Positions 1 to 64,000 of a stretch of 64,000 nt of DNA are shown here, one piece after another. The position numbers and the translations under genes are program-made. The notes below the pieces were generated by a model. That model was not told the origin of the DNA and searched no databases. It saw nothing but the letters and a program-made list of their open reading frames with translations. Each line of letters starts with the position of its first letter. Positions within the stretch are counted from its first letter, which is position 1. Source of the stretch: Burkholderiales bacterium RIFCSPHIGHO2_12_FULL_63_20 (GTDB lineage: Bacteria; Pseudomonadota; Gammaproteobacteria; Burkholderiales; Burkholderiaceae_C); NCBI GenBank assembly GCA_001770775.1, contig MESA01000023.1, positions 1 through 64,000 on the forward strand, in the 5' to 3' direction.

Positions 1-1
1 G

Positions 2-685
2 TTCGGTGATGGCAGCCAGTGGGGTCTCAACCTGAGCTACTGCGTGCAACCCAGCCCGGACGGCTTGGCGCAGGCCTTCATCCTGGGCAAGGACTTTGTC
101 GGCAACCACCCCAGCGCCTTGGTGCTGGGCGACAACATTTACTATGGGCACGACCTGCAGCGCCTGCTGCACAACGCCAACAGCCAATCCACCGGGGCCA
201 GCGTCTTTGCCTACCACGTGACCGATCCCGAGCGTTATGGCGTGGTCGAGTTCGACGCCCAGCATCGTGCGCTGAGCATTGAAGAAAAGCCCAAGACGCC
301 CAAGAGCAACTACGCCGTCACCGGCCTGTATTTCTACGACCAGCAGGTGTGCGACATCGCCGCCAACATCCAGCCCAGCCGACGTGGTGAGCTCGAGATC
401 ACCGACGTCAACGCCGTGTACCTCAAGCAAGGGCAGCTCAGTGTCGAGATCATGGGCCGGGGCTATGCCTGGCTCGACACCGGCACGCACGACAGCCTGC
501 TGGAAGCCGGCCAGTTCATCGCCACGCTGGAAAAGCGCCAGGGCCTCAAAGTGGCCTGCCTGGAAGAAATCGCTTACCGCTCGGGCTGGATCACGGCCGA
601 TCAGCTCGAGAAGCTGGCGCAACCCATGCTCAAGAACGGCTACGGGCAGTACCTGCTCAAGGTTCTGCGCGACCAGGTTTTCTGA
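2..685 (+). CDS. rmlA: Glucose-1-phosphate thymidylyltransferase, C-terminal 227 residues (5' end outside window)
   Basis: RmlA makes dTDP-glucose from dTTP and glucose-1-phosphate, the first step of dTDP-L-rhamnose synthesis in the cytoplasm. The reading frame is open from the first bases of the window, so roughly 65 N-terminal residues with the nucleotide-binding GGSGTR loop are missing. Visible family signatures include [12 protein letters not shown] at the very start, [32 protein letters not shown] and [20 protein letters not shown], followed by [17 protein letters not shown]. The stop is 5 nt before rmlC, as in rmlBDAC operons; rmlB and rmlD presumably lie upstream of the window. Confidence 0.96.
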
Positions 686-690
686 ACACC

Positions 691-1254
691 ATGAAACTCA
701 TTCCCACCCGCATTCCCGACGTCGTGATCGTCGAGCCGGCTGTGTTCGGCGACGACCGTGGCTGGTTCATGGAAAGCTACCACCACGGCAAGTTCGTGGC
801 GGCTTTGGCCGAACTGGGCCTGCCGGCCCCTCGTCCCTTTGTGCAGGACAACCATTCCTGCAGCAAGGCGGGCGTGCTGCGTGGTCTGCACTACCAGTTG
901 CCGCCGCATCCGCAAGGCAAGCTGGTGCGTGTCACCCAAGGCGCGGCATACGACGTGGCGGTGGACATCCGTAAGGGCTCGCCCACCTTTGGTCAGTGGG
1001 TGGGGGCAGAGTTGTCCGCCGAGAACAAGCGCCAGTTGTGGATTCCCGAGGGCTTCGCGCATGGGTTCGTCGCCTTGCGTGATGACACCCATTTCCTCTA
1101 CAAAACCACCGATGTGTACGCCAAGGACTGTGAGCGCGCCATCTTGTGGAACGATCCGGACATCGGCATCGACTGGCCCTTGAATGGGCTGCAACCCGAG
1201 CTGGCAGCCAAGGATGCGCAGGCCCCGAAGCTCCGTGATGCCGAGACGTTCTGA
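691..1254 (+). CDS. rmlC: dTDP-4-dehydrorhamnose 3,5-epimerase
   Basis: RmlC epimerises dTDP-4-keto-6-deoxyglucose at C3 and C5 during dTDP-L-rhamnose synthesis. The 187-residue protein has the usual family length and cupin fold signatures: GDDRGWFMESY near residue 20, the catalytic base His67 in VLRGLHYQ, and IPEGFAHGFVAL followed by FLYKTTDVY. The ATG lies 5 nt after the rmlA stop, so the two are co-transcribed. A gap of 36 nt separates it from the flippase-like gene downstream, which suggests that the sugar genes and the following arabinose-type module share one transcript. Confidence 0.96.
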   Translation: MKLIPTRIPDVVIVEPAVFGDDRGWFMESYHHGKFVAALAELGLPAPRPFVQDNHSCSKAGVLRGLHYQLPPHPQGKLVRVTQGAAYDVAVDIRKGSPTFGQWVGAELSAENKRQLWIPEGFAHGFVALRDDTHFLYKTTDVYAKDCERAILWNDPDIGIDWPLNGLQPELAAKDAQAPKLRDAETF

Positions 1255-1290
1255 CGTGTCTGTCTCCATGAGGGCACGAGGCTTGCCCGC

Positions 1291-2262
1291 ATGAGTACGC
1301 CCATCCTGACCCCGGAAATGTCTGCGGCGGCCGTGCCATGGTGGCGCCGTGTCTTGGTCTATGGGTTTTTTGCCTTGTTTGCCGCGTGGTGCATCAAGGC
1401 CTTCCACCATGACATCGTCCAGATCGATCTGAGCCCCTTGCGCGCAGGCTGGACGGCGGTCGCCATCGCGGCGGCCTTGTCCTTGTTCAACTACGCACTG
1501 CGCGTGTGGCGCTGGCGGCTTTACCTGCAGCGACTGGGGCACGATCTACCCTGGGGCTTTGTCTCGCTCACCTTCATGGCCGGGTTTGCCTTCACACTGT
1601 CGCCAGGCAAGCTGGGTGAGATGGTGCGGGCACGGTATTACCAGTCATACGGCATTCCCGTGTCAGCGGTGACCGGTGCGTTCTTTGTCGAGCGGCTGCT
1701 GGATCTGGCGGTGATGATCCTGCTGGCCGTGGCGGTGCTGGCCGAGTTGCAGGCCTACCGTGCCTTCCTGTGGGTGGCGGTCGGTCTGGTCGGTGCCTTG
1801 CTGGCAAGCGTTGCGCTGGTGCCCTGGACCCGGGTGGCCGCCCACCTGATGGTGGTGCACCAGGGCAAGCTGGTAGCGGCCCTGCGCCCCGTGGTGAACA
1901 TGCTGGTCAGTGCGCGGCAGTTTCTGGCCCCCGGGCTGTTGCTCTCGGGCCTGTTGATGGGGCTGGTGGCCTGGGGGGCGGAGGCCGTCGGCCTCAAGTT
2001 GGTGGCCGACGTGGTGGCACCCATCGAGCTGTCCATCCCCGCGGCCATGGGCATCTATGCCATCGCCATCATCGTCGGGGCCTTGTCCTTTTTGCCGGGC
2101 GGCTTGGGCAGCACCGAGGCGGTCATGGCCGCCTTGCTGTTTGCCCATGGCTACACCATGCCCCAGGCCATCTTGTTGACCCTGGTGTGCCGTTTGTTGA
2201 CCTTGTGGCTGGCCGTGGTGATCGGTTGGCTGTGCGTCTGGGCCCTGCGGGGCAAGACCTGA
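1291..2262 (+). CDS. Flippase-like integral membrane protein (lysylphosphatidylglycerol synthase TM region / UPF0104 type)
   Basis: This 323-residue protein is almost wholly hydrophobic, with about eight predicted transmembrane segments. It has the YbhN/AglD/MprF-N-terminal type of pattern, including LSPGKLGEMVRARYYQSYGIP, FFVERLLDL, GALSFLPGGLGSTEAVMAALL and a final hydrophobic hairpin. Members of this family are often found beside polyprenyl-linked glycan genes and are proposed to move lipid-linked sugars or lipids; no reaction is proven for this subgroup. It is placed 14 nt before the HAD-UbiA gene. I infer that it may translocate the polyprenyl-phosphate-pentose made by the next three genes, but the sequence does not prove that. 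Confidence 0.8.
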   Translation: MSTPILTPEMSAAAVPWWRRVLVYGFFALFAAWCIKAFHHDIVQIDLSPLRAGWTAVAIAAALSLFNYALRVWRWRLYLQRLGHDLPWGFVSLTFMAGFAFTLSPGKLGEMVRARYYQSYGIPVSAVTGAFFVERLLDLAVMILLAVAVLAELQAYRAFLWVAVGLVGALLASVALVPWTRVAAHLMVVHQGKLVAALRPVVNMLVSARQFLAPGLLLSGLLMGLVAWGAEAVGLKLVADVVAPIELSIPAAMGIYAIAIIVGALSFLPGGLGSTEAVMAALLFAHGYTMPQAILLTLVCRLLTLWLAVVIGWLCVWALRGKT

Positions 2263-2276
2263 TAGTTTTTTGAGTC

Positions 2277-3695
2277 ATGACCCAACCCATTCCCCTGTGC
2301 GTTGACCTCGACGGCTCGCTCATTCACAGCGACCTGCTGTTGGAGTCGTTCTTGTTGCTCATCAAGCGCAACCCCTTGTATCTGTTCCTCGCACCACTGT
2401 GGTTGCTGCGGGGCAAGGCCCATCTCAAGGCCGAGATCGCACGTCGCGTCAGCCTGAACGGCGCTGCTCTGCCTTACACCCAGCCGCTCGTCGACTGGTT
2501 GCACGCTCAAAAGGCTGCAGGGCGGCCCTTATGGCTGTGCACAGCGTCGGACGCCCGCCTCGCGCAGGCGGTAGCCGACCACCTGGGGATCTTCGACGGG
2601 GTGCTGGCCAGCAATGGTCAGACCAACCTCTCGGGGCGCAACAAGGCGGCGGAGTTGGTGGCACGTTTTGGTGCGAAGCAGTTCGATTACTGCGGTAATC
2701 ATCGGGTGGACGTGCCCATCTGGGCCCAGGCGCGCTCGGCCATCGTGGTCAATGCGCCCGAGTCGGTGCGCCAGGCCGCCGCGCAGGTTGCCGACGTCAG
2801 CCATGTGGTGTCAGCGCCGGCCGTGGGGGCCAAGGTGATCTTGAAGGCCTTGCGGGTGCACCAGTGGGCCAAGAACGCCCTGATTTTTGTGCCGATGCTG
2901 GCAGCGCACCAGTTGAATTTGAGCACGCTGGTGGCCAGTGTGGTCGCTTTCATCGCCTTCAGCCTGTGTGCCTCGTCGGTGTACCTGCTCAATGACATGC
3001 TTGATTTGGAGGCCGACCGTCAGCACCACAGCAAGTGTCGTCGACCGTTTGCCGCCGGGCAACTGAGCCTGTTGTTTGGCCTCACGGCTGCGCCCTTGCT
3101 GTTGTTGGCAGCTTTGCTGCTGGCGCTGGCCTTGCCGACGGCGTTCTTCGGGGTGCTGGGTGCGTACTACGTGGCCACGCTCGCCTATTCCTTTGGACTC
3201 AAGAAAATCGTGATGGTGGACGTGTTGGCGCTGGCCGGGCTTTACACCATCCGCCTCGTGGCGGGTTCGGCGGCCGCGGGCATCCCCTTGTCGTTCTGGT
3301 TGTTGATCTTCGCCATCTTCATTTTCTTGAGTTTGGCCATCGTCAAGCGCTATGCCGAATTGCACGCCATGCGGGAGCAGGGCAAGCTCGCAGCACAGGG
3401 GCGGGGTTATCAGGTCGAAGACCTCAGCCTGCTGCAAAGCCTGGGCGCATCGTCGGGCTACCTCAGCATCCTGGTGCTGGCGCTCTACCTGAACTCGCCC
3501 GATGTGGCGCAGATGTATCGCCACCCCAAATTCGCCTGGCTGTTGGTGCCCATCATGCTGTACTGGATCAGCCGCATCTGGATGCAGACCTACCGAGGCC
3601 GCATGCACGATGACCCGCTCGTCTACGCCCTCAAGGACCGCATCAGCCTGCTGACCGGTGTGGCCGCAGCCATCGTGCTGTATCTGGCGGTGTGA
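2277..3695 (+). CDS. HAD hydrolase-UbiA prenyltransferase fusion, decaprenyl-phosphate phosphoribosyltransferase (DPPR synthase)-like
   Basis: Residues 1 to about 180 form a HAD phosphatase domain with motif I DLDGSL (D10, D12), motif II CTAS near residue 88 and a late acidic motif around GNHRVDVP (D145). Residues from about 185 to 472 form a UbiA-type membrane domain with the NDxxDxxxD signature at N239-D247 and about nine membrane segments. The UbiA half resembles Rv3806c, which transfers 5-phosphoribose from PRPP to decaprenyl phosphate. The fused HAD domain is well placed to remove the 5-phosphate afterwards, a step done by a separate protein in mycobacteria; this is inference. The neighbours encode DprE1- and DprE2-like enzymes, which strongly supports the assignment. 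Confidence 0.85.
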   Translation: MTQPIPLCVDLDGSLIHSDLLLESFLLLIKRNPLYLFLAPLWLLRGKAHLKAEIARRVSLNGAALPYTQPLVDWLHAQKAAGRPLWLCTASDARLAQAVADHLGIFDGVLASNGQTNLSGRNKAAELVARFGAKQFDYCGNHRVDVPIWAQARSAIVVNAPESVRQAAAQVADVSHVVSAPAVGAKVILKALRVHQWAKNALIFVPMLAAHQLNLSTLVASVVAFIAFSLCASSVYLLNDMLDLEADRQHHSKCRRPFAAGQLSLLFGLTAAPLLLLAALLLALALPTAFFGVLGAYYVATLAYSFGLKKIVMVDVLALAGLYTIRLVAGSAAAGIPLSFWLLIFAIFIFLSLAIVKRYAELHAMREQGKLAAQGRGYQVEDLSLLQSLGASSGYLSILVLALYLNSPDVAQMYRHPKFAWLLVPIMLYWISRIWMQTYRGRMHDDPLVYALKDRISLLTGVAAAIVLYLAV

Positions 3696-3702
3696 GTCTG
3701 GC

Positions 3703-5055
3703 ATGAGTCAAGCGGCCCACCAGCGCGTGTTCACCTCCTGGGGGCGGGTGCAGCGCGTCGCGCACACGGCGTTGGGTGTGAGCAGTCGCCACGCGCCCTT
3801 GTCCTTGCCGGCTGATGCTCAAAGCGTGTTGCCTTATGGCAATGGCCGCAGCTATGGGGACAGCAACCTCAACCCGGGCGGCGCCTTGTTGCTTGCCGGG
3901 CAATTGGACCGCTTCATCGACTTTGACCCAGCCACGGGTTTGTTGCGTTGCGAGGCCGGTGTGCTGTTGTCCACTGTCTTGCGCTTGGTGGTGTCTCAGG
4001 GATGGTTTCTGCCTGTCACCCCCGGCACGCAGTTTGTGACCGTGGGCGGTGCCATCGCCAACGATGTGCATGGCAAGAACCACCATGTCGCGGGCTCATT
4101 CGGCAACCATGTGACCCAGTTGGAGCTTTTGCGCTCCGATGGCACGCGCCGCGTGTGTTCTCCCACGCAGCATCCGGACTGGTTTTCGGCCACGATCGGC
4201 GGGCTGGGTCTGACCGGCTTGATCACCTGGGCCGAGATCCAGTTGCGCAGGGCGGTCAATCCTTACATGGATGTCGAGACGATCAAGTTTGGCAGCCTGG
4301 AAGCATTTTTCGAGCTGAGTCAGGCCTCGGAGCGTGACCACGAGTACACGGTGTCATGGATCGACTGTGCGTTCACAGGCAGGCGACTCGGGCGGGGCCT
4401 GTTCAGTCGGGCCAACCATGCTCCGGCGGTGATGGACCTCTCGTCGTTGCCGGCGTCCTTGCTCGGCGGCGTGAGCGAAACAAGCCGACGCGTGCCGATC
4501 ACGCCGCCCCTGTCGCTCATCAACACACTGTCCCTCAAAGCGTTCAACACGCTGTACTTTCACAAGCAGCGTGCCGCGGTGGTACGCAGCGTGCAGCACT
4601 ACCGGCCCTTCTTTTATCCGCTTGATGCCCTGCTAGAGTGGAACCGCATCTATGGCCCCAAAGGCTTCTACCAGTACCAGTGCGTGATCCCGCCTGACGA
4701 CGCCTTGACGGTGACGCGGCGCTTGCTGCACACCATCGCCCACAGTGGGCAGGGTTCCTTCCTGGCCGTGCTCAAGCAATTTGGGACGCCCGCCTCGCGC
4801 GGTATGTTGTCCTTTGCGCAGCCCGGCACCACGCTGGCGCTGGACTTCCCGAATGTCGGACCACGACTGCATCGCCTGTTCGATGAACTGGATCGCATCG
4901 TGCTGGCCGCAGGTGGCCGTTTGTACGCCGCCAAAGATGGGCGCATGGGCCCGGCTTTGTTCCAGGCGGGCTACCCGCGCTGGCGTGAATTTTCAGATTA
5001 TGTGGACCCCCGCTTCAGCTCCGGCTTGTGGCGCCGGGTCACGGAGACAACATGA
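3703..5055 (+). CDS. FAD-binding oxidoreductase, DprE1-like decaprenylphosphoryl-beta-D-ribose 2-oxidase
   Basis: DprE1 oxidises the 2-hydroxyl of polyprenyl-phosphoryl-ribose to the 2-keto intermediate. This 450-residue protein has the VAO/PCMH-type FAD domain with YGNGRSYGDSNL near 45-56, PGTQFVTVGGAIANDVHGKNHH at 107-128 and SFGNHV, then the substrate domain with FFYPLDALLEWNRIYGP near 303-319. The catalytic lysine equivalent appears as K411 in YAAKDGRM. The position I align with Cys387 of the mycobacterial enzyme, the benzothiazinone target, is Ala379 (TTLALDF). I chose the ATG at 3703 because it follows the previous stop; an upstream ATG at 3658 would overlap the UbiA gene. It overlaps the next gene by ATGA. 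Confidence 0.88.
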   Translation: MSQAAHQRVFTSWGRVQRVAHTALGVSSRHAPLSLPADAQSVLPYGNGRSYGDSNLNPGGALLLAGQLDRFIDFDPATGLLRCEAGVLLSTVLRLVVSQGWFLPVTPGTQFVTVGGAIANDVHGKNHHVAGSFGNHVTQLELLRSDGTRRVCSPTQHPDWFSATIGGLGLTGLITWAEIQLRRAVNPYMDVETIKFGSLEAFFELSQASERDHEYTVSWIDCAFTGRRLGRGLFSRANHAPAVMDLSSLPASLLGGVSETSRRVPITPPLSLINTLSLKAFNTLYFHKQRAAVVRSVQHYRPFFYPLDALLEWNRIYGPKGFYQYQCVIPPDDALTVTRRLLHTIAHSGQGSFLAVLKQFGTPASRGMLSFAQPGTTLALDFPNVGPRLHRLFDELDRIVLAAGGRLYAAKDGRMGPALFQAGYPRWREFSDYVDPRFSSGLWRRVTETT

Positions 5056-5789
5056 GAAAAATCCTGATCGTCGGCGCCACCTCGGGCATGGCCGAGGCCT
5101 GCGCCCGCCTGTGGGCTCAGCGTGGTGACCACCTTTTCCTGGCAGCACGCAACCCCAGCCAGTTGCAATCGGTGGGCGACGACCTGCGCGCGCGCGGGGC
5201 TGCACGTGTGGGGCAAAAGGTGTTTGACGCCAACGACCTGTCCGCGCACGCAGCCTTGCTGGCCGACGCAACGCAGACCTTGGGCGGTCTGGACACGGTG
5301 CTGATTGCCCACGGCACACTCACCGATCAGGAGCGCGCGCAACAGGACGTGGGCTACGCCCTGCAAGAGATCCAGACCAACGGCACTTCGGTCGTGGCGC
5401 TGATGACGCTTGCGGGTGAGCAGTTCGCGCAACAAAGTCACGGTGCCATCGCAGTGATTTCATCGGTCGCGGGGGACCGTGGGCGCCAGAGCAACTACGT
5501 GTACGGCAGCGCCAAAGCGCTGGTGTCGGCCTTCGCGTCCGGCATGCGGCAGCGCCTGGCCAAGCAGGGCGTGCACGTCATCACCATCAAGCCGGGCTTT
5601 GTGAGCACGCCCATGACGGCGCATTTGAAGCAGGGCGCCCTGTGGGCCAAGCCCGAGCAGGTGGCCAAAGACATTGCCGCAGCCATCGACCAAGGCCGAC
5701 GCGTGGTCTACACACCGGGCTTTTGGCGCTGGATCATGCTGATCATCCAACACATTCCGGAGTTTGTGTTTGTGAAGCTCAAGTTGTGA
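5052..5789 (+). CDS. Short-chain dehydrogenase, DprE2-like decaprenylphosphoryl-2-keto-ribose reductase
   Basis: This 245-residue SDR has the nucleotide-binding loop GATSGMAEACARLWA at residues 8-22, Ser137/Ser138 in VISSVAGDRGRQ and the catalytic pair Tyr151-xxx-Lys155 in YVYGSAKAL. DprE2 reduces the 2-keto-ribose lipid to the D-arabinofuranose lipid using NADH. Its ATG overlaps the stop of the DprE1-like gene by four bases, so translation is probably coupled. The C-terminus has a hydrophobic stretch that ends in FVKLKL, which may sit at the membrane. Substrate assignment rests mainly on the operon; SDR enzymes alone are not diagnostic. Confidence 0.85.
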   Translation: MRKILIVGATSGMAEACARLWAQRGDHLFLAARNPSQLQSVGDDLRARGAARVGQKVFDANDLSAHAALLADATQTLGGLDTVLIAHGTLTDQERAQQDVGYALQEIQTNGTSVVALMTLAGEQFAQQSHGAIAVISSVAGDRGRQSNYVYGSAKALVSAFASGMRQRLAKQGVHVITIKPGFVSTPMTAHLKQGALWAKPEQVAKDIAAAIDQGRRVVYTPGFWRWIMLIIQHIPEFVFVKLKL

Positions 5790-5811
5790 GACTGTCTGGC
5801 GAGCGTGACGT

Positions 5812-6741
5812 TCAGGCGTGGCGCAGAAGGAAGTCCTGATAGGCCAACCGGATGCCGTCTTCCAGGCTGGTCGAGGCTTGCCAGCCCAGTTTCGCCAGGC
5901 GGGAGACATCCATCAACTTGCGCGGCGTGCCGTCGGGCTTGCTGGCATCGAACGTCAGGTCACCTGTGAAGCCCAGAACACGCGTGACGGTCTCTGCCAA
6001 CTCTCTGATCGTTACATCGGTTCCCGTCCCAATGTTCACCAGGGGGCCGCTGTACCCCTGGGCCATCAGGAACACGCAGGCATCGGCCAAGTCGTCGGCG
6101 TAGAGAAACTCGCGCATTGGCGTGCCAGTTCCCCAGACAACCAGTTCTTTGTCGTCGCGGATCTTGGCCTCGTGCGTCTTGCGAATCAAGGCAGGTAGGA
6201 CGTGGCTGTTGTTCAGGTCATAGTTGTCGTTGATGCCGTACAGATTGGTGGGCATCACGCTGACGTAGTCACGACCGTACTGTGCGTTGTAGGCCTCGCA
6301 CATCTTGATGCCGGCGATCTTGGCAATGGCGTAGGGCTCGTTGGTCGGCTCCAGTGGCCCTGTCAATAAGGCGTCCTCGCTCATTGGTTGTGACGCCAGT
6401 TTCGGGTAGATGCAACTGGAGCCCAAGAACATCAGTTTCTGAACTCCCGCAAGGTGTGCACCATGGATCAGGTTGGCTTCGATCATCAGGTTTTGATAGA
6501 TGAAGTCAGCGCGGTAAATGTTATTGGCTTGGATGCCACCTACCTTGGCTGCGGCAATGAAAAGGTAGTCTGGCTTTTCCGCGCACAAGAAGTCATGAAC
6601 TGCTTGCTGGTTCAGCAAGTCGAGCTCCTGTCGGGCACGGGTGATCACGTTCTGGTAACCCGCCTGCTGAAGGCGCCGGACGATGGCGGATCCGACCATG
6701 CCGCGGTGTCCGGCCACGAAGATTTTGGCGTTCTGGTTCAT
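5812..6741 (-). CDS. fcl: GDP-L-fucose synthase (GDP-4-keto-6-deoxymannose 3,5-epimerase/4-reductase)
   Basis: This enzyme converts GDP-4-keto-6-deoxy-D-mannose, the product of Gmd, to GDP-L-fucose with NADPH. The 309-residue protein begins [19 protein letters not shown] (Rossmann loop) and has [15 protein letters not shown] with the catalytic Ser/Cys region and [10 protein letters not shown] with the Tyr-xxx-Lys pair, followed by [13 protein letters not shown]. The ATG at 6741 was chosen over an upstream one at 6816 because family homology starts there. It is convergent with the DprE2-like gene and is separated from its partner gmd (9897) by three genes and a strand change. Confidence 0.96.
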
Positions 6742-6951
6742 TGGTTGATTCGGTATCGGTTCATGCCATAGATGGCGGGCGCTGCCCGCATCTTGTGAGT
6801 TTGCGGACAGACGCACATCTTGGCGATTTGTATGGGTCTCAATCAGTTGATCTGGTAATCGGGATGTGCCCGCGTCACAGGGGGCGCAAAACGCCGCTTT
6901 GTCGTGAGGTGGCCTTTATGGGTGTCGACAAAGTCAATTTTTGGTGCCTTG

Positions 6952-7845
6952 TCAGGGCGCTTTGCGCCCAATCATCATGGCTTTGAGTGTGCGGTAGATG
7001 AAGAGCGTATTGGTGACGGCATAACGCTTTGCGAGTCGTCGAGGTTCACTGCAAAAGCGGTGGAACCACTCCATGCCGCTTTTCTGCATCCATATGGGGG
7101 CACGCTTGATGCTGCCGGCATGATAGTCAAAGGCCGCCCCGACGCCCAGCATCACGGCATTGACTCGGCCTCGGTGGTTGGCCATCCAAGCTTCCTGCTT
7201 CGGGCAGCCAAGGCCCACGAAAACGACGTGAGCGCCGGATCGATTGATCTGATCCACATAAGCTAGGTCTTCGTCAGGCGTCAGTTCGCGGAAGGGGGGT
7301 GACTCCATGCCAGCAATCGTCAGCGTTGGAAAAGCCGCGTTGAGGCAAACCTTGAGCTTGTTCAAGGTGTCGTCACTGCTGCCATAGAAGAACACCGATT
7401 GCCCAATCTTGTCAGCCAGCCCCAAGTAGCGCCACATCAGGTCGGGCCCATTGAGACGCTGTTGTTCAGGGTAGCCGCTGCGACGCAAGACCCAGGCAAC
7501 CGGGGCGCCATCGGGTAAAGCCAGATCGGCTTGGGCAATGACCTTTTTGAAGGCTGCGTCCTGACTGGCTGTGACGACGGAATGCACATTGCACAGCGTG
7601 ACGTAGCGCGATTGGTGCTGCGCTCCCCAGGCCACGATATTGGCGAGCGCTTCGTCCCAGTTCGTTGCGTCAATGTGGGAGTCAAGCACGAAGGCGCCAC
7701 GTCGCATCAACGGCTTTTCCGAGGAGAGTTGGGGGAGTGTGGGCCCGCGCTCGTGATCGACCAGCGATGGCGCGGAGTGAAGAAGATCGGGGTCAGCATG
7801 CGTCACGCTACCCACCTCAGGGTTGCGGTTCTCTGAAGTGACCAT
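6952..7845 (-). CDS. WecG/TagA/CpsF family glycosyltransferase
   Basis: Members of this GT26 family add a sugar, often N-acetylmannosamine or a uronic acid, to a polyprenyl-diphosphate-linked primer at the cytoplasmic face. The protein has 297 residues, with an unconserved N-terminal tail of about 50 residues. Family motifs follow: LPDGAPVAWVLRRSG, GPDLMWRYL, PPFRELTPDED, VFVGLGCPKQEAWMANH, and GVGAAFDYHAGSIKRAP followed by WFHRFCSEPRRL at the C-terminus. It reads in the same direction as fcl but 210 nt upstream of it, with no clear promoter between. The donor sugar cannot be told from the sequence. Confidence 0.9.
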   Translation of the reverse strand: MVTSENRNPEVGSVTHADPDLLHSAPSLVDHERGPTLPQLSSEKPLMRRGAFVLDSHIDATNWDEALANIVAWGAQHQSRYVTLCNVHSVVTASQDAAFKKVIAQADLALPDGAPVAWVLRRSGYPEQQRLNGPDLMWRYLGLADKIGQSVFFYGSSDDTLNKLKVCLNAAFPTLTIAGMESPPFRELTPDEDLAYVDQINRSGAHVVFVGLGCPKQEAWMANHRGRVNAVMLGVGAAFDYHAGSIKRAPIWMQKSGMEWFHRFCSEPRRLAKRYAVTNTLFIYRTLKAMMIGRKAP

Positions 7846-8250
7846 TGGGGCTGGATCGCCTTTGACATGGAGTGATTCTAGAAGGTTGGGGGTGGTTCAA
7901 AGCTTCAGGGAAACCGTTGACGACGGCGGGAAGTTGTCGCTAAGAGTGTCGCAATGTGAGATGTTGTCCAGGTGACATTGCGTAATGTGGTTTTGCTACG
8001 AGGGTAACCCTAGGGTGCGGGAGTTAATCGAGGGTAGAGGTGCCTTCGCCCCGTAACCAAGGGGGCGGTGTCTTGCCGTGATGGGTCGGGACAACCATAG
8101 CCGTCTGAACGTCTCGGTGCCCCCCGGTTCAGGTGGGATGCCAGGCATTCGAGAGAGAAGCCCGTTGTATGGGGGGTATGGATGTCCCGAGGTGCCGGAA
8201 CTTTTGCCGTCTCATCAGTCATAGTACGGACTGCGCCTCTCGTTTTGTGA
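7846..8250. other. 405-bp divergent intergenic region between the glycosyltransferase and exosortase genes
   Basis: No convincing ORF was found on either strand. The region must drive transcription both ways, leftward to the glycosyltransferase and fcl and rightward to the exosortase-EPS operon. The clearest element is an inverted repeat at 7950-7982. A TTGACG box at 7917-7922 has only a poor -10 partner (TAAGAG at 7941), so I do not call it a promoter. No sigma-54 type GG-N10-GC element with good flanks was found. Confidence 0.6.
7950..7982. promoter_or_regulatory. Perfect 8-bp inverted repeat, possible operator
   Basis: CGCAATGT at 7950-7957 is repeated in inverted orientation as ACATTGCG at 7975-7982, with a 17-bp spacer. 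The two arms are centred 25 bp apart, about two and a half helical turns, and lie in the divergent promoter region of the EPS locus. The AATGT core recurs once more directly after the right arm (TAATGTGG near 7983). A regulator-binding role is inference from symmetry and position only. Confidence 0.35.
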
Positions 8251-9168
8251 ATGTCTTTCATGGCCACACCCTCTACATCGTTGTCTGAGTCCGGACCGTC
8301 TGCTGCCTTGAGCGGTGTGACGTATCCCGTGCGAGCGCTCATCGTTCTGCTGGTTGGTTTGGCTGTGATGTATGTGCCAACCTTTCTGAGGTTGGCGGAG
8401 GCCGTCTGGTCCACAGACGAGCAAGGACATGGGCCCTTGATTTTGGGCGCCTGCGCGTGGTTGTTGTGGGACATGAGGGCTAATTTGTTTGGCCCGCAGT
8501 CTCGCCCTGCCCCGGTGGCGGGCTCACTACTGTTGCTGGTGTCGGTGGTGATCTACACGGTGGGGCGTTCGCAGCAGGTGATTGAATTGGAGGCTGGCTC
8601 GCTGTTACTGACTTTGCCTGCATGTCTCCTGCTGCTGGTGGGGCCTACGGGGGTGCGGCGAGCCTGGTTCCCGCTGGTATTTTTGTTCTTCATGGTGCCC
8701 TTGCCAGGTGTCTTGGTGCAAGCGATGACGATGCCGCTCAAAAGCGTCGTGTCAGTGGTGGCGGAGCAGTTGTTGTACTGGGCTGGTTATCCGATTGCGC
8801 GTACCGGCGTCACCTTGATGGTCGGGCCCTATCAGTTGTTGGTGGCCGATGCCTGCTCGGGCTTGAACTCGTTGTTCACTCTGGAGGCGCTGGGCTTTCT
8901 GTACATGCGAATAATGAATTACACGTCCAAGGCGCGTAATGTGATTCTGGCGGTGGGCATCATCCCGATTGCCTTCATTTCCAACGTGACGCGGGTGATC
9001 ATTCTGGTGCTGGTGACTTACCACTTTGGGGATGAGGCAGGCCAGGGCTTCATGCACGGTTTTGCCGGAATTGTGCTTTTTGCTGTGGCTTTGACCTTGA
9101 CCTATGGTTTGGACCGCTTGCTGGCGGCGCGCTTTGATGATGAGGGAGGCACACGTGGCAAGCGTTGA
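8251..9168 (+). CDS. xrtB: Exosortase B (EpsH family membrane transpeptidase)
   Basis: Exosortases are inner-membrane cysteine transpeptidases that recognise PEP-CTERM C-terminal signals and are found with EPS loci. The 305-residue protein has about eight transmembrane segments and the three catalytic positions of the family: Cys202 in ADACSGLNSLFT, Arg248 in FISNVTRVIIL and His269 in GFMHGFAGIVLF. The gene starts the rightward EPS operon; a second ATG at 8260 is an alternative start. It overlaps the EpsI gene by 14 nt. The likely substrate in this window is the PEP-CTERM protein at 46142-47203. Confidence 0.93.
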   Translation: MSFMATPSTSLSESGPSAALSGVTYPVRALIVLLVGLAVMYVPTFLRLAEAVWSTDEQGHGPLILGACAWLLWDMRANLFGPQSRPAPVAGSLLLLVSVVIYTVGRSQQVIELEAGSLLLTLPACLLLLVGPTGVRRAWFPLVFLFFMVPLPGVLVQAMTMPLKSVVSVVAEQLLYWAGYPIARTGVTLMVGPYQLLVADACSGLNSLFTLEALGFLYMRIMNYTSKARNVILAVGIIPIAFISNVTRVIILVLVTYHFGDEAGQGFMHGFAGIVLFAVALTLTYGLDRLLAARFDDEGGTRGKR

Positions 9169-9895
9169 CGTGATGGCGCGTGGCGCAACGCGGGTGAAAA
9201 TGGTGTCGGTGTTGTTGGCCGCAGCATTGATGGTGGGTGGCTTTGGTGTAGCCGAGTTGTTGACCCCCCGCAAGATGATGGCTGACGAATTGCCGGTGAT
9301 GGATCTGGCAAGTAAGGTGCCGGCGTCATTTGGTGTGTGGCGTGTGGATCCATCGGTGGTACCAGTCTTGCCGGACCCGACGGTGACTGAGCAGTTGGAG
9401 TCCTTGTATTCGCAGACATTGAATCGGACTTACATCCGCCCCGATGGGGCTCGGGTGATGCTGTCGATTGCCTATGGCAAGAATCAGAACTCTGCTTCGA
9501 CGGCCGCGCATCGACCGGAGTTTTGTTATTCGGCCCAGGGCTTCATGGTGAATCGTTCCGAGGTCGAGCAGATCAAGGTGCAGGATCATGAGTTGAAGGT
9601 CGTTCGTCTGATGGCGACGGCCGGTCAACGGCGTGAGCCCATCACGTATTGGGTGACCTTGGGGCACAGCGCCAGCATCCCAGGGTTCTCGCGCAAGTTG
9701 GCGCAGATGAAATACGGTCTGCAGGGTTGGATCATGGACGGGATGTTGATGCGCATTTCCAGCCTGACGCCGGGGCTGGATGCTGCTGATCGGGAGGCTG
9801 CCAAGTCCCTGCACGAACGGTTCATCAATGATCTGGCTTTGGCGATGCCCGAAGCAGACCGTTCTCGTTTTTTCGGTTCGATAAAAGAAGATTGA
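9155..9895 (+). CDS. epsI: EpsI family protein (exosortase-associated)
   Basis: EpsI proteins occur as an exosortase C-terminal fusion or, as here, as a separate gene directly downstream; their biochemical role in exopolysaccharide export or sorting is unresolved. The protein has one N-terminal hydrophobic anchor ([20 protein letters not shown]) and the typical [12 protein letters not shown] motif followed by [10 protein letters not shown] chose the GTG at 9155 because GAGGGAGG ends five bases before it, an ideal ribosome-binding site; in-frame ATGs at 9137 and 9140 lack one. The length is 246 residues. The stop is one base before the gmd ATG, so coupling with gmd is likely. Confidence 0.9.
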
Positions 9896-9896
9896 C

Positions 9897-11027
9897 ATGT
9901 CCAATAAAGTTGCACTGATCACCGGCGTCACAGGTCAGGATGGTTCCTACCTGGCAGAGTTTCTGTTGAAGAAGGGTTATGAGGTACACGGCATCAAGCG
10001 TCGCTCCTCACTTTTCAACACCGATCGCATCGATCATCTCTACCAGGATCCGCACGTCAACAACCGCAACTTCATCCTGCACTACGGTGATCTCACGGAC
10101 TCGACCAGTTTGGTGCGCATCGTCCAGAAGGTGCAGCCAGATGAAATCTATAACCTTGCCGCTCAGTCACACGTGGGCGTGAGCTTCGAGGAGCCGGAAT
10201 ACACAGCCAATGCCGATGGCATCGGTACGCTGCGCTTGTTGGAAGCCATTCGCATCCTAGGGCTGGAGAAGAAGACGCGCTTCTACCAGGCCTCTACCTC
10301 TGAGCTGTACGGTCTGGTGCAGGAGATTCCCCAGAAGGAAACCACGCCGTTCTACCCTCGCAGCCCCTACGCTGTGGCCAAGATGTATGCCTATTGGATC
10401 ACGGTGAACTACCGCGAGGCCTATGGCATGTACGCCTGTAACGGCGTGCTGTTCAATCATGAGAGTCCGGTGCGTGGTGAGACCTTCGTGACTCGCAAGA
10501 TCACGCGTGCCATCAGCCGCATTGCGCTGGGCCTGCAGGACTGTTTGTACCTTGGCAACATGAGTGCTCTGCGCGACTGGGGCCATGCCAAGGACTATGT
10601 GGAGATGCAATGGCTGATGCTGCAGCAGGAAGTGGCCGACGACTTTGTGATCGCCACCGGCGTGCAGTACAGCGTGCGTCAGTTTGTAGAGTTCGCTGCC
10701 AAGGAGTTGGGAATCACGCTGGCTTTTGAAGGCGAGGGCGAGGCCGAAGTGGGCACCGTGGTGGCGATCGAGCCGGTCAATGGCCAATTGCTGGCGAAGT
10801 GCAAGGTGGGTGATGTAATCGTGAAGGTTGATCCCCGTTATTACCGCCCGACCGAAGTCGAGACCCTGCTGGGCGATCCGACCAAGGCGCGAGAGAAGCT
10901 GGGATGGACGCCCAAGATCAGTCTGGCAGAGTTGGTGGCAGAGATGGTGCTGAGCGACTACGCCTCCGCCAAGCGAGACAGTCTTGTGAAGCTGGCCGGG
11001 TTCCAGGCCTATGACTATCACGAGTGA
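9897..11027 (+). CDS. gmd: GDP-mannose 4,6-dehydratase
   Basis: Gmd dehydrates GDP-D-mannose to GDP-4-keto-6-deoxymannose, the precursor of GDP-L-fucose (made by the fcl product at 5812) and of GDP-D-rhamnose. The 376-residue SDR has [19 protein letters not shown] at residues 9-27, [30 protein letters not shown] and the catalytic [10 protein letters not shown], then [18 protein letters not shown] and C-terminal [18 protein letters not shown]. The length is close to the family norm. Its end overlaps the flippase gene by 17 nt. Confidence 0.97.
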
Positions 11028-12270
11028 GTGGCTGCGTTTCGGTCCTGCTCACTGGGCTCTGATCGATCAGGCTGTCGTTTCGGCGGCCACCTTCGCAGTG
11101 GGGGTCTTGCTGGCGAGGGCGCTGGACCCAGAGGGGTTGGCACTTTACTCGCTGGCCATCACGACGGTGTTATGCCTGACGTCGGTGCATCGCGCACTGG
11201 TGGCCCAGCCACTGAACATCTTGGGTGCGCAGGAGCTTCAGGGGCAACGTCTGAGACGTTACAGCAACATGCTGCGCCTACAAGGGGGTATGTTGCCTGT
11301 GATGGCTTTGCTAGCCATCGTGGTGGGGTGGATGTTTTTCCCGGTGCCGAGCTTGATGATGGGGGCGGCGGTGTATGCCGGGGTGTTAGCGTTGCAGGAT
11401 CTGATTCGCCGTTATCACTATACGGATGGGCAGATTCAGCGGGCTGTCCCAGGAGACGTGCTGGCCTTTGGCGGGCAGGGCGCCGCTCTGGCTCTGCTGG
11501 TAGTTTTCGCGTGGCCGGTATCGGTTTCGCTCGTGTTCTGGTGGTTGATGGTGCCGCTGGTGGTGTCGGCCCTCTGGATGCATCGCCTGATTCGCCGCTC
11601 CGGGCAACCGGCCAAGGCAGGGTCTGGCGTGATCGAACACCTGGCAGAGCATTGGGCTAATGCGCGGTGGGTGGTGTTGAGTCAGTTGGTGTGGATCGGG
11701 GCGAGTCAGCTGATACCGTTTCAACTGGCAACGTATGCAAAGTCGCAGGATGTGGCTGCCTACCATGCAGCCAATGCCTTGATGAATGCATTGAATGTGT
11801 TTCGACTGACCTTAGGTAATTACCTTCCAGGGCGTTCTGCGCGTGTGTTTGCTGATGGTGGCGCGCAGGCCTTACGGATGTATCTGCGCCAAGTGAGTTT
11901 GGCTTGTTTGGGTTTGGCTTTTGTGGTGTTTGTGTTTTTCGAGCTCACTGGGGATTTCTGGGTTGATTGGCTGTTTGCTGGAAAGTACCAAGAGGCCAAG
12001 CCGGTGGTGTCGGCCATGGTGCTGGTACACCTTTTGGCGATGTCGGCCTTGATCAGCGCGGCGGGTGCGCAGGTGATGGGCACTACAAGGGTGATGTTCT
12101 GGTCCAACGCAGTGGCTTTGGCGCTGACTTTGACCTTGGGCTCTTGGTTCATCCATGTGTGGGGCTTGTGGGGAGCCGTGGTCGCGCTGGCGATTGGCTT
12201 GTTGTTGCCCGCGATGGTGCAGGGCGTGCACCTGTCGATTCATTTTCGAAGCCGTTTGGGGCAAGTATGA
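11011..12270 (+). CDS. Polysaccharide flippase-like (Wzx/MATE fold) membrane protein
   Basis: The protein has 419 residues and about 12 hydrophobic segments arranged in pairs, consistent with a Wzx-type lipid-linked oligosaccharide flippase of the MVF/MOP superfamily. The sequence starts [26 protein letters not shown], a common opening of O-antigen/teichoic acid export proteins, and the second half shows [13 protein letters not shown] and [13 protein letters not shown], typical of the family. The gene starts inside the 3' end of gmd and its stop overlaps the next ATG (ATGA). It is poorly conserved, as flippases usually are, so specificity cannot be told. Confidence 0.8.
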
Positions 12271-13079
12271 AGATTTCTTTGGTGACCTGCTCCTATCAGC
12301 AGGGCAAATTTCTTGATGCGACGATGCGTTCGGTGCTGGATCAAAGGTACCCAGATCTGGAGTACATCGTGATTGACGGGGGCTCGAGGGACCAGTCTGT
12401 CGAGGTGATTCGGCGCCATGAGCACTCGCTGGCGTACTGGGTGTCGGAGAAGGACCGTGGCCAGACCCATGCTTTGCGCAAAGGGTTTGAGCGTGCGAGC
12501 GGTGACATTCTGGGTTGGTTGTGCTCGGATGATTTGTTGCTGCCGGGCGCGTTGAAGCGGGTGGCGGCTTACTTTGAGGCCCACCCGGAAGTCGATGTGA
12601 TCTTTGGTAACGCGCTGTGGATCGACGCTCAGGGTCAGTTCATACGCCCCAAGAAAGAGATGCCCTGGAACAAGTTTGTGTTTCTGTACGACCACAACTA
12701 CTTGGCTCAGCCCGCGACGTTCTGGCGTCGATCCCTTTATGAGAAGGTGGGGGGGTTGGATGAGTCCTGGAATCTGGGTATGGACTCAGACTTGTGGTTG
12801 CGGTTTGCGCACCATGCACGGCCTCGCTATGTCGATGAGTATTTTGCGTGCATGCGGGATTATCCTGAGCAGAAAACGCGCGCCTTGAAGCCCGCAGGTC
12901 GTGCGGAAGACGCGACGCTGAGTGCGCGCGAACTGCCGGCGCTTCAGCGACTCCCGCAGAGACCGTTGGGTTGGTTGGCGAGGGCTGGCCGCATTGGGAT
13001 CAAGCTGGTGCAGGGTGGTTATTGGGCCTCGCCGCCGGCAGAGTACGTGAAGGCGCTGGAGCGCTACCGGATCGTTTGA
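12267..13079 (+). CDS. Family 2 glycosyltransferase
   Basis: The 270-residue protein opens [20 protein letters not shown] and carries the GT-A fold signatures IVIDGGSRDQSVEVI near residues 32-46 and the DxD-like GWLCSDDLLLPGAL near 84-97, followed by LAQPATFWRRSLYEKVGG and MDSDLWLRFA. It probably transfers one sugar during assembly of the repeat unit at the cytoplasmic face of the membrane. The ATG overlaps the flippase stop by four bases. An upstream in-frame extension to 11967 is an open frame inside the flippase gene and is not used. The donor and linkage are unknown. Confidence 0.88.
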   Translation: MKISLVTCSYQQGKFLDATMRSVLDQRYPDLEYIVIDGGSRDQSVEVIRRHEHSLAYWVSEKDRGQTHALRKGFERASGDILGWLCSDDLLLPGALKRVAAYFEAHPEVDVIFGNALWIDAQGQFIRPKKEMPWNKFVFLYDHNYLAQPATFWRRSLYEKVGGLDESWNLGMDSDLWLRFAHHARPRYVDEYFACMRDYPEQKTRALKPAGRAEDATLSARELPALQRLPQRPLGWLARAGRIGIKLVQGGYWASPPAEYVKALERYRIV

Positions 13080-13093
13080 GACTGGGGCTGAGC

Positions 13094-14392
13094 ATGGGGG
13101 CGAGAGCAAAGTATTCATCGATCCATCGGCACCAGATGATGGTGACGAATGTGAAGCAATCCGCATCGCTCGAGATGACGGACTATTTCTTCCTGTTCAG
13201 CTTGTTCATCATGCTGTTCTGGGCGATCGATCCGCTCATGGTCGGGCTGGACATGATCGCTGGCGTCAAGCGCTTGCCGACTTTGTTGCTGTTCATGAAC
13301 CTGGCGTTCATCGTTGTGGGGCGTTTGATGTTCCGCAATCGCAGCACCTACGTGAGCTTTCGTGCCACGCTCAAGGAAATGCGCTACCTGGTGGCATTTT
13401 CTGCGATGGTCATCGTGGGGAGTTTGTATGCGCGTGAGGTGAAGGGAATCGAGGAGACTTTCTTGACCATGGGGGTCTTCACTTTGATGGCGCCCATCAC
13501 CTATTGGTACACGATCAATTCGATGGCGCCAATGAAGTTGCTGCGAGCCATCCTCATCGTCTATACGTTTTGGGCCGTGGTGGCATCAGGCATGCAACTG
13601 GGGTTTTTCCGTGTCATCGAGATCTTTCACAGCCGGGAGCATCTGGTGTTGCCAGCGCTGGGGACCTTTTTGTATTTCCTGCCATGGAAAGCAGGCCGTG
13701 TGCTGGGCATTGCCATGGTGGTGTTGGTGGCAATTGCAACCAATAAAAACACTGGCTACATCATCACGGTCTTCGTCTGCGGGTATCTGGTCTCGCTGAC
13801 GTTTTTCCGACGTTGGCGCAGCATGAAAGACCGCTTGCTGAGCACCACTTTGCTGCTGGCATTTGTCGCTGGGATCTTGATGGCGTTGGCTACCGTCTGG
13901 GTGGGGTACACCTATTTTGACGATGACATGCCCACGGGGAACCCGGAGTACCGTCTCTACACCTACGACATTGCTTGGCAGAGATTCTTGAGCTCTCCCA
14001 TCTGGGGCACGTTGTTCTCTGAGTCGGCGGTGGTGTACTTCAGCAAGTTTGATGTGGCGGCCAGTACCCAATACCTGCCGACGCACAGTGATCCGCTGGA
14101 CATCATGGCGCACGGTGGCGTGATCGCTCTGGCCCTGTGGCTGATGGCCATTGTGCCGGTGTTGTGGCGGGCTTTCACGATGGCGAGCCTGTATGGGGGG
14201 GAGCTTTCTTGGTCTGACGAATGGGTGCACCAGTCGTTCTTGCTGATGGCGTTCACAGCCCTGCTTGTGTGCATGTTCAACCCGATTTATAACGTGCCGA
14301 ACTTGGCGACTGCGAACTGGATGGTGCTGGGCTGCGTGCTGACGTCAACACAAGTTTGTACGCGCATGCTTCAGCAGGAGAGGCGGTCGTGA
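13094..14392 (+). CDS. Wzy-like polysaccharide polymerase / O-antigen ligase family membrane protein
   Basis: The 432-residue protein has about ten transmembrane helices with a larger polar loop around DDMPTGNPEYRLYTYDIAWQ and LPTHSDPLDIMAHGG, the pattern of Wzy and WaaL proteins, where the periplasmic loop near the C-terminal third carries the His and Arg residues used in catalysis. Position between a flippase and glycosyltransferases supports a role as repeat-unit polymerase. The start at 13094 lies 14 nt after the preceding stop; ATG 13136 is an alternative that would remove a polar 14-residue leader. Sequence identity to named families is too low to see by eye. Confidence 0.72.
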   Translation: MGARAKYSSIHRHQMMVTNVKQSASLEMTDYFFLFSLFIMLFWAIDPLMVGLDMIAGVKRLPTLLLFMNLAFIVVGRLMFRNRSTYVSFRATLKEMRYLVAFSAMVIVGSLYAREVKGIEETFLTMGVFTLMAPITYWYTINSMAPMKLLRAILIVYTFWAVVASGMQLGFFRVIEIFHSREHLVLPALGTFLYFLPWKAGRVLGIAMVVLVAIATNKNTGYIITVFVCGYLVSLTFFRRWRSMKDRLLSTTLLLAFVAGILMALATVWVGYTYFDDDMPTGNPEYRLYTYDIAWQRFLSSPIWGTLFSESAVVYFSKFDVAASTQYLPTHSDPLDIMAHGGVIALALWLMAIVPVLWRAFTMASLYGGELSWSDEWVHQSFLLMAFTALLVCMFNPIYNVPNLATANWMVLGCVLTSTQVCTRMLQQERRS

Positions 14393-16056
14393 TGCGGTGT
14401 TTGGCTGCTCTTGCGATCTGCTTTGGGCTGAACTGGGCTGGTGTCGGGCACGCGGCCACCTTGGTTGCCACGCCTGAGACGCTGGTGCAGCAGTTAAAGC
14501 AGTTTCGCAGCGGCGACACGCTGTTATTGAAGCCTGGTATCTACCGGGGCACGATTGATTTGCGTAATCGCATGGCTGAGCCAGACGCGCCTTCTGTGAT
14601 CCGGGGGGATGTTTCGAGCGGGGGGCGTGTGGTCTTGCGGGGCTCGGATGTGCTGGCGGACTGGCGCTTGGTTGCGCCTGGCATCTACGTGCATGACCTG
14701 GAGAAGGAGGCAAGCCAGGTTTTCGTGAATGGGCACTTGTTGCAACAGATTGGTGGCACCGTGTTTGACGGCTATCCCGATAATGCTCAAAGCGCTTACC
14801 GCGAGTTGCACCCCCACGATGGCGGCATCTGGCCTGGACGCAAGCCAGTGGTGGCATGGCAGGGTATGTCGGCGGAGAGTTTCTGGTACGACCGCAAAAA
14901 CAAGCGTCTGTACGCACGCACGGCCGAAGACCTGCGAGACCAGGCCGTGAGGGTGGAAGCATCGCAGCGAGAGCGTGTGCTATTTCTGGAGAACGTGCAG
15001 TTCATGCAAGTGCACGATCTCGACATCGAGCATGCCAACACATCGGTGACCAACCGAGGTGGTGCGCTGGTTGTGTGGCGAAGCCGGGATGTGAGCTTGC
15101 GAGGCATTCGGGCATTCTGGAACGACCTGACGGGCATTCAACTGGCGGGTGAGCGTATCTCGCTGATTGGTTCAGAGGCCATGCATAACGGCCAGGTCGG
15201 TGTCAGCGGGTTTGGCAGTCGCATCACGGTGCAGCAGGTCAAGTCCTCATACAACAATCGCCGTGGCTTCAATAAATGGTGGGAAGCAGGCGGATTCAAG
15301 TTCATCGGATTTGACGATGGCGCCCTGCGTGATTCGGTGGTGGTGGATTGTCAAGCGCTGTTCAACCGCGGAGATGGTATTTGGTTTGATTGGAAAAACA
15401 GGAATGTGCAGGTGGCGCGGAATGTGTCGGCCTACAACACAGGTTTTGGTATCCATTACGAGGCCAGCAGTGAGGGCGTGATCGAGGACAACCTGATTTT
15501 TGGCAATGGTCAGAGAGGGGTGTATCTGTCGAGCTCGCGGACTTCCTTGGTGCGTCATAACCTGATTCTGGGCAACGGCGGGGAGGGGGTGGTCTCAGTG
15601 ACCGAGCACGGACGCAAGGACAATCAGGGGCATCGCTTGGATTCGGATACCAATCGTGTGGAAGCCAACGTGATTGGCTGGAACGCGGGGGGCGCAGTCT
15701 ATCTGTCGTCGGATCCGGGCAATGTGTCCAACCGCAACGTGTTCCTCGGCGAGGGCGTTGCCAGCCGCTTCAGTGTGAATTACCCCTCGCCACTGAATCT
15801 GCCGGTGTATGGACTGGATGCTTGGTTCCAGCGCACAGGGCAAGATGCTCATTCGTGGTGGTTGAATGCTCCGATGCCAGAGTCCTGGGCAGCCTATTTC
15901 AAGGCACGCTCGACCGCGAAGGCACCGATGGTCGCCTTGGTGCTTGACGCACGTGTATGGCCGTCAGATCAGCGTGTTGTGCTCGGCAAGGACATGTCTC
16001 GCTGGGCTTCAGATGCCCCGTTGCCAGAAGTCGGGCCCCGTAATGTGGTGCCATGA
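14392..16056 (+). CDS. Secreted right-handed beta-helix repeat protein (possible polysaccharide-modifying enzyme)
   Basis: A clear signal peptide (residues 1-23, ending GVGHAA) is followed by a beta-helix domain with many short turns of the type NRGDGIWFDWKNRNVQVARN, SEGVIEDNLIFGNGQRGVYL and TSLVRHNLILGNGGEGVVSV, spanning about residues 190-460. Such folds are found in alginate epimerases, polysaccharide lyases and glycan hydrolases. Within an EPS locus it probably acts on the polymer in the periplasm or outside the cell, either for editing or for clearance; the reaction is not known. The ATG overlaps the Wzy-like stop (TGATG) behind an AGGAGAGG ribosome-binding site. The length is 554 residues. 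Confidence 0.82.
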   Translation: MRCLAALAICFGLNWAGVGHAATLVATPETLVQQLKQFRSGDTLLLKPGIYRGTIDLRNRMAEPDAPSVIRGDVSSGGRVVLRGSDVLADWRLVAPGIYVHDLEKEASQVFVNGHLLQQIGGTVFDGYPDNAQSAYRELHPHDGGIWPGRKPVVAWQGMSAESFWYDRKNKRLYARTAEDLRDQAVRVEASQRERVLFLENVQFMQVHDLDIEHANTSVTNRGGALVVWRSRDVSLRGIRAFWNDLTGIQLAGERISLIGSEAMHNGQVGVSGFGSRITVQQVKSSYNNRRGFNKWWEAGGFKFIGFDDGALRDSVVVDCQALFNRGDGIWFDWKNRNVQVARNVSAYNTGFGIHYEASSEGVIEDNLIFGNGQRGVYLSSSRTSLVRHNLILGNGGEGVVSVTEHGRKDNQGHRLDSDTNRVEANVIGWNAGGAVYLSSDPGNVSNRNVFLGEGVASRFSVNYPSPLNLPVYGLDAWFQRTGQDAHSWWLNAPMPESWAAYFKARSTAKAPMVALVLDARVWPSDQRVVLGKDMSRWASDAPLPEVGPRNVVP

Positions 16057-16074
16057 CGGAATCAGGGACTGGCC

Positions 16075-17169
16075 ATGCGCGTTTTGTTTGATGTGTTTGA
16101 ACTCACGCCCGATGGGGGCAAGAGCATGGGCATCTACCACTATGCCCGCAATGTCTGGCAGGAGTTTGTCGCCGCTTTGCCTGAAGACATGAGCCTGGTT
16201 TTGGCCTGTCATGGGCGAAATGCAAGTGACTTTCCGGCTGTGTCACATCCACGGGTTGAGCGGGTGCTGCTGCAAGACGATACTCCGCGACAGTGGCAGC
16301 GGCAGCGATGGCTGAGGTGGGGGGCCCAGGCGCTGGCTCGCCAAAAGGGTTGTGACGTGTACTTCACGCCCAAAGGCTTCTTGCCTGGGTTGTGGGGGGC
16401 GCCGATGGGGGTGCGAACTTGTGCCGTCGTGCACGACCTGATCCCACTTTGGTACGCCGAGCATCAACCTGGGTATTTTCCCCGGACGGAGTTGGTGGTG
16501 TTAGAGCATGAGCTGCGGCGAACCTGTCGGCACGCGGATCGCTTGGTGACGATTTCTGACGCATCGGCCGATGACATCTTGGCACGCGTGCCAGATGCAA
16601 GGCGACCTGCGGTGGTCTACAACGGTTTGCCTCCTGCACCACGGCAGGTGGTGCGACCCGCACGTGCACCATTCATTTTCGCGATGGCATCGAGCTTTCC
16701 GCACAAAAATGCGGAAGCTGTCATGGACGGGTACCAACGTTACCGTGCGCAAGTGGCAGATCCTTTGGACCTGGTTGTGTGTGGCATCGAGGATCCAGGA
16801 CAGCCCGGTGTGAGCTGCTTGAAAGGCGTGAGTGCCGATGTGCTGCACGGCCATTACCAGGCCGCCGAGCTGTTTGTGTTTATGTCTCTGGTGGAGGGCT
16901 TTGGTTTTCCACCGCTGGAGGCCATGCAGCATGGAACGCCTGTGCTGTGTTCGGACCTGCCTGTGTTGCGTGAAACTACGCGGGGCAATGCGTTTTTTGT
17001 GTCCCCTGTTGATGCCGATGCTGTGGGAGCGGCGATCCGCCATGCGCTGGCAGATGAGCAGGCTGAGCAACGGGCGCACTTGCGCCATCGGGCGCAGGAC
17101 GTTGTGGCCTTTTATTCTTGGCAGCAGTGTGCAGGCGGCTTGCTGGACCAGTTGGAGATGCTGGCTTGA
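16075..17169 (+). CDS. Family 4 (GT-B) glycosyltransferase
   Basis: The 364-residue protein begins MRVLFDVFELTPDGGKSMGI and has the GT1/GT4 C-terminal nucleotide-sugar site FVFMSLVEGFGFPPLEAMQ with the E-x7-E pattern, followed by TPVLCSDLPVLRE. The middle contains FTPKGFLPG and VTISDASADDILARVP, typical of mannosyltransferase-like GT4 members. It should transfer one sugar from a GDP- or UDP-activated donor to the growing lipid-linked unit. The gene lies 18 nt after the beta-helix gene in the same operon. GDP-mannose, GDP-fucose or another donor is possible. Confidence 0.88.
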   Translation: MRVLFDVFELTPDGGKSMGIYHYARNVWQEFVAALPEDMSLVLACHGRNASDFPAVSHPRVERVLLQDDTPRQWQRQRWLRWGAQALARQKGCDVYFTPKGFLPGLWGAPMGVRTCAVVHDLIPLWYAEHQPGYFPRTELVVLEHELRRTCRHADRLVTISDASADDILARVPDARRPAVVYNGLPPAPRQVVRPARAPFIFAMASSFPHKNAEAVMDGYQRYRAQVADPLDLVVCGIEDPGQPGVSCLKGVSADVLHGHYQAAELFVFMSLVEGFGFPPLEAMQHGTPVLCSDLPVLRETTRGNAFFVSPVDADAVGAAIRHALADEQAEQRAHLRHRAQDVVAFYSWQQCAGGLLDQLEMLA

Positions 17170-17218
17170 CTGTCATGCCTGCGGGTACGCAAACGTGGAC
17201 CCATGCAATGGATCAACG

Positions 17219-18451
17219 ATGAAAATCTTGTTGTCTGCTTTCGCTTTTTCGCCACTTTGGGGTTCCGAGCCCGGTGTTGGTTGGTGCTGGGCCATTGAGA
17301 TGGCCAAAGCGCACGAGGTGACGGTGTTGACACATCGCTATTTCGAAAATCACATGCGGGAGATGGAAACCGCCATGGGCAAGCTCCCGTTCGAGGTGAT
17401 TTACTTTGACGTCAAACCGATCTGGCACCGATCTTATGAACGCTACTTGAACTCGCAGTTATATGCGTTGCGCTGGCAGTGGTGTGCGCGCTCATTTGTG
17501 AAGCGAATATTAAAGACCAGGCGTTTTGACCTCATCCACCACCTCACGCTGGGTACCATCCGTTACCCAAGTTTTTTGCAAAAACTGGGTGTGCCCTTGG
17601 TCGCAGGCCCCTTGGGTGGTGGGGAGCGTGCGCCATGTGGTTTCTACAAGGGCGTACCTTGGCGGGAGCGTTTGCGCGAGTTGCTTCGAGATGGCCTTAT
17701 ATGGAGTACAGCCTGGGATCCCATGATCCATTGGACTTGGGGGCGCACGGAAGTGTTGCTCTGCCGCACCCGTGAGTCGTTGGCGGCGCTGCCCTGGCAT
17801 GTTCGCGAGCGGTGCCGTCTGATGCAGGAGATCGGTTGTCCAGCCGCGCTTGCTGATGAGGCGGTCATGCCGATGCCTGGTGCAGATGTGCCCCTTCGGC
17901 TGTTGCACGTGGGACGATTGCTGGCGTTGAAAGGCATGCACTTGGCTTTGCCTGCCCTGGCCGACGTCACGGGACGCGGCGTGGATTGGCGTTTGACGTT
18001 GGTGGGGGTCGGGCCGATGGTCGGCCCTCTGAAGGCTCAGGCCAGTTCATTGGGGATTGCCGACCGTATCGACTGGGTGGGCAGCTTGCCGCGCGATCGT
18101 GTGATGGCGCTGTATGGTCAGCACGACGCGTTTCTATTCCCAAGCCTGCATGATTCTGGTGGCACGGTCGTGCTGGAGTCGCTGTCGCAGGGGTGTCCTG
18201 TGTTGTGTGTAGACCTTGGGGGGCCTCCCCACTTCGTGGACGACACCTGCGGTGCAGTGGTGCCTGTGCGTTCCGGTAAACCCGAGCCGGTCGTGGCTGG
18301 TTTGGCGGAAGTATTGTGTGATTGGGCCCAAAGTAGAAGTGCCTTGTATGCCTTGCGCCAGGGTGCTTTGAGGCGTGCTCGAGAACTGAGCTGGCCCAAT
18401 CGGGTGCAGGGGGCATATGAGTTGATCGAGGCCGCGCTCAGAGCTCGTTAA
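17219..18451 (+). CDS. Family 4 (GT-B) glycosyltransferase with a 3' end lying in an epsG remnant
   Basis: The 410-residue protein starts MKILLSAFAFSPLWGSEPGVGW, an opening common in GT4 enzymes of EPS loci, and contains LLHVGRLLALKGMHLALPAL and the donor site FPSLHDSGGTVVLESLSQGCPVLCVD. The ATG at 17219 lies 49 nt after the preceding gene; an open frame upstream of it runs inside that gene. Its last codons (AALRAR then stop) lie on the antisense strand of a degenerate epsG tail and match those of the acyltransferase (AALRTR then stop), so both genes end within copies of the same epsG sequence. Confidence 0.88.
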   Translation: MKILLSAFAFSPLWGSEPGVGWCWAIEMAKAHEVTVLTHRYFENHMREMETAMGKLPFEVIYFDVKPIWHRSYERYLNSQLYALRWQWCARSFVKRILKTRRFDLIHHLTLGTIRYPSFLQKLGVPLVAGPLGGGERAPCGFYKGVPWRERLRELLRDGLIWSTAWDPMIHWTWGRTEVLLCRTRESLAALPWHVRERCRLMQEIGCPAALADEAVMPMPGADVPLRLLHVGRLLALKGMHLALPALADVTGRGVDWRLTLVGVGPMVGPLKAQASSLGIADRIDWVGSLPRDRVMALYGQHDAFLFPSLHDSGGTVVLESLSQGCPVLCVDLGGPPHFVDDTCGAVVPVRSGKPEPVVAGLAEVLCDWAQSRSALYALRQGALRRARELSWPNRVQGAYELIEAALRAR

Positions 18452-18529
18452 GTATGGCGCCGCATGATCTGTATGCGTCCCAGTTCAACGGTGTGCACGA
18501 TGTTTTGCAGCGCGGTGAGCTGGCTGTGA
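18438..18529 (-). pseudogene. Degenerate copy of the epsG 3' end
   Basis: Bases 18434-18529 align with 19693-19787, the end of epsG, with about 82 of 96 columns identical by eye and one inserted base. Read on the minus strand, the remnant encodes LTALQNIVHTVELGRIQI, against LTALQNIVHTVGLGRTQI in EpsG, then a one-base insertion, then GAILNEL and a stop, against GAILNEF and a stop. Homology ends near 18530; sequence between there and the acyltransferase ATG is unmatched. It is too short to be functional. Its presence shows that the acyltransferase gene is bracketed by two epsG tails. Confidence 0.82.
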
Positions 18530-18624
18530 CGCCTCAAGTCCAGACTGTGGTGGGAGCTTATGCCTGGGCTCGGGCGGCCTATGGTGTGATGTCTGTGTGT
18601 TCAAAGAATGGATGGGTGCATTGA

Positions 18625-19710
18625 ATGGGCTTGATACGAACCTTGCTGGCCTTGGCCGTGGTTTTGGGGCATGCCCAGGCGGCCTATGTGATGGTGGGAG
18701 GACGCAATGCCGTCCAGATGTTTTATGTCATTTCGGGTTTTTTGATTTCGTATGTGTTGGTCGAACGTCGCGCATATGCATCCCCATGGGTGTTCTACGC
18801 CAACCGCTATCTGCGCTTGTACCCGATTTACCTGGTGGTCGGGTTGTTGACTTTGCTTGGCTGCGCCATGTCATTGCGACCGGAATTCTTTGAGGTTTAT
18901 CAGCAGGCGCCTTGGCCTGCGGCATTGTGGTTGTTTGTGTCCAACTTGTTGATCGTAGGGCAGGACTGGTTGATGTTTGCCGGGGTAAAGGCCAATCAAC
19001 TGGTGTTTGCTGTCGATTTCAAGATATCGGACGTGCCTCTGTGGAAGGGCTTGCTGGCGCCGCAGGCGTGGACTTTGGGTGTGGAGCTGAGCTTCTATTT
19101 GGTCGCGCCATTCATCGTGCGTCGGCGGGCCTGGTTGTGGTGCCTGTTGGTGACGTCTATCGCTTTGCGCGCGGCGCTGATCCGTCAGGGGCTCGGCATG
19201 AATGATCCGTGGGACTATCGATTTTTCCCAACCGAGTTGGCTTTGTTCATGATGGGAGCATTGACGCACCAGGTTCTGCGGCCTTTGTATGCCCGTTACT
19301 TGGAGCGCGATGTGCTCGCCCACCTGTCGTGGGGGGCATTGGGCGTGATGTTGTTGGCCGTGGTGGTCTATCCATATGTGCCGATGGACCACTTGCTCAA
19401 GTCTGCGCTGCTGTTCGCGCTGCTCCTGCCCTGCATGCCCTTGCTGTTTGTTCTACAGTCGAGTAGCAAAATAGACCGAACCATTGGGGAGTTGAGTTAC
19501 CCCATCTACATCTGCCACTGGCTTGTGATCGAGGTGTGCACCAAATTGTTTGCTGGACGGCCCAAAGAAGGCGCTTTCCTGGCGTGCGTGATTGGCGGCA
19601 GTCTGCTGTGCGCGTATGTACTGAACCGTTGGGTGGGTGAGCCAGTCGAGCGCTGGCGCGACAAGTTAAGGGCGCAAGGCGCGCCTCAGGCGGCGCTCAG
19701 AACTCGTTGA
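18625..19710 (+). CDS. Acyltransferase family 3 (OafA/YrhL type) membrane protein
   Basis: The protein has 361 residues and about ten transmembrane helices. It shows the family opening LIRTLLALAVVLGHAQAAY with the conserved His15, then AVQMFYVISGFLISYVLV, FYANRYLRLYPIYLVVG and the mid-protein APQAWTLGVELSFYLVAPF, with a final LSYPIYICHWLVIE. Such proteins transfer acetyl or other acyl groups to sugars of O-antigens or exopolysaccharides. It is the last rightward gene of the locus and overlaps the end of epsG by 14 nt. The flanking epsG-tail repeat indicates that it was acquired later than its neighbours. Confidence 0.9.
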   Translation: MGLIRTLLALAVVLGHAQAAYVMVGGRNAVQMFYVISGFLISYVLVERRAYASPWVFYANRYLRLYPIYLVVGLLTLLGCAMSLRPEFFEVYQQAPWPAALWLFVSNLLIVGQDWLMFAGVKANQLVFAVDFKISDVPLWKGLLAPQAWTLGVELSFYLVAPFIVRRRAWLWCLLVTSIALRAALIRQGLGMNDPWDYRFFPTELALFMMGALTHQVLRPLYARYLERDVLAHLSWGALGVMLLAVVVYPYVPMDHLLKSALLFALLLPCMPLLFVLQSSSKIDRTIGELSYPIYICHWLVIEVCTKLFAGRPKEGAFLACVIGGSLLCAYVLNRWVGEPVERWRDKLRAQGAPQAALRTR

Positions 19711-20626
19711 GAATGGCGCCCACGATCTGTGTGCGGCCCAATCCAACGGTGTGGACGATGTTTTGCAGTGCGGTGAGGCGACTGTGATCTCGTCGGGCCA
19801 TCAAGACAGCGGCACCACATTTGGCGGCAATGACGGCACCATCAGCGCCCTTGGAAGCAGAAGGTGTGTCAACGATGATGCGATCAAACTTGGTCAAAAG
19901 TTCTCTGACCAGCATGCCGAAAGCAGGACGTTCAACCAACTCAATGGGATTGGGTGGGATCACGCCGACTGGCAGGACGTACAGGCTGGGGAGGTGCTGA
20001 ACGTGATGGATCACTTGCGAGCTGGCGCGACCGGACAGAATGGATGATAGCCCGACCGCATGTTGGGGCAAGCCGAAGATCTCGTGCTGACGTGGGTTGC
20101 GCATATCGGCATCGATCAGCAGTGTGCGCCCCGACAGCTGTGAAAAGGCCACAGCGATATTGGCTGCGAAATAGCTTTTGCCGTCGCCGCTGTCGGAGCT
20201 GAGAACAGCCAGTGCCTGTCGGGGCTGGTCGGTTTGGCTGTAGAGCTTCATGATCAGGTGGCTACGCATGGTGCGGAATGCCTCGGCCTGATCTGTGAAG
20301 GGTTTGTTGGCCACGACCAGGTCTGGATGAAAGCCCTGGGTGGAATCTTGCGGATACGGGTAGTGAAACTGTTGAGCCAACGCCCACAGAACGTCGTCGC
20401 TGCTCGCCATGCCCAAGGCCACGGCTGCCTCGCCGAACCGCACACCATTGTCACGCTGGTATTTAAGGATGGACTCAATCTGGTCGGGTGCTAGGTTGTT
20501 GGCCTGCTTGATGATTTCGCCAATGGACCGCTCGTTGCCCCCTACATCGCGGGCAATTTCGGTTTCAGCAAAGGCGCTGTCCAGCAACTGCGCGTTGGCC
20601 TGTTTGGATGGGCGGAAGTAATTCAT
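19697..20626 (-). CDS. epsG: EpsG family chain-length determinant ATPase (BY-kinase-like)
   Basis: EpsG is the cytoplasmic ATPase partner of the Wzz-like EpsF in polymer-length control. The 309-residue protein has an N-terminal segment (about 35-90) resembling the N-domain of type II secretion ATPases, then Walker A SSDSGDGKS at 143-151, Walker A' LLIDADMR at 169-176 and the Walker B-like IIVDTPSASKGADG. It ends directly after VGAILNEF, so no tyrosine-rich C-terminal cluster is present; kinase autophosphorylation on such a tail cannot be assumed. It lies 15 nt downstream of epsF. Its 3' end overlaps the convergent acyltransferase gene. Confidence 0.92.
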   Translation of the reverse strand: MNYFRPSKQANAQLLDSAFAETEIARDVGGNERSIGEIIKQANNLAPDQIESILKYQRDNGVRFGEAAVALGMASSDDVLWALAQQFHYPYPQDSTQGFHPDLVVANKPFTDQAEAFRTMRSHLIMKLYSQTDQPRQALAVLSSDSGDGKSYFAANIAVAFSQLSGRTLLIDADMRNPRQHEIFGLPQHAVGLSSILSGRASSQVIHHVQHLPSLYVLPVGVIPPNPIELVERPAFGMLVRELLTKFDRIIVDTPSASKGADGAVIAAKCGAAVLMARRDHSRLTALQNIVHTVGLGRTQIVGAILNEF

Positions 20627-20641
20627 GTTGCGCAGTGTGGG

Positions 20642-22054
20642 TCAGTTAAGTGCAGCCGGCAGCATCTTGTTGTACGTGGTGCGCCTGTTGAAGAGTTTCA
20701 GGCGCTTGGGCATGGGGCTGGGCAGCACACCAATCACAGGGATCTCAAGCGCATGGATGAGGTCGGTGGCGGTGCGGATGCGGCGGTCCAGCAGTTCGGC
20801 TGCCAAGGTCGTGAATAGCGCTGCGACCGCACCGCCAAAAAGACCCAACGCGAGGAAAATGAACATGTTGGGCCATGAGTGCTTGGGCGGTTCGACTGCG
20901 GGGCTGAGCACGTAAGCGGAGGCCAAGTTGGCATTGCTCTCAAGGTTGGTCTGGCTCAAGCGCAATTGAATGGCCTCGAAGATGCGTTGCGCGGATTCAA
21001 CTTCGCGCTCCAGCAGTGCGACGCTGTCACGTCTCCCTTTCATTTCGAGGATTCGGGCTCGCTGTTCGTCGTAGCCTTTCTGAGCCGCCTCGACACGTGC
21101 ACGAACAATGGTGTCTGATGTGCGCAGACCACCAGAGATGCGACCCACTTCAGCATTGAGCTTGCGCTCCAGCTCGGCGATGCTGGCACGGGTTTGTTTG
21201 AGGGTCGGGTGTTCATCACCCATGTTCTGACTGAGCTGGTTGAGCTGTGCCGTTTGGCGCGCAATCTCAGTTCTGAGACCGCCAATGACCGGGTTGGTGA
21301 TCGCTTCGGCCGTGGTGTCGGCGCGATTGGCACCGGCAGCGCTGCGATTCGAGCTTTCCGCCATCAGGGCTTTAAGTGAAACAACCTGTGAGCCCAACTC
21401 GTTCAGGCGAGCCATTTCAAGATCCAAGCGCTCGTCGGTGGTGACGATGCCGCGCTCTCGCTGTGCTTCCGTCAGGCGTGTTTGAGCACGTTCGAGTTTT
21501 TCCCGCGCCATGCGTGCACGCTCTTCAAAATAATCTGAATAGCCACGCGCAGGATTGGTCCGCAACTCCACCACGGTGTCGGTGTAGGCCCGTGCGAAGG
21601 CGTTCGCAAGGACGGCGGCAAACTGCGGGCTGACTGATTCATACTGCAGCCGGATGATGCTGGACTCGCGAACAACAGAGACGCTCAGTCCTTTGAGTAG
21701 TGTCTTGCCTAGCCAGTCTTCAAAGCTGCCTCGCTGGTCAGTTTCCTTGATCCACTTGCTACGCATTTCCGCGTTGTCGCCCAACTTGAGCACGCCAACG
21801 ACGCGTCTTGCGACTGCATCGCTTCGGATCACATTGACCTGGGTGGCCATGTGAGCAGATGGCTGCAGCGTTGCAGCCTGGACCATGCCGGTAATCGGGT
21901 CAGGTTTGAGATCAACCACGATGCTGGTTTCAGCCGTGTAGCTTTTGGGAAGGAACAAGCCCAATAAGACCGCGACGCAGGCAATGCTGAGGAACAAACC
22001 GATGGCCAGCCATTTGCGGGCCATCAGGATGCGGAAGAACTGTTCAAACGTCAT
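20642..22054 (-). CDS. epsF: EpsF family chain-length determinant protein (Wzz/PCP type)
   Basis: This 470-residue inner-membrane protein has an N-terminal helix (about residues 15-35) and a C-terminal helix (about 410-435), with a long periplasmic coiled-coil region between, including KLERAQTRLTEAQRERGIVT and LERKLNAEVGRISGGL. This is the layout of polysaccharide co-polymerases that set EPS chain length. The cytoplasmic tail after the second helix is short, so the ATPase function is supplied by the separate epsG downstream. The order epsD-epsF-epsG on the minus strand fits the methanolan-type locus. Confidence 0.93.
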   Translation of the reverse strand: MTFEQFFRILMARKWLAIGLFLSIACVAVLLGLFLPKSYTAETSIVVDLKPDPITGMVQAATLQPSAHMATQVNVIRSDAVARRVVGVLKLGDNAEMRSKWIKETDQRGSFEDWLGKTLLKGLSVSVVRESSIIRLQYESVSPQFAAVLANAFARAYTDTVVELRTNPARGYSDYFEERARMAREKLERAQTRLTEAQRERGIVTTDERLDLEMARLNELGSQVVSLKALMAESSNRSAAGANRADTTAEAITNPVIGGLRTEIARQTAQLNQLSQNMGDEHPTLKQTRASIAELERKLNAEVGRISGGLRTSDTIVRARVEAAQKGYDEQRARILEMKGRRDSVALLEREVESAQRIFEAIQLRLSQTNLESNANLASAYVLSPAVEPPKHSWPNMFIFLALGLFGGAVAALFTTLAAELLDRRIRTATDLIHALEIPVIGVLPSPMPKRLKLFNRRTTYNKMLPAALN

Positions 22055-22105
22055 AGTGCGCTGCCAGATGTTGTCGCCAAGGTCTTGAGGCCCTGGCTTT
22101 GATTT

Positions 22106-23107
22106 TTACTTCAGCCCGGAAATGCCCTTGCTGATGGCAGCAGGATCAAGGTTTTCTGCACTGGAGGCTGGTGTGGTTGCAGGGGGGGGGACGTCGCTGG
22201 CTGAACTCGTCGCAGCCACTCCCGCCGTCGGCTTGTTCACAAACTTACCCAAATACTCGACCTTGGCTGCCTCACGCAAACCCTTCATCTCTTTGAGCGC
22301 AAACTCACGGCGACGCTCAGCCGTTAAATACTGCTCGATCGCGGGTTTGGCTTGTTCGAACGCAACCGGCTGGCTGCGCGAGGCGACCACCAGCAAGGCC
22401 TTGAAGCCATCGTTGCCGGTGATGTAGAGGGCCTCACCGTCGCTGACCTTGCTCAGAGGGTCGATGATGCCGAGAGGCAGACCTTCAGCGGCCTGGGTGA
22501 TCTGATTGGCATTGAACTTGACACCGCTGGCTTTGATCACTTCCACGAACTGGGCGGGGCCACGGGTGGCCTTGAGTTGTTCGATCAAGGCCTTGCCTTG
22601 CTCGCCGCCCACCGGGACGGTGAATTCCTGCAGGGCGTAGACCTTGCGTTGTGAGAACAAGGCGGGTTTCTCGTCGTAGTACTTACGGATGTCATCGGCG
22701 GTGGGGGCGCCTGCGCCGGCGGTGGCGGCCTTATCCAGGTAGGTGCGAGCCAGGATGCTGCGGCGGGTGGCCTCCAGCAACTGCACCACCTGTGGGTCGC
22801 GGTCGAGCTTTTGCTCTTCCGCCTTGGCCACGGCCAGTTGCTGGTCGATCAGGCTTTCGAGGATTTGATGGCTGGCTGCTTCGGCCTGTTCGGGCTTGAG
22901 GCCCTGCTGACGTTCCAGCAGCTGGTTGATCTGGTGAACGGTGATCTCACTGCCATCCACCCTAGCGGCCGCCTGGGTGGCCTTGCCTTCGGCGGACTTT
23001 CCCTTGTCTCCACAACCTGCAGCCAGGGCGGCGGCAACAACGACGGGCAGCAGCGCCATCGAACGGAGGGTGCGTTGGCGGGCGGTGGCTTGCAGGCGGG
23101 TGGTCAT
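22106..23107 (-). CDS. epsD: EpsD family peptidyl-prolyl cis-trans isomerase (lipoprotein)
   Basis: The 333-residue protein has a lipoprotein signal with lipobox LAAGC (Cys32), a SurA-like N-terminal helical region (INQLLERQQGLKPEQAEAAS) and a parvulin-type PpiC domain around residues 150-260 with FVEVIKASGVKFNANQIT and LPLGIIDPLSKVSDGEALY. EpsD proteins accompany exosortase-linked EPS loci and probably act as periplasmic folding factors, although a direct EPS role is not proven. The C-terminal 40 residues are low-complexity Pro/Ala/Ser. It is the first gene of the minus-strand epsDFG operon, 51 nt before epsF. Confidence 0.92.
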   Translation of the reverse strand: MTTRLQATARQRTLRSMALLPVVVAAALAAGCGDKGKSAEGKATQAAARVDGSEITVHQINQLLERQQGLKPEQAEAASHQILESLIDQQLAVAKAEEQKLDRDPQVVQLLEATRRSILARTYLDKAATAGAGAPTADDIRKYYDEKPALFSQRKVYALQEFTVPVGGEQGKALIEQLKATRGPAQFVEVIKASGVKFNANQITQAAEGLPLGIIDPLSKVSDGEALYITGNDGFKALLVVASRSQPVAFEQAKPAIEQYLTAERRREFALKEMKGLREAAKVEYLGKFVNKPTAGVAATSSASDVPPPATTPASSAENLDPAAISKGISGLK

Positions 23108-23288
23108 GGTGTGTGGGCAGGGGGTTGATCAATCAAGGTCGCAGAACGGACGTGCGCGTTCTTTTGCGTCACCGGTGAATGATCACGCAGGGAGCGTGCG
23201 AGTTCCCTGGGGTTTTCTCCTGCCGCTCACATGGGGGGCTGAGCCTGTTGTGTGGCCGTGACAGTGCTAGCAGGGCCCCGCTCAAGAC

Positions 23289-26180
23289 TCACGCACCGGG
23301 AAACACGGCCTGCCACACGGCCAGCACGGCGTCGCGGTGCGATGAAATGGCGGTCAGCGCCTCTCCCTGCAGCTTGGTGCTGGCCTCGTCCAGGCGGGCC
23401 CGGTGCTGGATGCGGCGCAGTTCCCGATAGGCTTGCCCCGCCACGTGGCCGACCCCAGACGGTAGCAAGCCCGCGTCTTCCGCGCGCTGCAGCAACGCAA
23501 TGTTGCCGACGTTGTCGAGCAACTGCGGGTGTGCGTGGCTGTGGGTCAGCACCAAGTATTGCACGGCAAATTCGACGTCGATCATGCCGCCGCGGCTGTG
23601 TTTGATGTCGAACTGTTCGTCCGGGCAGGCGTGGGCCTCGCGCAGCCGTTCACGCATGGCGATGACCTCGTCCCTCAGTGCCACAGGGTCGCGCTGGGCC
23701 GACAGCACGCTGCGCCGGGTGTTTTCAAACCGGTCGGCCAGAGCCACTTCACCGGCACACCAGCGTGCGCGGCTCAGGGCCTGGTGTTCCCAGGTCCAGG
23801 CGGTGTTGCTGCCGCGTTGGCGCTGGTAGTCGTCAAAGGCGTGGAAGCTGGTCACCAGCAGGCCGGAGTTGCCGTTGGGGCGCAGCGCCGTGTCGATGTC
23901 AAACAGCTCGCCGGCCGAGGTGCGCAAGGTCAGCCAGGTGACCAGCTTGCGGGCGAACAGCAGGTAGGCGTCGATCGGGCTGGGGGTGTCCGGGCCGGCT
24001 TGTGGGTCGGGGGCGTCCTGGGTTTCGTCGAAAAGGAAGACGACGTCGAGGTCGCTGCCGTAGCCGAGCTCCTTGCCTCCGAGTTTGCCGTAGGCGATGA
24101 CGGCGAAGTGTGGCTGTCGGCCCACGGCATAGCGGCCTTGCTTGCCGGGGCGTTGCTGCAGGTGGCTCCAGGCCCACTGAATGGCCATGGCCAGGGTGGC
24201 GTCGGCCAGCGCGGAGAGGTCGTCGGCCACTTGCTCGACGGTGAGCGTGCCTTCCACGTCGCGCACCAGGGTGCGGAACACCTCGGCATGGTGGGCACGG
24301 CGCAAGGTGTCGAGCAGGGCTTCTTCGTCGGCCTGGCCGGCGCGAGCCCAGGCGGTGTGGCGGTCTTCGAGGTCGCGCTGGTAAGCGATCGCATCGAAGC
24401 GGCTCTCCAGCAGGCGCGGGTCGGCCAACTCGTCGATCACGCCCGGGTGGCGCAGCAGGTACTGCATGGGCCATTTGGCCAGACCCAGCAGACGCAGCAG
24501 GCGGTTGAGCACCTCAGGGCGCTCGTCCAGCAGGGCCAGGTAACTGTCGCGGCGCAGCAGGGGGGTCAGCCAGTCGACAAAGTGCCGGACGGTGTCGGTG
24601 TTCATGCAGGGCGCGCCGTCCGGGGCCTCGGCCGCGTCCATGGCCGCCTTGGTGGCGCGGCCGATCAGCTTGGCCAGGCGCAGCTTGGCGGCGTCAGACA
24701 GCATGGCCACCTTGCCGTGCAAGGCGAACTGGCGCACGTGCGGGGCAATGGCCTCTGGCAGCTTGGCGAGGAACTCCTCGCTGTCGACAGGCAGGGGCGG
24801 GCCGCCACAGCCCTTGCAGCCGTTGCCTTTGGGGTCGCGCCCGTCATGGAGCAGGGCATCGAACTCGGTGGCGACAAATTCGCGCACGTGACACAGGGTT
24901 TCGAGCAGTTGGCAAGTGCTGGAGCGGCAATCGGGGCGTTCGGTGCTGTCCAGCTCTCGTGGCTGGATGCCCAGGCTGTCGGCGATCCAGGCCAGGTCCG
25001 CATCCTCGGTGGGCAGCATGTGGGTTTGCTGGTCGTCGAGGAACTGGATGCGGTGCTCGATGCGGCGCAGGAAGGTATAGGCCTCGGCCAGCTTCTCGGC
25101 CTTGTCGGCAGGGATCAGGCCGCGCGCGGCCAGACGGGGCAGGGCCTTGAGCGTGGAGCGAGTGCGGATTTCAGGGAACTGGCCGCCGCGCACCACCTGC
25201 AGCAATTGCACGGTGAACTCGATTTCGCGGATGCCGCCTCGGGCCAGTTTGACGTCGTTGGCGCGCTCGGGGCGGCCCGCGGCGCGGCGGGTGGCCTCGT
25301 CGCGGATCTTGCGGTGCAGTTGGCGCAGGCCTTCGAACACGCCGTAGTCGAGGTAGCGGCGGAACACGAAGGGCATGACCAGGTCGCGCAGGGCCAGCGC
25401 GCGCGTGTAGTGCTCACCCCCGGGCAGGGCGCGGCGCGGCGCGATGATGCGGCTCTTGAGCCAGGCGAACCGCTCCCATTCGCGGCCCTGCACGAGGAAA
25501 TACTCTTCCAGCATCCCCATGCTGACCACGGAAGGGCCGGAGTTGCCATTGGGGCGCAGGGCCAGGTCGACGCGAAAGACGAAGCCGTCGTCGGTGGTGT
25601 CGCCGATCAGGGTGGACAGGCGCCGGGCGACGTGGCTGAAGTACTCGTGGGCGGTGATGCGCCCGCGTACCACGCCGCCATCTTCGACACCCGTGGTGTG
25701 GCCTTCGTCTTCGTACACATAGATGAGGTCGATGTCGGACGAGACGTTGAGCTCGCGCCCCCCGAGCTTGCCCATGCCGATGACCCACAGGTCGATGCGC
25801 TGACCTTCCGCGTCAAGCGGGGCGCCGTGTTTGAGGTCGAGCTCGGCTTCGGCGGCGGCCAGGGCGTGGTCAAGCGTGACCTCGGCCAGTTCGGTCACCG
25901 AGGCGGTGATCTCAAGCATGGGGGCGCCGGTTTCCACGTCCAGGCAGGCCAGGCGTTCCATCACCAGGTGGCGGGCGACGCGCAGGGCCGAGCCCAGTTC
26001 GCGGCCTTGCTCACGCAGGTGGGCAATCAGGGCCGTGATCTGGGCTGTGCGGGGTGTGCCAGGGGCCGTTTGGGCGAACAGGGCGAGCTCGTCGGCGTAA
26101 CGTCGGCGGACGCGTTGGACATAGCGGGAGTGGGCCGCAGGGGCGGCGGTGGGCACCGCATCGAAAGGGAAATCAATCAT
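23289..26180 (-). CDS. glnE: Bifunctional glutamine-synthetase adenylyltransferase/deadenylyltransferase
   Basis: GlnE adds AMP to or removes it from glutamine synthetase according to nitrogen status signalled by PII. The 963-residue protein has two nucleotidyltransferase domains: the N-terminal adenylyl-removing domain with GMGKLGGRELNVSSDIDLIY, and the C-terminal adenylylating domain with YGKLGGKELGYGSDLDVVF, each with the paired Asp residues needed for metal binding. The second copy of the pattern includes LRPNGNSGLLVTSF. The length matches the family. It is divergent from yhdP with 128 nt between, and 181 nt of gene-free sequence separates its end from epsD. Confidence 0.97.
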   Translation of the reverse strand: MIDFPFDAVPTAAPAAHSRYVQRVRRRYADELALFAQTAPGTPRTAQITALIAHLREQGRELGSALRVARHLVMERLACLDVETGAPMLEITASVTELAEVTLDHALAAAEAELDLKHGAPLDAEGQRIDLWVIGMGKLGGRELNVSSDIDLIYVYEDEGHTTGVEDGGVVRGRITAHEYFSHVARRLSTLIGDTTDDGFVFRVDLALRPNGNSGPSVVSMGMLEEYFLVQGREWERFAWLKSRIIAPRRALPGGEHYTRALALRDLVMPFVFRRYLDYGVFEGLRQLHRKIRDEATRRAAGRPERANDVKLARGGIREIEFTVQLLQVVRGGQFPEIRTRSTLKALPRLAARGLIPADKAEKLAEAYTFLRRIEHRIQFLDDQQTHMLPTEDADLAWIADSLGIQPRELDSTERPDCRSSTCQLLETLCHVREFVATEFDALLHDGRDPKGNGCKGCGGPPLPVDSEEFLAKLPEAIAPHVRQFALHGKVAMLSDAAKLRLAKLIGRATKAAMDAAEAPDGAPCMNTDTVRHFVDWLTPLLRRDSYLALLDERPEVLNRLLRLLGLAKWPMQYLLRHPGVIDELADPRLLESRFDAIAYQRDLEDRHTAWARAGQADEEALLDTLRRAHHAEVFRTLVRDVEGTLTVEQVADDLSALADATLAMAIQWAWSHLQQRPGKQGRYAVGRQPHFAVIAYGKLGGKELGYGSDLDVVFLFDETQDAPDPQAGPDTPSPIDAYLLFARKLVTWLTLRTSAGELFDIDTALRPNGNSGLLVTSFHAFDDYQRQRGSNTAWTWEHQALSRARWCAGEVALADRFENTRRSVLSAQRDPVALRDEVIAMRERLREAHACPDEQFDIKHSRGGMIDVEFAVQYLVLTHSHAHPQLLDNVGNIALLQRAEDAGLLPSGVGHVAGQAYRELRRIQHRARLDEASTKLQGEALTAISSHRDAVLAVWQAVFPGA

Positions 26181-26308
26181 GGACCGTGTCGCCGGCGAAG
26201 AGGTCTGTGCTAGGGTGATCGCTTGTCGATCCCTGGGGCTGTGCTGGCAATGGTAGAGCAGCGGTCAGGCCACTTTGTAGGCGGTTCGACGGGTGAACTG
26301 TCTGATCC

Positions 26309-29300
26309 ATGTCTGAGACTCCTGCTGCTTCCTCTGAGCGTTCAATGCAAACCCCCACCGGGCGCCGCCACACGATGTGGTCGTCGGCCCGGTTCATGGG
26401 GCGGGCGACGCAGCGGTTGACCCGCATCACCTTGAGCCTGATGGGCGCCGTGGTGTTGCTGGCCGCAGTGGCCTGGGCGGTCTTGCTGTTCCAGATTCTG
26501 CCCCGTATTGGCGATTGGCGGCAGGACCTGGCCGAACAAGCCACTCGGACATTGGGGGTGACCGTGCGCATTGGCGCATTGCAGGGGCGCGCCGAAGGCA
26601 TGTGGCCGGTGCTGAGCCTGCACCGTGTCGAACTGCTGGACGAGCAGGGCCGGTTGGCCTTGTCCCTGCCGGAGGTGTCGGCCCGGGTGTCGCTGGCCAC
26701 CTTGTCGCCCCAGGCGCTGTGGGCGGGCGAGGTGCGACTGGGCCGACTGGAGTTGGTTCAGCCTGATCTCGATGTGCGCCGAGATACTGCTGGGCAGATC
26801 CATGTGGCGGGTTTGAGCGTTTCGCCGCAGGTTGCGACCGGCACTGGGGCGTCTGCAGGGGCCGACTGGGTGCTGTCGCAGTCTTTGATCGAGATTCGCC
26901 AGGGCCGTGTGCGCTGGACCGACGAGTTGCGAGGGCGCCCCACGCTGAGTCTGCAGCAGGTGGACCTGGCGCTGCGTCACCGTCTTGGACTGGGGCGGCG
27001 TCACCACGAACTGGTGCTGGCGGCCACGCCGCCACGCGAGTTTGGCCAGCGTGTGCGTCTGGAGATGAACATGGTCCAGCCCTTGTGGGCCTTGAATCAG
27101 CAGGCCGCGTGGTGGCAACGCTGGTGGCCGTCGTTGACTCGGCCCAGCCAGTGGCAGCGCTGGACCGGATCGGCGGTGCTGGACCTGCCGCACGTGGATG
27201 TGCAGACGCTGCAGCGCCATGTGAGCCTGCCGGTCGAGGTGCGGGGCGGGCAGGGGGCCGTTCGTGCGGCGTTGCGCTTGAAAGACGGGCGACTGGCTGG
27301 GGGGAGCTTGCAGCTCGCCGTACGGGGCGTGGATGTGCGATTGGCACCGGAGCTGGCGCCACTGAGCTTCCGGCGCCTGACAGGCCGACTGAGCCTGGAC
27401 CACCGATCCGACCAGACCGGGCTGGCGTTCGAGCAGCTGGCTTTCGAGCTGAACGACGGCCTGTCGTGGCCCCTCAGCCAGGGGCGCCTGGTGTGGCGCC
27501 ATGCGGCCGATCCTTTGGTGGACGTGTCCAAAGCCTGGCGTCAGACGCAAGGCGGGCAGGCCCAGGTCGAGCATCTGGATCTGGCCCTGCTGGCGCGGGT
27601 GGCCGATCGCTTGCCCTTGGCGCCTGCCCATCGCCAGGCTTTGCAGGACCTGGCGCCCCAAGGCGTCGTGTCGGGGCTGGACCTGAGTTGGGACGGGGCG
27701 GCGATGGCGCCTGCGCGTTACCGGGTCAAGGCGCGCGTCCAGGGACTGGGCTTGGCGGAGTCACCGGATGGGATGAGGCCGGGCTTGGCGCAGGCCGATG
27801 TCACGGTGACGGCCACAGAGGTGGGCGGGCGTGCCGATGTCGCCATACAGCAAGGATGGCTCGCGTTTCCGGGGGTGTTCGAAGAGTCCCGGATCCCTCT
27901 GGATCGGCTCAAGGCCCGCGTGGACTGGACGCGACGCGGCGTGGCTGGCGGCGAGCCGAATTGGTCGGTGAACGTCAGCCAGGCCAGTTTCGCCAATGCC
28001 GATGCGGCGGGCACCTTGGACGCCACCTGGCGCACGGCCTTCGCCGGGGAGCGCAATGCCCAGGGCCAGCCTCTGTCGCGGCTGCCGGGGGTGCTGGAGA
28101 TGGACGGTCGACTGGCGCGCGGAGAGGCCACCCGCGTGTGGCGCTATCTGCCCCTGAGCATCCCGCCCGACACGCGCGACTATGTGCGCCAGGCGTTCCG
28201 CAGCGGTCATGCCGAAGAGGTGACCTTCGAGGTCAAGGGCGCACTGGATGCCTTTCCGTTCAAGGACGATGTGGGCGGGCGCTTCCGGGTGCGCGTGCCG
28301 ATCCGTCAAGTGGTCATGGACTATGTGCCTCCCGCGCTGTTGGGTTTGGCGGCCGATGCGAAAACGGGCGTCTGGCCAGCGTTCACGTCACTGGAGGGGC
28401 TGCTGCGCTTCGAGGGCCAGCGCATGCTCATCGAGGACGCACGGGGCATGCTGGGCACCATGGGGACGGGGCGCTTTGCCCTGAGCGAGGTGTCGGGCAA
28501 GATCGAGGACCTCGGCGGAGATGACCCGCATCTGACCATCCAGGGCCGGGGCGCGGGTCCGATGGACGATCTGCTGCGCTTCCTGGCGACCTCGCCGGTG
28601 GGTGAGTGGACCGGCGGCGCGCTCAGTGAGGCGCGCGGCGGTGGCCGGGGCGCCTTGCAGTTGTCACTTGACATCCCGCTGAACCGGGGTGAAGACACCC
28701 GGGTCAAGGGCCTGGTGACCCTGGTGGACAAGGACCAGGCCAGTCTGCGGTTGAGTCCTTCGATTCCGGCGTTTGCCTCTTTGCGCGGCACCATTGCCCT
28801 CACCGAGACGCAACTGGATGTGCAGGCGCGCACCCGCGTCTGGGGACAAGAGATGGTGGTGCAGGGCAAGCGGGGGCAAGATGGCGTGGTGCGTTTCAGC
28901 GCGCGTGGCAGCATGTCCGCCGAGGGACTCAAGCAGGCCCAGGAGTACCCGGCCCTGGCGCGACTTGCGCCGCACCTCTCGGGCGAGACCCCGGTGAGCG
29001 TGACGGTGGCCGCCGGGGCGCGCACCGAGGTTCAGGTGACTTCCACCTTGCAGGGCATCGGTGCGGCGTTGCCCGCGCCCCTGGCCAAGCCGGCTGCAGC
29101 GGTGTGGCCGCTGACCGTCACCTACCGCACCGAGGGCGAGCGGGGGGAGCGAGATGTCATATTGGTCGACGTGGGCAACCCGCAGTCCCTGGCCATGACA
29201 CCGGCGGCCTTGCCGCGCGTGCGCGTGGAACTGCGCCGTGATGTGAGCACTGCCGAAGCCCGGGTCACGCAGGGGCTCATCAGCCTGGTGCAGGGCTCGC

Positions 29301-30622
29301 CAGGGCAGGTGGCAGCCATGCCGCCCTTGCCCGCACGTGGGGTGGCCGCACACTGGTCGAGTCCCACCCTGGATCTGGATGCGTGGCTGAAGGTGGCAGA
29401 CGCCTTCCGTGGCCCGGCGGTGCGTGCGAGCCAGTCCGACATCGGCGACGGCGTGCCTGAGACGGTGAGCATCCAGACCGGTGCACTGACCCTCCGCCAG
29501 CGCACCCTCAAGGACGTGTCGGCCACCCTGGCCCATCCGGCCCAGAACGTGTGGCGCCTGCAACTCAATGCGGACCAGGTGGCCGGCCAGATCGAGTGGG
29601 CGCCCGAGAAAGCGCCACTGGCTGCCGGGCCGTCGTCCACCCGTGTGACGGCGCGCTTGTCTCGCCTGTCCATTCCCAATGCCGAGGCGCAGGCCCTGCA
29701 GAGCCAGGCGACCGCGCAGATGCTCGCCAGCGAGGGTGCCACCCAGTTGCCCGCGTTGGACATCCAGATCGACCAGTTCGAATGGCGTGGCCTGGCCTTG
29801 GGTCGACTGGAGGTGGAGGCCATCAACCGCTTGGTGCCCATGGCGGGCGGGGCGGCGCTGCCCGAATGGCGTCTCAACCGTCTGCGTCTGAGCACGCCAG
29901 AGGCGCAGCTGGACGCCTCGGGCAATTGGGCTGCGCTGGGCACGCCCGGCCGCCCGCGCTCGGCTTTTGGCTTCACCCTCGACCTGCGCGACAGCGGTGC
30001 CCTGCTGACCCGCCTGGGTCTGCCTCAGACCCTGCGCGGCGGCAAAGGGCAGCTCACCGGGCAGGTTAACTGGCTGGGCTCGCCGCTGGAGCCCGATCCG
30101 CTGACGATGTCCGGGGACATCAAGGTCCAGATCAACGCCGGTCAGTTCCTCAAGGCCGACCCGGGCATCGCCAAGCTGCTGGGTGTCTTGAGCCTGCAGT
30201 CCTTGCCGCGTCGCCTGACGCTGGATTTCCGCGACCTGTTCCAGCAGGGGTTTGCGTTTGATGCCATCGACGGGGATGTGAAGGTCACGCAGGGCGTGGC
30301 CGCCACCCGCAACCTGCGCATGCGTGGCGTTCAGGCCATCGTGCTGATGGAGGGGCAGGCGGATCTGGCCAAGGAAACGCAGAACCTGCACGTCTTTGTG
30401 GTGCCGCAGATCAACGCCGAGGCGGCCTCGTTGGCCTACGCTGCCATCAACCCGGTCATCGGCATCGGCACCTTCATTGCGCAGTACCTGCTGCGTAAAC
30501 AGGTGGCCGATGCCGGTACGCAGGAATTCATGGTCACCGGTTCCTGGGCCGACCCCAACGTGGAAAAGCTGGAGCGTGGCCAGAAACCGGCCGAGATCAC
30601 AACGCCCCGAAAACCTTCTTGA
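26309..30622 (+). CDS. yhdP: YhdP family (AsmA-like) inner-membrane/periplasmic lipid-transport protein
   Basis: YhdP is a very large AsmA-like protein with one N-terminal membrane anchor and a long beta-rich periplasmic body that, with TamB and YdbH, carries phospholipids to the outer membrane in Enterobacteria. This copy has 1437 residues. The anchor is at about residues 40-65 (LMGAVVLLAAVAWAVLLFQIL), and the conserved C-terminal region carries FQQGFAFDAIDGDVKVTQGVA, NLHVFVVPQINAEAASL and INPVIGIGTFIAQYLLRKQ. Several ATGs exist near the start (26309, 26345); homology cannot distinguish between them. It ends 26 nt inside the convergent DUF4197 gene. Confidence 0.93.
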   Translation: MSETPAASSERSMQTPTGRRHTMWSSARFMGRATQRLTRITLSLMGAVVLLAAVAWAVLLFQILPRIGDWRQDLAEQATRTLGVTVRIGALQGRAEGMWPVLSLHRVELLDEQGRLALSLPEVSARVSLATLSPQALWAGEVRLGRLELVQPDLDVRRDTAGQIHVAGLSVSPQVATGTGASAGADWVLSQSLIEIRQGRVRWTDELRGRPTLSLQQVDLALRHRLGLGRRHHELVLAATPPREFGQRVRLEMNMVQPLWALNQQAAWWQRWWPSLTRPSQWQRWTGSAVLDLPHVDVQTLQRHVSLPVEVRGGQGAVRAALRLKDGRLAGGSLQLAVRGVDVRLAPELAPLSFRRLTGRLSLDHRSDQTGLAFEQLAFELNDGLSWPLSQGRLVWRHAADPLVDVSKAWRQTQGGQAQVEHLDLALLARVADRLPLAPAHRQALQDLAPQGVVSGLDLSWDGAAMAPARYRVKARVQGLGLAESPDGMRPGLAQADVTVTATEVGGRADVAIQQGWLAFPGVFEESRIPLDRLKARVDWTRRGVAGGEPNWSVNVSQASFANADAAGTLDATWRTAFAGERNAQGQPLSRLPGVLEMDGRLARGEATRVWRYLPLSIPPDTRDYVRQAFRSGHAEEVTFEVKGALDAFPFKDDVGGRFRVRVPIRQVVMDYVPPALLGLAADAKTGVWPAFTSLEGLLRFEGQRMLIEDARGMLGTMGTGRFALSEVSGKIEDLGGDDPHLTIQGRGAGPMDDLLRFLATSPVGEWTGGALSEARGGGRGALQLSLDIPLNRGEDTRVKGLVTLVDKDQASLRLSPSIPAFASLRGTIALTETQLDVQARTRVWGQEMVVQGKRGQDGVVRFSARGSMSAEGLKQAQEYPALARLAPHLSGETPVSVTVAAGARTEVQVTSTLQGIGAALPAPLAKPAAAVWPLTVTYRTEGERGERDVILVDVGNPQSLAMTPAALPRVRVELRRDVSTAEARVTQGLISLVQGSPGQVAAMPPLPARGVAAHWSSPTLDLDAWLKVADAFRGPAVRASQSDIGDGVPETVSIQTGALTLRQRTLKDVSATLAHPAQNVWRLQLNADQVAGQIEWAPEKAPLAAGPSSTRVTARLSRLSIPNAEAQALQSQATAQMLASEGATQLPALDIQIDQFEWRGLALGRLEVEAINRLVPMAGGAALPEWRLNRLRLSTPEAQLDASGNWAALGTPGRPRSAFGFTLDLRDSGALLTRLGLPQTLRGGKGQLTGQVNWLGSPLEPDPLTMSGDIKVQINAGQFLKADPGIAKLLGVLSLQSLPRRLTLDFRDLFQQGFAFDAIDGDVKVTQGVAATRNLRMRGVQAIVLMEGQADLAKETQNLHVFVVPQINAEAASLAYAAINPVIGIGTFIAQYLLRKQVADAGTQEFMVTGSWADPNVEKLERGQKPAEITTPRKPS

Positions 30623-31286
30623 GCAAGGCGCTGCCTGTGCCCACCGGGTCCTGGCGGATCTTGCGTTCTTCTTCGCCGATCACCATGAACAGGGCGTCCA
30701 GTGCCTTGTTGGTGACGTGATCCTGCAGCGTTCCCCCCTGGCCTTGCAACAAACCAAACCGGCTGGCCTTGCCGGCCAGATCGTTGTAACGCTGGGTCAC
30801 CGACAGCTTTTCCAGTGATCGGTTGACGATGGGCTGGAACTGGGCTGTGAGCGGGTCACGTGTCTTGCGGGCGAAGTATTCGGTCACGGCGTTGTCCCCA
30901 CCTTGAAGGATGCCGGCGGCGTCCTGCACGCTCATGTCCTTGATGGCCTTGCTCAAGAGCGGGCGAGCCAGTGACACGGCCTGTTCCGCCGCGTGGTTCA
31001 TGGACTCGGTCAACTGCTGTAGTTGCTGGCCGCGCCCCATGGCCTGCAGCACGGGCGCCGCTTGGTCCAGCGGAGAGGGCAGACCGATGCGCACCTTGTC
31101 GTTGTTCAGAAAACCATTGTTGGCGCCCAGTTGGGACACCGCCACCTGGACTCCCTTGTCGAGCGCGGCGCGCAGGGCAGCCGTGGCGTCCTTGCTGCTG
31201 AACGCGGCGGCCCACCCTGTTGTCGGCAGGGTGACGAGCCCCAGGCCGAAGGCGCCCATGGATGACAATACACGGCGACGTTTCAT
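30597..31286 (-). CDS. DUF4197 domain-containing protein
   Basis: The 229-residue protein has a twin-arginine-like signal (MKRRRVLSSMGAFGLGLVTL, cleavage likely after GWAAA) and then the DUF4197 body, seen as KDATAALRAALDKGVQVAVSQL, IGLPSPLDQAAPVLQAMG, LTESMNHAAEQAV and ALDALFMVIGEEERKIRQDPVGTGSALLKKVFG. Its function is unknown; the family is common in proteobacteria and probably periplasmic. The ATG at 31286 lies only 34 nt from the divergent TlpA-like start, so the two share a promoter region. A longer reading frame to 31535 runs inside the divergent gene and is rejected. Confidence 0.9.
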   Translation of the reverse strand: MKRRRVLSSMGAFGLGLVTLPTTGWAAAFSSKDATAALRAALDKGVQVAVSQLGANNGFLNNDKVRIGLPSPLDQAAPVLQAMGRGQQLQQLTESMNHAAEQAVSLARPLLSKAIKDMSVQDAAGILQGGDNAVTEYFARKTRDPLTAQFQPIVNRSLEKLSVTQRYNDLAGKASRFGLLQGQGGTLQDHVTNKALDALFMVIGEEERKIRQDPVGTGSALLKKVFGAL

Positions 31287-31320
31287 GTTGTTTCCTTTTG
31301 AGTTTGCTGTGGTGACACCC

Positions 31321-31818
31321 ATGCCGATGAGTCGACGTTTGATGATCCTGGGCCTGCCCGTGCTCCTGAGCGCCTGCCTGTCGGGGGGCAGCTCCGATCT
31401 GCCGGACCTGCCTTTCACCCAGCTGGATGGCAGCCAGCATCGCACAAGCACGTTCAAAGGCAAAGTGACTGTGCTCAACTTCTGGGCCACCAGTTGCACC
31501 ACCTGCGTCAAGGAAATGCCGCAAATCGTGGCCACCCATCAGCGCTTTCAGGCGCAGGGGCTGGAAACCCTGGCCGTGGCCATGTCCTACGACCCACCGG
31601 CCTACGTCATGCAGTTTGCGCAGACCCGTCAGTTGCCGTTCCGCGTGGCCATTGACCACGATGGCAGCCTGGCCAAGGCCTTTGGCGACGTGCAGCTCAC
31701 GCCCACCACCCTGGTGATCGACCGCGAGGGCAAGGTCGTCAAACGCTACGTGGGCGAGCCCGACTTCGATGCCATGCACAAGCTCTTGGGGCAGTTGCTG
31801 TCCCGCCCGGCCGCCTGA
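31321..31818 (+). CDS. TlpA-like thioredoxin-fold lipoprotein
   Basis: The 165-residue protein has a lipobox (VLLSAC, Cys19) and an AhpC/TSA-thioredoxin fold with the active site FWATSCTTCVKEMP (CxxC near residues 60-63) and the cis-proline region QLTPTTLVIDREGKVVKRYVG. It is expected to be a membrane-anchored periplasmic thiol reductant, possibly in cytochrome maturation or redox repair; the partner is not visible. The next gene begins on its stop codon (TGATG overlap), so it leads an operon that runs into EIIA and HPr. ATG 31327 is an alternative start. Confidence 0.9.
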   Translation: MPMSRRLMILGLPVLLSACLSGGSSDLPDLPFTQLDGSQHRTSTFKGKVTVLNFWATSCTTCVKEMPQIVATHQRFQAQGLETLAVAMSYDPPAYVMQFAQTRQLPFRVAIDHDGSLAKAFGDVQLTPTTLVIDREGKVVKRYVGEPDFDAMHKLLGQLLSRPAA

Positions 31819-32477
31819 TGGTCCGCCAGATGTCGGTTGGGCATTCGAGCGCGTCGCGTGCAGGCTGGCGCGGTGCGCGCATCCGCCGGTTCATCGGTTT
31901 GGGCGCCTTGACCACCTTGACCGCCTGCTCGCCCGCCCTGGACTGGCGCGAGGTGCGCCCTCCCGAGGCCCCGGGTCTGCAGGCCCTGTTCCCCTGCCGA
32001 CCGGATCATGTGACCCGCACCGTGACCCTGCCCAGCGCGGCCCAGCCCCTGGTCATGCAGATGTGGTCCTGTCAGACCGGTGACGTGACCTGGGCGCTCA
32101 GCCAGGTGCAAGTGCAGGATGTGACCCAGGTGGGCCCCACCTTGACCGCGCTGGCCCGCGTCATGCAGGACAACCTGCAAGCCGCCAGTCAGCTCGCGGG
32201 GAGTCAGACCCCGGTCGGGGCGGTGCCACTGGGCGCGGTACAAGTCCGTGGCATGACGCCGCAACCCCAGGCGCAGGGCTGGCGTTTCCAGGCTCGACGT
32301 GTCGATGCCTGGGGGCGGCCGCTGGAGATGGGCGTCACAGCGTGGCATTTTGCCCACGGCCTGCAGATTTTTCAGGCCTCGGTGTCCCGTCCCATGGGTT
32401 CGGTGGGGACAGAACCCTCTGGTGCAGCGCAAGATGCGGAGTCGTCCTTCCGGGACGGATTCCAGTTCCCTGCCTGA
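31818..32477 (+). CDS. Hypothetical protein with an N-terminal lipoprotein-like segment
   Basis: The 219-residue product is not recognised. It starts with a basic stretch and a hydrophobic run RFIGLGALTTLTACS that could act as a lipoprotein signal with Cys near residue 37. The body is Gln/Val rich and globular, without clear motifs apart from LFPCRPDHVTRTVTLP and MQMWSCQTGDVTWALSQVQV, which hold two cysteines. The ATG overlaps the TlpA-like stop, and the EIIA gene follows after 18 nt, so all four genes are probably co-transcribed. An envelope location is inferred only from the N-terminus. Confidence 0.75.
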   Translation: MVRQMSVGHSSASRAGWRGARIRRFIGLGALTTLTACSPALDWREVRPPEAPGLQALFPCRPDHVTRTVTLPSAAQPLVMQMWSCQTGDVTWALSQVQVQDVTQVGPTLTALARVMQDNLQAASQLAGSQTPVGAVPLGAVQVRGMTPQPQAQGWRFQARRVDAWGRPLEMGVTAWHFAHGLQIFQASVSRPMGSVGTEPSGAAQDAESSFRDGFQFPA

Positions 32478-32495
32478 CCCCTTCACATCCACCTC

Positions 32496-32957
32496 ATGCC
32501 CGGCCTGTTCATCATCGCGCACGCCCCCCTGGCTTCAGCCTTGAAGCTGGCCGCCGGGCATTGTTTTCCCGAGTTGGTGCAGCACCTGCAAGCGCTCGAC
32601 GTCCCGCCCAACCTGCCTTGCGACGAGCTCGAAGCACAGGCGCGCGTGCTGTTGAGCCTGGCGCAGGACGCCGACCCGCGTGGCGAGGCCCTGATCCTCA
32701 CGGACGTGTTTGGCGCCACGCCCTGCAACACCGTGCAACGTCTGGCCGACGGCCAGCACGTGAAGGTGATCACCGGGGTCAACGTGCCCATGCTCTGGCG
32801 TGCGCTGAACTACGCCAGCGAACCCCTGGACACCGTGGTGACGCGTGCGCTGGCCGGGGGCACACAGGGCGTCATGCAGATTGCCTCCAGTCGGCCGCAA
32901 AACCAGGCCAGCCAACCTACCAGCCATGATCAAGACCACCGCCAACATCAGCAATAA
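32496..32957 (+). CDS. PTS EIIA component, mannose/fructose type
   Basis: The 153-residue protein is an EIIA of the mannose family, a soluble phosphocarrier accepting phosphate from HPr. The phosphorylated residue is His9 in GLFIIAHAPLASAL, and the second family signature is ILTDVFGATPCNTVQRL at about 67-83, followed by GVNVPMLWRALNY. The C-terminal 20 residues are Gln/Ser/His-rich and not conserved. No EIIB, EIIC or EIID gene is adjacent, so this is probably a regulatory PTS, as in other betaproteobacteria. The end overlaps ptsH by 32 nt. Confidence 0.92.
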   Translation: MPGLFIIAHAPLASALKLAAGHCFPELVQHLQALDVPPNLPCDELEAQARVLLSLAQDADPRGEALILTDVFGATPCNTVQRLADGQHVKVITGVNVPMLWRALNYASEPLDTVVTRALAGGTQGVMQIASSRPQNQASQPTSHDQDHRQHQQ

Positions 32958-33195
32958 GCTGGGCCTGCATGCCCGCGCCTCGGCCAAACTCACCAAACTG
33001 GCCAGCAGCTTTCCTTGTGAAGTGTTCATGAGCCGCAACGAGCGGCGCGTCAATGCCAAAAGCATCATGGGCGTGATGATGCTGGCCGCAGGCCTGGGCA
33101 GCACCGTGGAAATCGAGTGCGATGGCCCTCGTGAAGAGGATGCCATGAAGGCCCTGTTGGCGCTGATCAACGACAAGTTTGGCGAAGGCGAATAA
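32926..33195 (+). CDS. ptsH: Phosphocarrier protein HPr
   Basis: HPr passes phosphate from enzyme I to EIIA. The 89-residue protein has the active-site His15 in KLGLHARASAKL and a regulatory-type Ser46 in NAKSIMGVMML, which is the residue phosphorylated by HPr kinase where that enzyme exists. The start codon at 32926 lies within the EIIA gene. Enzyme I (ptsI) usually follows in betaproteobacterial loci, but the next gene here, 201 nt downstream, is an unrelated outer-membrane protein, so ptsI must be elsewhere or absent. Confidence 0.95.
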   Translation: MIKTTANISNKLGLHARASAKLTKLASSFPCEVFMSRNERRVNAKSIMGVMMLAAGLGSTVEIECDGPREEDAMKALLALINDKFGEGE

Positions 33196-33396
33196 CCCGA
33201 CGAGGGTTTACCCTTCATCCGGTGCGAAATTGTCACAAGTTCGCGCAAAACCGTGATTTTTTGTTGCGCCGAGGCAGCAGGTATTGTGCCCGAACGTAAG
33301 TTCTCAAGGCAAAGTTGGCTCATCCCGCAAGCAAGGGTTTGAGCATTCAACCTGCAGCGGCTTACCGCCTGTCCCCGCGCATCAAGGAGTCACTTC

Positions 33397-34431
33397 ATGC
33401 CCCGTTCTTCCCTCTCGATCCAACGTTCCCCTCTGAAGGTGTCTGCAGTGGTGCTGGCCTTGGCAGCAGCCACCAGCGCCATGGCTGCTGAAAATGGCAA
33501 CCAGCGTTACTCGGCCGGCATTGGCGGCAGCGACATGACCACGCCGGTCGTGCCGGGCCTGTATTTCCAGGCCCCGATGGTGGCGTACCACGCCAGCAAG
33601 ATCAAAGGGAATGATGGGAAGCAGTTGACTGCGCCAACGCCCGTCCCAGGCTTGAATGCCAAGGTCGCCATCGATGCCGATACTTATGCCATCCTGCCCC
33701 GTCTGACCTACATCAGTGGCCATCGTCTGCTGGGCGCGCATGTGGGCGTGACGGCCATGCTGCCCATTGTCAAACGCAAGGCGGATTTTGGCTTGACGGT
33801 CCCTGCGCCTTACTCTGGCAACCCCTTGTTGGTGGGTGGGTTGAATCAGACTGCTGCCGGCATGAGCGGTTCTGAGACTGGCATTGCCGACCTGGAAATC
33901 TCTCCCGTCATGCATTGGGAGATTGGTGACCACCAGTCTGTCCTTTTCGCTCCGACCGTCATCATGCCGTTGGGTGATTTCAAGGCGAACCAGCGCGTGA
34001 ATACCGGTTTCGGTGACTACTACACCTTCCGCCCGTCCGTGCAGTACGCCTTCATCGGCGATGGCTGGGACCTCGGTGGTCGTGCGGTGATGTCTTTCAA
34101 CACCCGCAACAAGGATACCGAGTACCGCAGCGGCAACATCTTCAACTTTGACTGGCAGGCCATGGCCTTCGTGTCAGAGGACATCCGCGTGGGTGTGCAA
34201 GGCTACTTTGTGCGTCAACTTCAAGACGACACATCGAAGAACGCCACAGTCCAGGCGTCCATCAATGCACAAGGCGGTAGCAAAGCCAGCGTCAACGCCA
34301 TCGGCCCCGCTGTGGCATGGCTGATGAACGGCGGCGAAATGCTGATCGAAGGCAAGTTCATGAAGGAATTCGGTGCCAGGAACCGCACCGAAGGTCAGGC
34401 TTTCTGGCTGACCATTTCCAAGCCCCTGTGA
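33397..34431 (+). CDS. Transporter-like outer-membrane protein (SphA / MetA-pathway phenol degradation family)
   Basis: The 344-residue protein has a signal peptide (residues 1-30, ending TSAMAAE) and then a beta-barrel pattern of alternating hydrophobic residues with GLYFQAPMVAYHASKI, DTYAILPRLTYISGHRLLG, GIADLEISPVMHWEIGDHQS and VNTGFGDYYTFRPSVQYAF. This resembles the phenol MetA-degradation/SphA-like family, which is thought to allow uptake of hydrophobic compounds. The real substrate is unknown. An AAGGAG ribosome-binding site is placed 8 nt before the ATG. It is probably followed by the chalcone-isomerase-like gene on one transcript. Confidence 0.85.
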   Translation: MPRSSLSIQRSPLKVSAVVLALAAATSAMAAENGNQRYSAGIGGSDMTTPVVPGLYFQAPMVAYHASKIKGNDGKQLTAPTPVPGLNAKVAIDADTYAILPRLTYISGHRLLGAHVGVTAMLPIVKRKADFGLTVPAPYSGNPLLVGGLNQTAAGMSGSETGIADLEISPVMHWEIGDHQSVLFAPTVIMPLGDFKANQRVNTGFGDYYTFRPSVQYAFIGDGWDLGGRAVMSFNTRNKDTEYRSGNIFNFDWQAMAFVSEDIRVGVQGYFVRQLQDDTSKNATVQASINAQGGSKASVNAIGPAVAWLMNGGEMLIEGKFMKEFGARNRTEGQAFWLTISKPL

Positions 34432-34462
34432 TCCTGCCCCCTTTCTGTTTGGAGGTATGACC

Positions 34463-35110
34463 ATGCATGACGAACGTCAAAAGCCCGAAGCCATCAACAC
34501 CTTGCGTCGCCAGTTGACGCTGGGCGCGGCGGCATCGACGCTCCTGCCCTGGGCTGCACCCGCCATGGCGCAGGCCATCGAGTTGGAAGGGGTCGATCTG
34601 GCCCCGACTGTGACGGCCTATGGCCAGAAACTGGTGCTTAACGGCGCAGGTGTGCGCAAGCGCGGCTACTTCAAGGCCGACGTCACGGCCTTGTACCTGC
34701 CCGAGAAGATGTCGTCGGCCGATGCCATCTACAAGCTCGACGGTGTGCGTCGCATTCAGCTCAACATCCTGCGCCGCTTTACCTCGTCCACCATCACACG
34801 TATCTTCCTGGCTGACTTCAAGGATCACGCCACCGACGAAGAGTTCAAGCGTCTGATCGGCCCCATCGGGCAGATCGGGGCCGCTTACGCGAACGTGAAG
34901 GAAGTGGTCAAGGGCGACGTGGTCAACCTGGACTGGGTACCTGGTCGCGGTTGGTTGGCCACCCACAACGGCCGTTCGCTCAACGAGGCCGACGGCAAGC
35001 AACTGGTGATCAGCGACAAGCTGGCCTACCAGATCTACATGCGCATGTACATCGGCGAGGGCGCTCCGCCCGACCTGCGCAATGCTCTGTTGGGTCTCAC
35101 CAAGGGCTGA
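34463..35110 (+). CDS. Chalcone isomerase-fold family protein (exported)
   Basis: This 215-residue protein has a twin-arginine-like export signal (TLRRQLTLGAAASTLLPW, ending AMAQA) followed by the bacterial chalcone-isomerase-like domain: GVRKRGYFKADVTALYLPEK, IQLNILRRFTSSTITRIFL and SDKLAYQIYMRMYIGEGAPP. Bacterial members usually lack the plant catalytic residues and their role is unknown, possibly binding of fatty acids or lipids. I prefer the ATG at 34463 because the GGAGG box is 7 nt before it; the ATG at 34457 is too close to that box. Confidence 0.85.
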   Translation: MHDERQKPEAINTLRRQLTLGAAASTLLPWAAPAMAQAIELEGVDLAPTVTAYGQKLVLNGAGVRKRGYFKADVTALYLPEKMSSADAIYKLDGVRRIQLNILRRFTSSTITRIFLADFKDHATDEEFKRLIGPIGQIGAAYANVKEVVKGDVVNLDWVPGRGWLATHNGRSLNEADGKQLVISDKLAYQIYMRMYIGEGAPPDLRNALLGLTKG

Positions 35111-35139
35111 TCGCCTGATCGGTCGGTCTACCGCGCTGC

Positions 35140-37089
35140 TCAGCGAGTGGCGCGGTAGTGCGCCTCCAGCATCGGAGGCAAAGGCGTGTCCAGCAGGCAC
35201 GCACACATGCGCAAAGCATCGGCGGTGTCGTCGGTGAGCAAGCCCTGAGGGCTGTGGTTGAACGCTTCTTCCACCCAGGCCTTCACCAAAATGGCGCGCA
35301 GCACCCAACTCAATTCCTGCACCGCCGACAAGGCATGCACCAGGCCATCCGCATCCGGGGGCGGGGGCATCACGGCATCCGTCGTGTCTTCGCCGCAGCG
35401 CTGCATGACCTGGTCGTACCAGACTTGTGAAGCGGGGTGAACGCCATCCTCACGTTCCGGCATCGGGATGAAGCGGGCCAGATAGACGCTCAGCGCTGCC
35501 ACGTGCGCGCGCTCAGCCACGGGCAGGTCGGCGATGTCAGCGTGGTGATGTGTGACCGGCAGGATCAAGGTTGCCCCACCCGGCTGACCGTTGAGCCGAT
35601 GGCGCAGGGCCAGCCACCACAGGCGATCACGTGGGCTGATGCGGCCGTCGGCGCGCAGCAGGTCGCGCGCGTCGTGCACCACCTGGCGCCGCAACGCGAT
35701 CGGGGCGCTGGCCAGTTGTCCGGTCACGCGCTCGAACTCCGGCATGCGGTGCTGGGGTAGCAGGGCCTGAACGTCTTCCAGAATGCGGGCGCCGTGAGTC
35801 AACTCCTGACAGCGCGCATCCCACCATCGACGCTCCCGGGCATTGGCCGGGTCCATCATCAGAGCCAGCAGCAGCAAACGCTGCTCGTTCGGGCCCTGCA
35901 AGCGTTGCAGTCGTGACAAGCCTTCCCGGTCGGCGTGCAGGCGGGCGGTCCACCCCTCGCTGTGCGCCTGGATCAGGTCGTGCTGGACGCTGGGCAGCGC
36001 CCCTCCCGGTGTGGTGCCCGCCAAAGCCAGGCCCTCGTGGGCCACGGCGGCCAGTGCGCCCTCTGGCAAGGTGCCGGCGCGCGGTCTGCGTGGCTCGGAC
36101 ACCTGTTCCCGCAAGAGGCGCGCCGGCAGGGGCGGCAACACGGTGCCGCACACGCGCCGGATGCGCTCGCTCAAGCGTGGGTGGCATGCCAACAGATGGG
36201 TCTGGCCGGGTTCGTGCAGGAGCATGGCGGCCACCATTTCGGCCGCGGGGTGTTCCATGCGGCCGGCCAGCAACTTCTGGTCGTGCCAGATTTTGCGCAG
36301 CACATTGCCCAGACCGTCGCGCGTGCGAGTGAACTGGATGGCGCTGGCATCGGCCAGAAACTCGCGCTGCCGCGAGATGGCCGCTTGCAGGATGCGACCA
36401 GCCAGCCACCCCATCCATCCTGCCGCCGTCAGCACCAGGCCCACCAGCCAGGCCAGCGGGTTGACCTGGCCGTCCTGGTTGGGGCGCATCAGGGTCTGGC
36501 CGTAACCGTGGATGAGCGACAGGCCCCACACCAGGGCCAGCATCCGCATGCTCAAGGGCAGATCGTCTTCCTTGATGTGGCCAAACTCGTGCGCCACCAG
36601 GCCCTGCAGTTCGGCGCGGTTGAGGCGTTCCAGGGCGCCGCGCGTCACCGTCAGGGCGAGGTCGTCGGCACTCCAGCCAGCCACGAAGCCATTGATGGCG
36701 TCTTCGCGGCGCATCACGAACACGCGGGGCACGGGTTGCGCGCTGGCAATGGCCATCTCATCGACCACATTGAGCAGGCGCCGCTCCAGTGCGTCATCCG
36801 GATCGGTGATCTCGACGCCGCCCAGCCAGTGCGCCACCCGCGCGCCCCCGCCCGCCCGCAGGCGCTGGGTTTCAACGATGGCCCCGCCCACCACGAACAA
36901 CACGACCACCGCCGTGTTGGTTTCGAAAAACAGGTTCGGAAAGCCGAAGCCCGTCGGCACCACCAGCTTGTAGACCAGGGCCAGCAACAGGTTGATGGCC
37001 AGGGTGAGCGCGACCACCAGCACACCGAACCACAGCATGAGCTGGACGGTGCGTGCCTGGGCGGCCCCTTGGTGCTGACGAAAGCGCAT
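35140..37089 (-). CDS. M48 family membrane metalloprotease
   Basis: The 649-residue protein has two N-terminal membrane helices (about 16-45 and 58-72), the zinc-binding motif HEFGH at residues 167-171 in LVAHEFGHIKEDDLPL, two more hydrophobic segments around 205-235, and a later Glu in the M48 core (REFLADASAIQFTR). The C-terminal half is a long, mostly helical extension not usual in HtpX. M48 proteases degrade damaged membrane proteins. It lies 12 nt downstream of lemA and in the queC-lemA operon; LemA-M48 pairing is common. Confidence 0.92.
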   Translation of the reverse strand: MRFRQHQGAAQARTVQLMLWFGVLVVALTLAINLLLALVYKLVVPTGFGFPNLFFETNTAVVVLFVVGGAIVETQRLRAGGGARVAHWLGGVEITDPDDALERRLLNVVDEMAIASAQPVPRVFVMRREDAINGFVAGWSADDLALTVTRGALERLNRAELQGLVAHEFGHIKEDDLPLSMRMLALVWGLSLIHGYGQTLMRPNQDGQVNPLAWLVGLVLTAAGWMGWLAGRILQAAISRQREFLADASAIQFTRTRDGLGNVLRKIWHDQKLLAGRMEHPAAEMVAAMLLHEPGQTHLLACHPRLSERIRRVCGTVLPPLPARLLREQVSEPRRPRAGTLPEGALAAVAHEGLALAGTTPGGALPSVQHDLIQAHSEGWTARLHADREGLSRLQRLQGPNEQRLLLLALMMDPANARERRWWDARCQELTHGARILEDVQALLPQHRMPEFERVTGQLASAPIALRRQVVHDARDLLRADGRISPRDRLWWLALRHRLNGQPGGATLILPVTHHHADIADLPVAERAHVAALSVYLARFIPMPEREDGVHPASQVWYDQVMQRCGEDTTDAVMPPPPDADGLVHALSAVQELSWVLRAILVKAWVEEAFNHSPQGLLTDDTADALRMCACLLDTPLPPMLEAHYRATR

Positions 37090-37101
37090 GGCCCCCTGCG
37101 G

Positions 37102-37695
37102 TCAGAAGCTGACTTTGACCGGGGCGCGTTCGGCCTCGGAGCAGGTCGATTGCAGCATCTCCGCCGTCTGGAAGCTGAACAGCCCGGCCAGCAGGTTCGT
37201 GGGGAACTGGTGGATGGCGTTGTTGTAGTCCAGCGTGACGTCGTTGAACAGCTGGCGCGAGAAGGACACCTTGTTTTCGGTGTGGATCAGCTCTTCGCGC
37301 AGGTCGGCCATTTGCTGATCGGCCTTGAGCTCGGGATACGACTCGACCACGGCCTGAAAACGCGCCAAGGCACTGCCCAACACCCCTTCGGCCAAGCCCA
37401 GGCTCTTGATCGGGCCGCTCTGGTTCGGGTGGGACTTGACCATGTCGGTGGCGGCCATGGCCTGCGCCCGTGCCGCGGTCACGCGCTCCAGGGTCTCGCG
37501 TTCGTGTTCCAGATACTTGCGCGCCACTTCGACCAGATTGGGGATCAGGTCATGACGGCGCTTGAGCTGCACATCGATCTGCGCAAAGGCGTTACCGATC
37601 TCGTTGCGCATGCGCACCATGCGGTTGTAGGCCCCGACGACCCAGAACAGCAGAACGGCGCCCAAGGCCAGCAAGATGATCTGTGTGGTGCTCAT
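37102..37695 (-). CDS. lemA: LemA family protein
   Basis: The 197-residue protein has an N-terminal membrane helix ([19 protein letters not shown]) and a cytoplasmic coiled body with [29 protein letters not shown], a near-invariant family segment of which only part is quoted here, and ending in [20 protein letters not shown] with [10 protein letters not shown]. The biochemical function is not known, although LemA proteins occur with M48 proteases and may act as membrane adaptors. It overlaps the queC stop by 4 nt and is followed by the M48 gene. Confidence 0.94.
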
Positions 37696-38408
37696 GCATT
37701 CCCTTTATCGCGTTGGTATTGTGTGAAGCCCTCACGACGCAGCTCACAAGCCGGGCAGTGCCCGCAGCCATACCCCCAGGCGTGCCGCTGGCTGCGGTCG
37801 CCCAGGTAGCAGGTGTGCGTGTGTTCGATGATCAGCTCGTTGAGGGCCTGACCTCCCAGTGTCTCACTGAGCGCCCAGGTTTGCGCCTTGGTCAACCACA
37901 TCAGGGGGGTTTCGATGGTCATGGGGCTGTCCAGACCCAGGCTGATGGCCACCTGCAAGGCCTTGAGCGTGTTGTCTCGGCAGTCGGGGTAGCCGGAGTA
38001 GTCGGTCTCGCACATGCCGCCCACCAGCACCGAAGCGCCACGGCGGTAGGCCAGCGCGGCCGCGAAGTTCAGGAACAGCAGGTTGCGCCCGGGCACGAAG
38101 GTGTTGGGCAGCCCGTTGGCCTGCATCTCGATGGCGCGCGATTCGGTCAGCGCCGTGTCCGAGATCTGGCCCAGCAGGCCCAGGTCGAGCAGGTGGTCCT
38201 CTCCCAGGCGCGACGCCCAAGCGGGAAAGGCGTGCGCCAGCTCGGTGCGGATGCGGCCACGGCAATCGAGCTCGACCTTGTGCCGCTGACCATAGTCAAA
38301 ACCGATGGTTTCGACGTGGCTGTAGCGCGACAAGGCCCAGGCCAGGCAGGCGGTGGAGTCCTGTCCTCCGGAGAAAACAACCAGTGCAGTGCGCGGATCC
38401 TGTGACAT
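37692..38408 (-). CDS. queC: 7-cyano-7-deazaguanine synthase (preQ0 synthase)
   Basis: QueC converts 7-carboxy-7-deazaguanine to preQ0 with ATP and ammonia in queuosine synthesis. The 238-residue protein has the PP-loop [14 protein letters not shown] near residues 13-26 and the C-terminal zinc site [14 protein letters not shown], with an additional Cys upstream in CYLGDRSQ. I chose the ATG at 38408; an in-frame ATG at 38423 would add five residues. It lies 137 nt from the divergent fpr. No preQ1 riboswitch-like structure is apparent in front of it. Confidence 0.96.
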
Positions 38409-38545
38409 GACGGTGCAAAACAATGTTTTTTATGACTTTTTGAGCATAGCTTATGCCAGCGCAAAGGCCCCAAAAGCGCGGGGTCGGATGACGCCTGCGT
38501 GGCGATCTGAGGGACAATTCAGGGTTTTCGTCAGGATCATCCAAC

Positions 38546-39322
38546 ATGGCCGCGTTCAATCAAGAGACCGTCACCTACGTTCACCACTGGAACGACACGC
38601 TGTTCAGCTTCAAGACCACCCGCGACCCGGCGCTGCGTTTTGCCAGCGGCCATTTCGTGATGATCGGCCTGGAGGTGAACGGCAAGCCCTTGATGCGCGC
38701 CTACTCGATCGCCAGCGCCAACTACGAAGAGCATCTGGAGTTCCTGTCCATCAAGGTGCAGGACGGCCCCTTGACCTCGCGCCTGCAGCACCTGCAGGTG
38801 GGCGACAAGGTGATGGTGAGCCGCAAGGCCGTGGGCACTCTGGTGGTAGACGACCTCAAGCCCGCGATGAACCTGTACCTGTTCGGCACCGGTACCGGTC
38901 TGGCCCCGTTCATGAGCATCATCCAGGACCCCTACACCTACGAGAAGTTCGAGAAGGTGATCCTGGTGCACGGCGTGCGCACGGTGTCTGAACTGGCCTA
39001 TCACGACTACATCAGCCAGGAGTTGCCTGACCACGAACTGCTGGGCGAGCTGATCCGCGACAAGCTGGTTTACTACCCACTGGTGACGCGTGAGCCCTTC
39101 CGTAACCAAGGCCGCCTGACCGACCTGATCGAAAACGGCAAGATGGCTGCCGACCTGGGCCTGCAGCCGCTGAACCCGGCCACCGACCGCGCAATGATGT
39201 GTGGCAGCCCCTCCATGCTGGCCGACCTGTGCAAGATCCTGGATGCCCGTGGCTTCCAGATCTCGCCCTCGCAAGGCGTGCCGGGCGACTACGTGATCGA
39301 GCGCGCTTTCGTGGAAAAGTAA
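38546..39322 (+). CDS. fpr: Ferredoxin-NADP+ reductase
   Basis: Fpr exchanges electrons between NADPH and ferredoxin or flavodoxin. The 258-residue protein has the FAD-binding motif MRAYSIASANYEEHLEF (RxYS type) near residues 51-67, the NADP-binding glycine loop LFGTGTGLAPFMSII near 112-126 and GSPSMLADLC, with a C-terminal FVEK, as in subclass I bacterial proteins. The start is ATG 38546, 137 nt from queC on the opposite strand. A terminator hairpin follows the stop. Confidence 0.96.
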   Translation: MAAFNQETVTYVHHWNDTLFSFKTTRDPALRFASGHFVMIGLEVNGKPLMRAYSIASANYEEHLEFLSIKVQDGPLTSRLQHLQVGDKVMVSRKAVGTLVVDDLKPAMNLYLFGTGTGLAPFMSIIQDPYTYEKFEKVILVHGVRTVSELAYHDYISQELPDHELLGELIRDKLVYYPLVTREPFRNQGRLTDLIENGKMAADLGLQPLNPATDRAMMCGSPSMLADLCKILDARGFQISPSQGVPGDYVIERAFVEK

Positions 39323-39342
39323 GTTCGACCACTGACCACCCA

Positions 39343-39621
39343 TCAGGCCCCGACGGCGCGACCCGCTTCGGGGCCTTCTTGTTGGCGCGTTCGGTGCGGG
39401 GTGTGCGGCACCGCCTGCTGCGCCACGCGGGCGATGGCCTGGCGGGTGGCCTGGGCCCGGGGGTGATCCCAGTACTTGTCGAAGAAGTAGTGCATCACCG
39501 TGTTGACGATGGGCTCGACCAAGGTGACGACGCCGGCCACGGTGAGGCTGCCCGTCATGGCGTAGGTCACGCTGAAGGCGGTGATCACGTGCATCACGCC
39601 GAAGGTTGCGGATTTGGCCAT
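39343..39621 (-). CDS. DUF2061 small membrane protein
   Basis: The 92-residue protein begins MAKSATFGVMHVITAFSVTYAMTGSL with the DUF2061 core: two hydrophobic segments (about 8-25 and 28-45), then VNTVMHYFFDKYWDH. The polar C-terminus (about 40 residues) is not conserved, and its last codons lie inside the fpr terminator hairpin. Function is unknown. A Fur-box-like palindrome sits 33 nt before the ATG, which suggests iron-dependent control. The ATG at 39621 is preferred because an open frame extending upstream to 39696 would place the Fur box in coding sequence. Confidence 0.85.
   Translation of the reverse strand: MAKSATFGVMHVITAFSVTYAMTGSLTVAGVVTLVEPIVNTVMHYFFDKYWDHPRAQATRQAIARVAQQAVPHTPHRTRQQEGPEAGRAVGA
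39345..39382 (+). terminator. Rho-independent terminator candidate after fpr
   Basis: AGGCCCCGA at 39345-39353 pairs with TCGGGGCCT at 39368-39376, a nine-base perfect stem with a 14-nt loop, followed by TCTTGTTGG. The run of Us is imperfect, so termination may be partial. The hairpin lies inside the 3' end of the convergent DUF2061 gene. Confidence 0.55.
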
Positions 39622-39653
39622 GGTGGACTCCTTTGCTGGACGGGTTCTTGTTT

Positions 39654-39672
39654 GAGAATGGTTCTCATTATT
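39654..39672 (-). promoter_or_regulatory. Fur box-like palindrome upstream of the DUF2061 gene
   Basis: On the plus strand 39654-39672 matches the 19-bp Escherichia coli Fur consensus at 14 of 19 positions by eye. The symmetric core is TGAGAA followed by three bases and TTCTCA (39653-39667). It lies 33-51 nt before the DUF2061 ATG, where it could overlap the promoter. The match is good by eye, but no regulator binding has been shown. Confidence 0.6.
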
Positions 39673-39765
39673 CCGGCTTGCGCACCATTGGTCCATTCAA
39701 CTAATTTGATGTTTTTGATAGCTTTTGCCAAACACCAGGTGCTGTGACCCCAGCCCAGGGCGGGC

Positions 39766-40545
39766 TCACAGCAACTCCCAGGCATCCAGCCCGGTCTTCA
39801 GGATGAGCGCGCCGACCACCAGCAGGAAGGCCAAGCGGACAAAACCGGCGCCGTGCTTGAGCGCCAGGTGGGTGCCCACCGCGCTGCCCGCCACATTGGC
39901 CACGGCCATGGGCAGGGCCAGTGCCCACACCACATGCCCATGCGGAATGAACCAGGCCAGGGCGGCGACATTGGTCGCGAAGTTCAGCCGCTTGGCCGCC
40001 GCGCTGGCATGCAGGAAGTCCCAACCCAGCAGGCGCACCAGCGCGAACACGAAAAAGCTGCCGGTGCCGGGGCCGAACACACCATCGTAAAAGCCGATCA
40101 GCCCGCCGATGGCTGTGGCGATCAGGGTTTCGGTGCGCGCCGACCAGTGCGGTGCATGGTGGTGCCCCAGGTCCTTGCGCCACAGGGTGTAGGCCCACAC
40201 GGCGGCCAGCACCCAGGGCAGCGCCACCCGAAAGCGCGTGGCCGGGATCAAGGTGGCCAGCCAGGCACCGAGCAAGCCCCCCAGCATGGCGGCGACGATG
40301 GCGCCCATCAAGCGGGTCGACGGCAGCTTCACCCGCCGGGCGTACTGCAGCGCGGCCCAGCCCGTACCCCAGATGGACGCGGCCTTGTTGGTGCCCAGCA
40401 GCGTCGCCGGCACCGCATTTGGAAACAGGCCGAACAGCGAGGGCACGATGATGAGCCCGCCGCCGCCCACGATGGCGTCCACCAGCCCGGCACCGGCCGA
40501 GGCCAGCAGCATCAGGCTGACGTTGGAGAGGGTGAGGTCGAGCAT
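39766..40545 (-). CDS. TauE/SafE family (TSUP) sulfite or organosulfur exporter
   Basis: The 259-residue protein has about eight transmembrane helices and the TSUP pattern of two related halves: AGAGLVDAIVGGGGLIIVPSL near residues 15-35 and GGLIGFYDGVFGPGTGSFFVF near the middle. Such proteins export sulfite, sulfoacetate or other small anions; the substrate is not shown by the sequence. The ATG at 40545 follows an in-frame GTG at 40548. No sulfur-metabolism genes are adjacent; the terminator of proA separates it from the upstream gene. Confidence 0.9.
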   Translation of the reverse strand: MLDLTLSNVSLMLLASAGAGLVDAIVGGGGLIIVPSLFGLFPNAVPATLLGTNKAASIWGTGWAALQYARRVKLPSTRLMGAIVAAMLGGLLGAWLATLIPATRFRVALPWVLAAVWAYTLWRKDLGHHHAPHWSARTETLIATAIGGLIGFYDGVFGPGTGSFFVFALVRLLGWDFLHASAAAKRLNFATNVAALAWFIPHGHVVWALALPMAVANVAGSAVGTHLALKHGAGFVRLAFLLVVGALILKTGLDAWELL

Positions 40546-40554
40546 CACAGCGTC

Positions 40555-40588
40555 TTCAAAACAAAGAGCCCGGCAGGGCGCCGGGCTC
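40555..40588 (-). terminator. Rho-independent terminator of proA
   Basis: GAGCCCGGC at 40566-40574 pairs with GCCGGGCTC at 40580-40588, a nine-base perfect GC-rich stem with a five-base loop. Read on the minus strand the hairpin is followed by TTTGTTTTG. It lies 25 nt after the proA stop and before the TauE-like start, so it should separate the two transcripts. Confidence 0.8.
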
Positions 40589-40613
40589 GCTTCAGCTCAG
40601 GGTAAGGGGCAGA

Positions 40614-41918
40614 TCAGCCGCGCACTTCACCCTGGCCCAGCACCACGTATTTCAGCGAGGTCAGGCCTTCCAGGCCGACAGGTCCACGCGCGTGGAACTT
40701 GTCGGTGCTGATGCCGATTTCGGCGCCCAGGCCGTATTCGAAGCCGTCGGCAAAGCGGGTCGAGGCGTTGATCATCACGCTGGCCGAATCCACTTCGCGC
40801 AGGAAGCGCATGGCGTTGGGGTGGTTGGTCGTCAGGATGGCATCGGTGTGGTGCGAGCCGTACTGGTTGATGTGGGCCATGGCCTCGTCCAGCGAGTCGA
40901 CCACCTTCACCGCGATCACCGGCGCCAGGTATTCCTCGTACCAATCCTGCTCGGTGGCGTCCACCACCTTGGCGCCGTCCACCTTGCCGAGCACGGACTT
41001 GGCGCGCAGATCGCAGCGCATCTCCACACCCTTGGCGGCAAACACGGCGCCGATCTTGGGCAGGAAGGATTCGGCCTGCTTGACGTGCACCAGCAGCGAC
41101 TCGGTCGCGTTGCAGGGGCTGTACTTCTGCGTCTTGGCGTTGTCGGTCACCTTGACGGCCAGATCCAGGTCCACCTCGCTGTCCACATAGGTGTGGCAGT
41201 TGCCGTCCAGGTGCTTGATGACGGGCACGCGGGCCTCCAAGCTGATGCGCTCGATCAGGCCCTTGCCACCGCGCGGGATGATCACGTCCACGTACTGCGG
41301 CATGGTGATGAGCTGGCCCACGGCGGCGCGGTCGGTGGTCTGCACCAGTTGCACGGCGGTGGCGGGCAGGCCGGCCTGGGTGAGCGCGGCTTGCACCAGT
41401 TTCCACAGCGCCAGGTTGGAGTGGATGGCTTCCGAGCCGCCGCGCAGCACGCAGGCGTTGCCACTCTTGATGGCCAGCGAGGCGGCTTCGATGGTGACGT
41501 TGGGGCGACTCTCGTAGATCATGCCGAACACGCCGATGGGCACGCGCATCTGGCCCACGCTGATGCCGGTAGGGCGGCGGCGCACATTGGTGATCTCGCC
41601 GGTCGGGTCGGGCAGGGCGGCGACCTGTTCGCAGCTCTCGGCCATGGTCTCGATGACCTTGTCGGTCAGGCGCAGGCGATCGACCATGGGGGCGGCCAAG
41701 CCGTGGCGCTCGGCGGCCATCACATCGGCCTCGTTGCGCGCTTTCAGTTCGCCCGCATGCGTGCGGATCTGTGCGGCCAGGGCCAGCAAGGCGTTGTTCT
41801 TGGCGGCGGTGCTGGCTGCGGCCATCGTGGTGGCGGCAGCGCGGGCAGCCTGACCCACGGCCGTCATGTACTGGTCGACCGGCAGGTCAAGGGCGGAGGG
41901 GGTGGTCGCGGTGTTCAT
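40614..41918 (-). CDS. proA: Glutamate-5-semialdehyde dehydrogenase (gamma-glutamyl phosphate reductase)
   Basis: ProA reduces gamma-glutamyl phosphate to glutamate-5-semialdehyde in proline synthesis with NADPH. The 434-residue protein has the expected features: [19 protein letters not shown] near residues 126-144, [17 protein letters not shown], and the catalytic Cys in [13 protein letters not shown], followed by [21 protein letters not shown] and [19 protein letters not shown]. The ATG at 41918 was chosen because family homology starts shortly after it; a further in-frame extension to 42128 covers the divergent cysteine-cluster gene. It is followed by a strong terminator. Confidence 0.96.
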
Positions 41919-41948
41919 AAGGCAAGATTGTCGCAAACTCTGCTCACC

Positions 41949-42314
41949 ATGCACCAGGTCATTCACATTCACCCTGACGCCCCCGTCAAACCGCCCGAAG
42001 GCGCGCCGTGCAATGGGTGTGGGGTGTGCTGCCTGGTTGCGCCTTGTCCGGTGGGGATGCTGGTCAGCCGAAGGCGCAGCGGCGCGTGTACGGCCCTGGT
42101 GTGGTCGGACGCGGCAGGGCGCTATCACTGTGGGCTGATGTTGTCGGCCGGTGCCGGGCAGGCCGGTGCAACCGCGTCCGCGTTGCCGTTGTGGCAGCGA
42201 CCCGTGCGTGCCCTGGCCCTGCGTTGGGTGCGCAGGGTGATCTCGGCAGGCAGTGGTTGCGATGCCAGCCTGGCAGTGAAGGCCGGCTCCTCAGAGGGTG
42301 ACAGGCAAGGCTGA
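41949..42314 (+). CDS. Small cysteine-cluster protein (YkgJ-like)
   Basis: The 121-residue protein has a conserved-looking cysteine cluster CNGCGVCC at about residues 21-28, then CPVGML and a further two cysteines in GACTALVW and YHCGLML, the order seen in zinc/iron-chelating YkgJ-family domains. The C-terminal half is basic and Ala-rich ([20 protein letters not shown]). No function is known; an Fe or Zn site is inferred. It is divergent from proA with a 30-nt gap and ends 4 nt before the convergent UbiH-like gene. A long open frame on the same strand running upstream is an antisense artefact. Confidence 0.75.
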
Positions 42315-42318
42315 GGCT

Positions 42319-43629
42319 TCAGCGAACGCCAAACATCATGGTGCGTGCCAGCAGGCGCTTGACCGGACCCAGCGTTTGCACAGCACCCAGGCCCAGGCCG
42401 CGCACGGTGGCCAGGATGGGCGTGGGCCAGGTGAAGCTGCGGGCCAGGAAGTCGGTGGAGGCCACCAGGGCCAGCCGGTCGGGCTGACGGCGGCGCTCGA
42501 AGCGGCGCAGGGCCCGCTGCACTTTCATCTGGCGCGCGTCGTCGTCATCCACGGTGGACCAGGCCTGGTCTTTCAGGGCTGCCAGCAATTCGTGCACATC
42601 GCGCATGCCCAGGTTGAAGCCCTGGCCGGCCACGGGGTGCAGGGTTTGCGCGGCATTGCCAATGCGCACCACCTGGCCGTCGCTGACCAGGCGGCGATGG
42701 GCATTGAGGCCCAGCGGGAAGGCCTTGAGCGGCGAGACCTGCCGAAGGGGGCCCACCTCGTCATGGAAGATCGTGTTGAGCAGGGTGAGGCGCTGGGCGT
42801 CGTTGAGTTCGCGCACGGGGTCGTCGCCTTGCTGCACGCACCACACCAGCGCGGCACGCCGGCCGATGGGGCCACCGACTTGCACCTGGCCTGGGGGCAG
42901 GGGCAGCAAGGCGGCTGGGCCCGACGGGGTGAAGCGTTCATACGCCACGCCCGGCGCGCTGGCATCGTCCAACAGCACCTGGCCCACCCAGGCGGTCTGT
43001 TCGTAGTCCCGGCTCACGCCCTCGGGCCAGTGCAGCTTGGGTTGGTCGGCGAACACGCCGCCCTCGGCCACGATGGCCAGGTCAAACGATTCGGCGATGT
43101 CGGCGTCGATTTCCACGCCCTGGGGCAGGGGCTTGAAGCCGCGCACCGGGGTGTCAAAGCGCATGGCCAGGCGGTGCTCGTCGGCACTGACGGCCTTGAG
43201 CCACGTGGCCTGCAGCGGTGCGACCAGGGTGCCATAGCTCACCACGGCACCCAGTTGGGGCACGCCTTGCTCCTGTGCGCTGATGCGCACGGCGGGTTGC
43301 TGCGACCCCGGCCACAACACCGTGGGCTGCTGCTGTGACACATGAACCGCCTTGATCGGGGCACTGTGGCCGCTGGCTTCGATGGCGTCCCAGATGCCCA
43401 TGCGGTGCAACTCCTGCACGGTGCCTTGTGACAGGGCCAGGGTACGGGCGTCAGCGCGCACGTCCTTGTCGGCAGGGCGAGCATCGAACACCGTGATGCG
43501 CGCGGTGGGCAGCGCGCGAGCGGCCTGCAGGGCCAGGCTCAGCCCCGCCGGGCCGGCGCCGATGATGGCGAGGCGCAGCTCGACCTCTGGCAGGGTGGTG
43601 GGTGCGTCGGAAGCGTGGGTGGCGGACAT
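42319..43629 (-). CDS. UbiH/VisC family FAD-dependent hydroxylase
   Basis: These flavoproteins hydroxylate ubiquinone precursors on the inner membrane. The 436-residue protein has the dinucleotide-binding GAGPAGLSLALQAARA near residues 22-37, DARTLALSQGTVQEL, and the C-terminal FAD motif RIGNAAQTLHPVAGQGFNLG, typical of UbiH/UbiF/UbiI. It cannot be told which ring position it uses. ATG 43629 is preferred; an upstream TTG at 43635 is also possible. It is divergent from ispB, whose product makes the ubiquinone side chain, consistent with a shared role. Confidence 0.92.
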   Translation of the reverse strand: MSATHASDAPTTLPEVELRLAIIGAGPAGLSLALQAARALPTARITVFDARPADKDVRADARTLALSQGTVQELHRMGIWDAIEASGHSAPIKAVHVSQQQPTVLWPGSQQPAVRISAQEQGVPQLGAVVSYGTLVAPLQATWLKAVSADEHRLAMRFDTPVRGFKPLPQGVEIDADIAESFDLAIVAEGGVFADQPKLHWPEGVSRDYEQTAWVGQVLLDDASAPGVAYERFTPSGPAALLPLPPGQVQVGGPIGRRAALVWCVQQGDDPVRELNDAQRLTLLNTIFHDEVGPLRQVSPLKAFPLGLNAHRRLVSDGQVVRIGNAAQTLHPVAGQGFNLGMRDVHELLAALKDQAWSTVDDDDARQMKVQRALRRFERRRQPDRLALVASTDFLARSFTWPTPILATVRGLGLGAVQTLGPVKRLLARTMMFGVR

Positions 43630-43757
43630 GGGCAAACCTGAGGAGAAAAAGCCGGGTGCCCTTGTATTGTCCTGTGGAATATCGGTGCCGGGGAACCCCC
43701 GGCCCTTCCTATAATCGCGGGTCTGCCCGTGACAGGGCGTTTCGTCTGCAACCCCGC

Positions 43758-44738
43758 GTGAGCACCTCTACTTCCCCCGCCAGCTACCGTTCCCTCGCCG
43801 CGCCCGACATGGCCGAGGTCGATCAGGTCATCCACCGCCGCCTGTCTTCGCAGGTCGCGCTGGTCAACCAGATCTCGCACTACATCGTCAACGCGGGTGG
43901 CAAGCGGGTGCGCCCGATGGTGCTGTTGCTGGTGGCGCGCGCCCTGGGCTGCAACAGCTCGCAGATGCACGAGCTGGCGGCAGTGGTGGAGTTCATCCAC
44001 ACCTCGACCCTGCTGCACGACGATGTGGTGGACGAGTCCGACCTGCGCCGCGGCCGCCAGACGGCCAATGCCATGTTCGGCAATGCCGCCAGCGTGCTGG
44101 TGGGCGACTTCCTGTATTCGCGCTCCTTCCAGATGATGGTCTCGACCGGTCGCATGCGCGTGATGGAAGTGCTGGCCGAGGCGACCAATGTGATCGCCGA
44201 AGGCGAGGTGCTGCAGTTGGTCAACATGCACGACCCTGACATCTCGGTGGACGACTACCTGCGCGTGATCGAATACAAGACCGCCAAGCTGTTCGAGGCC
44301 AGCACCCGCCTGGGTGCCTTGATCAGCGACGCCTCGCCAGAGGTGGAAGAGGCCTGCGCCGCCTATGGCCGTGCGCTGGGCACCGCCTTCCAGCTGATCG
44401 ACGATCTGCTGGACTACGAAGGCACCACGGCCGAGCTGGGCAAGAACATCGGCGACGACCTGCGTGAAGGCAAGCCCACCTTGCCGCTGCTGGCGGCCAT
44501 GTCGCGTGGCACGCCCGAGCAGCGCGAGATGATCCGCAACGCCATCATCCACGGCGAAGTGGAGCGCATGCCCGACATCGTCGAGGTGGTGAAAGCGACC
44601 GGGGCGCTGCAGGTGACCCGTGAGGCCGCGCAGGCCCAGGTGGACGTGGCGAAAAAGTGTCTGGCCGCCTTGCCGCCTTCGGCGTGGCGTGAAGCTCTGC
44701 TAGAATTGTCGCTCGATTCGATTCACCGTTCTTCCTGA
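43758..44738 (+). CDS. ispB: Octaprenyl-diphosphate synthase (polyprenyl synthetase)
   Basis: IspB extends FPP to octaprenyl diphosphate, the side chain of ubiquinone-8. The 326-residue protein has both aspartate-rich motifs, LLHDDVVDESDLRRG at about 84-98 and FQLIDDLLDYEG at about 212-223. The start is uncertain: GTG 43758 gives STSTSPASYRSLAAPDMAEV, and ATG 43809 would remove 17 residues. I prefer the GTG because it adds the usual short leader. The tRNA-Pro gene begins 24 nt after the stop, an arrangement also seen in related Burkholderiales. Confidence 0.94.
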   Translation: MSTSTSPASYRSLAAPDMAEVDQVIHRRLSSQVALVNQISHYIVNAGGKRVRPMVLLLVARALGCNSSQMHELAAVVEFIHTSTLLHDDVVDESDLRRGRQTANAMFGNAASVLVGDFLYSRSFQMMVSTGRMRVMEVLAEATNVIAEGEVLQLVNMHDPDISVDDYLRVIEYKTAKLFEASTRLGALISDASPEVEEACAAYGRALGTAFQLIDDLLDYEGTTAELGKNIGDDLREGKPTLPLLAAMSRGTPEQREMIRNAIIHGEVERMPDIVEVVKATGALQVTREAAQAQVDVAKKCLAALPPSAWREALLELSLDSIHRSS

Positions 44739-44762
44739 TGGGTTGGCAGTCGCAATCTGAAT

Positions 44763-44839
44763 CGGGGTGTAGCTTAGCCTGGTAGAGCGCTACGTTCGGG
44801 ACGTAGAGGCCGGAGGTTCGAATCCTCTCACCCCGACCA
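44763..44839 (+). tRNA. tRNA-Pro, anticodon CGG
   Basis: The 77-nt gene folds as a standard cloverleaf. The acceptor stem CGGGGTG pairs with CACCCCG, the anticodon stem CTACG pairs with CGTAG, and the seven-base loop TTCGGGA holds anticodon CGG, reading the CCG proline codon. The T-arm contains GGTTCGAATCC, and CCA is encoded at the 3' end (44837-44839). Confidence 0.97.
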
Positions 44840-44850
44840 AATCATTCAAA

Positions 44851-44884
44851 AGCCTCAGTGGTTCTGATCACTGGGGCTTTTTTG
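44851..44884. terminator. Rho-independent terminator after tRNA-Pro (also overlaps the MBL gene end)
   Basis: AGCCTCAGTG at 44851-44860 pairs with CACTGGGGCT at 44869-44878 (ten pairs, one G-T), followed by a run of six Ts to 44883. On the plus strand it ends the ispB-tRNA transcript; the stop of the minus-strand MBL gene lies inside the hairpin. Confidence 0.85.
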
Positions 44885-45968
44885 TGCTCAGACGGCGGCT
44901 CTCGCCATGTTTGAACAGTCGGATGCGATCTGGTGCAAGTTGCCGCAGTTGCAGCGCCGTTGCCAGGTCCTTGGGGGGCTGGTCGAAGGGTTCTTGCGTC
45001 AGCTCGAAGGTGCCCCAGTGCAGGCCGATGGCCTCGCGTGCCTCCAGGTCCAGCAGGATCTGCACAGCATCGTCCGGGTTGGTGTGCTGCGCACGCATGA
45101 AGTCGCGCGGTAGGTAGGCGCCTACGGGCACGCCCAGAAAATCGACCGGGCCCAGGCGGCGGCGGATCTCGGCAAAGTCGCGTGAGTAGCCAGTGTCGCC
45201 GGTATACAGAAAGCGCCACGGTTGCGGCTGCCCGGTGCGTTGCCAGTGAACGGCAAAGCCTCCCCACAGCGACCGGTTGGTGTCGAACGCGGTGCGCTTG
45301 CTCCAATGCTGCGAAGGGGTGAGGTGGATGGTCAGTGGCCCCTCGGCCTGGCTCTGCCACCAGTCCAACTCCTGCACGCGGGTGATGCCCTCGTCGTCAA
45401 ACCAGGCTTTCAAGCCCAGTGGTACCAGCCAGCGTGGCGGGTGAGGGCGCGCAGCCAGGGCATGCACCGTCGCTGCGTCCAGGTGGTCGTAGTGGCTGTG
45501 CGAGATCAGCACCAGGTCGATGGGAGGCAGTTGTGCCACGCTCAGGGGCGGCGGCACACGTCGTTCGGCCGACAGCCACGCATGAGGGCCGGCGAACTCG
45601 CCCAGGTGGGGATCGATGAGGATGTTGCGGCCGCCCACTTGCAGCAACATGCCGGCGTGCCCGAGCCAGGTCAGCACCGGCTGCTCATGGCGACGCCCGA
45701 TCAGCGCGAGGTCGACCTGGGTGCGCCAATGTTCGGCGAACGCGGCGTAACCGCCCTCCGGTGGGCTCAGGGGTTGGAAGTCACCTCGTAGGCGTCGCCA
45801 CAGGATCTCGTACCAAGGGAACTGCCCGATCTGTACCTGCGGGTCGCTGTTGACGAAGCCGTCGGGTCGGTGGTGAGGGCGTGCGGGGTCCGGCGTGACA
45901 GAGGGGGCCGCCGTGCAGGCGCTCAGCAGGAAGGCGCCCAACACGACCAGTCGACGTAAGAAATTCAT
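44868..45968 (-). CDS. MBL-fold metallohydrolase lipoprotein (NAPE-PLD/UlaG-like)
   Basis: The 366-residue protein has a lipobox (LLSAC, about residue 18) and a metallo-beta-lactamase fold. The zinc motif is [14 protein letters not shown] (HxHxDH) near residue 165, with a preceding [20 protein letters not shown] and a following [16 protein letters not shown] (the Asp ligand). This arrangement matches bacterial NAPE-PLD-like hydrolases, whose substrate in bacteria is uncertain. The ATG at 45968 begins the lipoprotein signal; one at 45983 is also in frame. The gene is divergent from the PEP-CTERM gene. Confidence 0.88.
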
Positions 45969-46086
45969 GATGTGAAATGACATCGGGAGCGAGATTGTCG
46001 AAACTTTTTACAGTTGACGTCGGACAGTGGAAGGGTTTCTCACCGCTCAACCTGTAAGTTATTGTTTCATATGGCGTATTGATTTC

Positions 46087-46102
46087 TGGCACAGATAGTG
46101 CT
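46087..46102 (+). promoter_or_regulatory. Sigma-54 promoter candidate upstream of the PEP-CTERM gene
   Basis: TGGCAC at 46087-46092 and GTGCT at 46098-46102 match the -24/-12 consensus TGGCACG-N4-TTGCW with the exact GG-N10-GC spacing and only two mismatches. It lies 40 nt before the ATG, giving a short 5' leader. RpoN-dependent control of PEP-CTERM genes, through the PrsK/PrsR two-component system, is known in other exosortase-bearing bacteria. Confidence 0.7.
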
Positions 46103-46141
46103 TCGAGAGAGGCATCTTGTAGTTTTTAGGCAGTACCCATC

Positions 46142-47203
46142 ATGACGACATTCCCTCCAAGAAGTTTTTGGGCAGGCCTTGCCGCCACGGGTGCTTTGAT
46201 CGGCGCAGTGCCGGCCCATGCCGTTCTGTTGCCCAGCTCGAACGTGATGTCCACGGTTCAGTACGGCGATTTCGCGGTGTACTCACTCGATCTGTTGCAG
46301 CAGTGTGCCGCGGGGCTCGACCCGCGTTGCCTGCCGGGTGGGCCATTTCCGATCGCATCGAATGCGGGTTTCACCAAGACGCAGCTCACGGTGCTGACGG
46401 GCGAGAATGGCAAACCCCAGACGTCCAACCAACCTGAACCCTTGGCAAATGGGGCTCCTGCGGACAATGCGTTTACATCTCCCAGCGGCCAGCAGAGTTC
46501 GACCCTTCTGATGGGTTCCGCCGTCTCGCCCGAGCCGACCCCCACGTTCACGGGCGATCAACCAGGCAAGTGGGACATCAAGATTTCGGCGCTGCGTGGT
46601 TATCTGGGGAACAACGACCTGGTGTTCATCTTCGACAACGCGCAAGAGGGCGATGGGGCGAGCCAGTGGTTGCAGATCTGGGGCCAGGCACGTGTGCTGT
46701 CGGCCGATGGCACGTCGCAGCAGGGTTGTTTTGAGTTGAACAGCTCCTCGGCTGCGGGGTGCACGACCTCTTCACCCTTGGCGCCCACGGGCCCATTTGA
46801 TCTCTCGTCTCCGTATGTCACCGTGTTCACCGGCTATTGCGTGAACAAGACCACCGGTGCCGCGTTCAATCTGGGGGGCGGTACGTCGGCGACGTGTGAA
46901 GCGCAGAATGGCTACTACGTGAACGGCAACATCGGCAGCGCCAATGCCGACAACGCCGCCTACAGCCAGGCCTTGAACGATTTCATCTTTGCCCCCACGA
47001 CCAGCGCAGACTGGGTTTTGTCCCTGGACATTCGCACGGCCAACAACAACGGCAGTGCCGAAACCTTGTGGATCTGCAGCAACTGCAGCGTGGCCACCAC
47101 CACCGTCACCACCGAGGTGTCGGAGCCTGCTTCTCTGGCCTTGCTGGGTGCGGCCTTGATGGGGGGCGCTTATGTGTCCCGTCGTCGCGCGCGCCAGGAT
47201 TGA
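46142..47203 (+). CDS. PEP-CTERM sorting domain protein (exosortase substrate)
   Basis: The 353-residue protein has a signal peptide ending PAHA at about residue 28, a secreted body rich in Asn, Thr, Gly and Ser with a few cysteines, and the C-terminal sorting signal SEPASLALLGAALMGGAY followed by SRRRARQ (residues 326-352): a PEP-like SEP motif, a hydrophobic helix and a basic tail. Exosortase B at 8251 is the likely processing enzyme, anchoring or releasing the protein during EPS export. The body does not resemble a family I recognise. A terminator follows the stop at 47225. Confidence 0.93.
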   Translation: MTTFPPRSFWAGLAATGALIGAVPAHAVLLPSSNVMSTVQYGDFAVYSLDLLQQCAAGLDPRCLPGGPFPIASNAGFTKTQLTVLTGENGKPQTSNQPEPLANGAPADNAFTSPSGQQSSTLLMGSAVSPEPTPTFTGDQPGKWDIKISALRGYLGNNDLVFIFDNAQEGDGASQWLQIWGQARVLSADGTSQQGCFELNSSSAAGCTTSSPLAPTGPFDLSSPYVTVFTGYCVNKTTGAAFNLGGGTSATCEAQNGYYVNGNIGSANADNAAYSQALNDFIFAPTTSADWVLSLDIRTANNNGSAETLWICSNCSVATTTVTTEVSEPASLALLGAALMGGAYVSRRRARQD

Positions 47204-47224
47204 TCTGCCGCAACGCTTGACCTA

Positions 47225-47245
47225 CCCCGCTTCGGCGGGGTTTTT
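47225..47245 (+). terminator. Rho-independent terminator of the PEP-CTERM gene
   Basis: CCCCGC (47225-47230) pairs with GCGGGG (47235-47240) around a stable TTCG tetraloop, followed by five Ts. It ends the monocistronic PEP-CTERM transcript and separates it from the next gene. Confidence 0.9.
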
Positions 47246-47280
47246 CGTTTGGACCTGCTCCGGTCGTATGCTTGTGTTTG

Positions 47281-49509
47281 ATGACGGGCGCAGTGCCTGG
47301 GCGGTTGCAGCAATTGGACGAACACTGGAAAGATGGATGGCGCGCCGTCCTTCAACATGAAGGGGCGATGAACGGCGCACGGGCCTTGCTGGCGCTGACC
47401 TGCGTGCTGGCTGTGGGCTGGTGGGCCGGCCGGCAGGACGCGTTGATGCCCGTGCTGCTGGGCGTGATTGCCAGCGCCCTGACCGAGACCGACGACAACT
47501 GGCGTGGCCGCCTGCGAGCGCAGTTGATGGCCTTGAGTGCGTTTGCGGTGATGGCCTGGGCCGTGTGGTTCACCTTGCCCTGGCCCGTCCTCTTGATGAC
47601 GGTGCTCGCCTTGTCGGCGTTTGGTCTGACGATGCTGGGGGCGCTCAGTGAGCGCTATCGCGCCATTGCCTTCGGATCGCTCATCCTGTTCATCTACGTG
47701 GCCATGTCGGCGCGCACCAGTCGGTTGCATGCCTGGGACGCGACGCCCTTGATGCTCGCCGGGGCGGCCTGGTACGGCGTGGTATCGGTGGGGTGGGCCG
47801 CGCTACTGCCACAACCACCCGTGCGCCACCGTTTGTCGCAGTTGTACGCGCTGCTGGGCGAGTACCTGCATTTGAAAGCGCAGTTGCTGGAGCCGGTGCG
47901 CGATGCCGACCGCGCGCAGCGCCGCATGGCCCTGGCCCTGCACAACGGGCGGGTGGTGGAAAGCCTGGGCGTGACGAAAGAGGCCATTTTCAGCCGACTG
48001 GGCAAGGGGCGCCCGCCTGCCTGGCTGCAAGCGGCCCTGCATCAGTACCTGGCCGCGCAGGACATCCATGAACGCGCCAGCTCCTCGCACGAACACTACG
48101 AGTGGCTGGCCGATGCCTTCTTTCACAGTGATGCGCTGTACCGCTGTCAGCGCGTGCTGGCCTTGACGGGCGACCAGGCGCTCAAGCTGTCGGTGGCCAT
48201 GGCGCACCGCACCACGCCTCAGCATCATGGCGCCACCGCGCGGGCCATCGAGGACATGCAGGCGGCCATTCAGCACCTGACAAAGGCTCAGCCTTCCGGG
48301 CGATCCTTGCGCGCGCTGCAGGCCTTGGGCGACAACCTCACGGCCTTGGCCCAGGTGTTTCGCACTGTGCTGGAGCCCGTGCGGGGCGAGGTCGACCAAA
48401 GCCTGCTGGACACCCATCCCCGCACCCTGCGCGAGGCCTGGTGGCGTCTGCGGACGCAGCTGAGCTTGCGCTCGGTGCTGTGTCGACATGCCTTGCGCCT
48501 GAGCGTGTCCCTCCTGGTGGGGTTCGGTGTCATGCAGCTCACCAACGATCCGCATGGTTTCTGGATCCTGCTGACCATCGTCTTCGTGAGCCAGCCACAG
48601 TACGCGGCCACTTTGACGAAGCTGACCCAGCGGGTGACCGGCACGGTCATCGGGCTGGCGCTGGCCTGGGCCTTGATCCGCTTGTTCCCGGGGTCGGTGC
48701 TGCAGGCGGTGTTTCTGGTGGTGGCGGGAGCGGTGTTCCTCGGGTCACGCCGCACCAACTACGTGATGTCCACCAGCGCCGTCACCACGCTCTTGCTGAT
48801 GAGCTTTCACCAGATGGGCATGGCGCAGGGCGTGATCCTGGCGCGCCTACTGGACACGGTGCTGGGCGGGGCGATCGCCGGGGTGGCGGCCTGGCGGGTG
48901 TGGCCCAACTGGCAGGCCCGCCAGTGGCCGAGCCTGGCGGCCCAGGCCCTGCGCACGCAGGCCCGCTATCTTCATGAAATCCTGGTTCAGTACCAGACCG
49001 GCAAACAAGACCATCTGGCCTACCGGTTGGCGCGGCGCAATGCCCACAAGGCCGATGCGGCCCTGTCCAATGCCTTGTCAACGATGTTCAAGGAGCCCGC
49101 GCGGGTGCAACTCGATACGGCGGTGTGCGGACGTTTCCTGACGCTCTCGCACACCTTGCTCAATTACCTGTCCGCGCTGGGGGCGCACCGCAGTGGCGCG
49201 TCTGTGCAAGCTTTGAGCGCCCCCGTTCTGGCGCAGGCCGAGCATGTGCAGGCGCAACTCGGTGAGCTGGCCGATGCCCTGGAAGGGCAGGGTGGGGGGC
49301 TACGGTCCCACGATGGGGGGGACGTCCTGCGGGGTGAGTCGCAGGGTAAGGGGCCGAGCGAGGTTGCCGGCGAGGACGCGTCCGAGTCCAGTCAGGCCAC
49401 CCTGTCCCGCACCGAACGCCTGCTGCAAGCGCAGCTCACCCTGGCTTTGCGCCTGATGCCGCCGTTGCGCGACGAGGTGCGGCGTCTGAGCGGGCGGGTG
49501 GCTCTGTAG
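47281..49509 (+). CDS. FUSC/YccS-type inner-membrane protein
   Basis: The 742-residue protein has two blocks of about five transmembrane helices (about residues 35-165 and 400-530), each ahead of a cytoplasmic domain, the layout of the YccS/YhfK/AaeB (FUSC) family. Recognisable segments include MPVLLGVIASALTETDDNWR and, in the second block, GFWILLTIVFVSQPQYAATL with RVTGTVIGLALAW. These proteins are proposed exporters of aromatic acids or other organic anions, with little direct proof. I prefer the ATG at 47281 to the TTG nine bases upstream. It ends 9 nt from the convergent MFS gene. Confidence 0.9.
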   Translation: MTGAVPGRLQQLDEHWKDGWRAVLQHEGAMNGARALLALTCVLAVGWWAGRQDALMPVLLGVIASALTETDDNWRGRLRAQLMALSAFAVMAWAVWFTLPWPVLLMTVLALSAFGLTMLGALSERYRAIAFGSLILFIYVAMSARTSRLHAWDATPLMLAGAAWYGVVSVGWAALLPQPPVRHRLSQLYALLGEYLHLKAQLLEPVRDADRAQRRMALALHNGRVVESLGVTKEAIFSRLGKGRPPAWLQAALHQYLAAQDIHERASSSHEHYEWLADAFFHSDALYRCQRVLALTGDQALKLSVAMAHRTTPQHHGATARAIEDMQAAIQHLTKAQPSGRSLRALQALGDNLTALAQVFRTVLEPVRGEVDQSLLDTHPRTLREAWWRLRTQLSLRSVLCRHALRLSVSLLVGFGVMQLTNDPHGFWILLTIVFVSQPQYAATLTKLTQRVTGTVIGLALAWALIRLFPGSVLQAVFLVVAGAVFLGSRRTNYVMSTSAVTTLLLMSFHQMGMAQGVILARLLDTVLGGAIAGVAAWRVWPNWQARQWPSLAAQALRTQARYLHEILVQYQTGKQDHLAYRLARRNAHKADAALSNALSTMFKEPARVQLDTAVCGRFLTLSHTLLNYLSALGAHRSGASVQALSAPVLAQAEHVQAQLGELADALEGQGGGLRSHDGGDVLRGESQGKGPSEVAGEDASESSQATLSRTERLLQAQLTLALRLMPPLRDEVRRLSGRVAL

Positions 49510-49518
49510 CGGCGGCGC

Positions 49519-50700
49519 TCAGCTCGCTTCGTGGGTCTTTTGGGCCCGTTGGCGCCAGCCCAACCAGATGAGGGCTGCGCCCGTCAGGCCCACGGGCAGC
49601 AGCGAGCCCAGGTTCAGCCAGGTCCAGCCCTGCGTGGTGATCAATGCGCCCGAGGCAAACGAGGTGACGGCCATGGTGGCGAACACGCAGAAGTTGATGG
49701 CCGCCTGCGCCTTGTCTTTTTCTTCCGGGCGGTAGGCTTGCATGGCCAGCGTCGTGCTGCCGGTGAACAGGAAGTTCCAGCCCACGCCCAGCAGGAACAA
49801 GGCCACCGTGAACTGGTGCAGGTCTTGCCCAGTCAGGGCCACGCCGATGCAGGCGAGGTTCAGCACCACCCCTGCGCCCATGATGGTCAGCACGCCGTGG
49901 CGTTTGATCAGGTGGCCGGTGACAAAACCTGGGGCGAACATGCCGATCACATGCCACTCCAGCACGAAGGCAGCGTCGTCAAACGGCATGCCGCACACCT
50001 GCATGGCCAGCGGTGTGGCGGCCATCAGCAGGTTCATCACGCCATAGCCCAGGGCCGCACCCACGGCCGAGACGATGAACACGGGTTGGCGCATGATCTC
50101 GCCCAGCGGGCGGCCGGTGTCGGCGCCCTTGGCCTGGCGCACTTCGGGTGGGAACTGGACGCCCGCCATCACGAGCATGGACAGCAAGGCCACCCCCGCC
50201 AGCGCCAGGTAGGCGCCCAGGAAGGGCGTGCCCAGACCATCGCGGGTGTACTTGGCCAGGTTGGGTCCGATGACCGCGCCCAACAGCCCCCCCGCCAACA
50301 CCAGGGAGATGGCTTTCTCGCGGAAGGCCGGGGTGGCCAGTTCGCCGGCGGCAAAGCGGTACAGCTGGCCATTGGCGCTGTAGTAGCCGGCCACCACCGT
50401 GGCCGTGACCAGCAGCCAGAAACTGCCCAGCCACAGGGCCAGCGCGCACAACAGGGCCGAGAGCAGGGCCACGCCCAAACCCAGCTGGAAAGACACCTGG
50501 CGTCCCCAGCGCTGCTGGCTGCGCGCGACCAGCCCCGTCGACAGGGCGCCCCCAACCACATAGCCCATCACCGGCAGGGTGGCCATCCAGCCCGCGGGTG
50601 CCAGGCTGAAGCCCACCAGGCCGTTGATGGCGATGAAGACGACGTTGTTGGTGAGGAAGAGCCCCTGGGCCGCAGCCAGAAGCCAGAGGTTCTTGTTCAT
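49519..50700 (-). CDS. MFS transporter
   Basis: The 393-residue protein has 12 predicted transmembrane helices in two halves and MFS-type turns, including the A-motif-like GALSTGLVARSQQRWGRQVSF after helix 2. The substrate is unknown. It lies 39 nt downstream of the LysR gene, on the same strand, so regulator and transporter are probably co-transcribed; an ATACC-TGTCAG-GGTAT palindrome overlaps the LysR stop between them. The azoR-pirin genes run divergently from this pair. Confidence 0.9.
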   Translation of the reverse strand: MNKNLWLLAAAQGLFLTNNVVFIAINGLVGFSLAPAGWMATLPVMGYVVGGALSTGLVARSQQRWGRQVSFQLGLGVALLSALLCALALWLGSFWLLVTATVVAGYYSANGQLYRFAAGELATPAFREKAISLVLAGGLLGAVIGPNLAKYTRDGLGTPFLGAYLALAGVALLSMLVMAGVQFPPEVRQAKGADTGRPLGEIMRQPVFIVSAVGAALGYGVMNLLMAATPLAMQVCGMPFDDAAFVLEWHVIGMFAPGFVTGHLIKRHGVLTIMGAGVVLNLACIGVALTGQDLHQFTVALFLLGVGWNFLFTGSTTLAMQAYRPEEKDKAQAAINFCVFATMAVTSFASGALITTQGWTWLNLGSLLPVGLTGAALIWLGWRQRAQKTHEAS

Positions 50701-50739
50701 GAAATGGGCCGATGTGCGAGTGGTTTCACATGATACCTG

Positions 50740-51705
50740 TCAGGGTATATTGGGTGTGTTTGGGGGTGTGCTTTGTTCGGGCATGTGCAAGGCCACTTCC
50801 AGCATGTCGATGAAGACGCGGGTCTTGGCAGGCATCAGTTTGCGCCCCGGAAACACGGCCCATGCCGTGTGAGAGGGCAGGCACCAGTCGGGCAGCACCC
50901 GGCGCAACTCGCCACGTTGCAACAAAGGCTGGGCGAACAGGTCGGGAACGGCCGTGATGCCCGCGCCGGACCGCGCCAGAATCAGCAGCAACTCCGGCTG
51001 GTTGGCCATCACGCGGCTGGGCGGTGAGCCTTCCCAGCGCTGCTCCCCCTGCATCAGCACCCAATGCCCGGGCTCGGTGGTGTCGCTGGCGCGACCGGGC
51101 AAACGCAGCGTGTCGTGTTGCAGCAGGTCCTGCGGGCAGGTGGGTTCGCCCCGCTCGGCCAGGTAGTGGGGGGAGGCGTACAGGCCATGGGTGAAGACGA
51201 TCAGGCGACGCGCTGCCAGCAGGGCGTCGTCGGGCAGGGCCCCCATGCGCACCGCGATGTCGAAGCCTTCGCCCAGCAGGTCCACCCGCCGGGGCGACAG
51301 GTCCAGCTCCAGCGTGATGCGCGGGTGCAGCGCCACGAAGGCGGCCAGGGTGTCGGCCAGCAGCAAGGTGGCAAAGTCGCTGGGCATGGACACGCGCAGG
51401 CGGCCGCTGGGCGCCGCCTGCCGGTGCTCGCGCAAGGCGGTGACGGCCTCCACCTCGGCCACCACCTGGCGGGCGTGTTCCAGCAGCAGGCTGCCGAACT
51501 CGGTAAGGGTTTGACGCCGGGTGGTGCGCAACAGCAGGCGCTCGCCCAGGTGGGACTCCAGCCAGGCCACGCGGCGTGACACGGTGGACTTGGGCAAGCC
51601 CAGGCGCTCGGCCGCCCGGCTGAAGCTGCCCAGATCGGCCACGCGGGCAAAAATCAGCAGGTCATTGGCTTCGATGCCCGCCGTGGGTCCGGTGTACTGT
51701 TTCAT
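50740..51705 (-). CDS. LysR family transcriptional regulator
   Basis: The 321-residue protein has the N-terminal winged helix-turn-helix ARVADLGSFSRAAERLGLPKS followed by TVSRRVAWLESHLGERLLLR, and a C-terminal periplasmic-binding-type effector domain. It probably controls the divergent azoR-pirin genes, whose start lies 91 nt away, and perhaps the MFS gene behind it. The start at ATG 51705 was chosen; GTG 51735 would add 10 residues. Such azoR-linked LysR proteins often respond to quinones or electrophiles, but the inducer here is unknown. Confidence 0.94.
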   Translation of the reverse strand: MKQYTGPTAGIEANDLLIFARVADLGSFSRAAERLGLPKSTVSRRVAWLESHLGERLLLRTTRRQTLTEFGSLLLEHARQVVAEVEAVTALREHRQAAPSGRLRVSMPSDFATLLLADTLAAFVALHPRITLELDLSPRRVDLLGEGFDIAVRMGALPDDALLAARRLIVFTHGLYASPHYLAERGEPTCPQDLLQHDTLRLPGRASDTTEPGHWVLMQGEQRWEGSPPSRVMANQPELLLILARSGAGITAVPDLFAQPLLQRGELRRVLPDWCLPSHTAWAVFPGRKLMPAKTRVFIDMLEVALHMPEQSTPPNTPNIP

Positions 51706-51796
51706 GGGTGGATCAATGTTACCCATTTCAGGCACTTATCACAGGGATTGTTGAGGAATAAAGTTCATTCATCGACTCACCCACTTGGAGCCTCAC

Positions 51797-52396
51797 ATGA
51801 AGATCCTGCAAATCAATTCCAGCGCCCGCGTTGAAGGTGCCAATTCCACCCGTCTGGCCAACACCGTCACCGCCCGCCTGCAAGCCAAGCACCCCGGTGC
51901 CACCGTCACCGTGCGCGATCTGGCCGTGACCCCGCACCCCGTGCTGGATGCCGCCGCTCTGGGCGCGCTGTTCACCCCCGCCGATCAGCGTACCCCCGAG
52001 CAAGCCGCCCGCGTGGCCCTGGACGACGCCCTGATCGCCGAAGTCCAAGCCCATGACGCCATCGTGCTGGGCGTGCCGATGTACAACTTTGGCATCCCCG
52101 TGCAGCTCAAGACCTGGCTGGACGCCATCGCCCGTGCCGGCGTGACCTTCCGCTACACCGCCAACGGTCCGGAAGGCCTCATCCAGGGCAAGAAGGTGTA
52201 CGTGGCCTTCGCCCGCGGCGGCATCTACCGTGACACCCCGGCCGACTCGCAAACACCGTACATCAAGACCATCCTGGGCTTCCTGGGCATGACCGATGTG
52301 AAGTACATCCACGCCGAAGGCTTGGCCATGGGCCCTGATGCCGTGGACAAGGGCTTCACGCAAGCCGAAGACGACCTGCTCGCCGCCATTGGCTGA
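51797..52396 (+). CDS. azoR: FMN-dependent NADH-azoreductase / NADH:quinone oxidoreductase
   Basis: AzoR reduces azo compounds and quinones with NADH as an FMN-bound homodimer. The 199-residue protein has the flavodoxin-like opening [20 protein letters not shown] with the FMN-phosphate loop, [20 protein letters not shown] near residues 92-111, and [10 protein letters not shown]. The start at 51797 follows a TTGGAG site. It is divergent from the LysR gene and is followed after 44 nt by the pirin gene, a common oxidative- or electrophile-stress pair. Confidence 0.95.
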
Positions 52397-52440
52397 TCCA
52401 CGGGATCTGTCCGCTGCCATCCGATCAAGGAGATTGACCC

Positions 52441-53310
52441 ATGACCGATTCAGACACCGCTGTTGCCGTGCGCCAGTCGCGCACGGTCGAGCAAATGATC
52501 GTGGGCCATCCCACGTCGGACGGGGCGGGCGTCAAGCTCACCCGCGTGCTGACGCAGAACCTGCAGCGCCGGCTTGACCCCTATCTGATGCTCGATGCCT
52601 TTGGCAGCGACAACCCCGATGACTACATCGCCGGTTTCCCGGACCACCCGCACCGCGGCTTCGAGACCATCACCTACATGATCGCCGGGCGCATGCTGCA
52701 CCGCGACAGCGCGGGCCACGAAGGTCTGCTCGAAAACGGTGGCGTGCAGTGGATGACGGCCGGACGCGGTGTGATCCATTCCGAAATTCCGCAGCAGGAA
52801 GACGGGGTGATGGAAGGCTTTCAGCTGTGGCTGAACCTGCCTGGCAAGGACAAGATGTCCGCGCCCTGGTACCGCGACTTTGGGGCGGGCGACCTGCCCA
52901 AGTTCACGACGGCGCAAGGTGTGGACGTGACGGTGATTGCCGGTGAAAGCCATGGCGTGCAGGGGGCGGTGACACGTGAAGCGTCGGCCCCCACGTACCT
53001 GGACCTGCATCTGCCTGCCGGTGCGCGCTTTGAGCAGGCTCTGCCCGCCGCGCACAACGCGTTTGTGTATGTGTACCGGGGCGAGGCACGCATTGCGGAC
53101 ACCGCGGTGCCGATGCAGCGCATGGCCATTTTGCGCAATGAGCCCGAAGCCGATGGCGTGGTGATCGAGGCCCAGACCGAGACGCGCATGCTCCTGATTG
53201 CAGGGCAGCCGCTCCATGAGCCGATTGCGCAATACGGCCCATTCGTGATGAACACGCAGCAGGAAATTTATCAGGCGGTCAACGACTTCCGGGCTGGCAG
53301 ACTGGCGTGA
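52441..53310 (+). CDS. Pirin family protein
   Basis: The 289-residue bicupin protein carries the metal-site residues of pirins in FPDHPHRGFETITYMIAG (His), MLHRDSAGHEG (His) and GRGVIHSEIPQ (His and Glu) in the N-terminal cupin, residues about 60-120. Bacterial pirins have quercetin 2,3-dioxygenase activity or act as redox sensors of metabolism. The gene is 44 nt downstream of azoR and probably in the same LysR-controlled unit. An AAGGAG site precedes the ATG. Confidence 0.95.
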   Translation: MTDSDTAVAVRQSRTVEQMIVGHPTSDGAGVKLTRVLTQNLQRRLDPYLMLDAFGSDNPDDYIAGFPDHPHRGFETITYMIAGRMLHRDSAGHEGLLENGGVQWMTAGRGVIHSEIPQQEDGVMEGFQLWLNLPGKDKMSAPWYRDFGAGDLPKFTTAQGVDVTVIAGESHGVQGAVTREASAPTYLDLHLPAGARFEQALPAAHNAFVYVYRGEARIADTAVPMQRMAILRNEPEADGVVIEAQTETRMLLIAGQPLHEPIAQYGPFVMNTQQEIYQAVNDFRAGRLA

Positions 53311-53333
53311 TGGCCGCTGACCACGTTGGGTTT

Positions 53334-53362
53334 CCCTGACGCGCAGCGGTTGCGCGTCAGGG
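53334..53362. other. 12-bp perfect hairpin after the pirin gene
   Basis: CCCTGACGCGCA (53334-53345) and TGCGCGTCAGGG (53351-53362) form a perfect 12-base stem with a five-base loop. Neither strand has a U-run after it, so it is not a standard terminator, although it could protect the pirin transcript end or block read-through together with the next hairpin. Confidence 0.5.
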
Positions 53363-53370
53363 GAAAGACA

Positions 53371-53399
53371 AAGGGCCCGTGCGTGAGCTACGGGCCCTT
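53371..53399 (-). terminator. Rho-independent terminator of the porin gene
   Basis: AAGGGCCCGT (53371-53380) pairs with ACGGGCCCTT (53390-53399), ten perfect pairs with a nine-base loop. On the minus strand the hairpin is followed by TGTCTTTCC, a T-rich tail. It lies 28 nt past the porin stop. Confidence 0.75.
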
Positions 53400-53426
53400 C
53401 TTACTTCTTACGTCAACGACGCGTCA

Positions 53427-54545
53427 TCAGAAGCTGTGACGGATACCGGTGGCCAGGCCGATCTGGTTGCCGCCTGCGACCGTCGTGCCACCCGCCGCGC
53501 CGTTGCTCACGGACAGGACCTGTGTGCCGCTGTTGTCGATGCTGCCTGCGGTGGCGTACACGGCGGTGCGCTTGGACAAGGCGTAGGTGCCGCGCACAGC
53601 GAACATCAGCGATTTGTTGGCGCTGTCCTTGTACTTCAGGTGGAAGACCTGACCGTCGACCGTGACCTTGGGGGTGACGGGGTAGGCGGCGCCGACGTAC
53701 CACATGTCGCTGCGCTTGGCGGCGGAGCCGTTGTGCTTGAGCGCGGTGCTGCCGTCGTTGTCCCGGCTCAGCAGGCCGGCGCCCAGCTTCACGCCGGCGA
53801 CCTTGGCATACGCGCCCAGCGAGATGCGGCGGTCGGTGAGGTCGGAGCTGGTCAAGCCTGCAGGCGCCCAGGAGCCCGCACCACCTCGGATCTCGTCCAC
53901 AGCCAGGGCGGCACCCCAGGTGGGCGAGTCGTACTTCGCCAGCACCGACCACTCACGGCAAGCCTTCTTGTCGGCGGCGTTTTCACCGCCGCAGTTCGTG
54001 CCACCGGGGTTGCCAGCCGTCGAAGCGTCGCGCCCCGTGCTGTACGTGCCGCCCACGGTCACACCCGAGAAGGTGCCCAGGTAGCCGATGGCATTGTCCG
54101 TGCGGGCATTGGGAATGTAGACATCGAGCGAGCCCGAGCCGAAGGTGTTGGGCCCCAGGATGTCCGAGCCCAGCAAGCCGTGGAACAGCATCGTGTACTG
54201 GCGACCCAGCATCACCGAACCCCAGTTGCCGCTCAGGTTCACGAAGGCCTGACGACCGAACAGGCGGTTGCCCTGGTTGAACGAGCCGGTGTCGGCGCCA
54301 AAGCCCGACTCCAGCGTGAAGCCAGCGCGCAGGCCGCCACCCAAGTCCTCGCTGCCGCGCAAGCCGAAGCGCGAGGGCACCGAGCCCGTGAAGCCGGGCA
54401 TGCGGGTGAGGCTGTCGCCATTGGGGCCGGTCTTGCTCAGATGTTCCACGGCCACGTCCACGATGCCATACAGGGTGACGCTGCTTTGAGCGCTGGCCAA
54501 GGTGCCGACAAGCGCCAGACCGGCGCCAAAAATGTACTTTTGCAT
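53427..54545 (-). CDS. General porin (Burkholderia/Neisseria type, trimeric outer membrane)
   Basis: The 372-residue protein has a signal peptide (1-19, ending TLASA) and the Gram-negative porin opening QSSVTLYGIVDVAVEHL, RFGLRGSEDLGGGLRAGFTLE and ALFGRQ-type segments such as NRLFGRQAFVNLSGNWGSV, with a final LATGIRHSF ending in the Phe needed by the BAM machinery. It forms a 16-stranded pore for small solutes. The true start is ATG 54545, since upstream codons are not conserved. It is divergent from the TRAP transporter, which suggests joint regulation of outer- and inner-membrane uptake. Confidence 0.95.
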   Translation of the reverse strand: MQKYIFGAGLALVGTLASAQSSVTLYGIVDVAVEHLSKTGPNGDSLTRMPGFTGSVPSRFGLRGSEDLGGGLRAGFTLESGFGADTGSFNQGNRLFGRQAFVNLSGNWGSVMLGRQYTMLFHGLLGSDILGPNTFGSGSLDVYIPNARTDNAIGYLGTFSGVTVGGTYSTGRDASTAGNPGGTNCGGENAADKKACREWSVLAKYDSPTWGAALAVDEIRGGAGSWAPAGLTSSDLTDRRISLGAYAKVAGVKLGAGLLSRDNDGSTALKHNGSAAKRSDMWYVGAAYPVTPKVTVDGQVFHLKYKDSANKSLMFAVRGTYALSKRTAVYATAGSIDNSGTQVLSVSNGAAGGTTVAGGNQIGLATGIRHSF

Positions 54546-54603
54546 GAGAGTCTCCTCGGTGATAACGGTGCTCGTCGAATGGCCGCCGTAGGCATTCTGA
54601 AGC

Positions 54604-54620
54604 ACACTGATCGTCAGTGT
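54604..54620. promoter_or_regulatory. 17-bp palindrome in the porin-TRAP divergent region
   Basis: ACACTGA and TCAGTGT face each other around a TCG spacer. A third ACACTGA half-site occurs at 54720-54726, and a second palindrome, TGCTGA-TGA-TCAGCA, at 54736-54750. All lie in the 233 bp between the porin and dctP starts, a place where a shared regulator would bind. Confidence 0.45.
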
Positions 54621-54778
54621 ACAAACAGCATGTCTTTGATGAGAAGCAGGAAAAACCCCTGTGACTTTTTGACTTGGCTCAAGGGAAAGCACTAAGGGAT
54701 AATCCGGACAGTCATGTCTACACTGACCGTTTGCTTGCTGATGATCAGCATACTGTTGTTATAACCGAGGAGCTTCGC

Positions 54779-55753
54779 ATGCACGCCATTCCTTCTTTGC
54801 GCACCCTGATCAGCGGTGTGGTCCTGTCGACGCTGGCCCTGGGCGCCCAGGCTCAGGCGCTCAAGCTGGGTCACATCGTTCCCCCGACCCACGTGTGGCA
54901 CAAGGTGGCCCTGCAGATCTCGGCCGATCTGGAAAAGGCTTCGGGCGGCAAGATGAAAGTCGCGGTCAGCCCGCTGCAGAAGCTCGGCAACGAAGGCCAG
55001 ATGATCAACCTGATGCAGGCCGGTGCCCAGCAGTTCGGCATCTTCACCGTGGGCTTCATGTCCAACCGTGAAGAGTCCTTCCAGGCCTGGTCGTTGCCCT
55101 ACGTCTTCAAGGATGTCGCCCACGCTTCGCGCGCCGCCAGCACCCCGGCCGCCAAGGAAATGCTCAAGCGCCTTGACCAGCACGGTCTGGTCGGCATGGG
55201 CTACGCCTTCGCCGGTCAGCGTCACGTGTTGTCGGTGCAGCCGGTGGTCTCTGCCAAGGACTTGGCCAACAAGAAGGTACGCTCGTTCCCGAGCCCCATC
55301 TACAACGACTGGTGGAAGGCCAACGGCGCTGCGCCCACCGCCATGCCCTTGTCTGAAGTGGCCCCGTCGCTCACCACCAAGCTGCTGGACGCTGTCGACG
55401 TGGACCTTGACGCCCTGGTCGGCCTCAAGTTCCACCAACAGGCGCCCAACCTGACCCTGACCAACCACATGGCCTTCCCGTCGGTGATCGTGGTGTCGAA
55501 GAAGTGGTGGGTGGCCCGCACACCGGCCGAACGCGACATGATCACCAAGGTCATCGCCAACGCCGAGAAGGCCGGTTACCAGATGGCTGTCCAGGCTGAA
55601 GCTGACAACCTCGCCAAGGCCAAGGCTGATGGCGCCAAGGTCGTGAACGCTGACATCAAGTCCTTCCAGGCCGTGGGTGCCCAGGTGCGTGACAAGTACA
55701 CCGCCAAGAACCCGCTGATCAAGGCCTTCTACCAGCAAGCCAAGGACCTGTGA
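54779..55753 (+). CDS. dctP: TRAP transporter solute-binding protein (DctP type)
   Basis: The 324-residue protein has a Sec signal peptide (1-25, ending GAQAQA) and the DctP fold, with KLGHIVPPTHVWHKVALQIS and, in the centre, NKKVRSFPSPIYNDWWKANGA, where the Arg of the carboxylate-binding motif lies, then LSEVAPSLTTKLLDAVDVDL. It binds an organic acid in the periplasm for the DctQM permease. GAGGAG is placed 7 nt before the ATG. It is the first gene of the dctPQM operon and is divergent from a porin. Confidence 0.95.
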   Translation: MHAIPSLRTLISGVVLSTLALGAQAQALKLGHIVPPTHVWHKVALQISADLEKASGGKMKVAVSPLQKLGNEGQMINLMQAGAQQFGIFTVGFMSNREESFQAWSLPYVFKDVAHASRAASTPAAKEMLKRLDQHGLVGMGYAFAGQRHVLSVQPVVSAKDLANKKVRSFPSPIYNDWWKANGAAPTAMPLSEVAPSLTTKLLDAVDVDLDALVGLKFHQQAPNLTLTNHMAFPSVIVVSKKWWVARTPAERDMITKVIANAEKAGYQMAVQAEADNLAKAKADGAKVVNADIKSFQAVGAQVRDKYTAKNPLIKAFYQQAKDL

Positions 55754-55767
55754 GGGAGAGGGGCGCC

Positions 55768-56268
55768 ATGTTCCAATTGATTCAGAAACTAGACCGTGGC
55801 GTCGCCTCCGCGGAACGTGCGCTGGTGGTGGCGCTGACAGCGGCCATCACGGTCATCATGATGGCCCAGGTCATCCTGCGCTATTTCTTCAGCTCGCCCA
55901 TTTTCTGGGCGGAAGAAATCTCGGTTCAGCTGTTGGTGTTCGTCACCCTGTTCGGCCTGTCCTTGCTGGTTCACCAGAGTCAGCTGGTCACGATCGACTT
56001 CTTGCCCCGTGCCTTGCCGTTGCGTGCCCGCCATGCGCTGTTGGCCGTGCTGGGCACCATCACCCTGGTCCTGTTCGCCTACATCGGCTGGCTGAGCTGG
56101 GAGTGGGTGCAGCGCGATGACGTGCGCATCGAGCTCAGCGCCACCACCCAACTGCCCCGTTGGTACAACTACTCTGCCGTCCCGCTGGCCCTGGCTCTCC
56201 TGGTCTGGCATCAGTTTGTCGCCATCCTGCGTGATCTGCATGTGGTCGTGAAGGGAGCCGCTCAATGA
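55768..56268 (+). CDS. dctQ: TRAP transporter small permease (DctQ type)
   Basis: The 166-residue protein has four transmembrane helices typical of DctQ, with VALTAAITVIMMAQVILRYFF, FWAEEISVQLLVFVTLFGLS and SQLVTIDFLPRALPLRARHAL. It supports the large permease in solute:Na+ import. The ATG at 55768 was preferred over a GTG at 55750 because GGGAGAGG is placed before it. Its stop overlaps the DctM ATG by four bases. Confidence 0.93.
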   Translation: MFQLIQKLDRGVASAERALVVALTAAITVIMMAQVILRYFFSSPIFWAEEISVQLLVFVTLFGLSLLVHQSQLVTIDFLPRALPLRARHALLAVLGTITLVLFAYIGWLSWEWVQRDDVRIELSATTQLPRWYNYSAVPLALALLVWHQFVAILRDLHVVVKGAAQ

Positions 56269-57542
56269 CCGCTTTGATCATCTTTTTCGGCCTGCTGTTT
56301 GCCGGCCTTCCCATCGTGGCCACCATCCTGGCGGGCGCGATTGCCTTCATGGCCACCAACGACCTGTCGGTGCTGTTCGACTCGATCCCCATCCAGTTCT
56401 ACGGGGCGCTCGAGATCAACAGCCTGTTGGCCATTCCGCTCTTCCTGTTGGTGGGCGAGATCATGAACAAGGGCGGGCTCACCCAACGCCTCATCGCCGT
56501 CACGGAAGTGCTGGTCGGTGGCGTGCGTGGTGGTTTGGCTTACGCCAACCTGTTCACCAACGCAATGGCGGCCTCCATCCTGGGTTCGGCCGTCGCGCAG
56601 ATTGGCGTCATGAGCAAGGTCATGATCCCGGCCATGGAGCGTGCGGGCTACAACCGCGCCTTCTCGGGCGCCGTCACGGTCTCGTCCGGTCTGCTCGGTC
56701 CGATCATCCCGCCCTCCATGCTGATGATCATCTACGGCGTGGTGGCGGTGCAGCCGATTGCCCCGCTGTTCATCGCCGGCATCGTGCCCGGCATCCTGAT
56801 CGTCATCGCGCTGGCGCTGGTCATCTTCCTGTACGGCGTGTTCGGCCCGGGTTTGCCCAAGGGTGAGCGCGGCCACCGCTCCGAGTCGTTCAAGATCGTG
56901 ATCGCCGGCGTCGTGCCTGGGCTGATCCCGGTCGTCGTGATCGCCGGCATCATGCTGGGCATCATGACGCCGACCGAGTCGGGTGCCGTGGCCTCCATCA
57001 TTGCGCTGGGGCTGGGCTTCGCCTACCGCGAGATCAAGGTGCGCGATCTGGGCAAGATCATGCTGGACGTGGCCACCAACACCGCCACCATCACCGGTCT
57101 GATCGCCGCCGCCTCGGTGCTGAGCTGGGCGCTGGCCTTCCAGGGCGTGCCCGACCTCGTCGTGGAATGGATGAAGAGCCTGACGGATTCGCCCTTCGTG
57201 TTCCTGCTGCTGGTCATTGTCATGATGCTGATCCTGGGCATGTTCCTGGAAAGCATCAGCGTCCTGATCGTGGTGGTGCCGCTGCTCATGCCTGTGGTCA
57301 CGGCCCTGGGCATCGATCCGATCCACTTTGGTGTGATCTGCACGGTGGCCACGGTGATCGGGCTGGTCACGCCGCCGGTCGGCCCAGGGCTGTACATCGC
57401 GATGGTGCAGGCCGACATCCGCATGGGGGCCTTGTTCCGCGCGACCATCCCGTTCCTGATCGCGGTGCTGGGGGTGCTGGTGCTGGTGGCTGCCGTGCCG
57501 CAATTGTCGACCTGGTTGCCCGCCTTGATGACCTCGAAGTAA
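56265..57542 (+). CDS. dctM: TRAP transporter large permease (DctM type)
   Basis: The 425-residue protein has 12 or so hydrophobic segments and DctM signatures: LAIPLFLLVGEIMNKGGLTQRL at about 50-71, GGLAYANLFTNAMAASILGSA, SSGLLGPIIPPSMLMIIYG and IGLVTPPVGPGLYIAM, of which quoted parts are short. It carries substrate across the inner membrane with Na+. It is followed by a strong terminator. Confidence 0.95.
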   Translation: MTALIIFFGLLFAGLPIVATILAGAIAFMATNDLSVLFDSIPIQFYGALEINSLLAIPLFLLVGEIMNKGGLTQRLIAVTEVLVGGVRGGLAYANLFTNAMAASILGSAVAQIGVMSKVMIPAMERAGYNRAFSGAVTVSSGLLGPIIPPSMLMIIYGVVAVQPIAPLFIAGIVPGILIVIALALVIFLYGVFGPGLPKGERGHRSESFKIVIAGVVPGLIPVVVIAGIMLGIMTPTESGAVASIIALGLGFAYREIKVRDLGKIMLDVATNTATITGLIAAASVLSWALAFQGVPDLVVEWMKSLTDSPFVFLLLVIVMMLILGMFLESISVLIVVVPLLMPVVTALGIDPIHFGVICTVATVIGLVTPPVGPGLYIAMVQADIRMGALFRATIPFLIAVLGVLVLVAAVPQLSTWLPALMTSK

Positions 57543-57565
57543 GGCCCCGGTCAGGCGTCTGACCG

Positions 57566-57614
57566 AGCCCGCCGCAGTGCAGATCACCGTCTGCAGTGCG
57601 TGCGGGCTTTTTTG
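57566..57614 (+). terminator. Rho-independent terminator of dctPQM
   Basis: AGCCCGC at 57566-57572 pairs with GCGGGCT at 57602-57608, and an inner stem CTGCA-type repeat (GCAGTGCAGA with TCTGCAGTGC) extends the hairpin. Six Ts follow. It ends the TRAP operon. Confidence 0.85.
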
Positions 57615-57709
57615 TGCGTGTGTGTGGATGTCAGACTGCGGCTGTCTGCCATTTCACGCAACGCGTCATGGCATTGATAATGCTGGATAACCCTTGAACA
57701 GGTCGTCCC

Positions 57710-58885
57710 ATGTCATTGACAAAGTCTGCTGTTTCGCTTTCCCTGGCGCTGCTCGCCTCGGCCGTTTCGTCGTCTGCCCTGGCGGCCGAACCACTCAAGA
57801 TCGGCATGGTGCTGCCCTTGAGCGGACCCTATGCGGCCTATGGACAGCAGATTGAGCGTGGCGCGCGCGTGTACCTGCAGCAACACGGCGGCAACATCGC
57901 TGGGCGCAAGGTGGAGCTCATCCTCAAAGACGACACCGGCGTCGCGCCCGAGGTCAGCAAGCGTGTTGCGCAAGAGTTGCTCAGCACCCACAAGGTTGAC
58001 ATCCTGGCTGGCTTCGGTTTAACCCCGGGCGCACTCGCTGTCGCCCCGCTGGCCACCGCCGCGCGCAAGCCCATGATTGTGATGAATGCGGCCGCGTCCA
58101 AGGTCACGACCCAGTCCAACTACATTGTGCGGGTGTCGCAAACGCTGCCCCAGGTCACGGCACCTTTGGCCACCTGGAGCGCGATGAACCGCGTGCGCAA
58201 GGTGTTCACCCTCGTGAGCGACTACGGCCCCGGCCACGACGCCGAAACCGAGTTCAAGCGCACCTTCAAGTCACTGGGTGGCGAGATCGTGGGCGATGCC
58301 CGCATCCCGGTGGGCCAGCTCGACTTCGTCAAGGTGTTGCCGCGCATCAAGGCCACGCAACCCGACGCCGTGTTCCTCTTCGTGCCACCGGGTGAACAGA
58401 CCGTGGCCTTCACCAAGGCCTTTGCCCAAGCCGGGCTCGACAAGGCAGGGGTGCGCATCATCGCCACCGGCGACCTGACCGAAGAAGGCTCGCTGGACGC
58501 CATGGGTGACAGCGCCCTGGGCCTGATCACGGCACACCACTACTCTGAAAACCACAACTCGCCCGAGAACAAGGCTTATGTGAAGGACTACACCCAGGCC
58601 TACCCAGCCAGCCGCCCCAATTACATGTCGGTGGGCGGCTATGACGGCCTGCAGCTCATTGCCAAGGTGCTGGCCAAAACGGGTGGTGACGCCAGTGGGG
58701 ACCGCTTCGTGGCCACGGCCAAGGGCCTGAGCTGGACCAGCCCGCGCGGTGTGATGTCCATCGACGCCAGCACCCGCGATGTTGTGCAGACCGTGTACAT
58801 CCGTAAGGTGCAGCGCGTCAATGGCAAGCTGCAGAACGTGGAGTTCGACAAGGTCGCCAACGTCAAGGACCCTGGCAAGGAGTGA
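57710..58885 (+). CDS. ABC transporter substrate-binding protein (branched-chain amino acid / LivK type)
   Basis: The 391-residue protein has a signal peptide (1-25, ending SALAA) and the type I periplasmic-binding fold of the LivJ/LivK family: PLKIGMVLPLSGPYAAYGQQ near the start, GRKVELILKDDTGVAPEV and PNYMSVGGYDGLQLIAKVL. The ligand may be an amino acid, an aromatic acid or another organic acid. No permease or ATPase genes lie next to it, so it is an orphan binding protein serving a transporter encoded elsewhere. It is convergent with the lipase gene. Confidence 0.93.
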   Translation: MSLTKSAVSLSLALLASAVSSSALAAEPLKIGMVLPLSGPYAAYGQQIERGARVYLQQHGGNIAGRKVELILKDDTGVAPEVSKRVAQELLSTHKVDILAGFGLTPGALAVAPLATAARKPMIVMNAAASKVTTQSNYIVRVSQTLPQVTAPLATWSAMNRVRKVFTLVSDYGPGHDAETEFKRTFKSLGGEIVGDARIPVGQLDFVKVLPRIKATQPDAVFLFVPPGEQTVAFTKAFAQAGLDKAGVRIIATGDLTEEGSLDAMGDSALGLITAHHYSENHNSPENKAYVKDYTQAYPASRPNYMSVGGYDGLQLIAKVLAKTGGDASGDRFVATAKGLSWTSPRGVMSIDASTRDVVQTVYIRKVQRVNGKLQNVEFDKVANVKDPGKE

Positions 58886-58930
58886 GTCGCTGACAGAGCG
58901 CCCAGCCTTTGCCGGGGCGGGCGCCCATCA

Positions 58931-60843
<1,913 letters not shown>

Positions 60844-61050
60844 GAAACTGCTCTGCTCAAGGTTCTCGGGGCATTCATCGACGCAGGTCGACGATTGCAT
60901 CAGGCAATGTGACGATGCGATGAAGATTCGGTCACACGCTGTGATTTAAGCGCGCTGTCGCAGGGCGTGACATTGGTGAATCCCCCTGTTGGGGGTATCC
61001 CTGCACATGGGTACACACCCGCTGAGGCTCCTCTGCTGGCAGCAAAGGTC

Positions 61051-62709
61051 TCAGGGCGCAATCTTGCGTTTGAGCGCACGGGTCACCGGCAGCGGCAGGT
61101 TGGGCAGCGAGCGCAGCACCCAGGGCAACACCTTGCGTTTCACGCCGTTCAGCGACTCTGGCACCATGACCTCGATCAGGTGGGGGCCGTCGTGGCTGAA
61201 GGCGTAGGTCATGGCCTTGACCAGGTCTTCGGCGGTGCTCACGCGCACACCGTGCACCCCCATGCCCTGGGCCAGTTGGGCAAAGTTGAGCACGGGGCCA
61301 TTCAGGTCGAGCTGCGATTTGGCTTTGGCGCCGGCCGATGCTGCGCCCACGCGTTCGAGCTCGATGTTGAGCACCGAGTAGGAGGCGTTGTTGAAGATGA
61401 TCGAGGTGACGTTGAGTTTCTCGCGCGCCATCGTCCACAGCGACTGAATGGTGTACATCGAGGTGCCGTCACCAATCAGGGCCAGCACCGGTCGATCCGG
61501 GCAGGCGATGGCCGCGCCGATGGCATTGGGCAGTCCCTGACCAATCGCCCCCCCTGTCAGGGTGATCAGATCGTGGCGGGGCGCACCGGCGGTCATGGCC
61601 GGCAGCATCAGGCCCGAGGTGATGGCCTCGTCCACGATGATGGCGTTGTCGGGCAGCAGGTGGCCAACCGCCTTGCACACCTTTTCGGCAGTGAGTCGGC
61701 CGCGCGGGCTGCCAGGGCGTTGTGCTGGCTGCAACTCGGGCGTGGCGGTGGCCGCCCCCAGTGCGCGGACCAGCTTGTCCAAACTGCCGGCGGTATCCTG
61801 TTCGGGGGTGGCGAGCGTGTGCACGGTGCAGGTCTCCGGCGTCAGCACGCTCTTCTTGCCGGGATAGGCGAAGAACGACACGGGCGCCTTGCTGTCCACC
61901 AAAATCAGGTGCTCGATGTCGGCCAGTTGCACCCCAGCCAGTTCGGCCAGATAGGCGATGCGCTCTACCGGCGGCAGGCCGGCACCCCGTTCGATGCGTG
62001 TGGGGAAGGTATCTGCCAGCAGCTTGACGCCGCTGTGGGCCGCGAGGCGCGCGGCGGCCAGCAGACTGGTTTCGCGCAGGGCGCGGCCACCGAGCAGCAG
62101 GGCCGCTTTCTTGCCGGAGCGGATGACATCGGCAATGGCCGCCACGGTGGCGTCATCGGCCACCGCGTGCGCGGCAGGTGCGGGCCGGGCGCAGGGCACG
62201 CCACCTTCGCCCCACGACACGTCCGCCGGCAGGATCAGCGTGGCGACCTGGCCGGGCAGACCGCGGGCGGCGACGATGGCATCGACCGCGTCCTTGCACA
62301 GCTCGGCCGTGCTTTGCGAGGTGCGCACGAAGCCGGGGGACACGTTGCGCGCCACGGTCTCGATGTCGGACTGCAACTGCGCATCGAACTTCACGTGGTA
62401 GGTGGCATGGTCGCCCACGATGTTCACCACCGGCACCTTGCCCTTGCGGGCGTTGTGCAGGTTGGCCAAGCCGTTACCCAGGCCGCAACCCAGATGCAGC
62501 AACGTGGCCGCCGGCTTGTCGGCCATGCGGGCATAGCCATCGGCCGCGCCGGTGGCCACCCCTTCAAACAGGGCCAGCACGGCACGCATTTTGGGTTCGC
62601 CATCCAGCGCCGCCACAAAGTGCATTTCGCTGGTGCCAGGGTTGGTAAAGCAGACGTCGATCCCTGCATTGACCAAGGTTTTCATCAAGGCTTGTGCGCC
62701 GTTTGACAT
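61051..62709 (-). CDS. ThDP-dependent enzyme, acetolactate synthase large-subunit-like
   Basis: The 552-residue protein has the ThDP-enzyme three-domain plan: the N-terminal PYR domain with the catalytic Glu in VLALFEGVATGAADGYARM, a central domain, and the C-terminal PP domain with the metal motif LALIGDGTSMYTIQSLWTMA followed by NVTSIIFNNASYSVL (GDG-x-NN). It resembles acetolactate synthase-like and benzoylformate decarboxylase-like members; with no ilvN neighbour, true acetolactate synthesis is unlikely. It runs before a bile-acid-type symporter gene and an FAD-binding dehydrogenase, so a catabolic role is possible. Confidence 0.8.
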   Translation of the reverse strand: MSNGAQALMKTLVNAGIDVCFTNPGTSEMHFVAALDGEPKMRAVLALFEGVATGAADGYARMADKPAATLLHLGCGLGNGLANLHNARKGKVPVVNIVGDHATYHVKFDAQLQSDIETVARNVSPGFVRTSQSTAELCKDAVDAIVAARGLPGQVATLILPADVSWGEGGVPCARPAPAAHAVADDATVAAIADVIRSGKKAALLLGGRALRETSLLAAARLAAHSGVKLLADTFPTRIERGAGLPPVERIAYLAELAGVQLADIEHLILVDSKAPVSFFAYPGKKSVLTPETCTVHTLATPEQDTAGSLDKLVRALGAATATPELQPAQRPGSPRGRLTAEKVCKAVGHLLPDNAIIVDEAITSGLMLPAMTAGAPRHDLITLTGGAIGQGLPNAIGAAIACPDRPVLALIGDGTSMYTIQSLWTMAREKLNVTSIIFNNASYSVLNIELERVGAASAGAKAKSQLDLNGPVLNFAQLAQGMGVHGVRVSTAEDLVKAMTYAFSHDGPHLIEVMVPESLNGVKRKVLPWVLRSLPNLPLPVTRALKRKIAP

Positions 62710-62731
62710 GGGTGGTGTTCCTTCTAATGGG

Positions 62732-63622
62732 TCAAGTGGTGGCGATGGCCGCAGTGGTGGTGGGGGGCTGCAGTCGGCGCATGGTCAGGGCAAACAGCAG
62801 GCCCCCGGCATACATGGTGACGCCGTAGAGTGCGCCGGGAATGGCCATGGCATCGTCCTTGAGCACCGTGCTGGCAATGACCAGTGCCAGCGCGGCGTTC
62901 TGCACGGCCGTTTCAATGCCCAGGGTCACCGACTGGCTGCGCGACAGCCGCGCGGCCCACGCCATGGCAAAGCCCACGCACAGCATGCTGATGTTGAGCA
63001 GGAGTGCAAAGGGCGCCAGCGTGGTGAAGTTCTCGCGCAGCAGCGCCCAATTCTTGGCCACCGCCAGCACCACGATCAGCACGAACAGCAGCGTGGCGGC
63101 GCGCGTGGCACGCGGCTCAAAGCGCTGCGCCCACAGGCTCCAGCGATGGCGCGCGAACATGCCCAGGCTCACCGGCACGCCCATCACCAGCGCCACCTGC
63201 CCCATCATCATCCCCACGGGCACATCCACCGCTCGGGCTGCACCCATGTAGTGGCCCAGTGCCCAGCTGACGACCAGGGGCAGCGTGAAGATGGTCGCGA
63301 CGCTGGCCACCGCAGTGAAGCTCAGCGCCAGCGCCACATCGCCACGTGCCAGGTAGGTGAGCAAGTTGGAGGTGGATCCCGTCGGGCAGGCCGCCAGGAT
63401 CATGAAGCCGACGGCGAACACCCCGGTCATGCCCCAGACACTGAGCAGCATAAAGCACGCCAGCGGCAGGATCACGAAGTGGCACACCACCCCCACCAGC
63501 AGCGCGCGTGGCTGGGTGAAGATGCGCTGGAAGTCGCCCACCGTCAGCCCCAGTCCCAGCGAAAACATGATGAAGGCCAGGATGAGCGGCAGCAGCACGC
63601 CCGAAACGATGTCTCCTTGCAT
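62732..63622 (-). CDS. Bile acid:Na+ symporter (BASS) family transporter
   Basis: The 296-residue membrane protein has about ten helices and the BASS family marks: PLILAFIMFSLGLGLTVGDF near the start, GFMILAACPTGSTSNLLTYLARGDVALAL in the middle (quoted in part by position, residues about 72-100, with PTGSTSN), and TLGIETAVQNAALALVIAS. The substrate is an organic acid, perhaps of the steroid, keto acid or pantoate type. It lies between the ThDP enzyme (22 nt downstream) and the FAD-dependent dehydrogenase (9 nt upstream). Confidence 0.9.
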   Translation of the reverse strand: MQGDIVSGVLLPLILAFIMFSLGLGLTVGDFQRIFTQPRALLVGVVCHFVILPLACFMLLSVWGMTGVFAVGFMILAACPTGSTSNLLTYLARGDVALALSFTAVASVATIFTLPLVVSWALGHYMGAARAVDVPVGMMMGQVALVMGVPVSLGMFARHRWSLWAQRFEPRATRAATLLFVLIVVLAVAKNWALLRENFTTLAPFALLLNISMLCVGFAMAWAARLSRSQSVTLGIETAVQNAALALVIASTVLKDDAMAIPGALYGVTMYAGGLLFALTMRRLQPPTTTAAIATT

Positions 63623-63631
63623 GGTGACTCC

Positions 63632-64000
63632 TCAGTGTCCGTGGGTGATGAAGCGGGCCGCCGCACGTGCGGTCAGGATGCAGCCCGGCAGGAAGGTGCC
63701 CTCCAGCGAGCGCTTGCCGCTCGCCCCCCCGCCGCCAAAACCGGCGGCCTCGCCCACGCAAAACAGGCCTTCCACCGGCTGGTTTTGCGCATCCAGCACG
63801 CGGCTGTGCAGATCGGTGCGCAGGCCGCCCAGGCTCTTGCGCGTGATCAACTGCATGTGAATGGCGATGAACGGCCCGGCCGATGGCATCTGCAGCGGCG
63901 CCGGCTTGCAGGTGCGCAGGCGGTCCGGTCCCCACTGGCGCGCATGCAGGATGCGGCGAATCTGGTCGTCATTGTTCAGGCGCTTGCCGTGGTGGAAGTT
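63632..64000 (-). CDS. FAD-binding dehydrogenase (fumarate reductase/ketosteroid dehydrogenase type), C-terminal 122 residues
   Basis: The frame is open to the edge of the window, so the N-terminal FAD domain is missing. The visible part starts NFHHGKRLNNDDQI and has ITRKSLGGLRTDLHSRVLD, then the FAD-binding C-terminal motif GLFCVGEAAGFGGGGASGKR and GTFLPGCILTARAAARFI, which matches FAD-binding dehydrogenases related to flavocytochrome fumarate reductase and KstD-like enzymes. Substrate and direction cannot be told. It is the first visible gene of the FAD-enzyme, BASS symporter, ThDP-enzyme group on the minus strand. Confidence 0.88.
   Translation of the reverse strand, partial: NFHHGKRLNNDDQIRRILHARQWGPDRLRTCKPAPLQMPSAGPFIAIHMQLITRKSLGGLRTDLHSRVLDAQNQPVEGLFCVGEAAGFGGGGASGKRSLEGTFLPGCILTARAAARFITHGH

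Follow-up and report, generated by a model that had tools for sequence, protein, structure and literature searches.

The window, by which we mean the whole 64,000-nucleotide stretch that was analysed, carries an EPS locus in which the gene of a membrane acyltransferase (AT) stands between an intact epsG-like gene and a second, broken copy of the 3′ end of epsG. How this arrangement arose is the question addressed here.

Gene organization at the epsG 3′ end

The features of the junction are the following.

16075..17169, plus strand: GT4a, family-4 glycosyltransferase (PF00534/PF13439)
17219..18451, plus strand: GT4b, family-4 glycosyltransferase (PF00534, 1.6e-25; end EAALRAR*)
18429..18529, minus strand: decayed orphan 3′ tail of epsG, with roughly 30 terminal codons and 9 flanking bases (repeat alignment, tail tree)
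18454..18624, plus strand: open frame of 56 codons across the scar and the GT4 remnant, starting 2 bases past the GT4b stop and ending at the AT start
18530..18545, no strand: presumed illegitimate joint, approximate place where epsG homology ends (alignments; exact base not resolvable)
18532..18624, plus strand: probable 3′ terminus of a further GT4 gene (hit to the C-terminal part of the GT4a profile)
18625..19710, plus strand: AT, membrane acyltransferase, Acyl_transf_3 (PF01757, 1.1e-23; end QAALRTR*)
19688..19787, minus strand: right, intact repeat copy, the epsG 3′ end plus 9 bases of flank (alignment, repeat finder)
19697..20626, minus strand: epsG-like chain-length-determinant tyrosine kinase gene, intact (TIGR03029, 1.4e-82, best match)
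20642..22054, minus strand: epsF, chain length determinant (TIGR03017, 5e-134, above cut-off)

The kinase gene is linked in order to epsF (TIGR03017) and epsD (TIGR02925). Over the full length of TIGR03029 it scored 277 bits, below the curated cut-off of 313.8, and it is therefore called epsG-like. AT scored 84.2 bits against PF01757 over residues 3-334, with a gathering score of 31, and its end overlaps epsG by 14 bases; it is its position that suggests that AT acylates the EPS of the source strain. The last codons and the stop of GT4b sit within the orphan epsG tail.

Two copies of the epsG tail

Local alignment of 18429-18529 with 19688-19787 gave 86 identical columns out of 101, with one single-base gap and a score of 125, against a best score of 29 among 500 shuffled pairs, and a repeat finder recovered the same repeat in two pieces. 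The identity is far above chance and the epsG-tail repeat is confirmed. An earlier note on this DNA had reported about 82 matching columns of 96, between 18434-18529 and 19693-19787; the match proved slightly longer because the 9 bases beyond the epsG stop, into which the repeat extends, are included. When 18400-18640 was compared with its own genome, the matches were the segment itself and 19688-19787, and a third copy was not found. Read on the minus strand, the right copy gives ...LTALQNIVHTVGLGRTQIVGAILNEF*. In the left copy this stretch is interrupted by a frame break and carries several replacements; the one-base difference in length and the absence of the rest of epsG, both described in the earlier note, are seen in the alignment. 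Its observation that GT4b and AT end inside the copies, in AALRAR and AALRTR, likewise holds, the ends being read as EAALRAR* and QAALRTR*.

The history of the two copies was followed with L045 as the reference for polarity. Thirteen differences between left and right lie inside epsG; nine are derived in the left copy and one in the right, and three could not be polarised. The left-derived changes are spread over codon positions 1, 2 and 3 in the numbers 2, 3 and 4. In a tree of 29 tails the left and right tails are sisters (support 98/92), with branches of 0.14 for the left and 0.016 for the right. The divergence of the tails is mostly decay of the left copy, and its reading as a sign of a distant donor was rejected. 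AT and its tail had previously been derived from a related strain; with nine of the 13 differences left-derived, the mismatch is no pointer to a divergent donor.

On a larger scale, the trees of glnE and epsG, with 22 rows each, are discordant. The window pairs with L058 in the glnE tree (100/100, 94% identity) and with L045 (94/88), then L046 (99/97), in the epsG tree. Close similarity to the sister L058 ends at 22230, inside epsD, and it seems that the whole EPS locus moves from one species to another. Breaks of a mosaic inside epsG were also considered and rejected, the sliding identity alternating between L045, L046 and others with no clear donor.

The spacer between the orphan tail and AT

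The segment 18532..18624 matched the C-terminus of the GT4a profile, the best of three profiles tried, with 5 bits, a score reached by 1 of 5000 shuffles. The match falls at the right place relative to the stop codon of the spacer, which immediately precedes the AT start. For a longer spacer peptide, 3 of 2000 shuffles scored higher. A search of 61 genomes returned no significant homolog of the spacer peptide, the best hit outside the window having an E value of 0.126. GT4b was rejected as the source (−1.8 bits, 1617 of 5000 shuffles as good). A third GT4 family, that of the gene adjoining epsG in L058, gave 3.3 bits, weaker than GT4a; its profile, built from 13 rows after the fused row L185 had been dropped, was equalled by 17 of 5000 shuffles, 2 of them at the C-terminus. 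On this moderate evidence the spacer resembles the 3′ terminus of a further GT4 gene.

epsG loci and AT in related genomes

Relatives were sampled at one genome per species. By tblastn a second epsG tail in the same orientation was found in 0 of the 79 other epsG loci, several of which hold little sequence beyond epsG (two have less than 300 bases), so that a second tail there could be missed. At the DNA level the second tail of the window scored 112, compared with at most 39 across 77 loci. Weak tblastn matches in the opposite orientation occurred in L070, L076 and L114 (E 0.001-0.003) and were taken as chance.

Among 36 genomes of the same genus the best match to AT was 28% identical. Given this value, alleles lacking the AT of the window are the rule, and loci without the acyltransferase, which the earlier note had proposed to look for, are common. 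The best homolog overall (48%) belongs to another genus of the same family, and the homologs recovered were few and distant. In L136, from another genus, a homolog of AT is part of an EPS cassette together with relatives of the flippase, GT2, GT4b, wzy and beta-helix genes; AT therefore belongs to the same EPS gene pool. Ten AT neighbourhoods were examined, that of G008 being the only one taken from the weaker matches of the same-genus search. In none of the ten did epsG adjoin AT, and in one (L134) the distance from AT to an epsG relative is about 6.7 kb. GT4b relatives occur in eight other genomes, in six of them on the same contig as epsG at a distance of at least 5 kb and in two on a different contig, where adjacency could have escaped notice. 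The parental arrangements GT4b-epsG and GT4-AT-epsG were found in none of these eight genomes and ten neighbourhoods. Two loci with a beta-helix gene differ stepwise beside epsG, L046 having the beta-helix gene there and L045 a GT4a relative, which is 47% identical to that of the window and stands 6 bases from epsG (L045 is REEB19).

Origin of the junction

A homologous stretch flanks AT on both sides, epsG on one and its sister tail on the other. The homology to epsG ends near 18530-18545, and parental sequence beyond this point was not found in the searches. The left joint looks illegitimate, because the spacer behind it resembles a different GT4 gene at its 3′ end. Plain homologous recombination, the route proposed in the earlier note, would not by itself explain a truncated tail with unrelated DNA next to it. 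We favour, with a probability of about 0.6, that homology-facilitated illegitimate recombination, or an equivalent process, joined two EPS alleles sharing epsG. In one allele ...GT4a-GT4b would have run convergently into epsG, and in the other ...GT4(other)-AT into a nearly identical epsG. A fragment of one allele would have paired with the other through epsG as the homologous anchor, and its far end would have been joined illegitimately, at one side some 30 codons into epsG and at the other within a GT4 3′ end. The result would be GT4b carrying the orphaned end of the old epsG, followed by the remnant of the other GT4 gene, by AT and by a single intact epsG. Free of constraint, the orphan tail would then decay, and the antisense of the last epsG codons would give the stops of both GT4b and AT. 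The two parental alleles, the illegitimate nature of the joint, the assignment of the spacer to GT4 and a route that is homologous on one side are what we infer from this footprint. Of the history first proposed we keep the ancestral GT4b-epsG junction, to which the orphan tail points, and the later joining of GT4b and AT; homologous recombination alone is given up.

The junction itself cannot tell which side was resident and which incoming, being symmetrical in information. A resident GT4(other)-AT-epsG locus might instead have received a block ...GT4a-GT4b with a short epsG tail from the left, its own GT4 end being left before AT. The apparent mobility of the EPS locus between species, with discordant glnE and epsG trees and the end of L058 similarity in epsD, would suit such an arrival; however, a decayed orphan and an intact epsG on the AT side would be equally expected, and L045 and L046 are the closest relatives of both the left cassette and epsF/G, a mild point in favour of AT being the incoming part. 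We regard this opposite direction as unlikely. Tandem alleles formed by a single crossover are ordinary intermediates, and a merodiploid EPS locus in which a deletion then ran from within the first epsG into a GT4 gene of the second allele would explain why a truncated tail adjoins a truncated GT4 end. The resulting structure is the same as that of the favoured recombination, but two events are needed and the 79 loci offered no second same-orientation tail; we hold this course to be rather improbable.

The very close origin of the two tails would also agree with a local duplication of the epsG tail and insertion of AT between the copies by an unrelated route, for example a mobile element. Against it stands the spacer, with its resemblance to a GT4 gene end and its stop abutting AT. 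Moreover, neither a transposase nor an integrase was present in the ten genes scanned around AT (11011 to 23107), and a search of plasmid DNA with 18400-19800 gave no match. AT itself had a single distant match among plasmids (26%), another among phages (24%) and no confirmed relative in viral contigs, and was rejected as plasmid or phage cargo. Within what was searched (ten genes, plasmids, phages and viral contigs) there is no sign of a mobile element, in line with the earlier claim, and we consider a local duplication very improbable. An assembly chimera of two strains could be imagined since the window belongs to a draft of 48 contigs; yet the copies differ at 15 of 101 columns and so would not collapse into a single exact repeat, and unconstrained decay of the left copy is not expected from two living strains. 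Its likelihood appears negligible.

Relation to known systems

Homology-facilitated illegitimate recombination has been described in naturally competent bacteria and, in PMC3240628, in E. coli. As in that mechanism, a homologous end would anchor foreign DNA and the other end would join without homology and without a mobile element; the window differs in that its event is known from a footprint and in that a convergent gene serves as anchor with its 3′ part. The mechanism is known, and the junction would be a clean new example of it. In T6SS effector modules, serial displacement leaves orphaned Rhs 3′ ends, for which the authors propose a mechanism akin to this one (PMC5361080). Modules are likewise added successively at a conserved gene with older parts left behind, but there the anchor precedes the module on its upstream side and immunity genes are orphaned, whereas in the window a convergent gene provides the anchor with its 3′ end and the orphan is a short decayed scar. 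Serotype switching and mosaic loci of the pneumococcal capsule (cps) are a further parallel, a polysaccharide locus being replaced wholly or partly by recombination with another allele; the sections of PMC3541774 consulted describe mosaics and IS-flanked deletions, and an orphaned tail of a flanking gene does not figure in them. No prior report on this locus or on orphan epsG tails was found among titles and abstract openings of the open-access literature.

EPS and capsule loci diversify largely via gene exchange, and the joints are rarely preserved. Here, the short orphan tail identifies a former neighbour of epsG and helps to order two gene gains relative to each other. Should this hold generally, the sequence of arrival of decorating genes could be read from orphan tails and captured stop codons at the edges of polysaccharide loci.

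Stop codons provided by epsG

The equivalent end positions of GT4b and AT are partly expected, because the antisense of the last epsG codons (L-N-E-F/Y) contains a stop in the frame of convergent genes. In 10 of the 79 other epsG loci, this offset is also where the longest convergent ORF in the vicinity (at least 100 aa) stops. It is possible, as a tentative extension, that the epsG 3′ end is a recurrent landing edge in the genus, at which genes were joined successively, taking their stops from the epsG antisense and leaving orphan tails that would record the order of acquisition. The scar might even be useful, since its open 56-codon frame ends right at the AT start and may couple the translation of AT to that of GT4b. 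In keeping with such a landing edge, in L058 a GT4 gene ending in ...EAVLSTR* and in L049 a 677-aa gene ending in ...EGVSTR* both terminate 14 bases inside epsG. Compared by eye, the 9 bases past the epsG stop differ by one base between L058 and the right copy of the window.

The acyltransferase gene lies between two epsG 3' ends

The features at this junction were as follows.

16075-17169, plus strand, GT4a, family-4 glycosyltransferase
17219-18451, plus strand, GT4b, family-4 glycosyltransferase
18429-18529, left copy, orphan epsG 3' tail
18625-19710, plus strand, AT, membrane acyltransferase
19688-19787, right copy of the tail
19697-20626, minus strand, intact epsG-like gene; best match TIGR03029 over the full model length, 277 bits (cut-off 313.8)

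Local alignment of 18429-18529 with 19688-19787 gave 86 identical columns of 101, a single one-base gap and a score of 125, whereas the best of 500 shuffled controls reached 29. The epsG tail repeat described in the earlier note is thus borne out, its identity not being at background. The match, recovered in two pieces by a repeat finder, extends 9 bases past the epsG stop, and no third copy was found in the same genome, where 18400-18640 had no match other than itself and the right copy. That right copy forms the 3' end of the epsG-like gene, whose TIGR03029 score falls under the cut-off and which is followed by epsF and then epsD. On the left, about 30 codons survive, their frame broken and the remainder of epsG absent.

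A single scan yielded 80 epsG loci, several of which could come from one genome, and L094, lacking a stop, was dropped. When the tail of each locus was searched by tblastn against its downstream sequence (up to 6 kb), no second tail in the same orientation appeared in any of the remaining 79 loci, two of which had less than 300 bases downstream; three weak matches in the opposite orientation were set aside. In a DNA scan, the 77 loci whose downstream sequence reached 300 bases or more scored at most 39, compared to 112 in the window.

The epsG homology stops near 18530-18545. From there to the AT start, the spacer encodes PQVQTVVGAYAWARAAYGVMSVCSKNGWVH, and its stop codon abuts the AT start codon. 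This peptide scored 5.2 bits at the C-terminal end (positions 344-364 of 372) of a profile built from GT4a and its relatives. That score was reached by 1 of 5000 shuffled spacers and, among 1081 stop-anchored 30-mers from six frames of the window, only by the spacer and by GT4a's own end, which belongs to the profile. A longer spacer peptide gave 5.3 bits, with 3 of 2000 shuffles above. We therefore consider the spacer, from its profile match, to be probably the 3' end of another GT4 gene, one that stood upstream of AT in the other allele. Two other GT4 profiles fitted more poorly as its source, and no significant source emerged when 61 genomes were searched with the peptide. A 56-codon open frame (18454-18624) begins 2 bases past the GT4b stop and runs through the scar, its own stop codon lying immediately ahead of the AT start; it might allow translational coupling.

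Age of the tails and origin of the junction

A tree was built from 29 tails of 91 bases, 27 of them from other loci and two from the window. It placed the window copies as sisters (98/92), with locus L045 next (97/91); branch lengths were 0.14 for the left and 0.016 for the right copy. With L045 as outgroup, nine of the 13 differences were derived in the left copy, one in the right and three were unresolved; the nine changes were spread 2/3/4 over codon positions 1/2/3. This asymmetry argues against the tail mismatch as the mark of a divergent donor. The left copy lost constraint, both copies having been nearly identical at the start, and their divergence therefore tells the age of the scar more than the foreignness of the donor.

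The series of truncated old tail, truncated GT4 end, AT and intact epsG would follow from a single illegitimate joint formed between two alleles that have epsG in common. Homology-facilitated illegitimate recombination could achieve this in one step, with epsG anchoring one side and a non-homologous joint on the other, and we attribute the junction to this process, or an equivalent, between two EPS alleles with a probability of roughly 60%. A merodiploid state with subsequent deletion would require two steps instead of one and seems improbable to us. For T6SS effector modules, a mechanism akin to homology-facilitated illegitimate recombination has been proposed, and the same paper cites it for orphaned Rhs 3' ends (PMC5361080). 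The proposal of a recombination event that left the older tail behind holds in part, in that the footprint, a truncated old tail with an intact epsG beyond AT, is real; in the best reading, however, one joint is illegitimate. The mechanism is already known and the example is new. That AT is the newcomer is mildly favored, because the left cassette and epsF/G have common nearest relatives.

Distribution of the acyltransferase

At E 0.001 the AT protein had matches in 12 genomes of the 61 searched, own genome counted. In the 36 same-genus genomes among these 61, the best reached 28% over residues 2-346 (genome G008); the remaining matches were weaker, most of them short, and reached 39% identity at most. 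Larger samples, own genome included, gave 9 of 399 genomes in the family (E 1e-20, best 48%) and 2 of 369 in the class (E 1e-35, 40%). Alleles without this AT are therefore the rule among relatives. The general absence agrees with the earlier expectation, but the exact GT4b-epsG parent was not found: a GT4b relative occurred in 8 other genomes, lying at least 5 kb from epsG on the same contig in six and on another contig in two.

In L136, a locus of another genus, an AT relative sits amid flippase, GT2, GT4b, wzy and beta-helix relatives, in a different gene order and within the series, not at its end; AT is therefore a normal member of the same gene pool. In none of 10 AT neighborhoods examined did epsG adjoin AT; one of them, L134, has an epsG relative about 6.7 kb away.

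Apparent exchange of the EPS locus

The plus-strand genes, all convergent with epsG, are in order gmd-like, flippase-like, GT2, wzy, beta-helix protein, GT4a, GT4b and AT. Among the 80 loci, beta-helix relatives occurred only in L045 (REEB19) and L046 (A. lacunae); wzy relatives were present in both, with weaker ones on the opposite strand in L084 and L087. The epsG neighbor is the beta-helix gene in L046 (57 bases off) and GT4a in L045 (6 bases off), and relative to them the window has an extra GT4b, orphan tail and AT.

Trees of glnE, just past epsD, and epsG comprised 22 rows of 28, the others having too little glnE. In the glnE tree the window paired with locus L058 (94% identity, support 100/100), whereas in the epsG tree it grouped with L045 (94/88), then L046 (99/97). 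DNA similarity of 86% to the sister genome L058 extends through glnE and over most of epsD, breaking off at 22230 inside epsD; past this point alignments were only shorter and weaker, and epsF shared only 48% protein identity. Position 22230 (stretch 22230-26584, epsD side) is a probable breakpoint of EPS-locus replacement. Given the discordant trees and the stop in similarity, the EPS locus seems to have been exchanged between species as a block, in which it resembles capsule switching.

Convergent genes ending within epsG

The last residues are EAALRAR in GT4b and QAALRTR in AT, and each gene has its stop inside the antisense of the last epsG codons. This shared position is not strong evidence alone, because the antisense of L-N-E-F/Y carries a stop in that frame and, in 10 of 79 other loci, the same epsG offset is where the longest convergent ORF nearby (at least 100 aa) comes to its end. 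Four of these were inspected more closely (L058, L049, L101 and L104). The gene is a GT4 (PF00534) in L058 and encodes a 677-aa protein with no Pfam match in L049, resembling by eye the epsG-adjoining genes of L069 and L070; the L101 and L104 ORFs look by eye like spurious frames. The L058 and L049 genes (L058:6911-8071 and L049:6860-8893), unrelated and both convergent with epsG, end in -STR, 14 bases inside it. Those of their relatives that were seen have different C-termini, and those adjoining epsG in L052, L069 and L070 stop short of it. We tentatively suggest, with more doubt than confidence, that the epsG end may be a landing edge used repeatedly, one that provides stop codons and preserves a record of gene gains; the L058 and L049 genes fit this, yet the stop position is partly expected from the epsG codons.

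The gmd-like gene, presumed so from its sequence, and the flippase-like gene, presumed so from its position, complete the cassette; the latter had no Pfam or NCBIfam match. In some of the genus's other EPS loci (L091, L108), stretches share 95-97% protein identity with the gmd-like gene (9897-11027), which is far more conserved than the remaining cassette; its matches at other loci are 66 to 96%. The G+C content of the EPS genes (9897-22054) is 55-60%, compared to 68% for glnE and 63% for the whole window.
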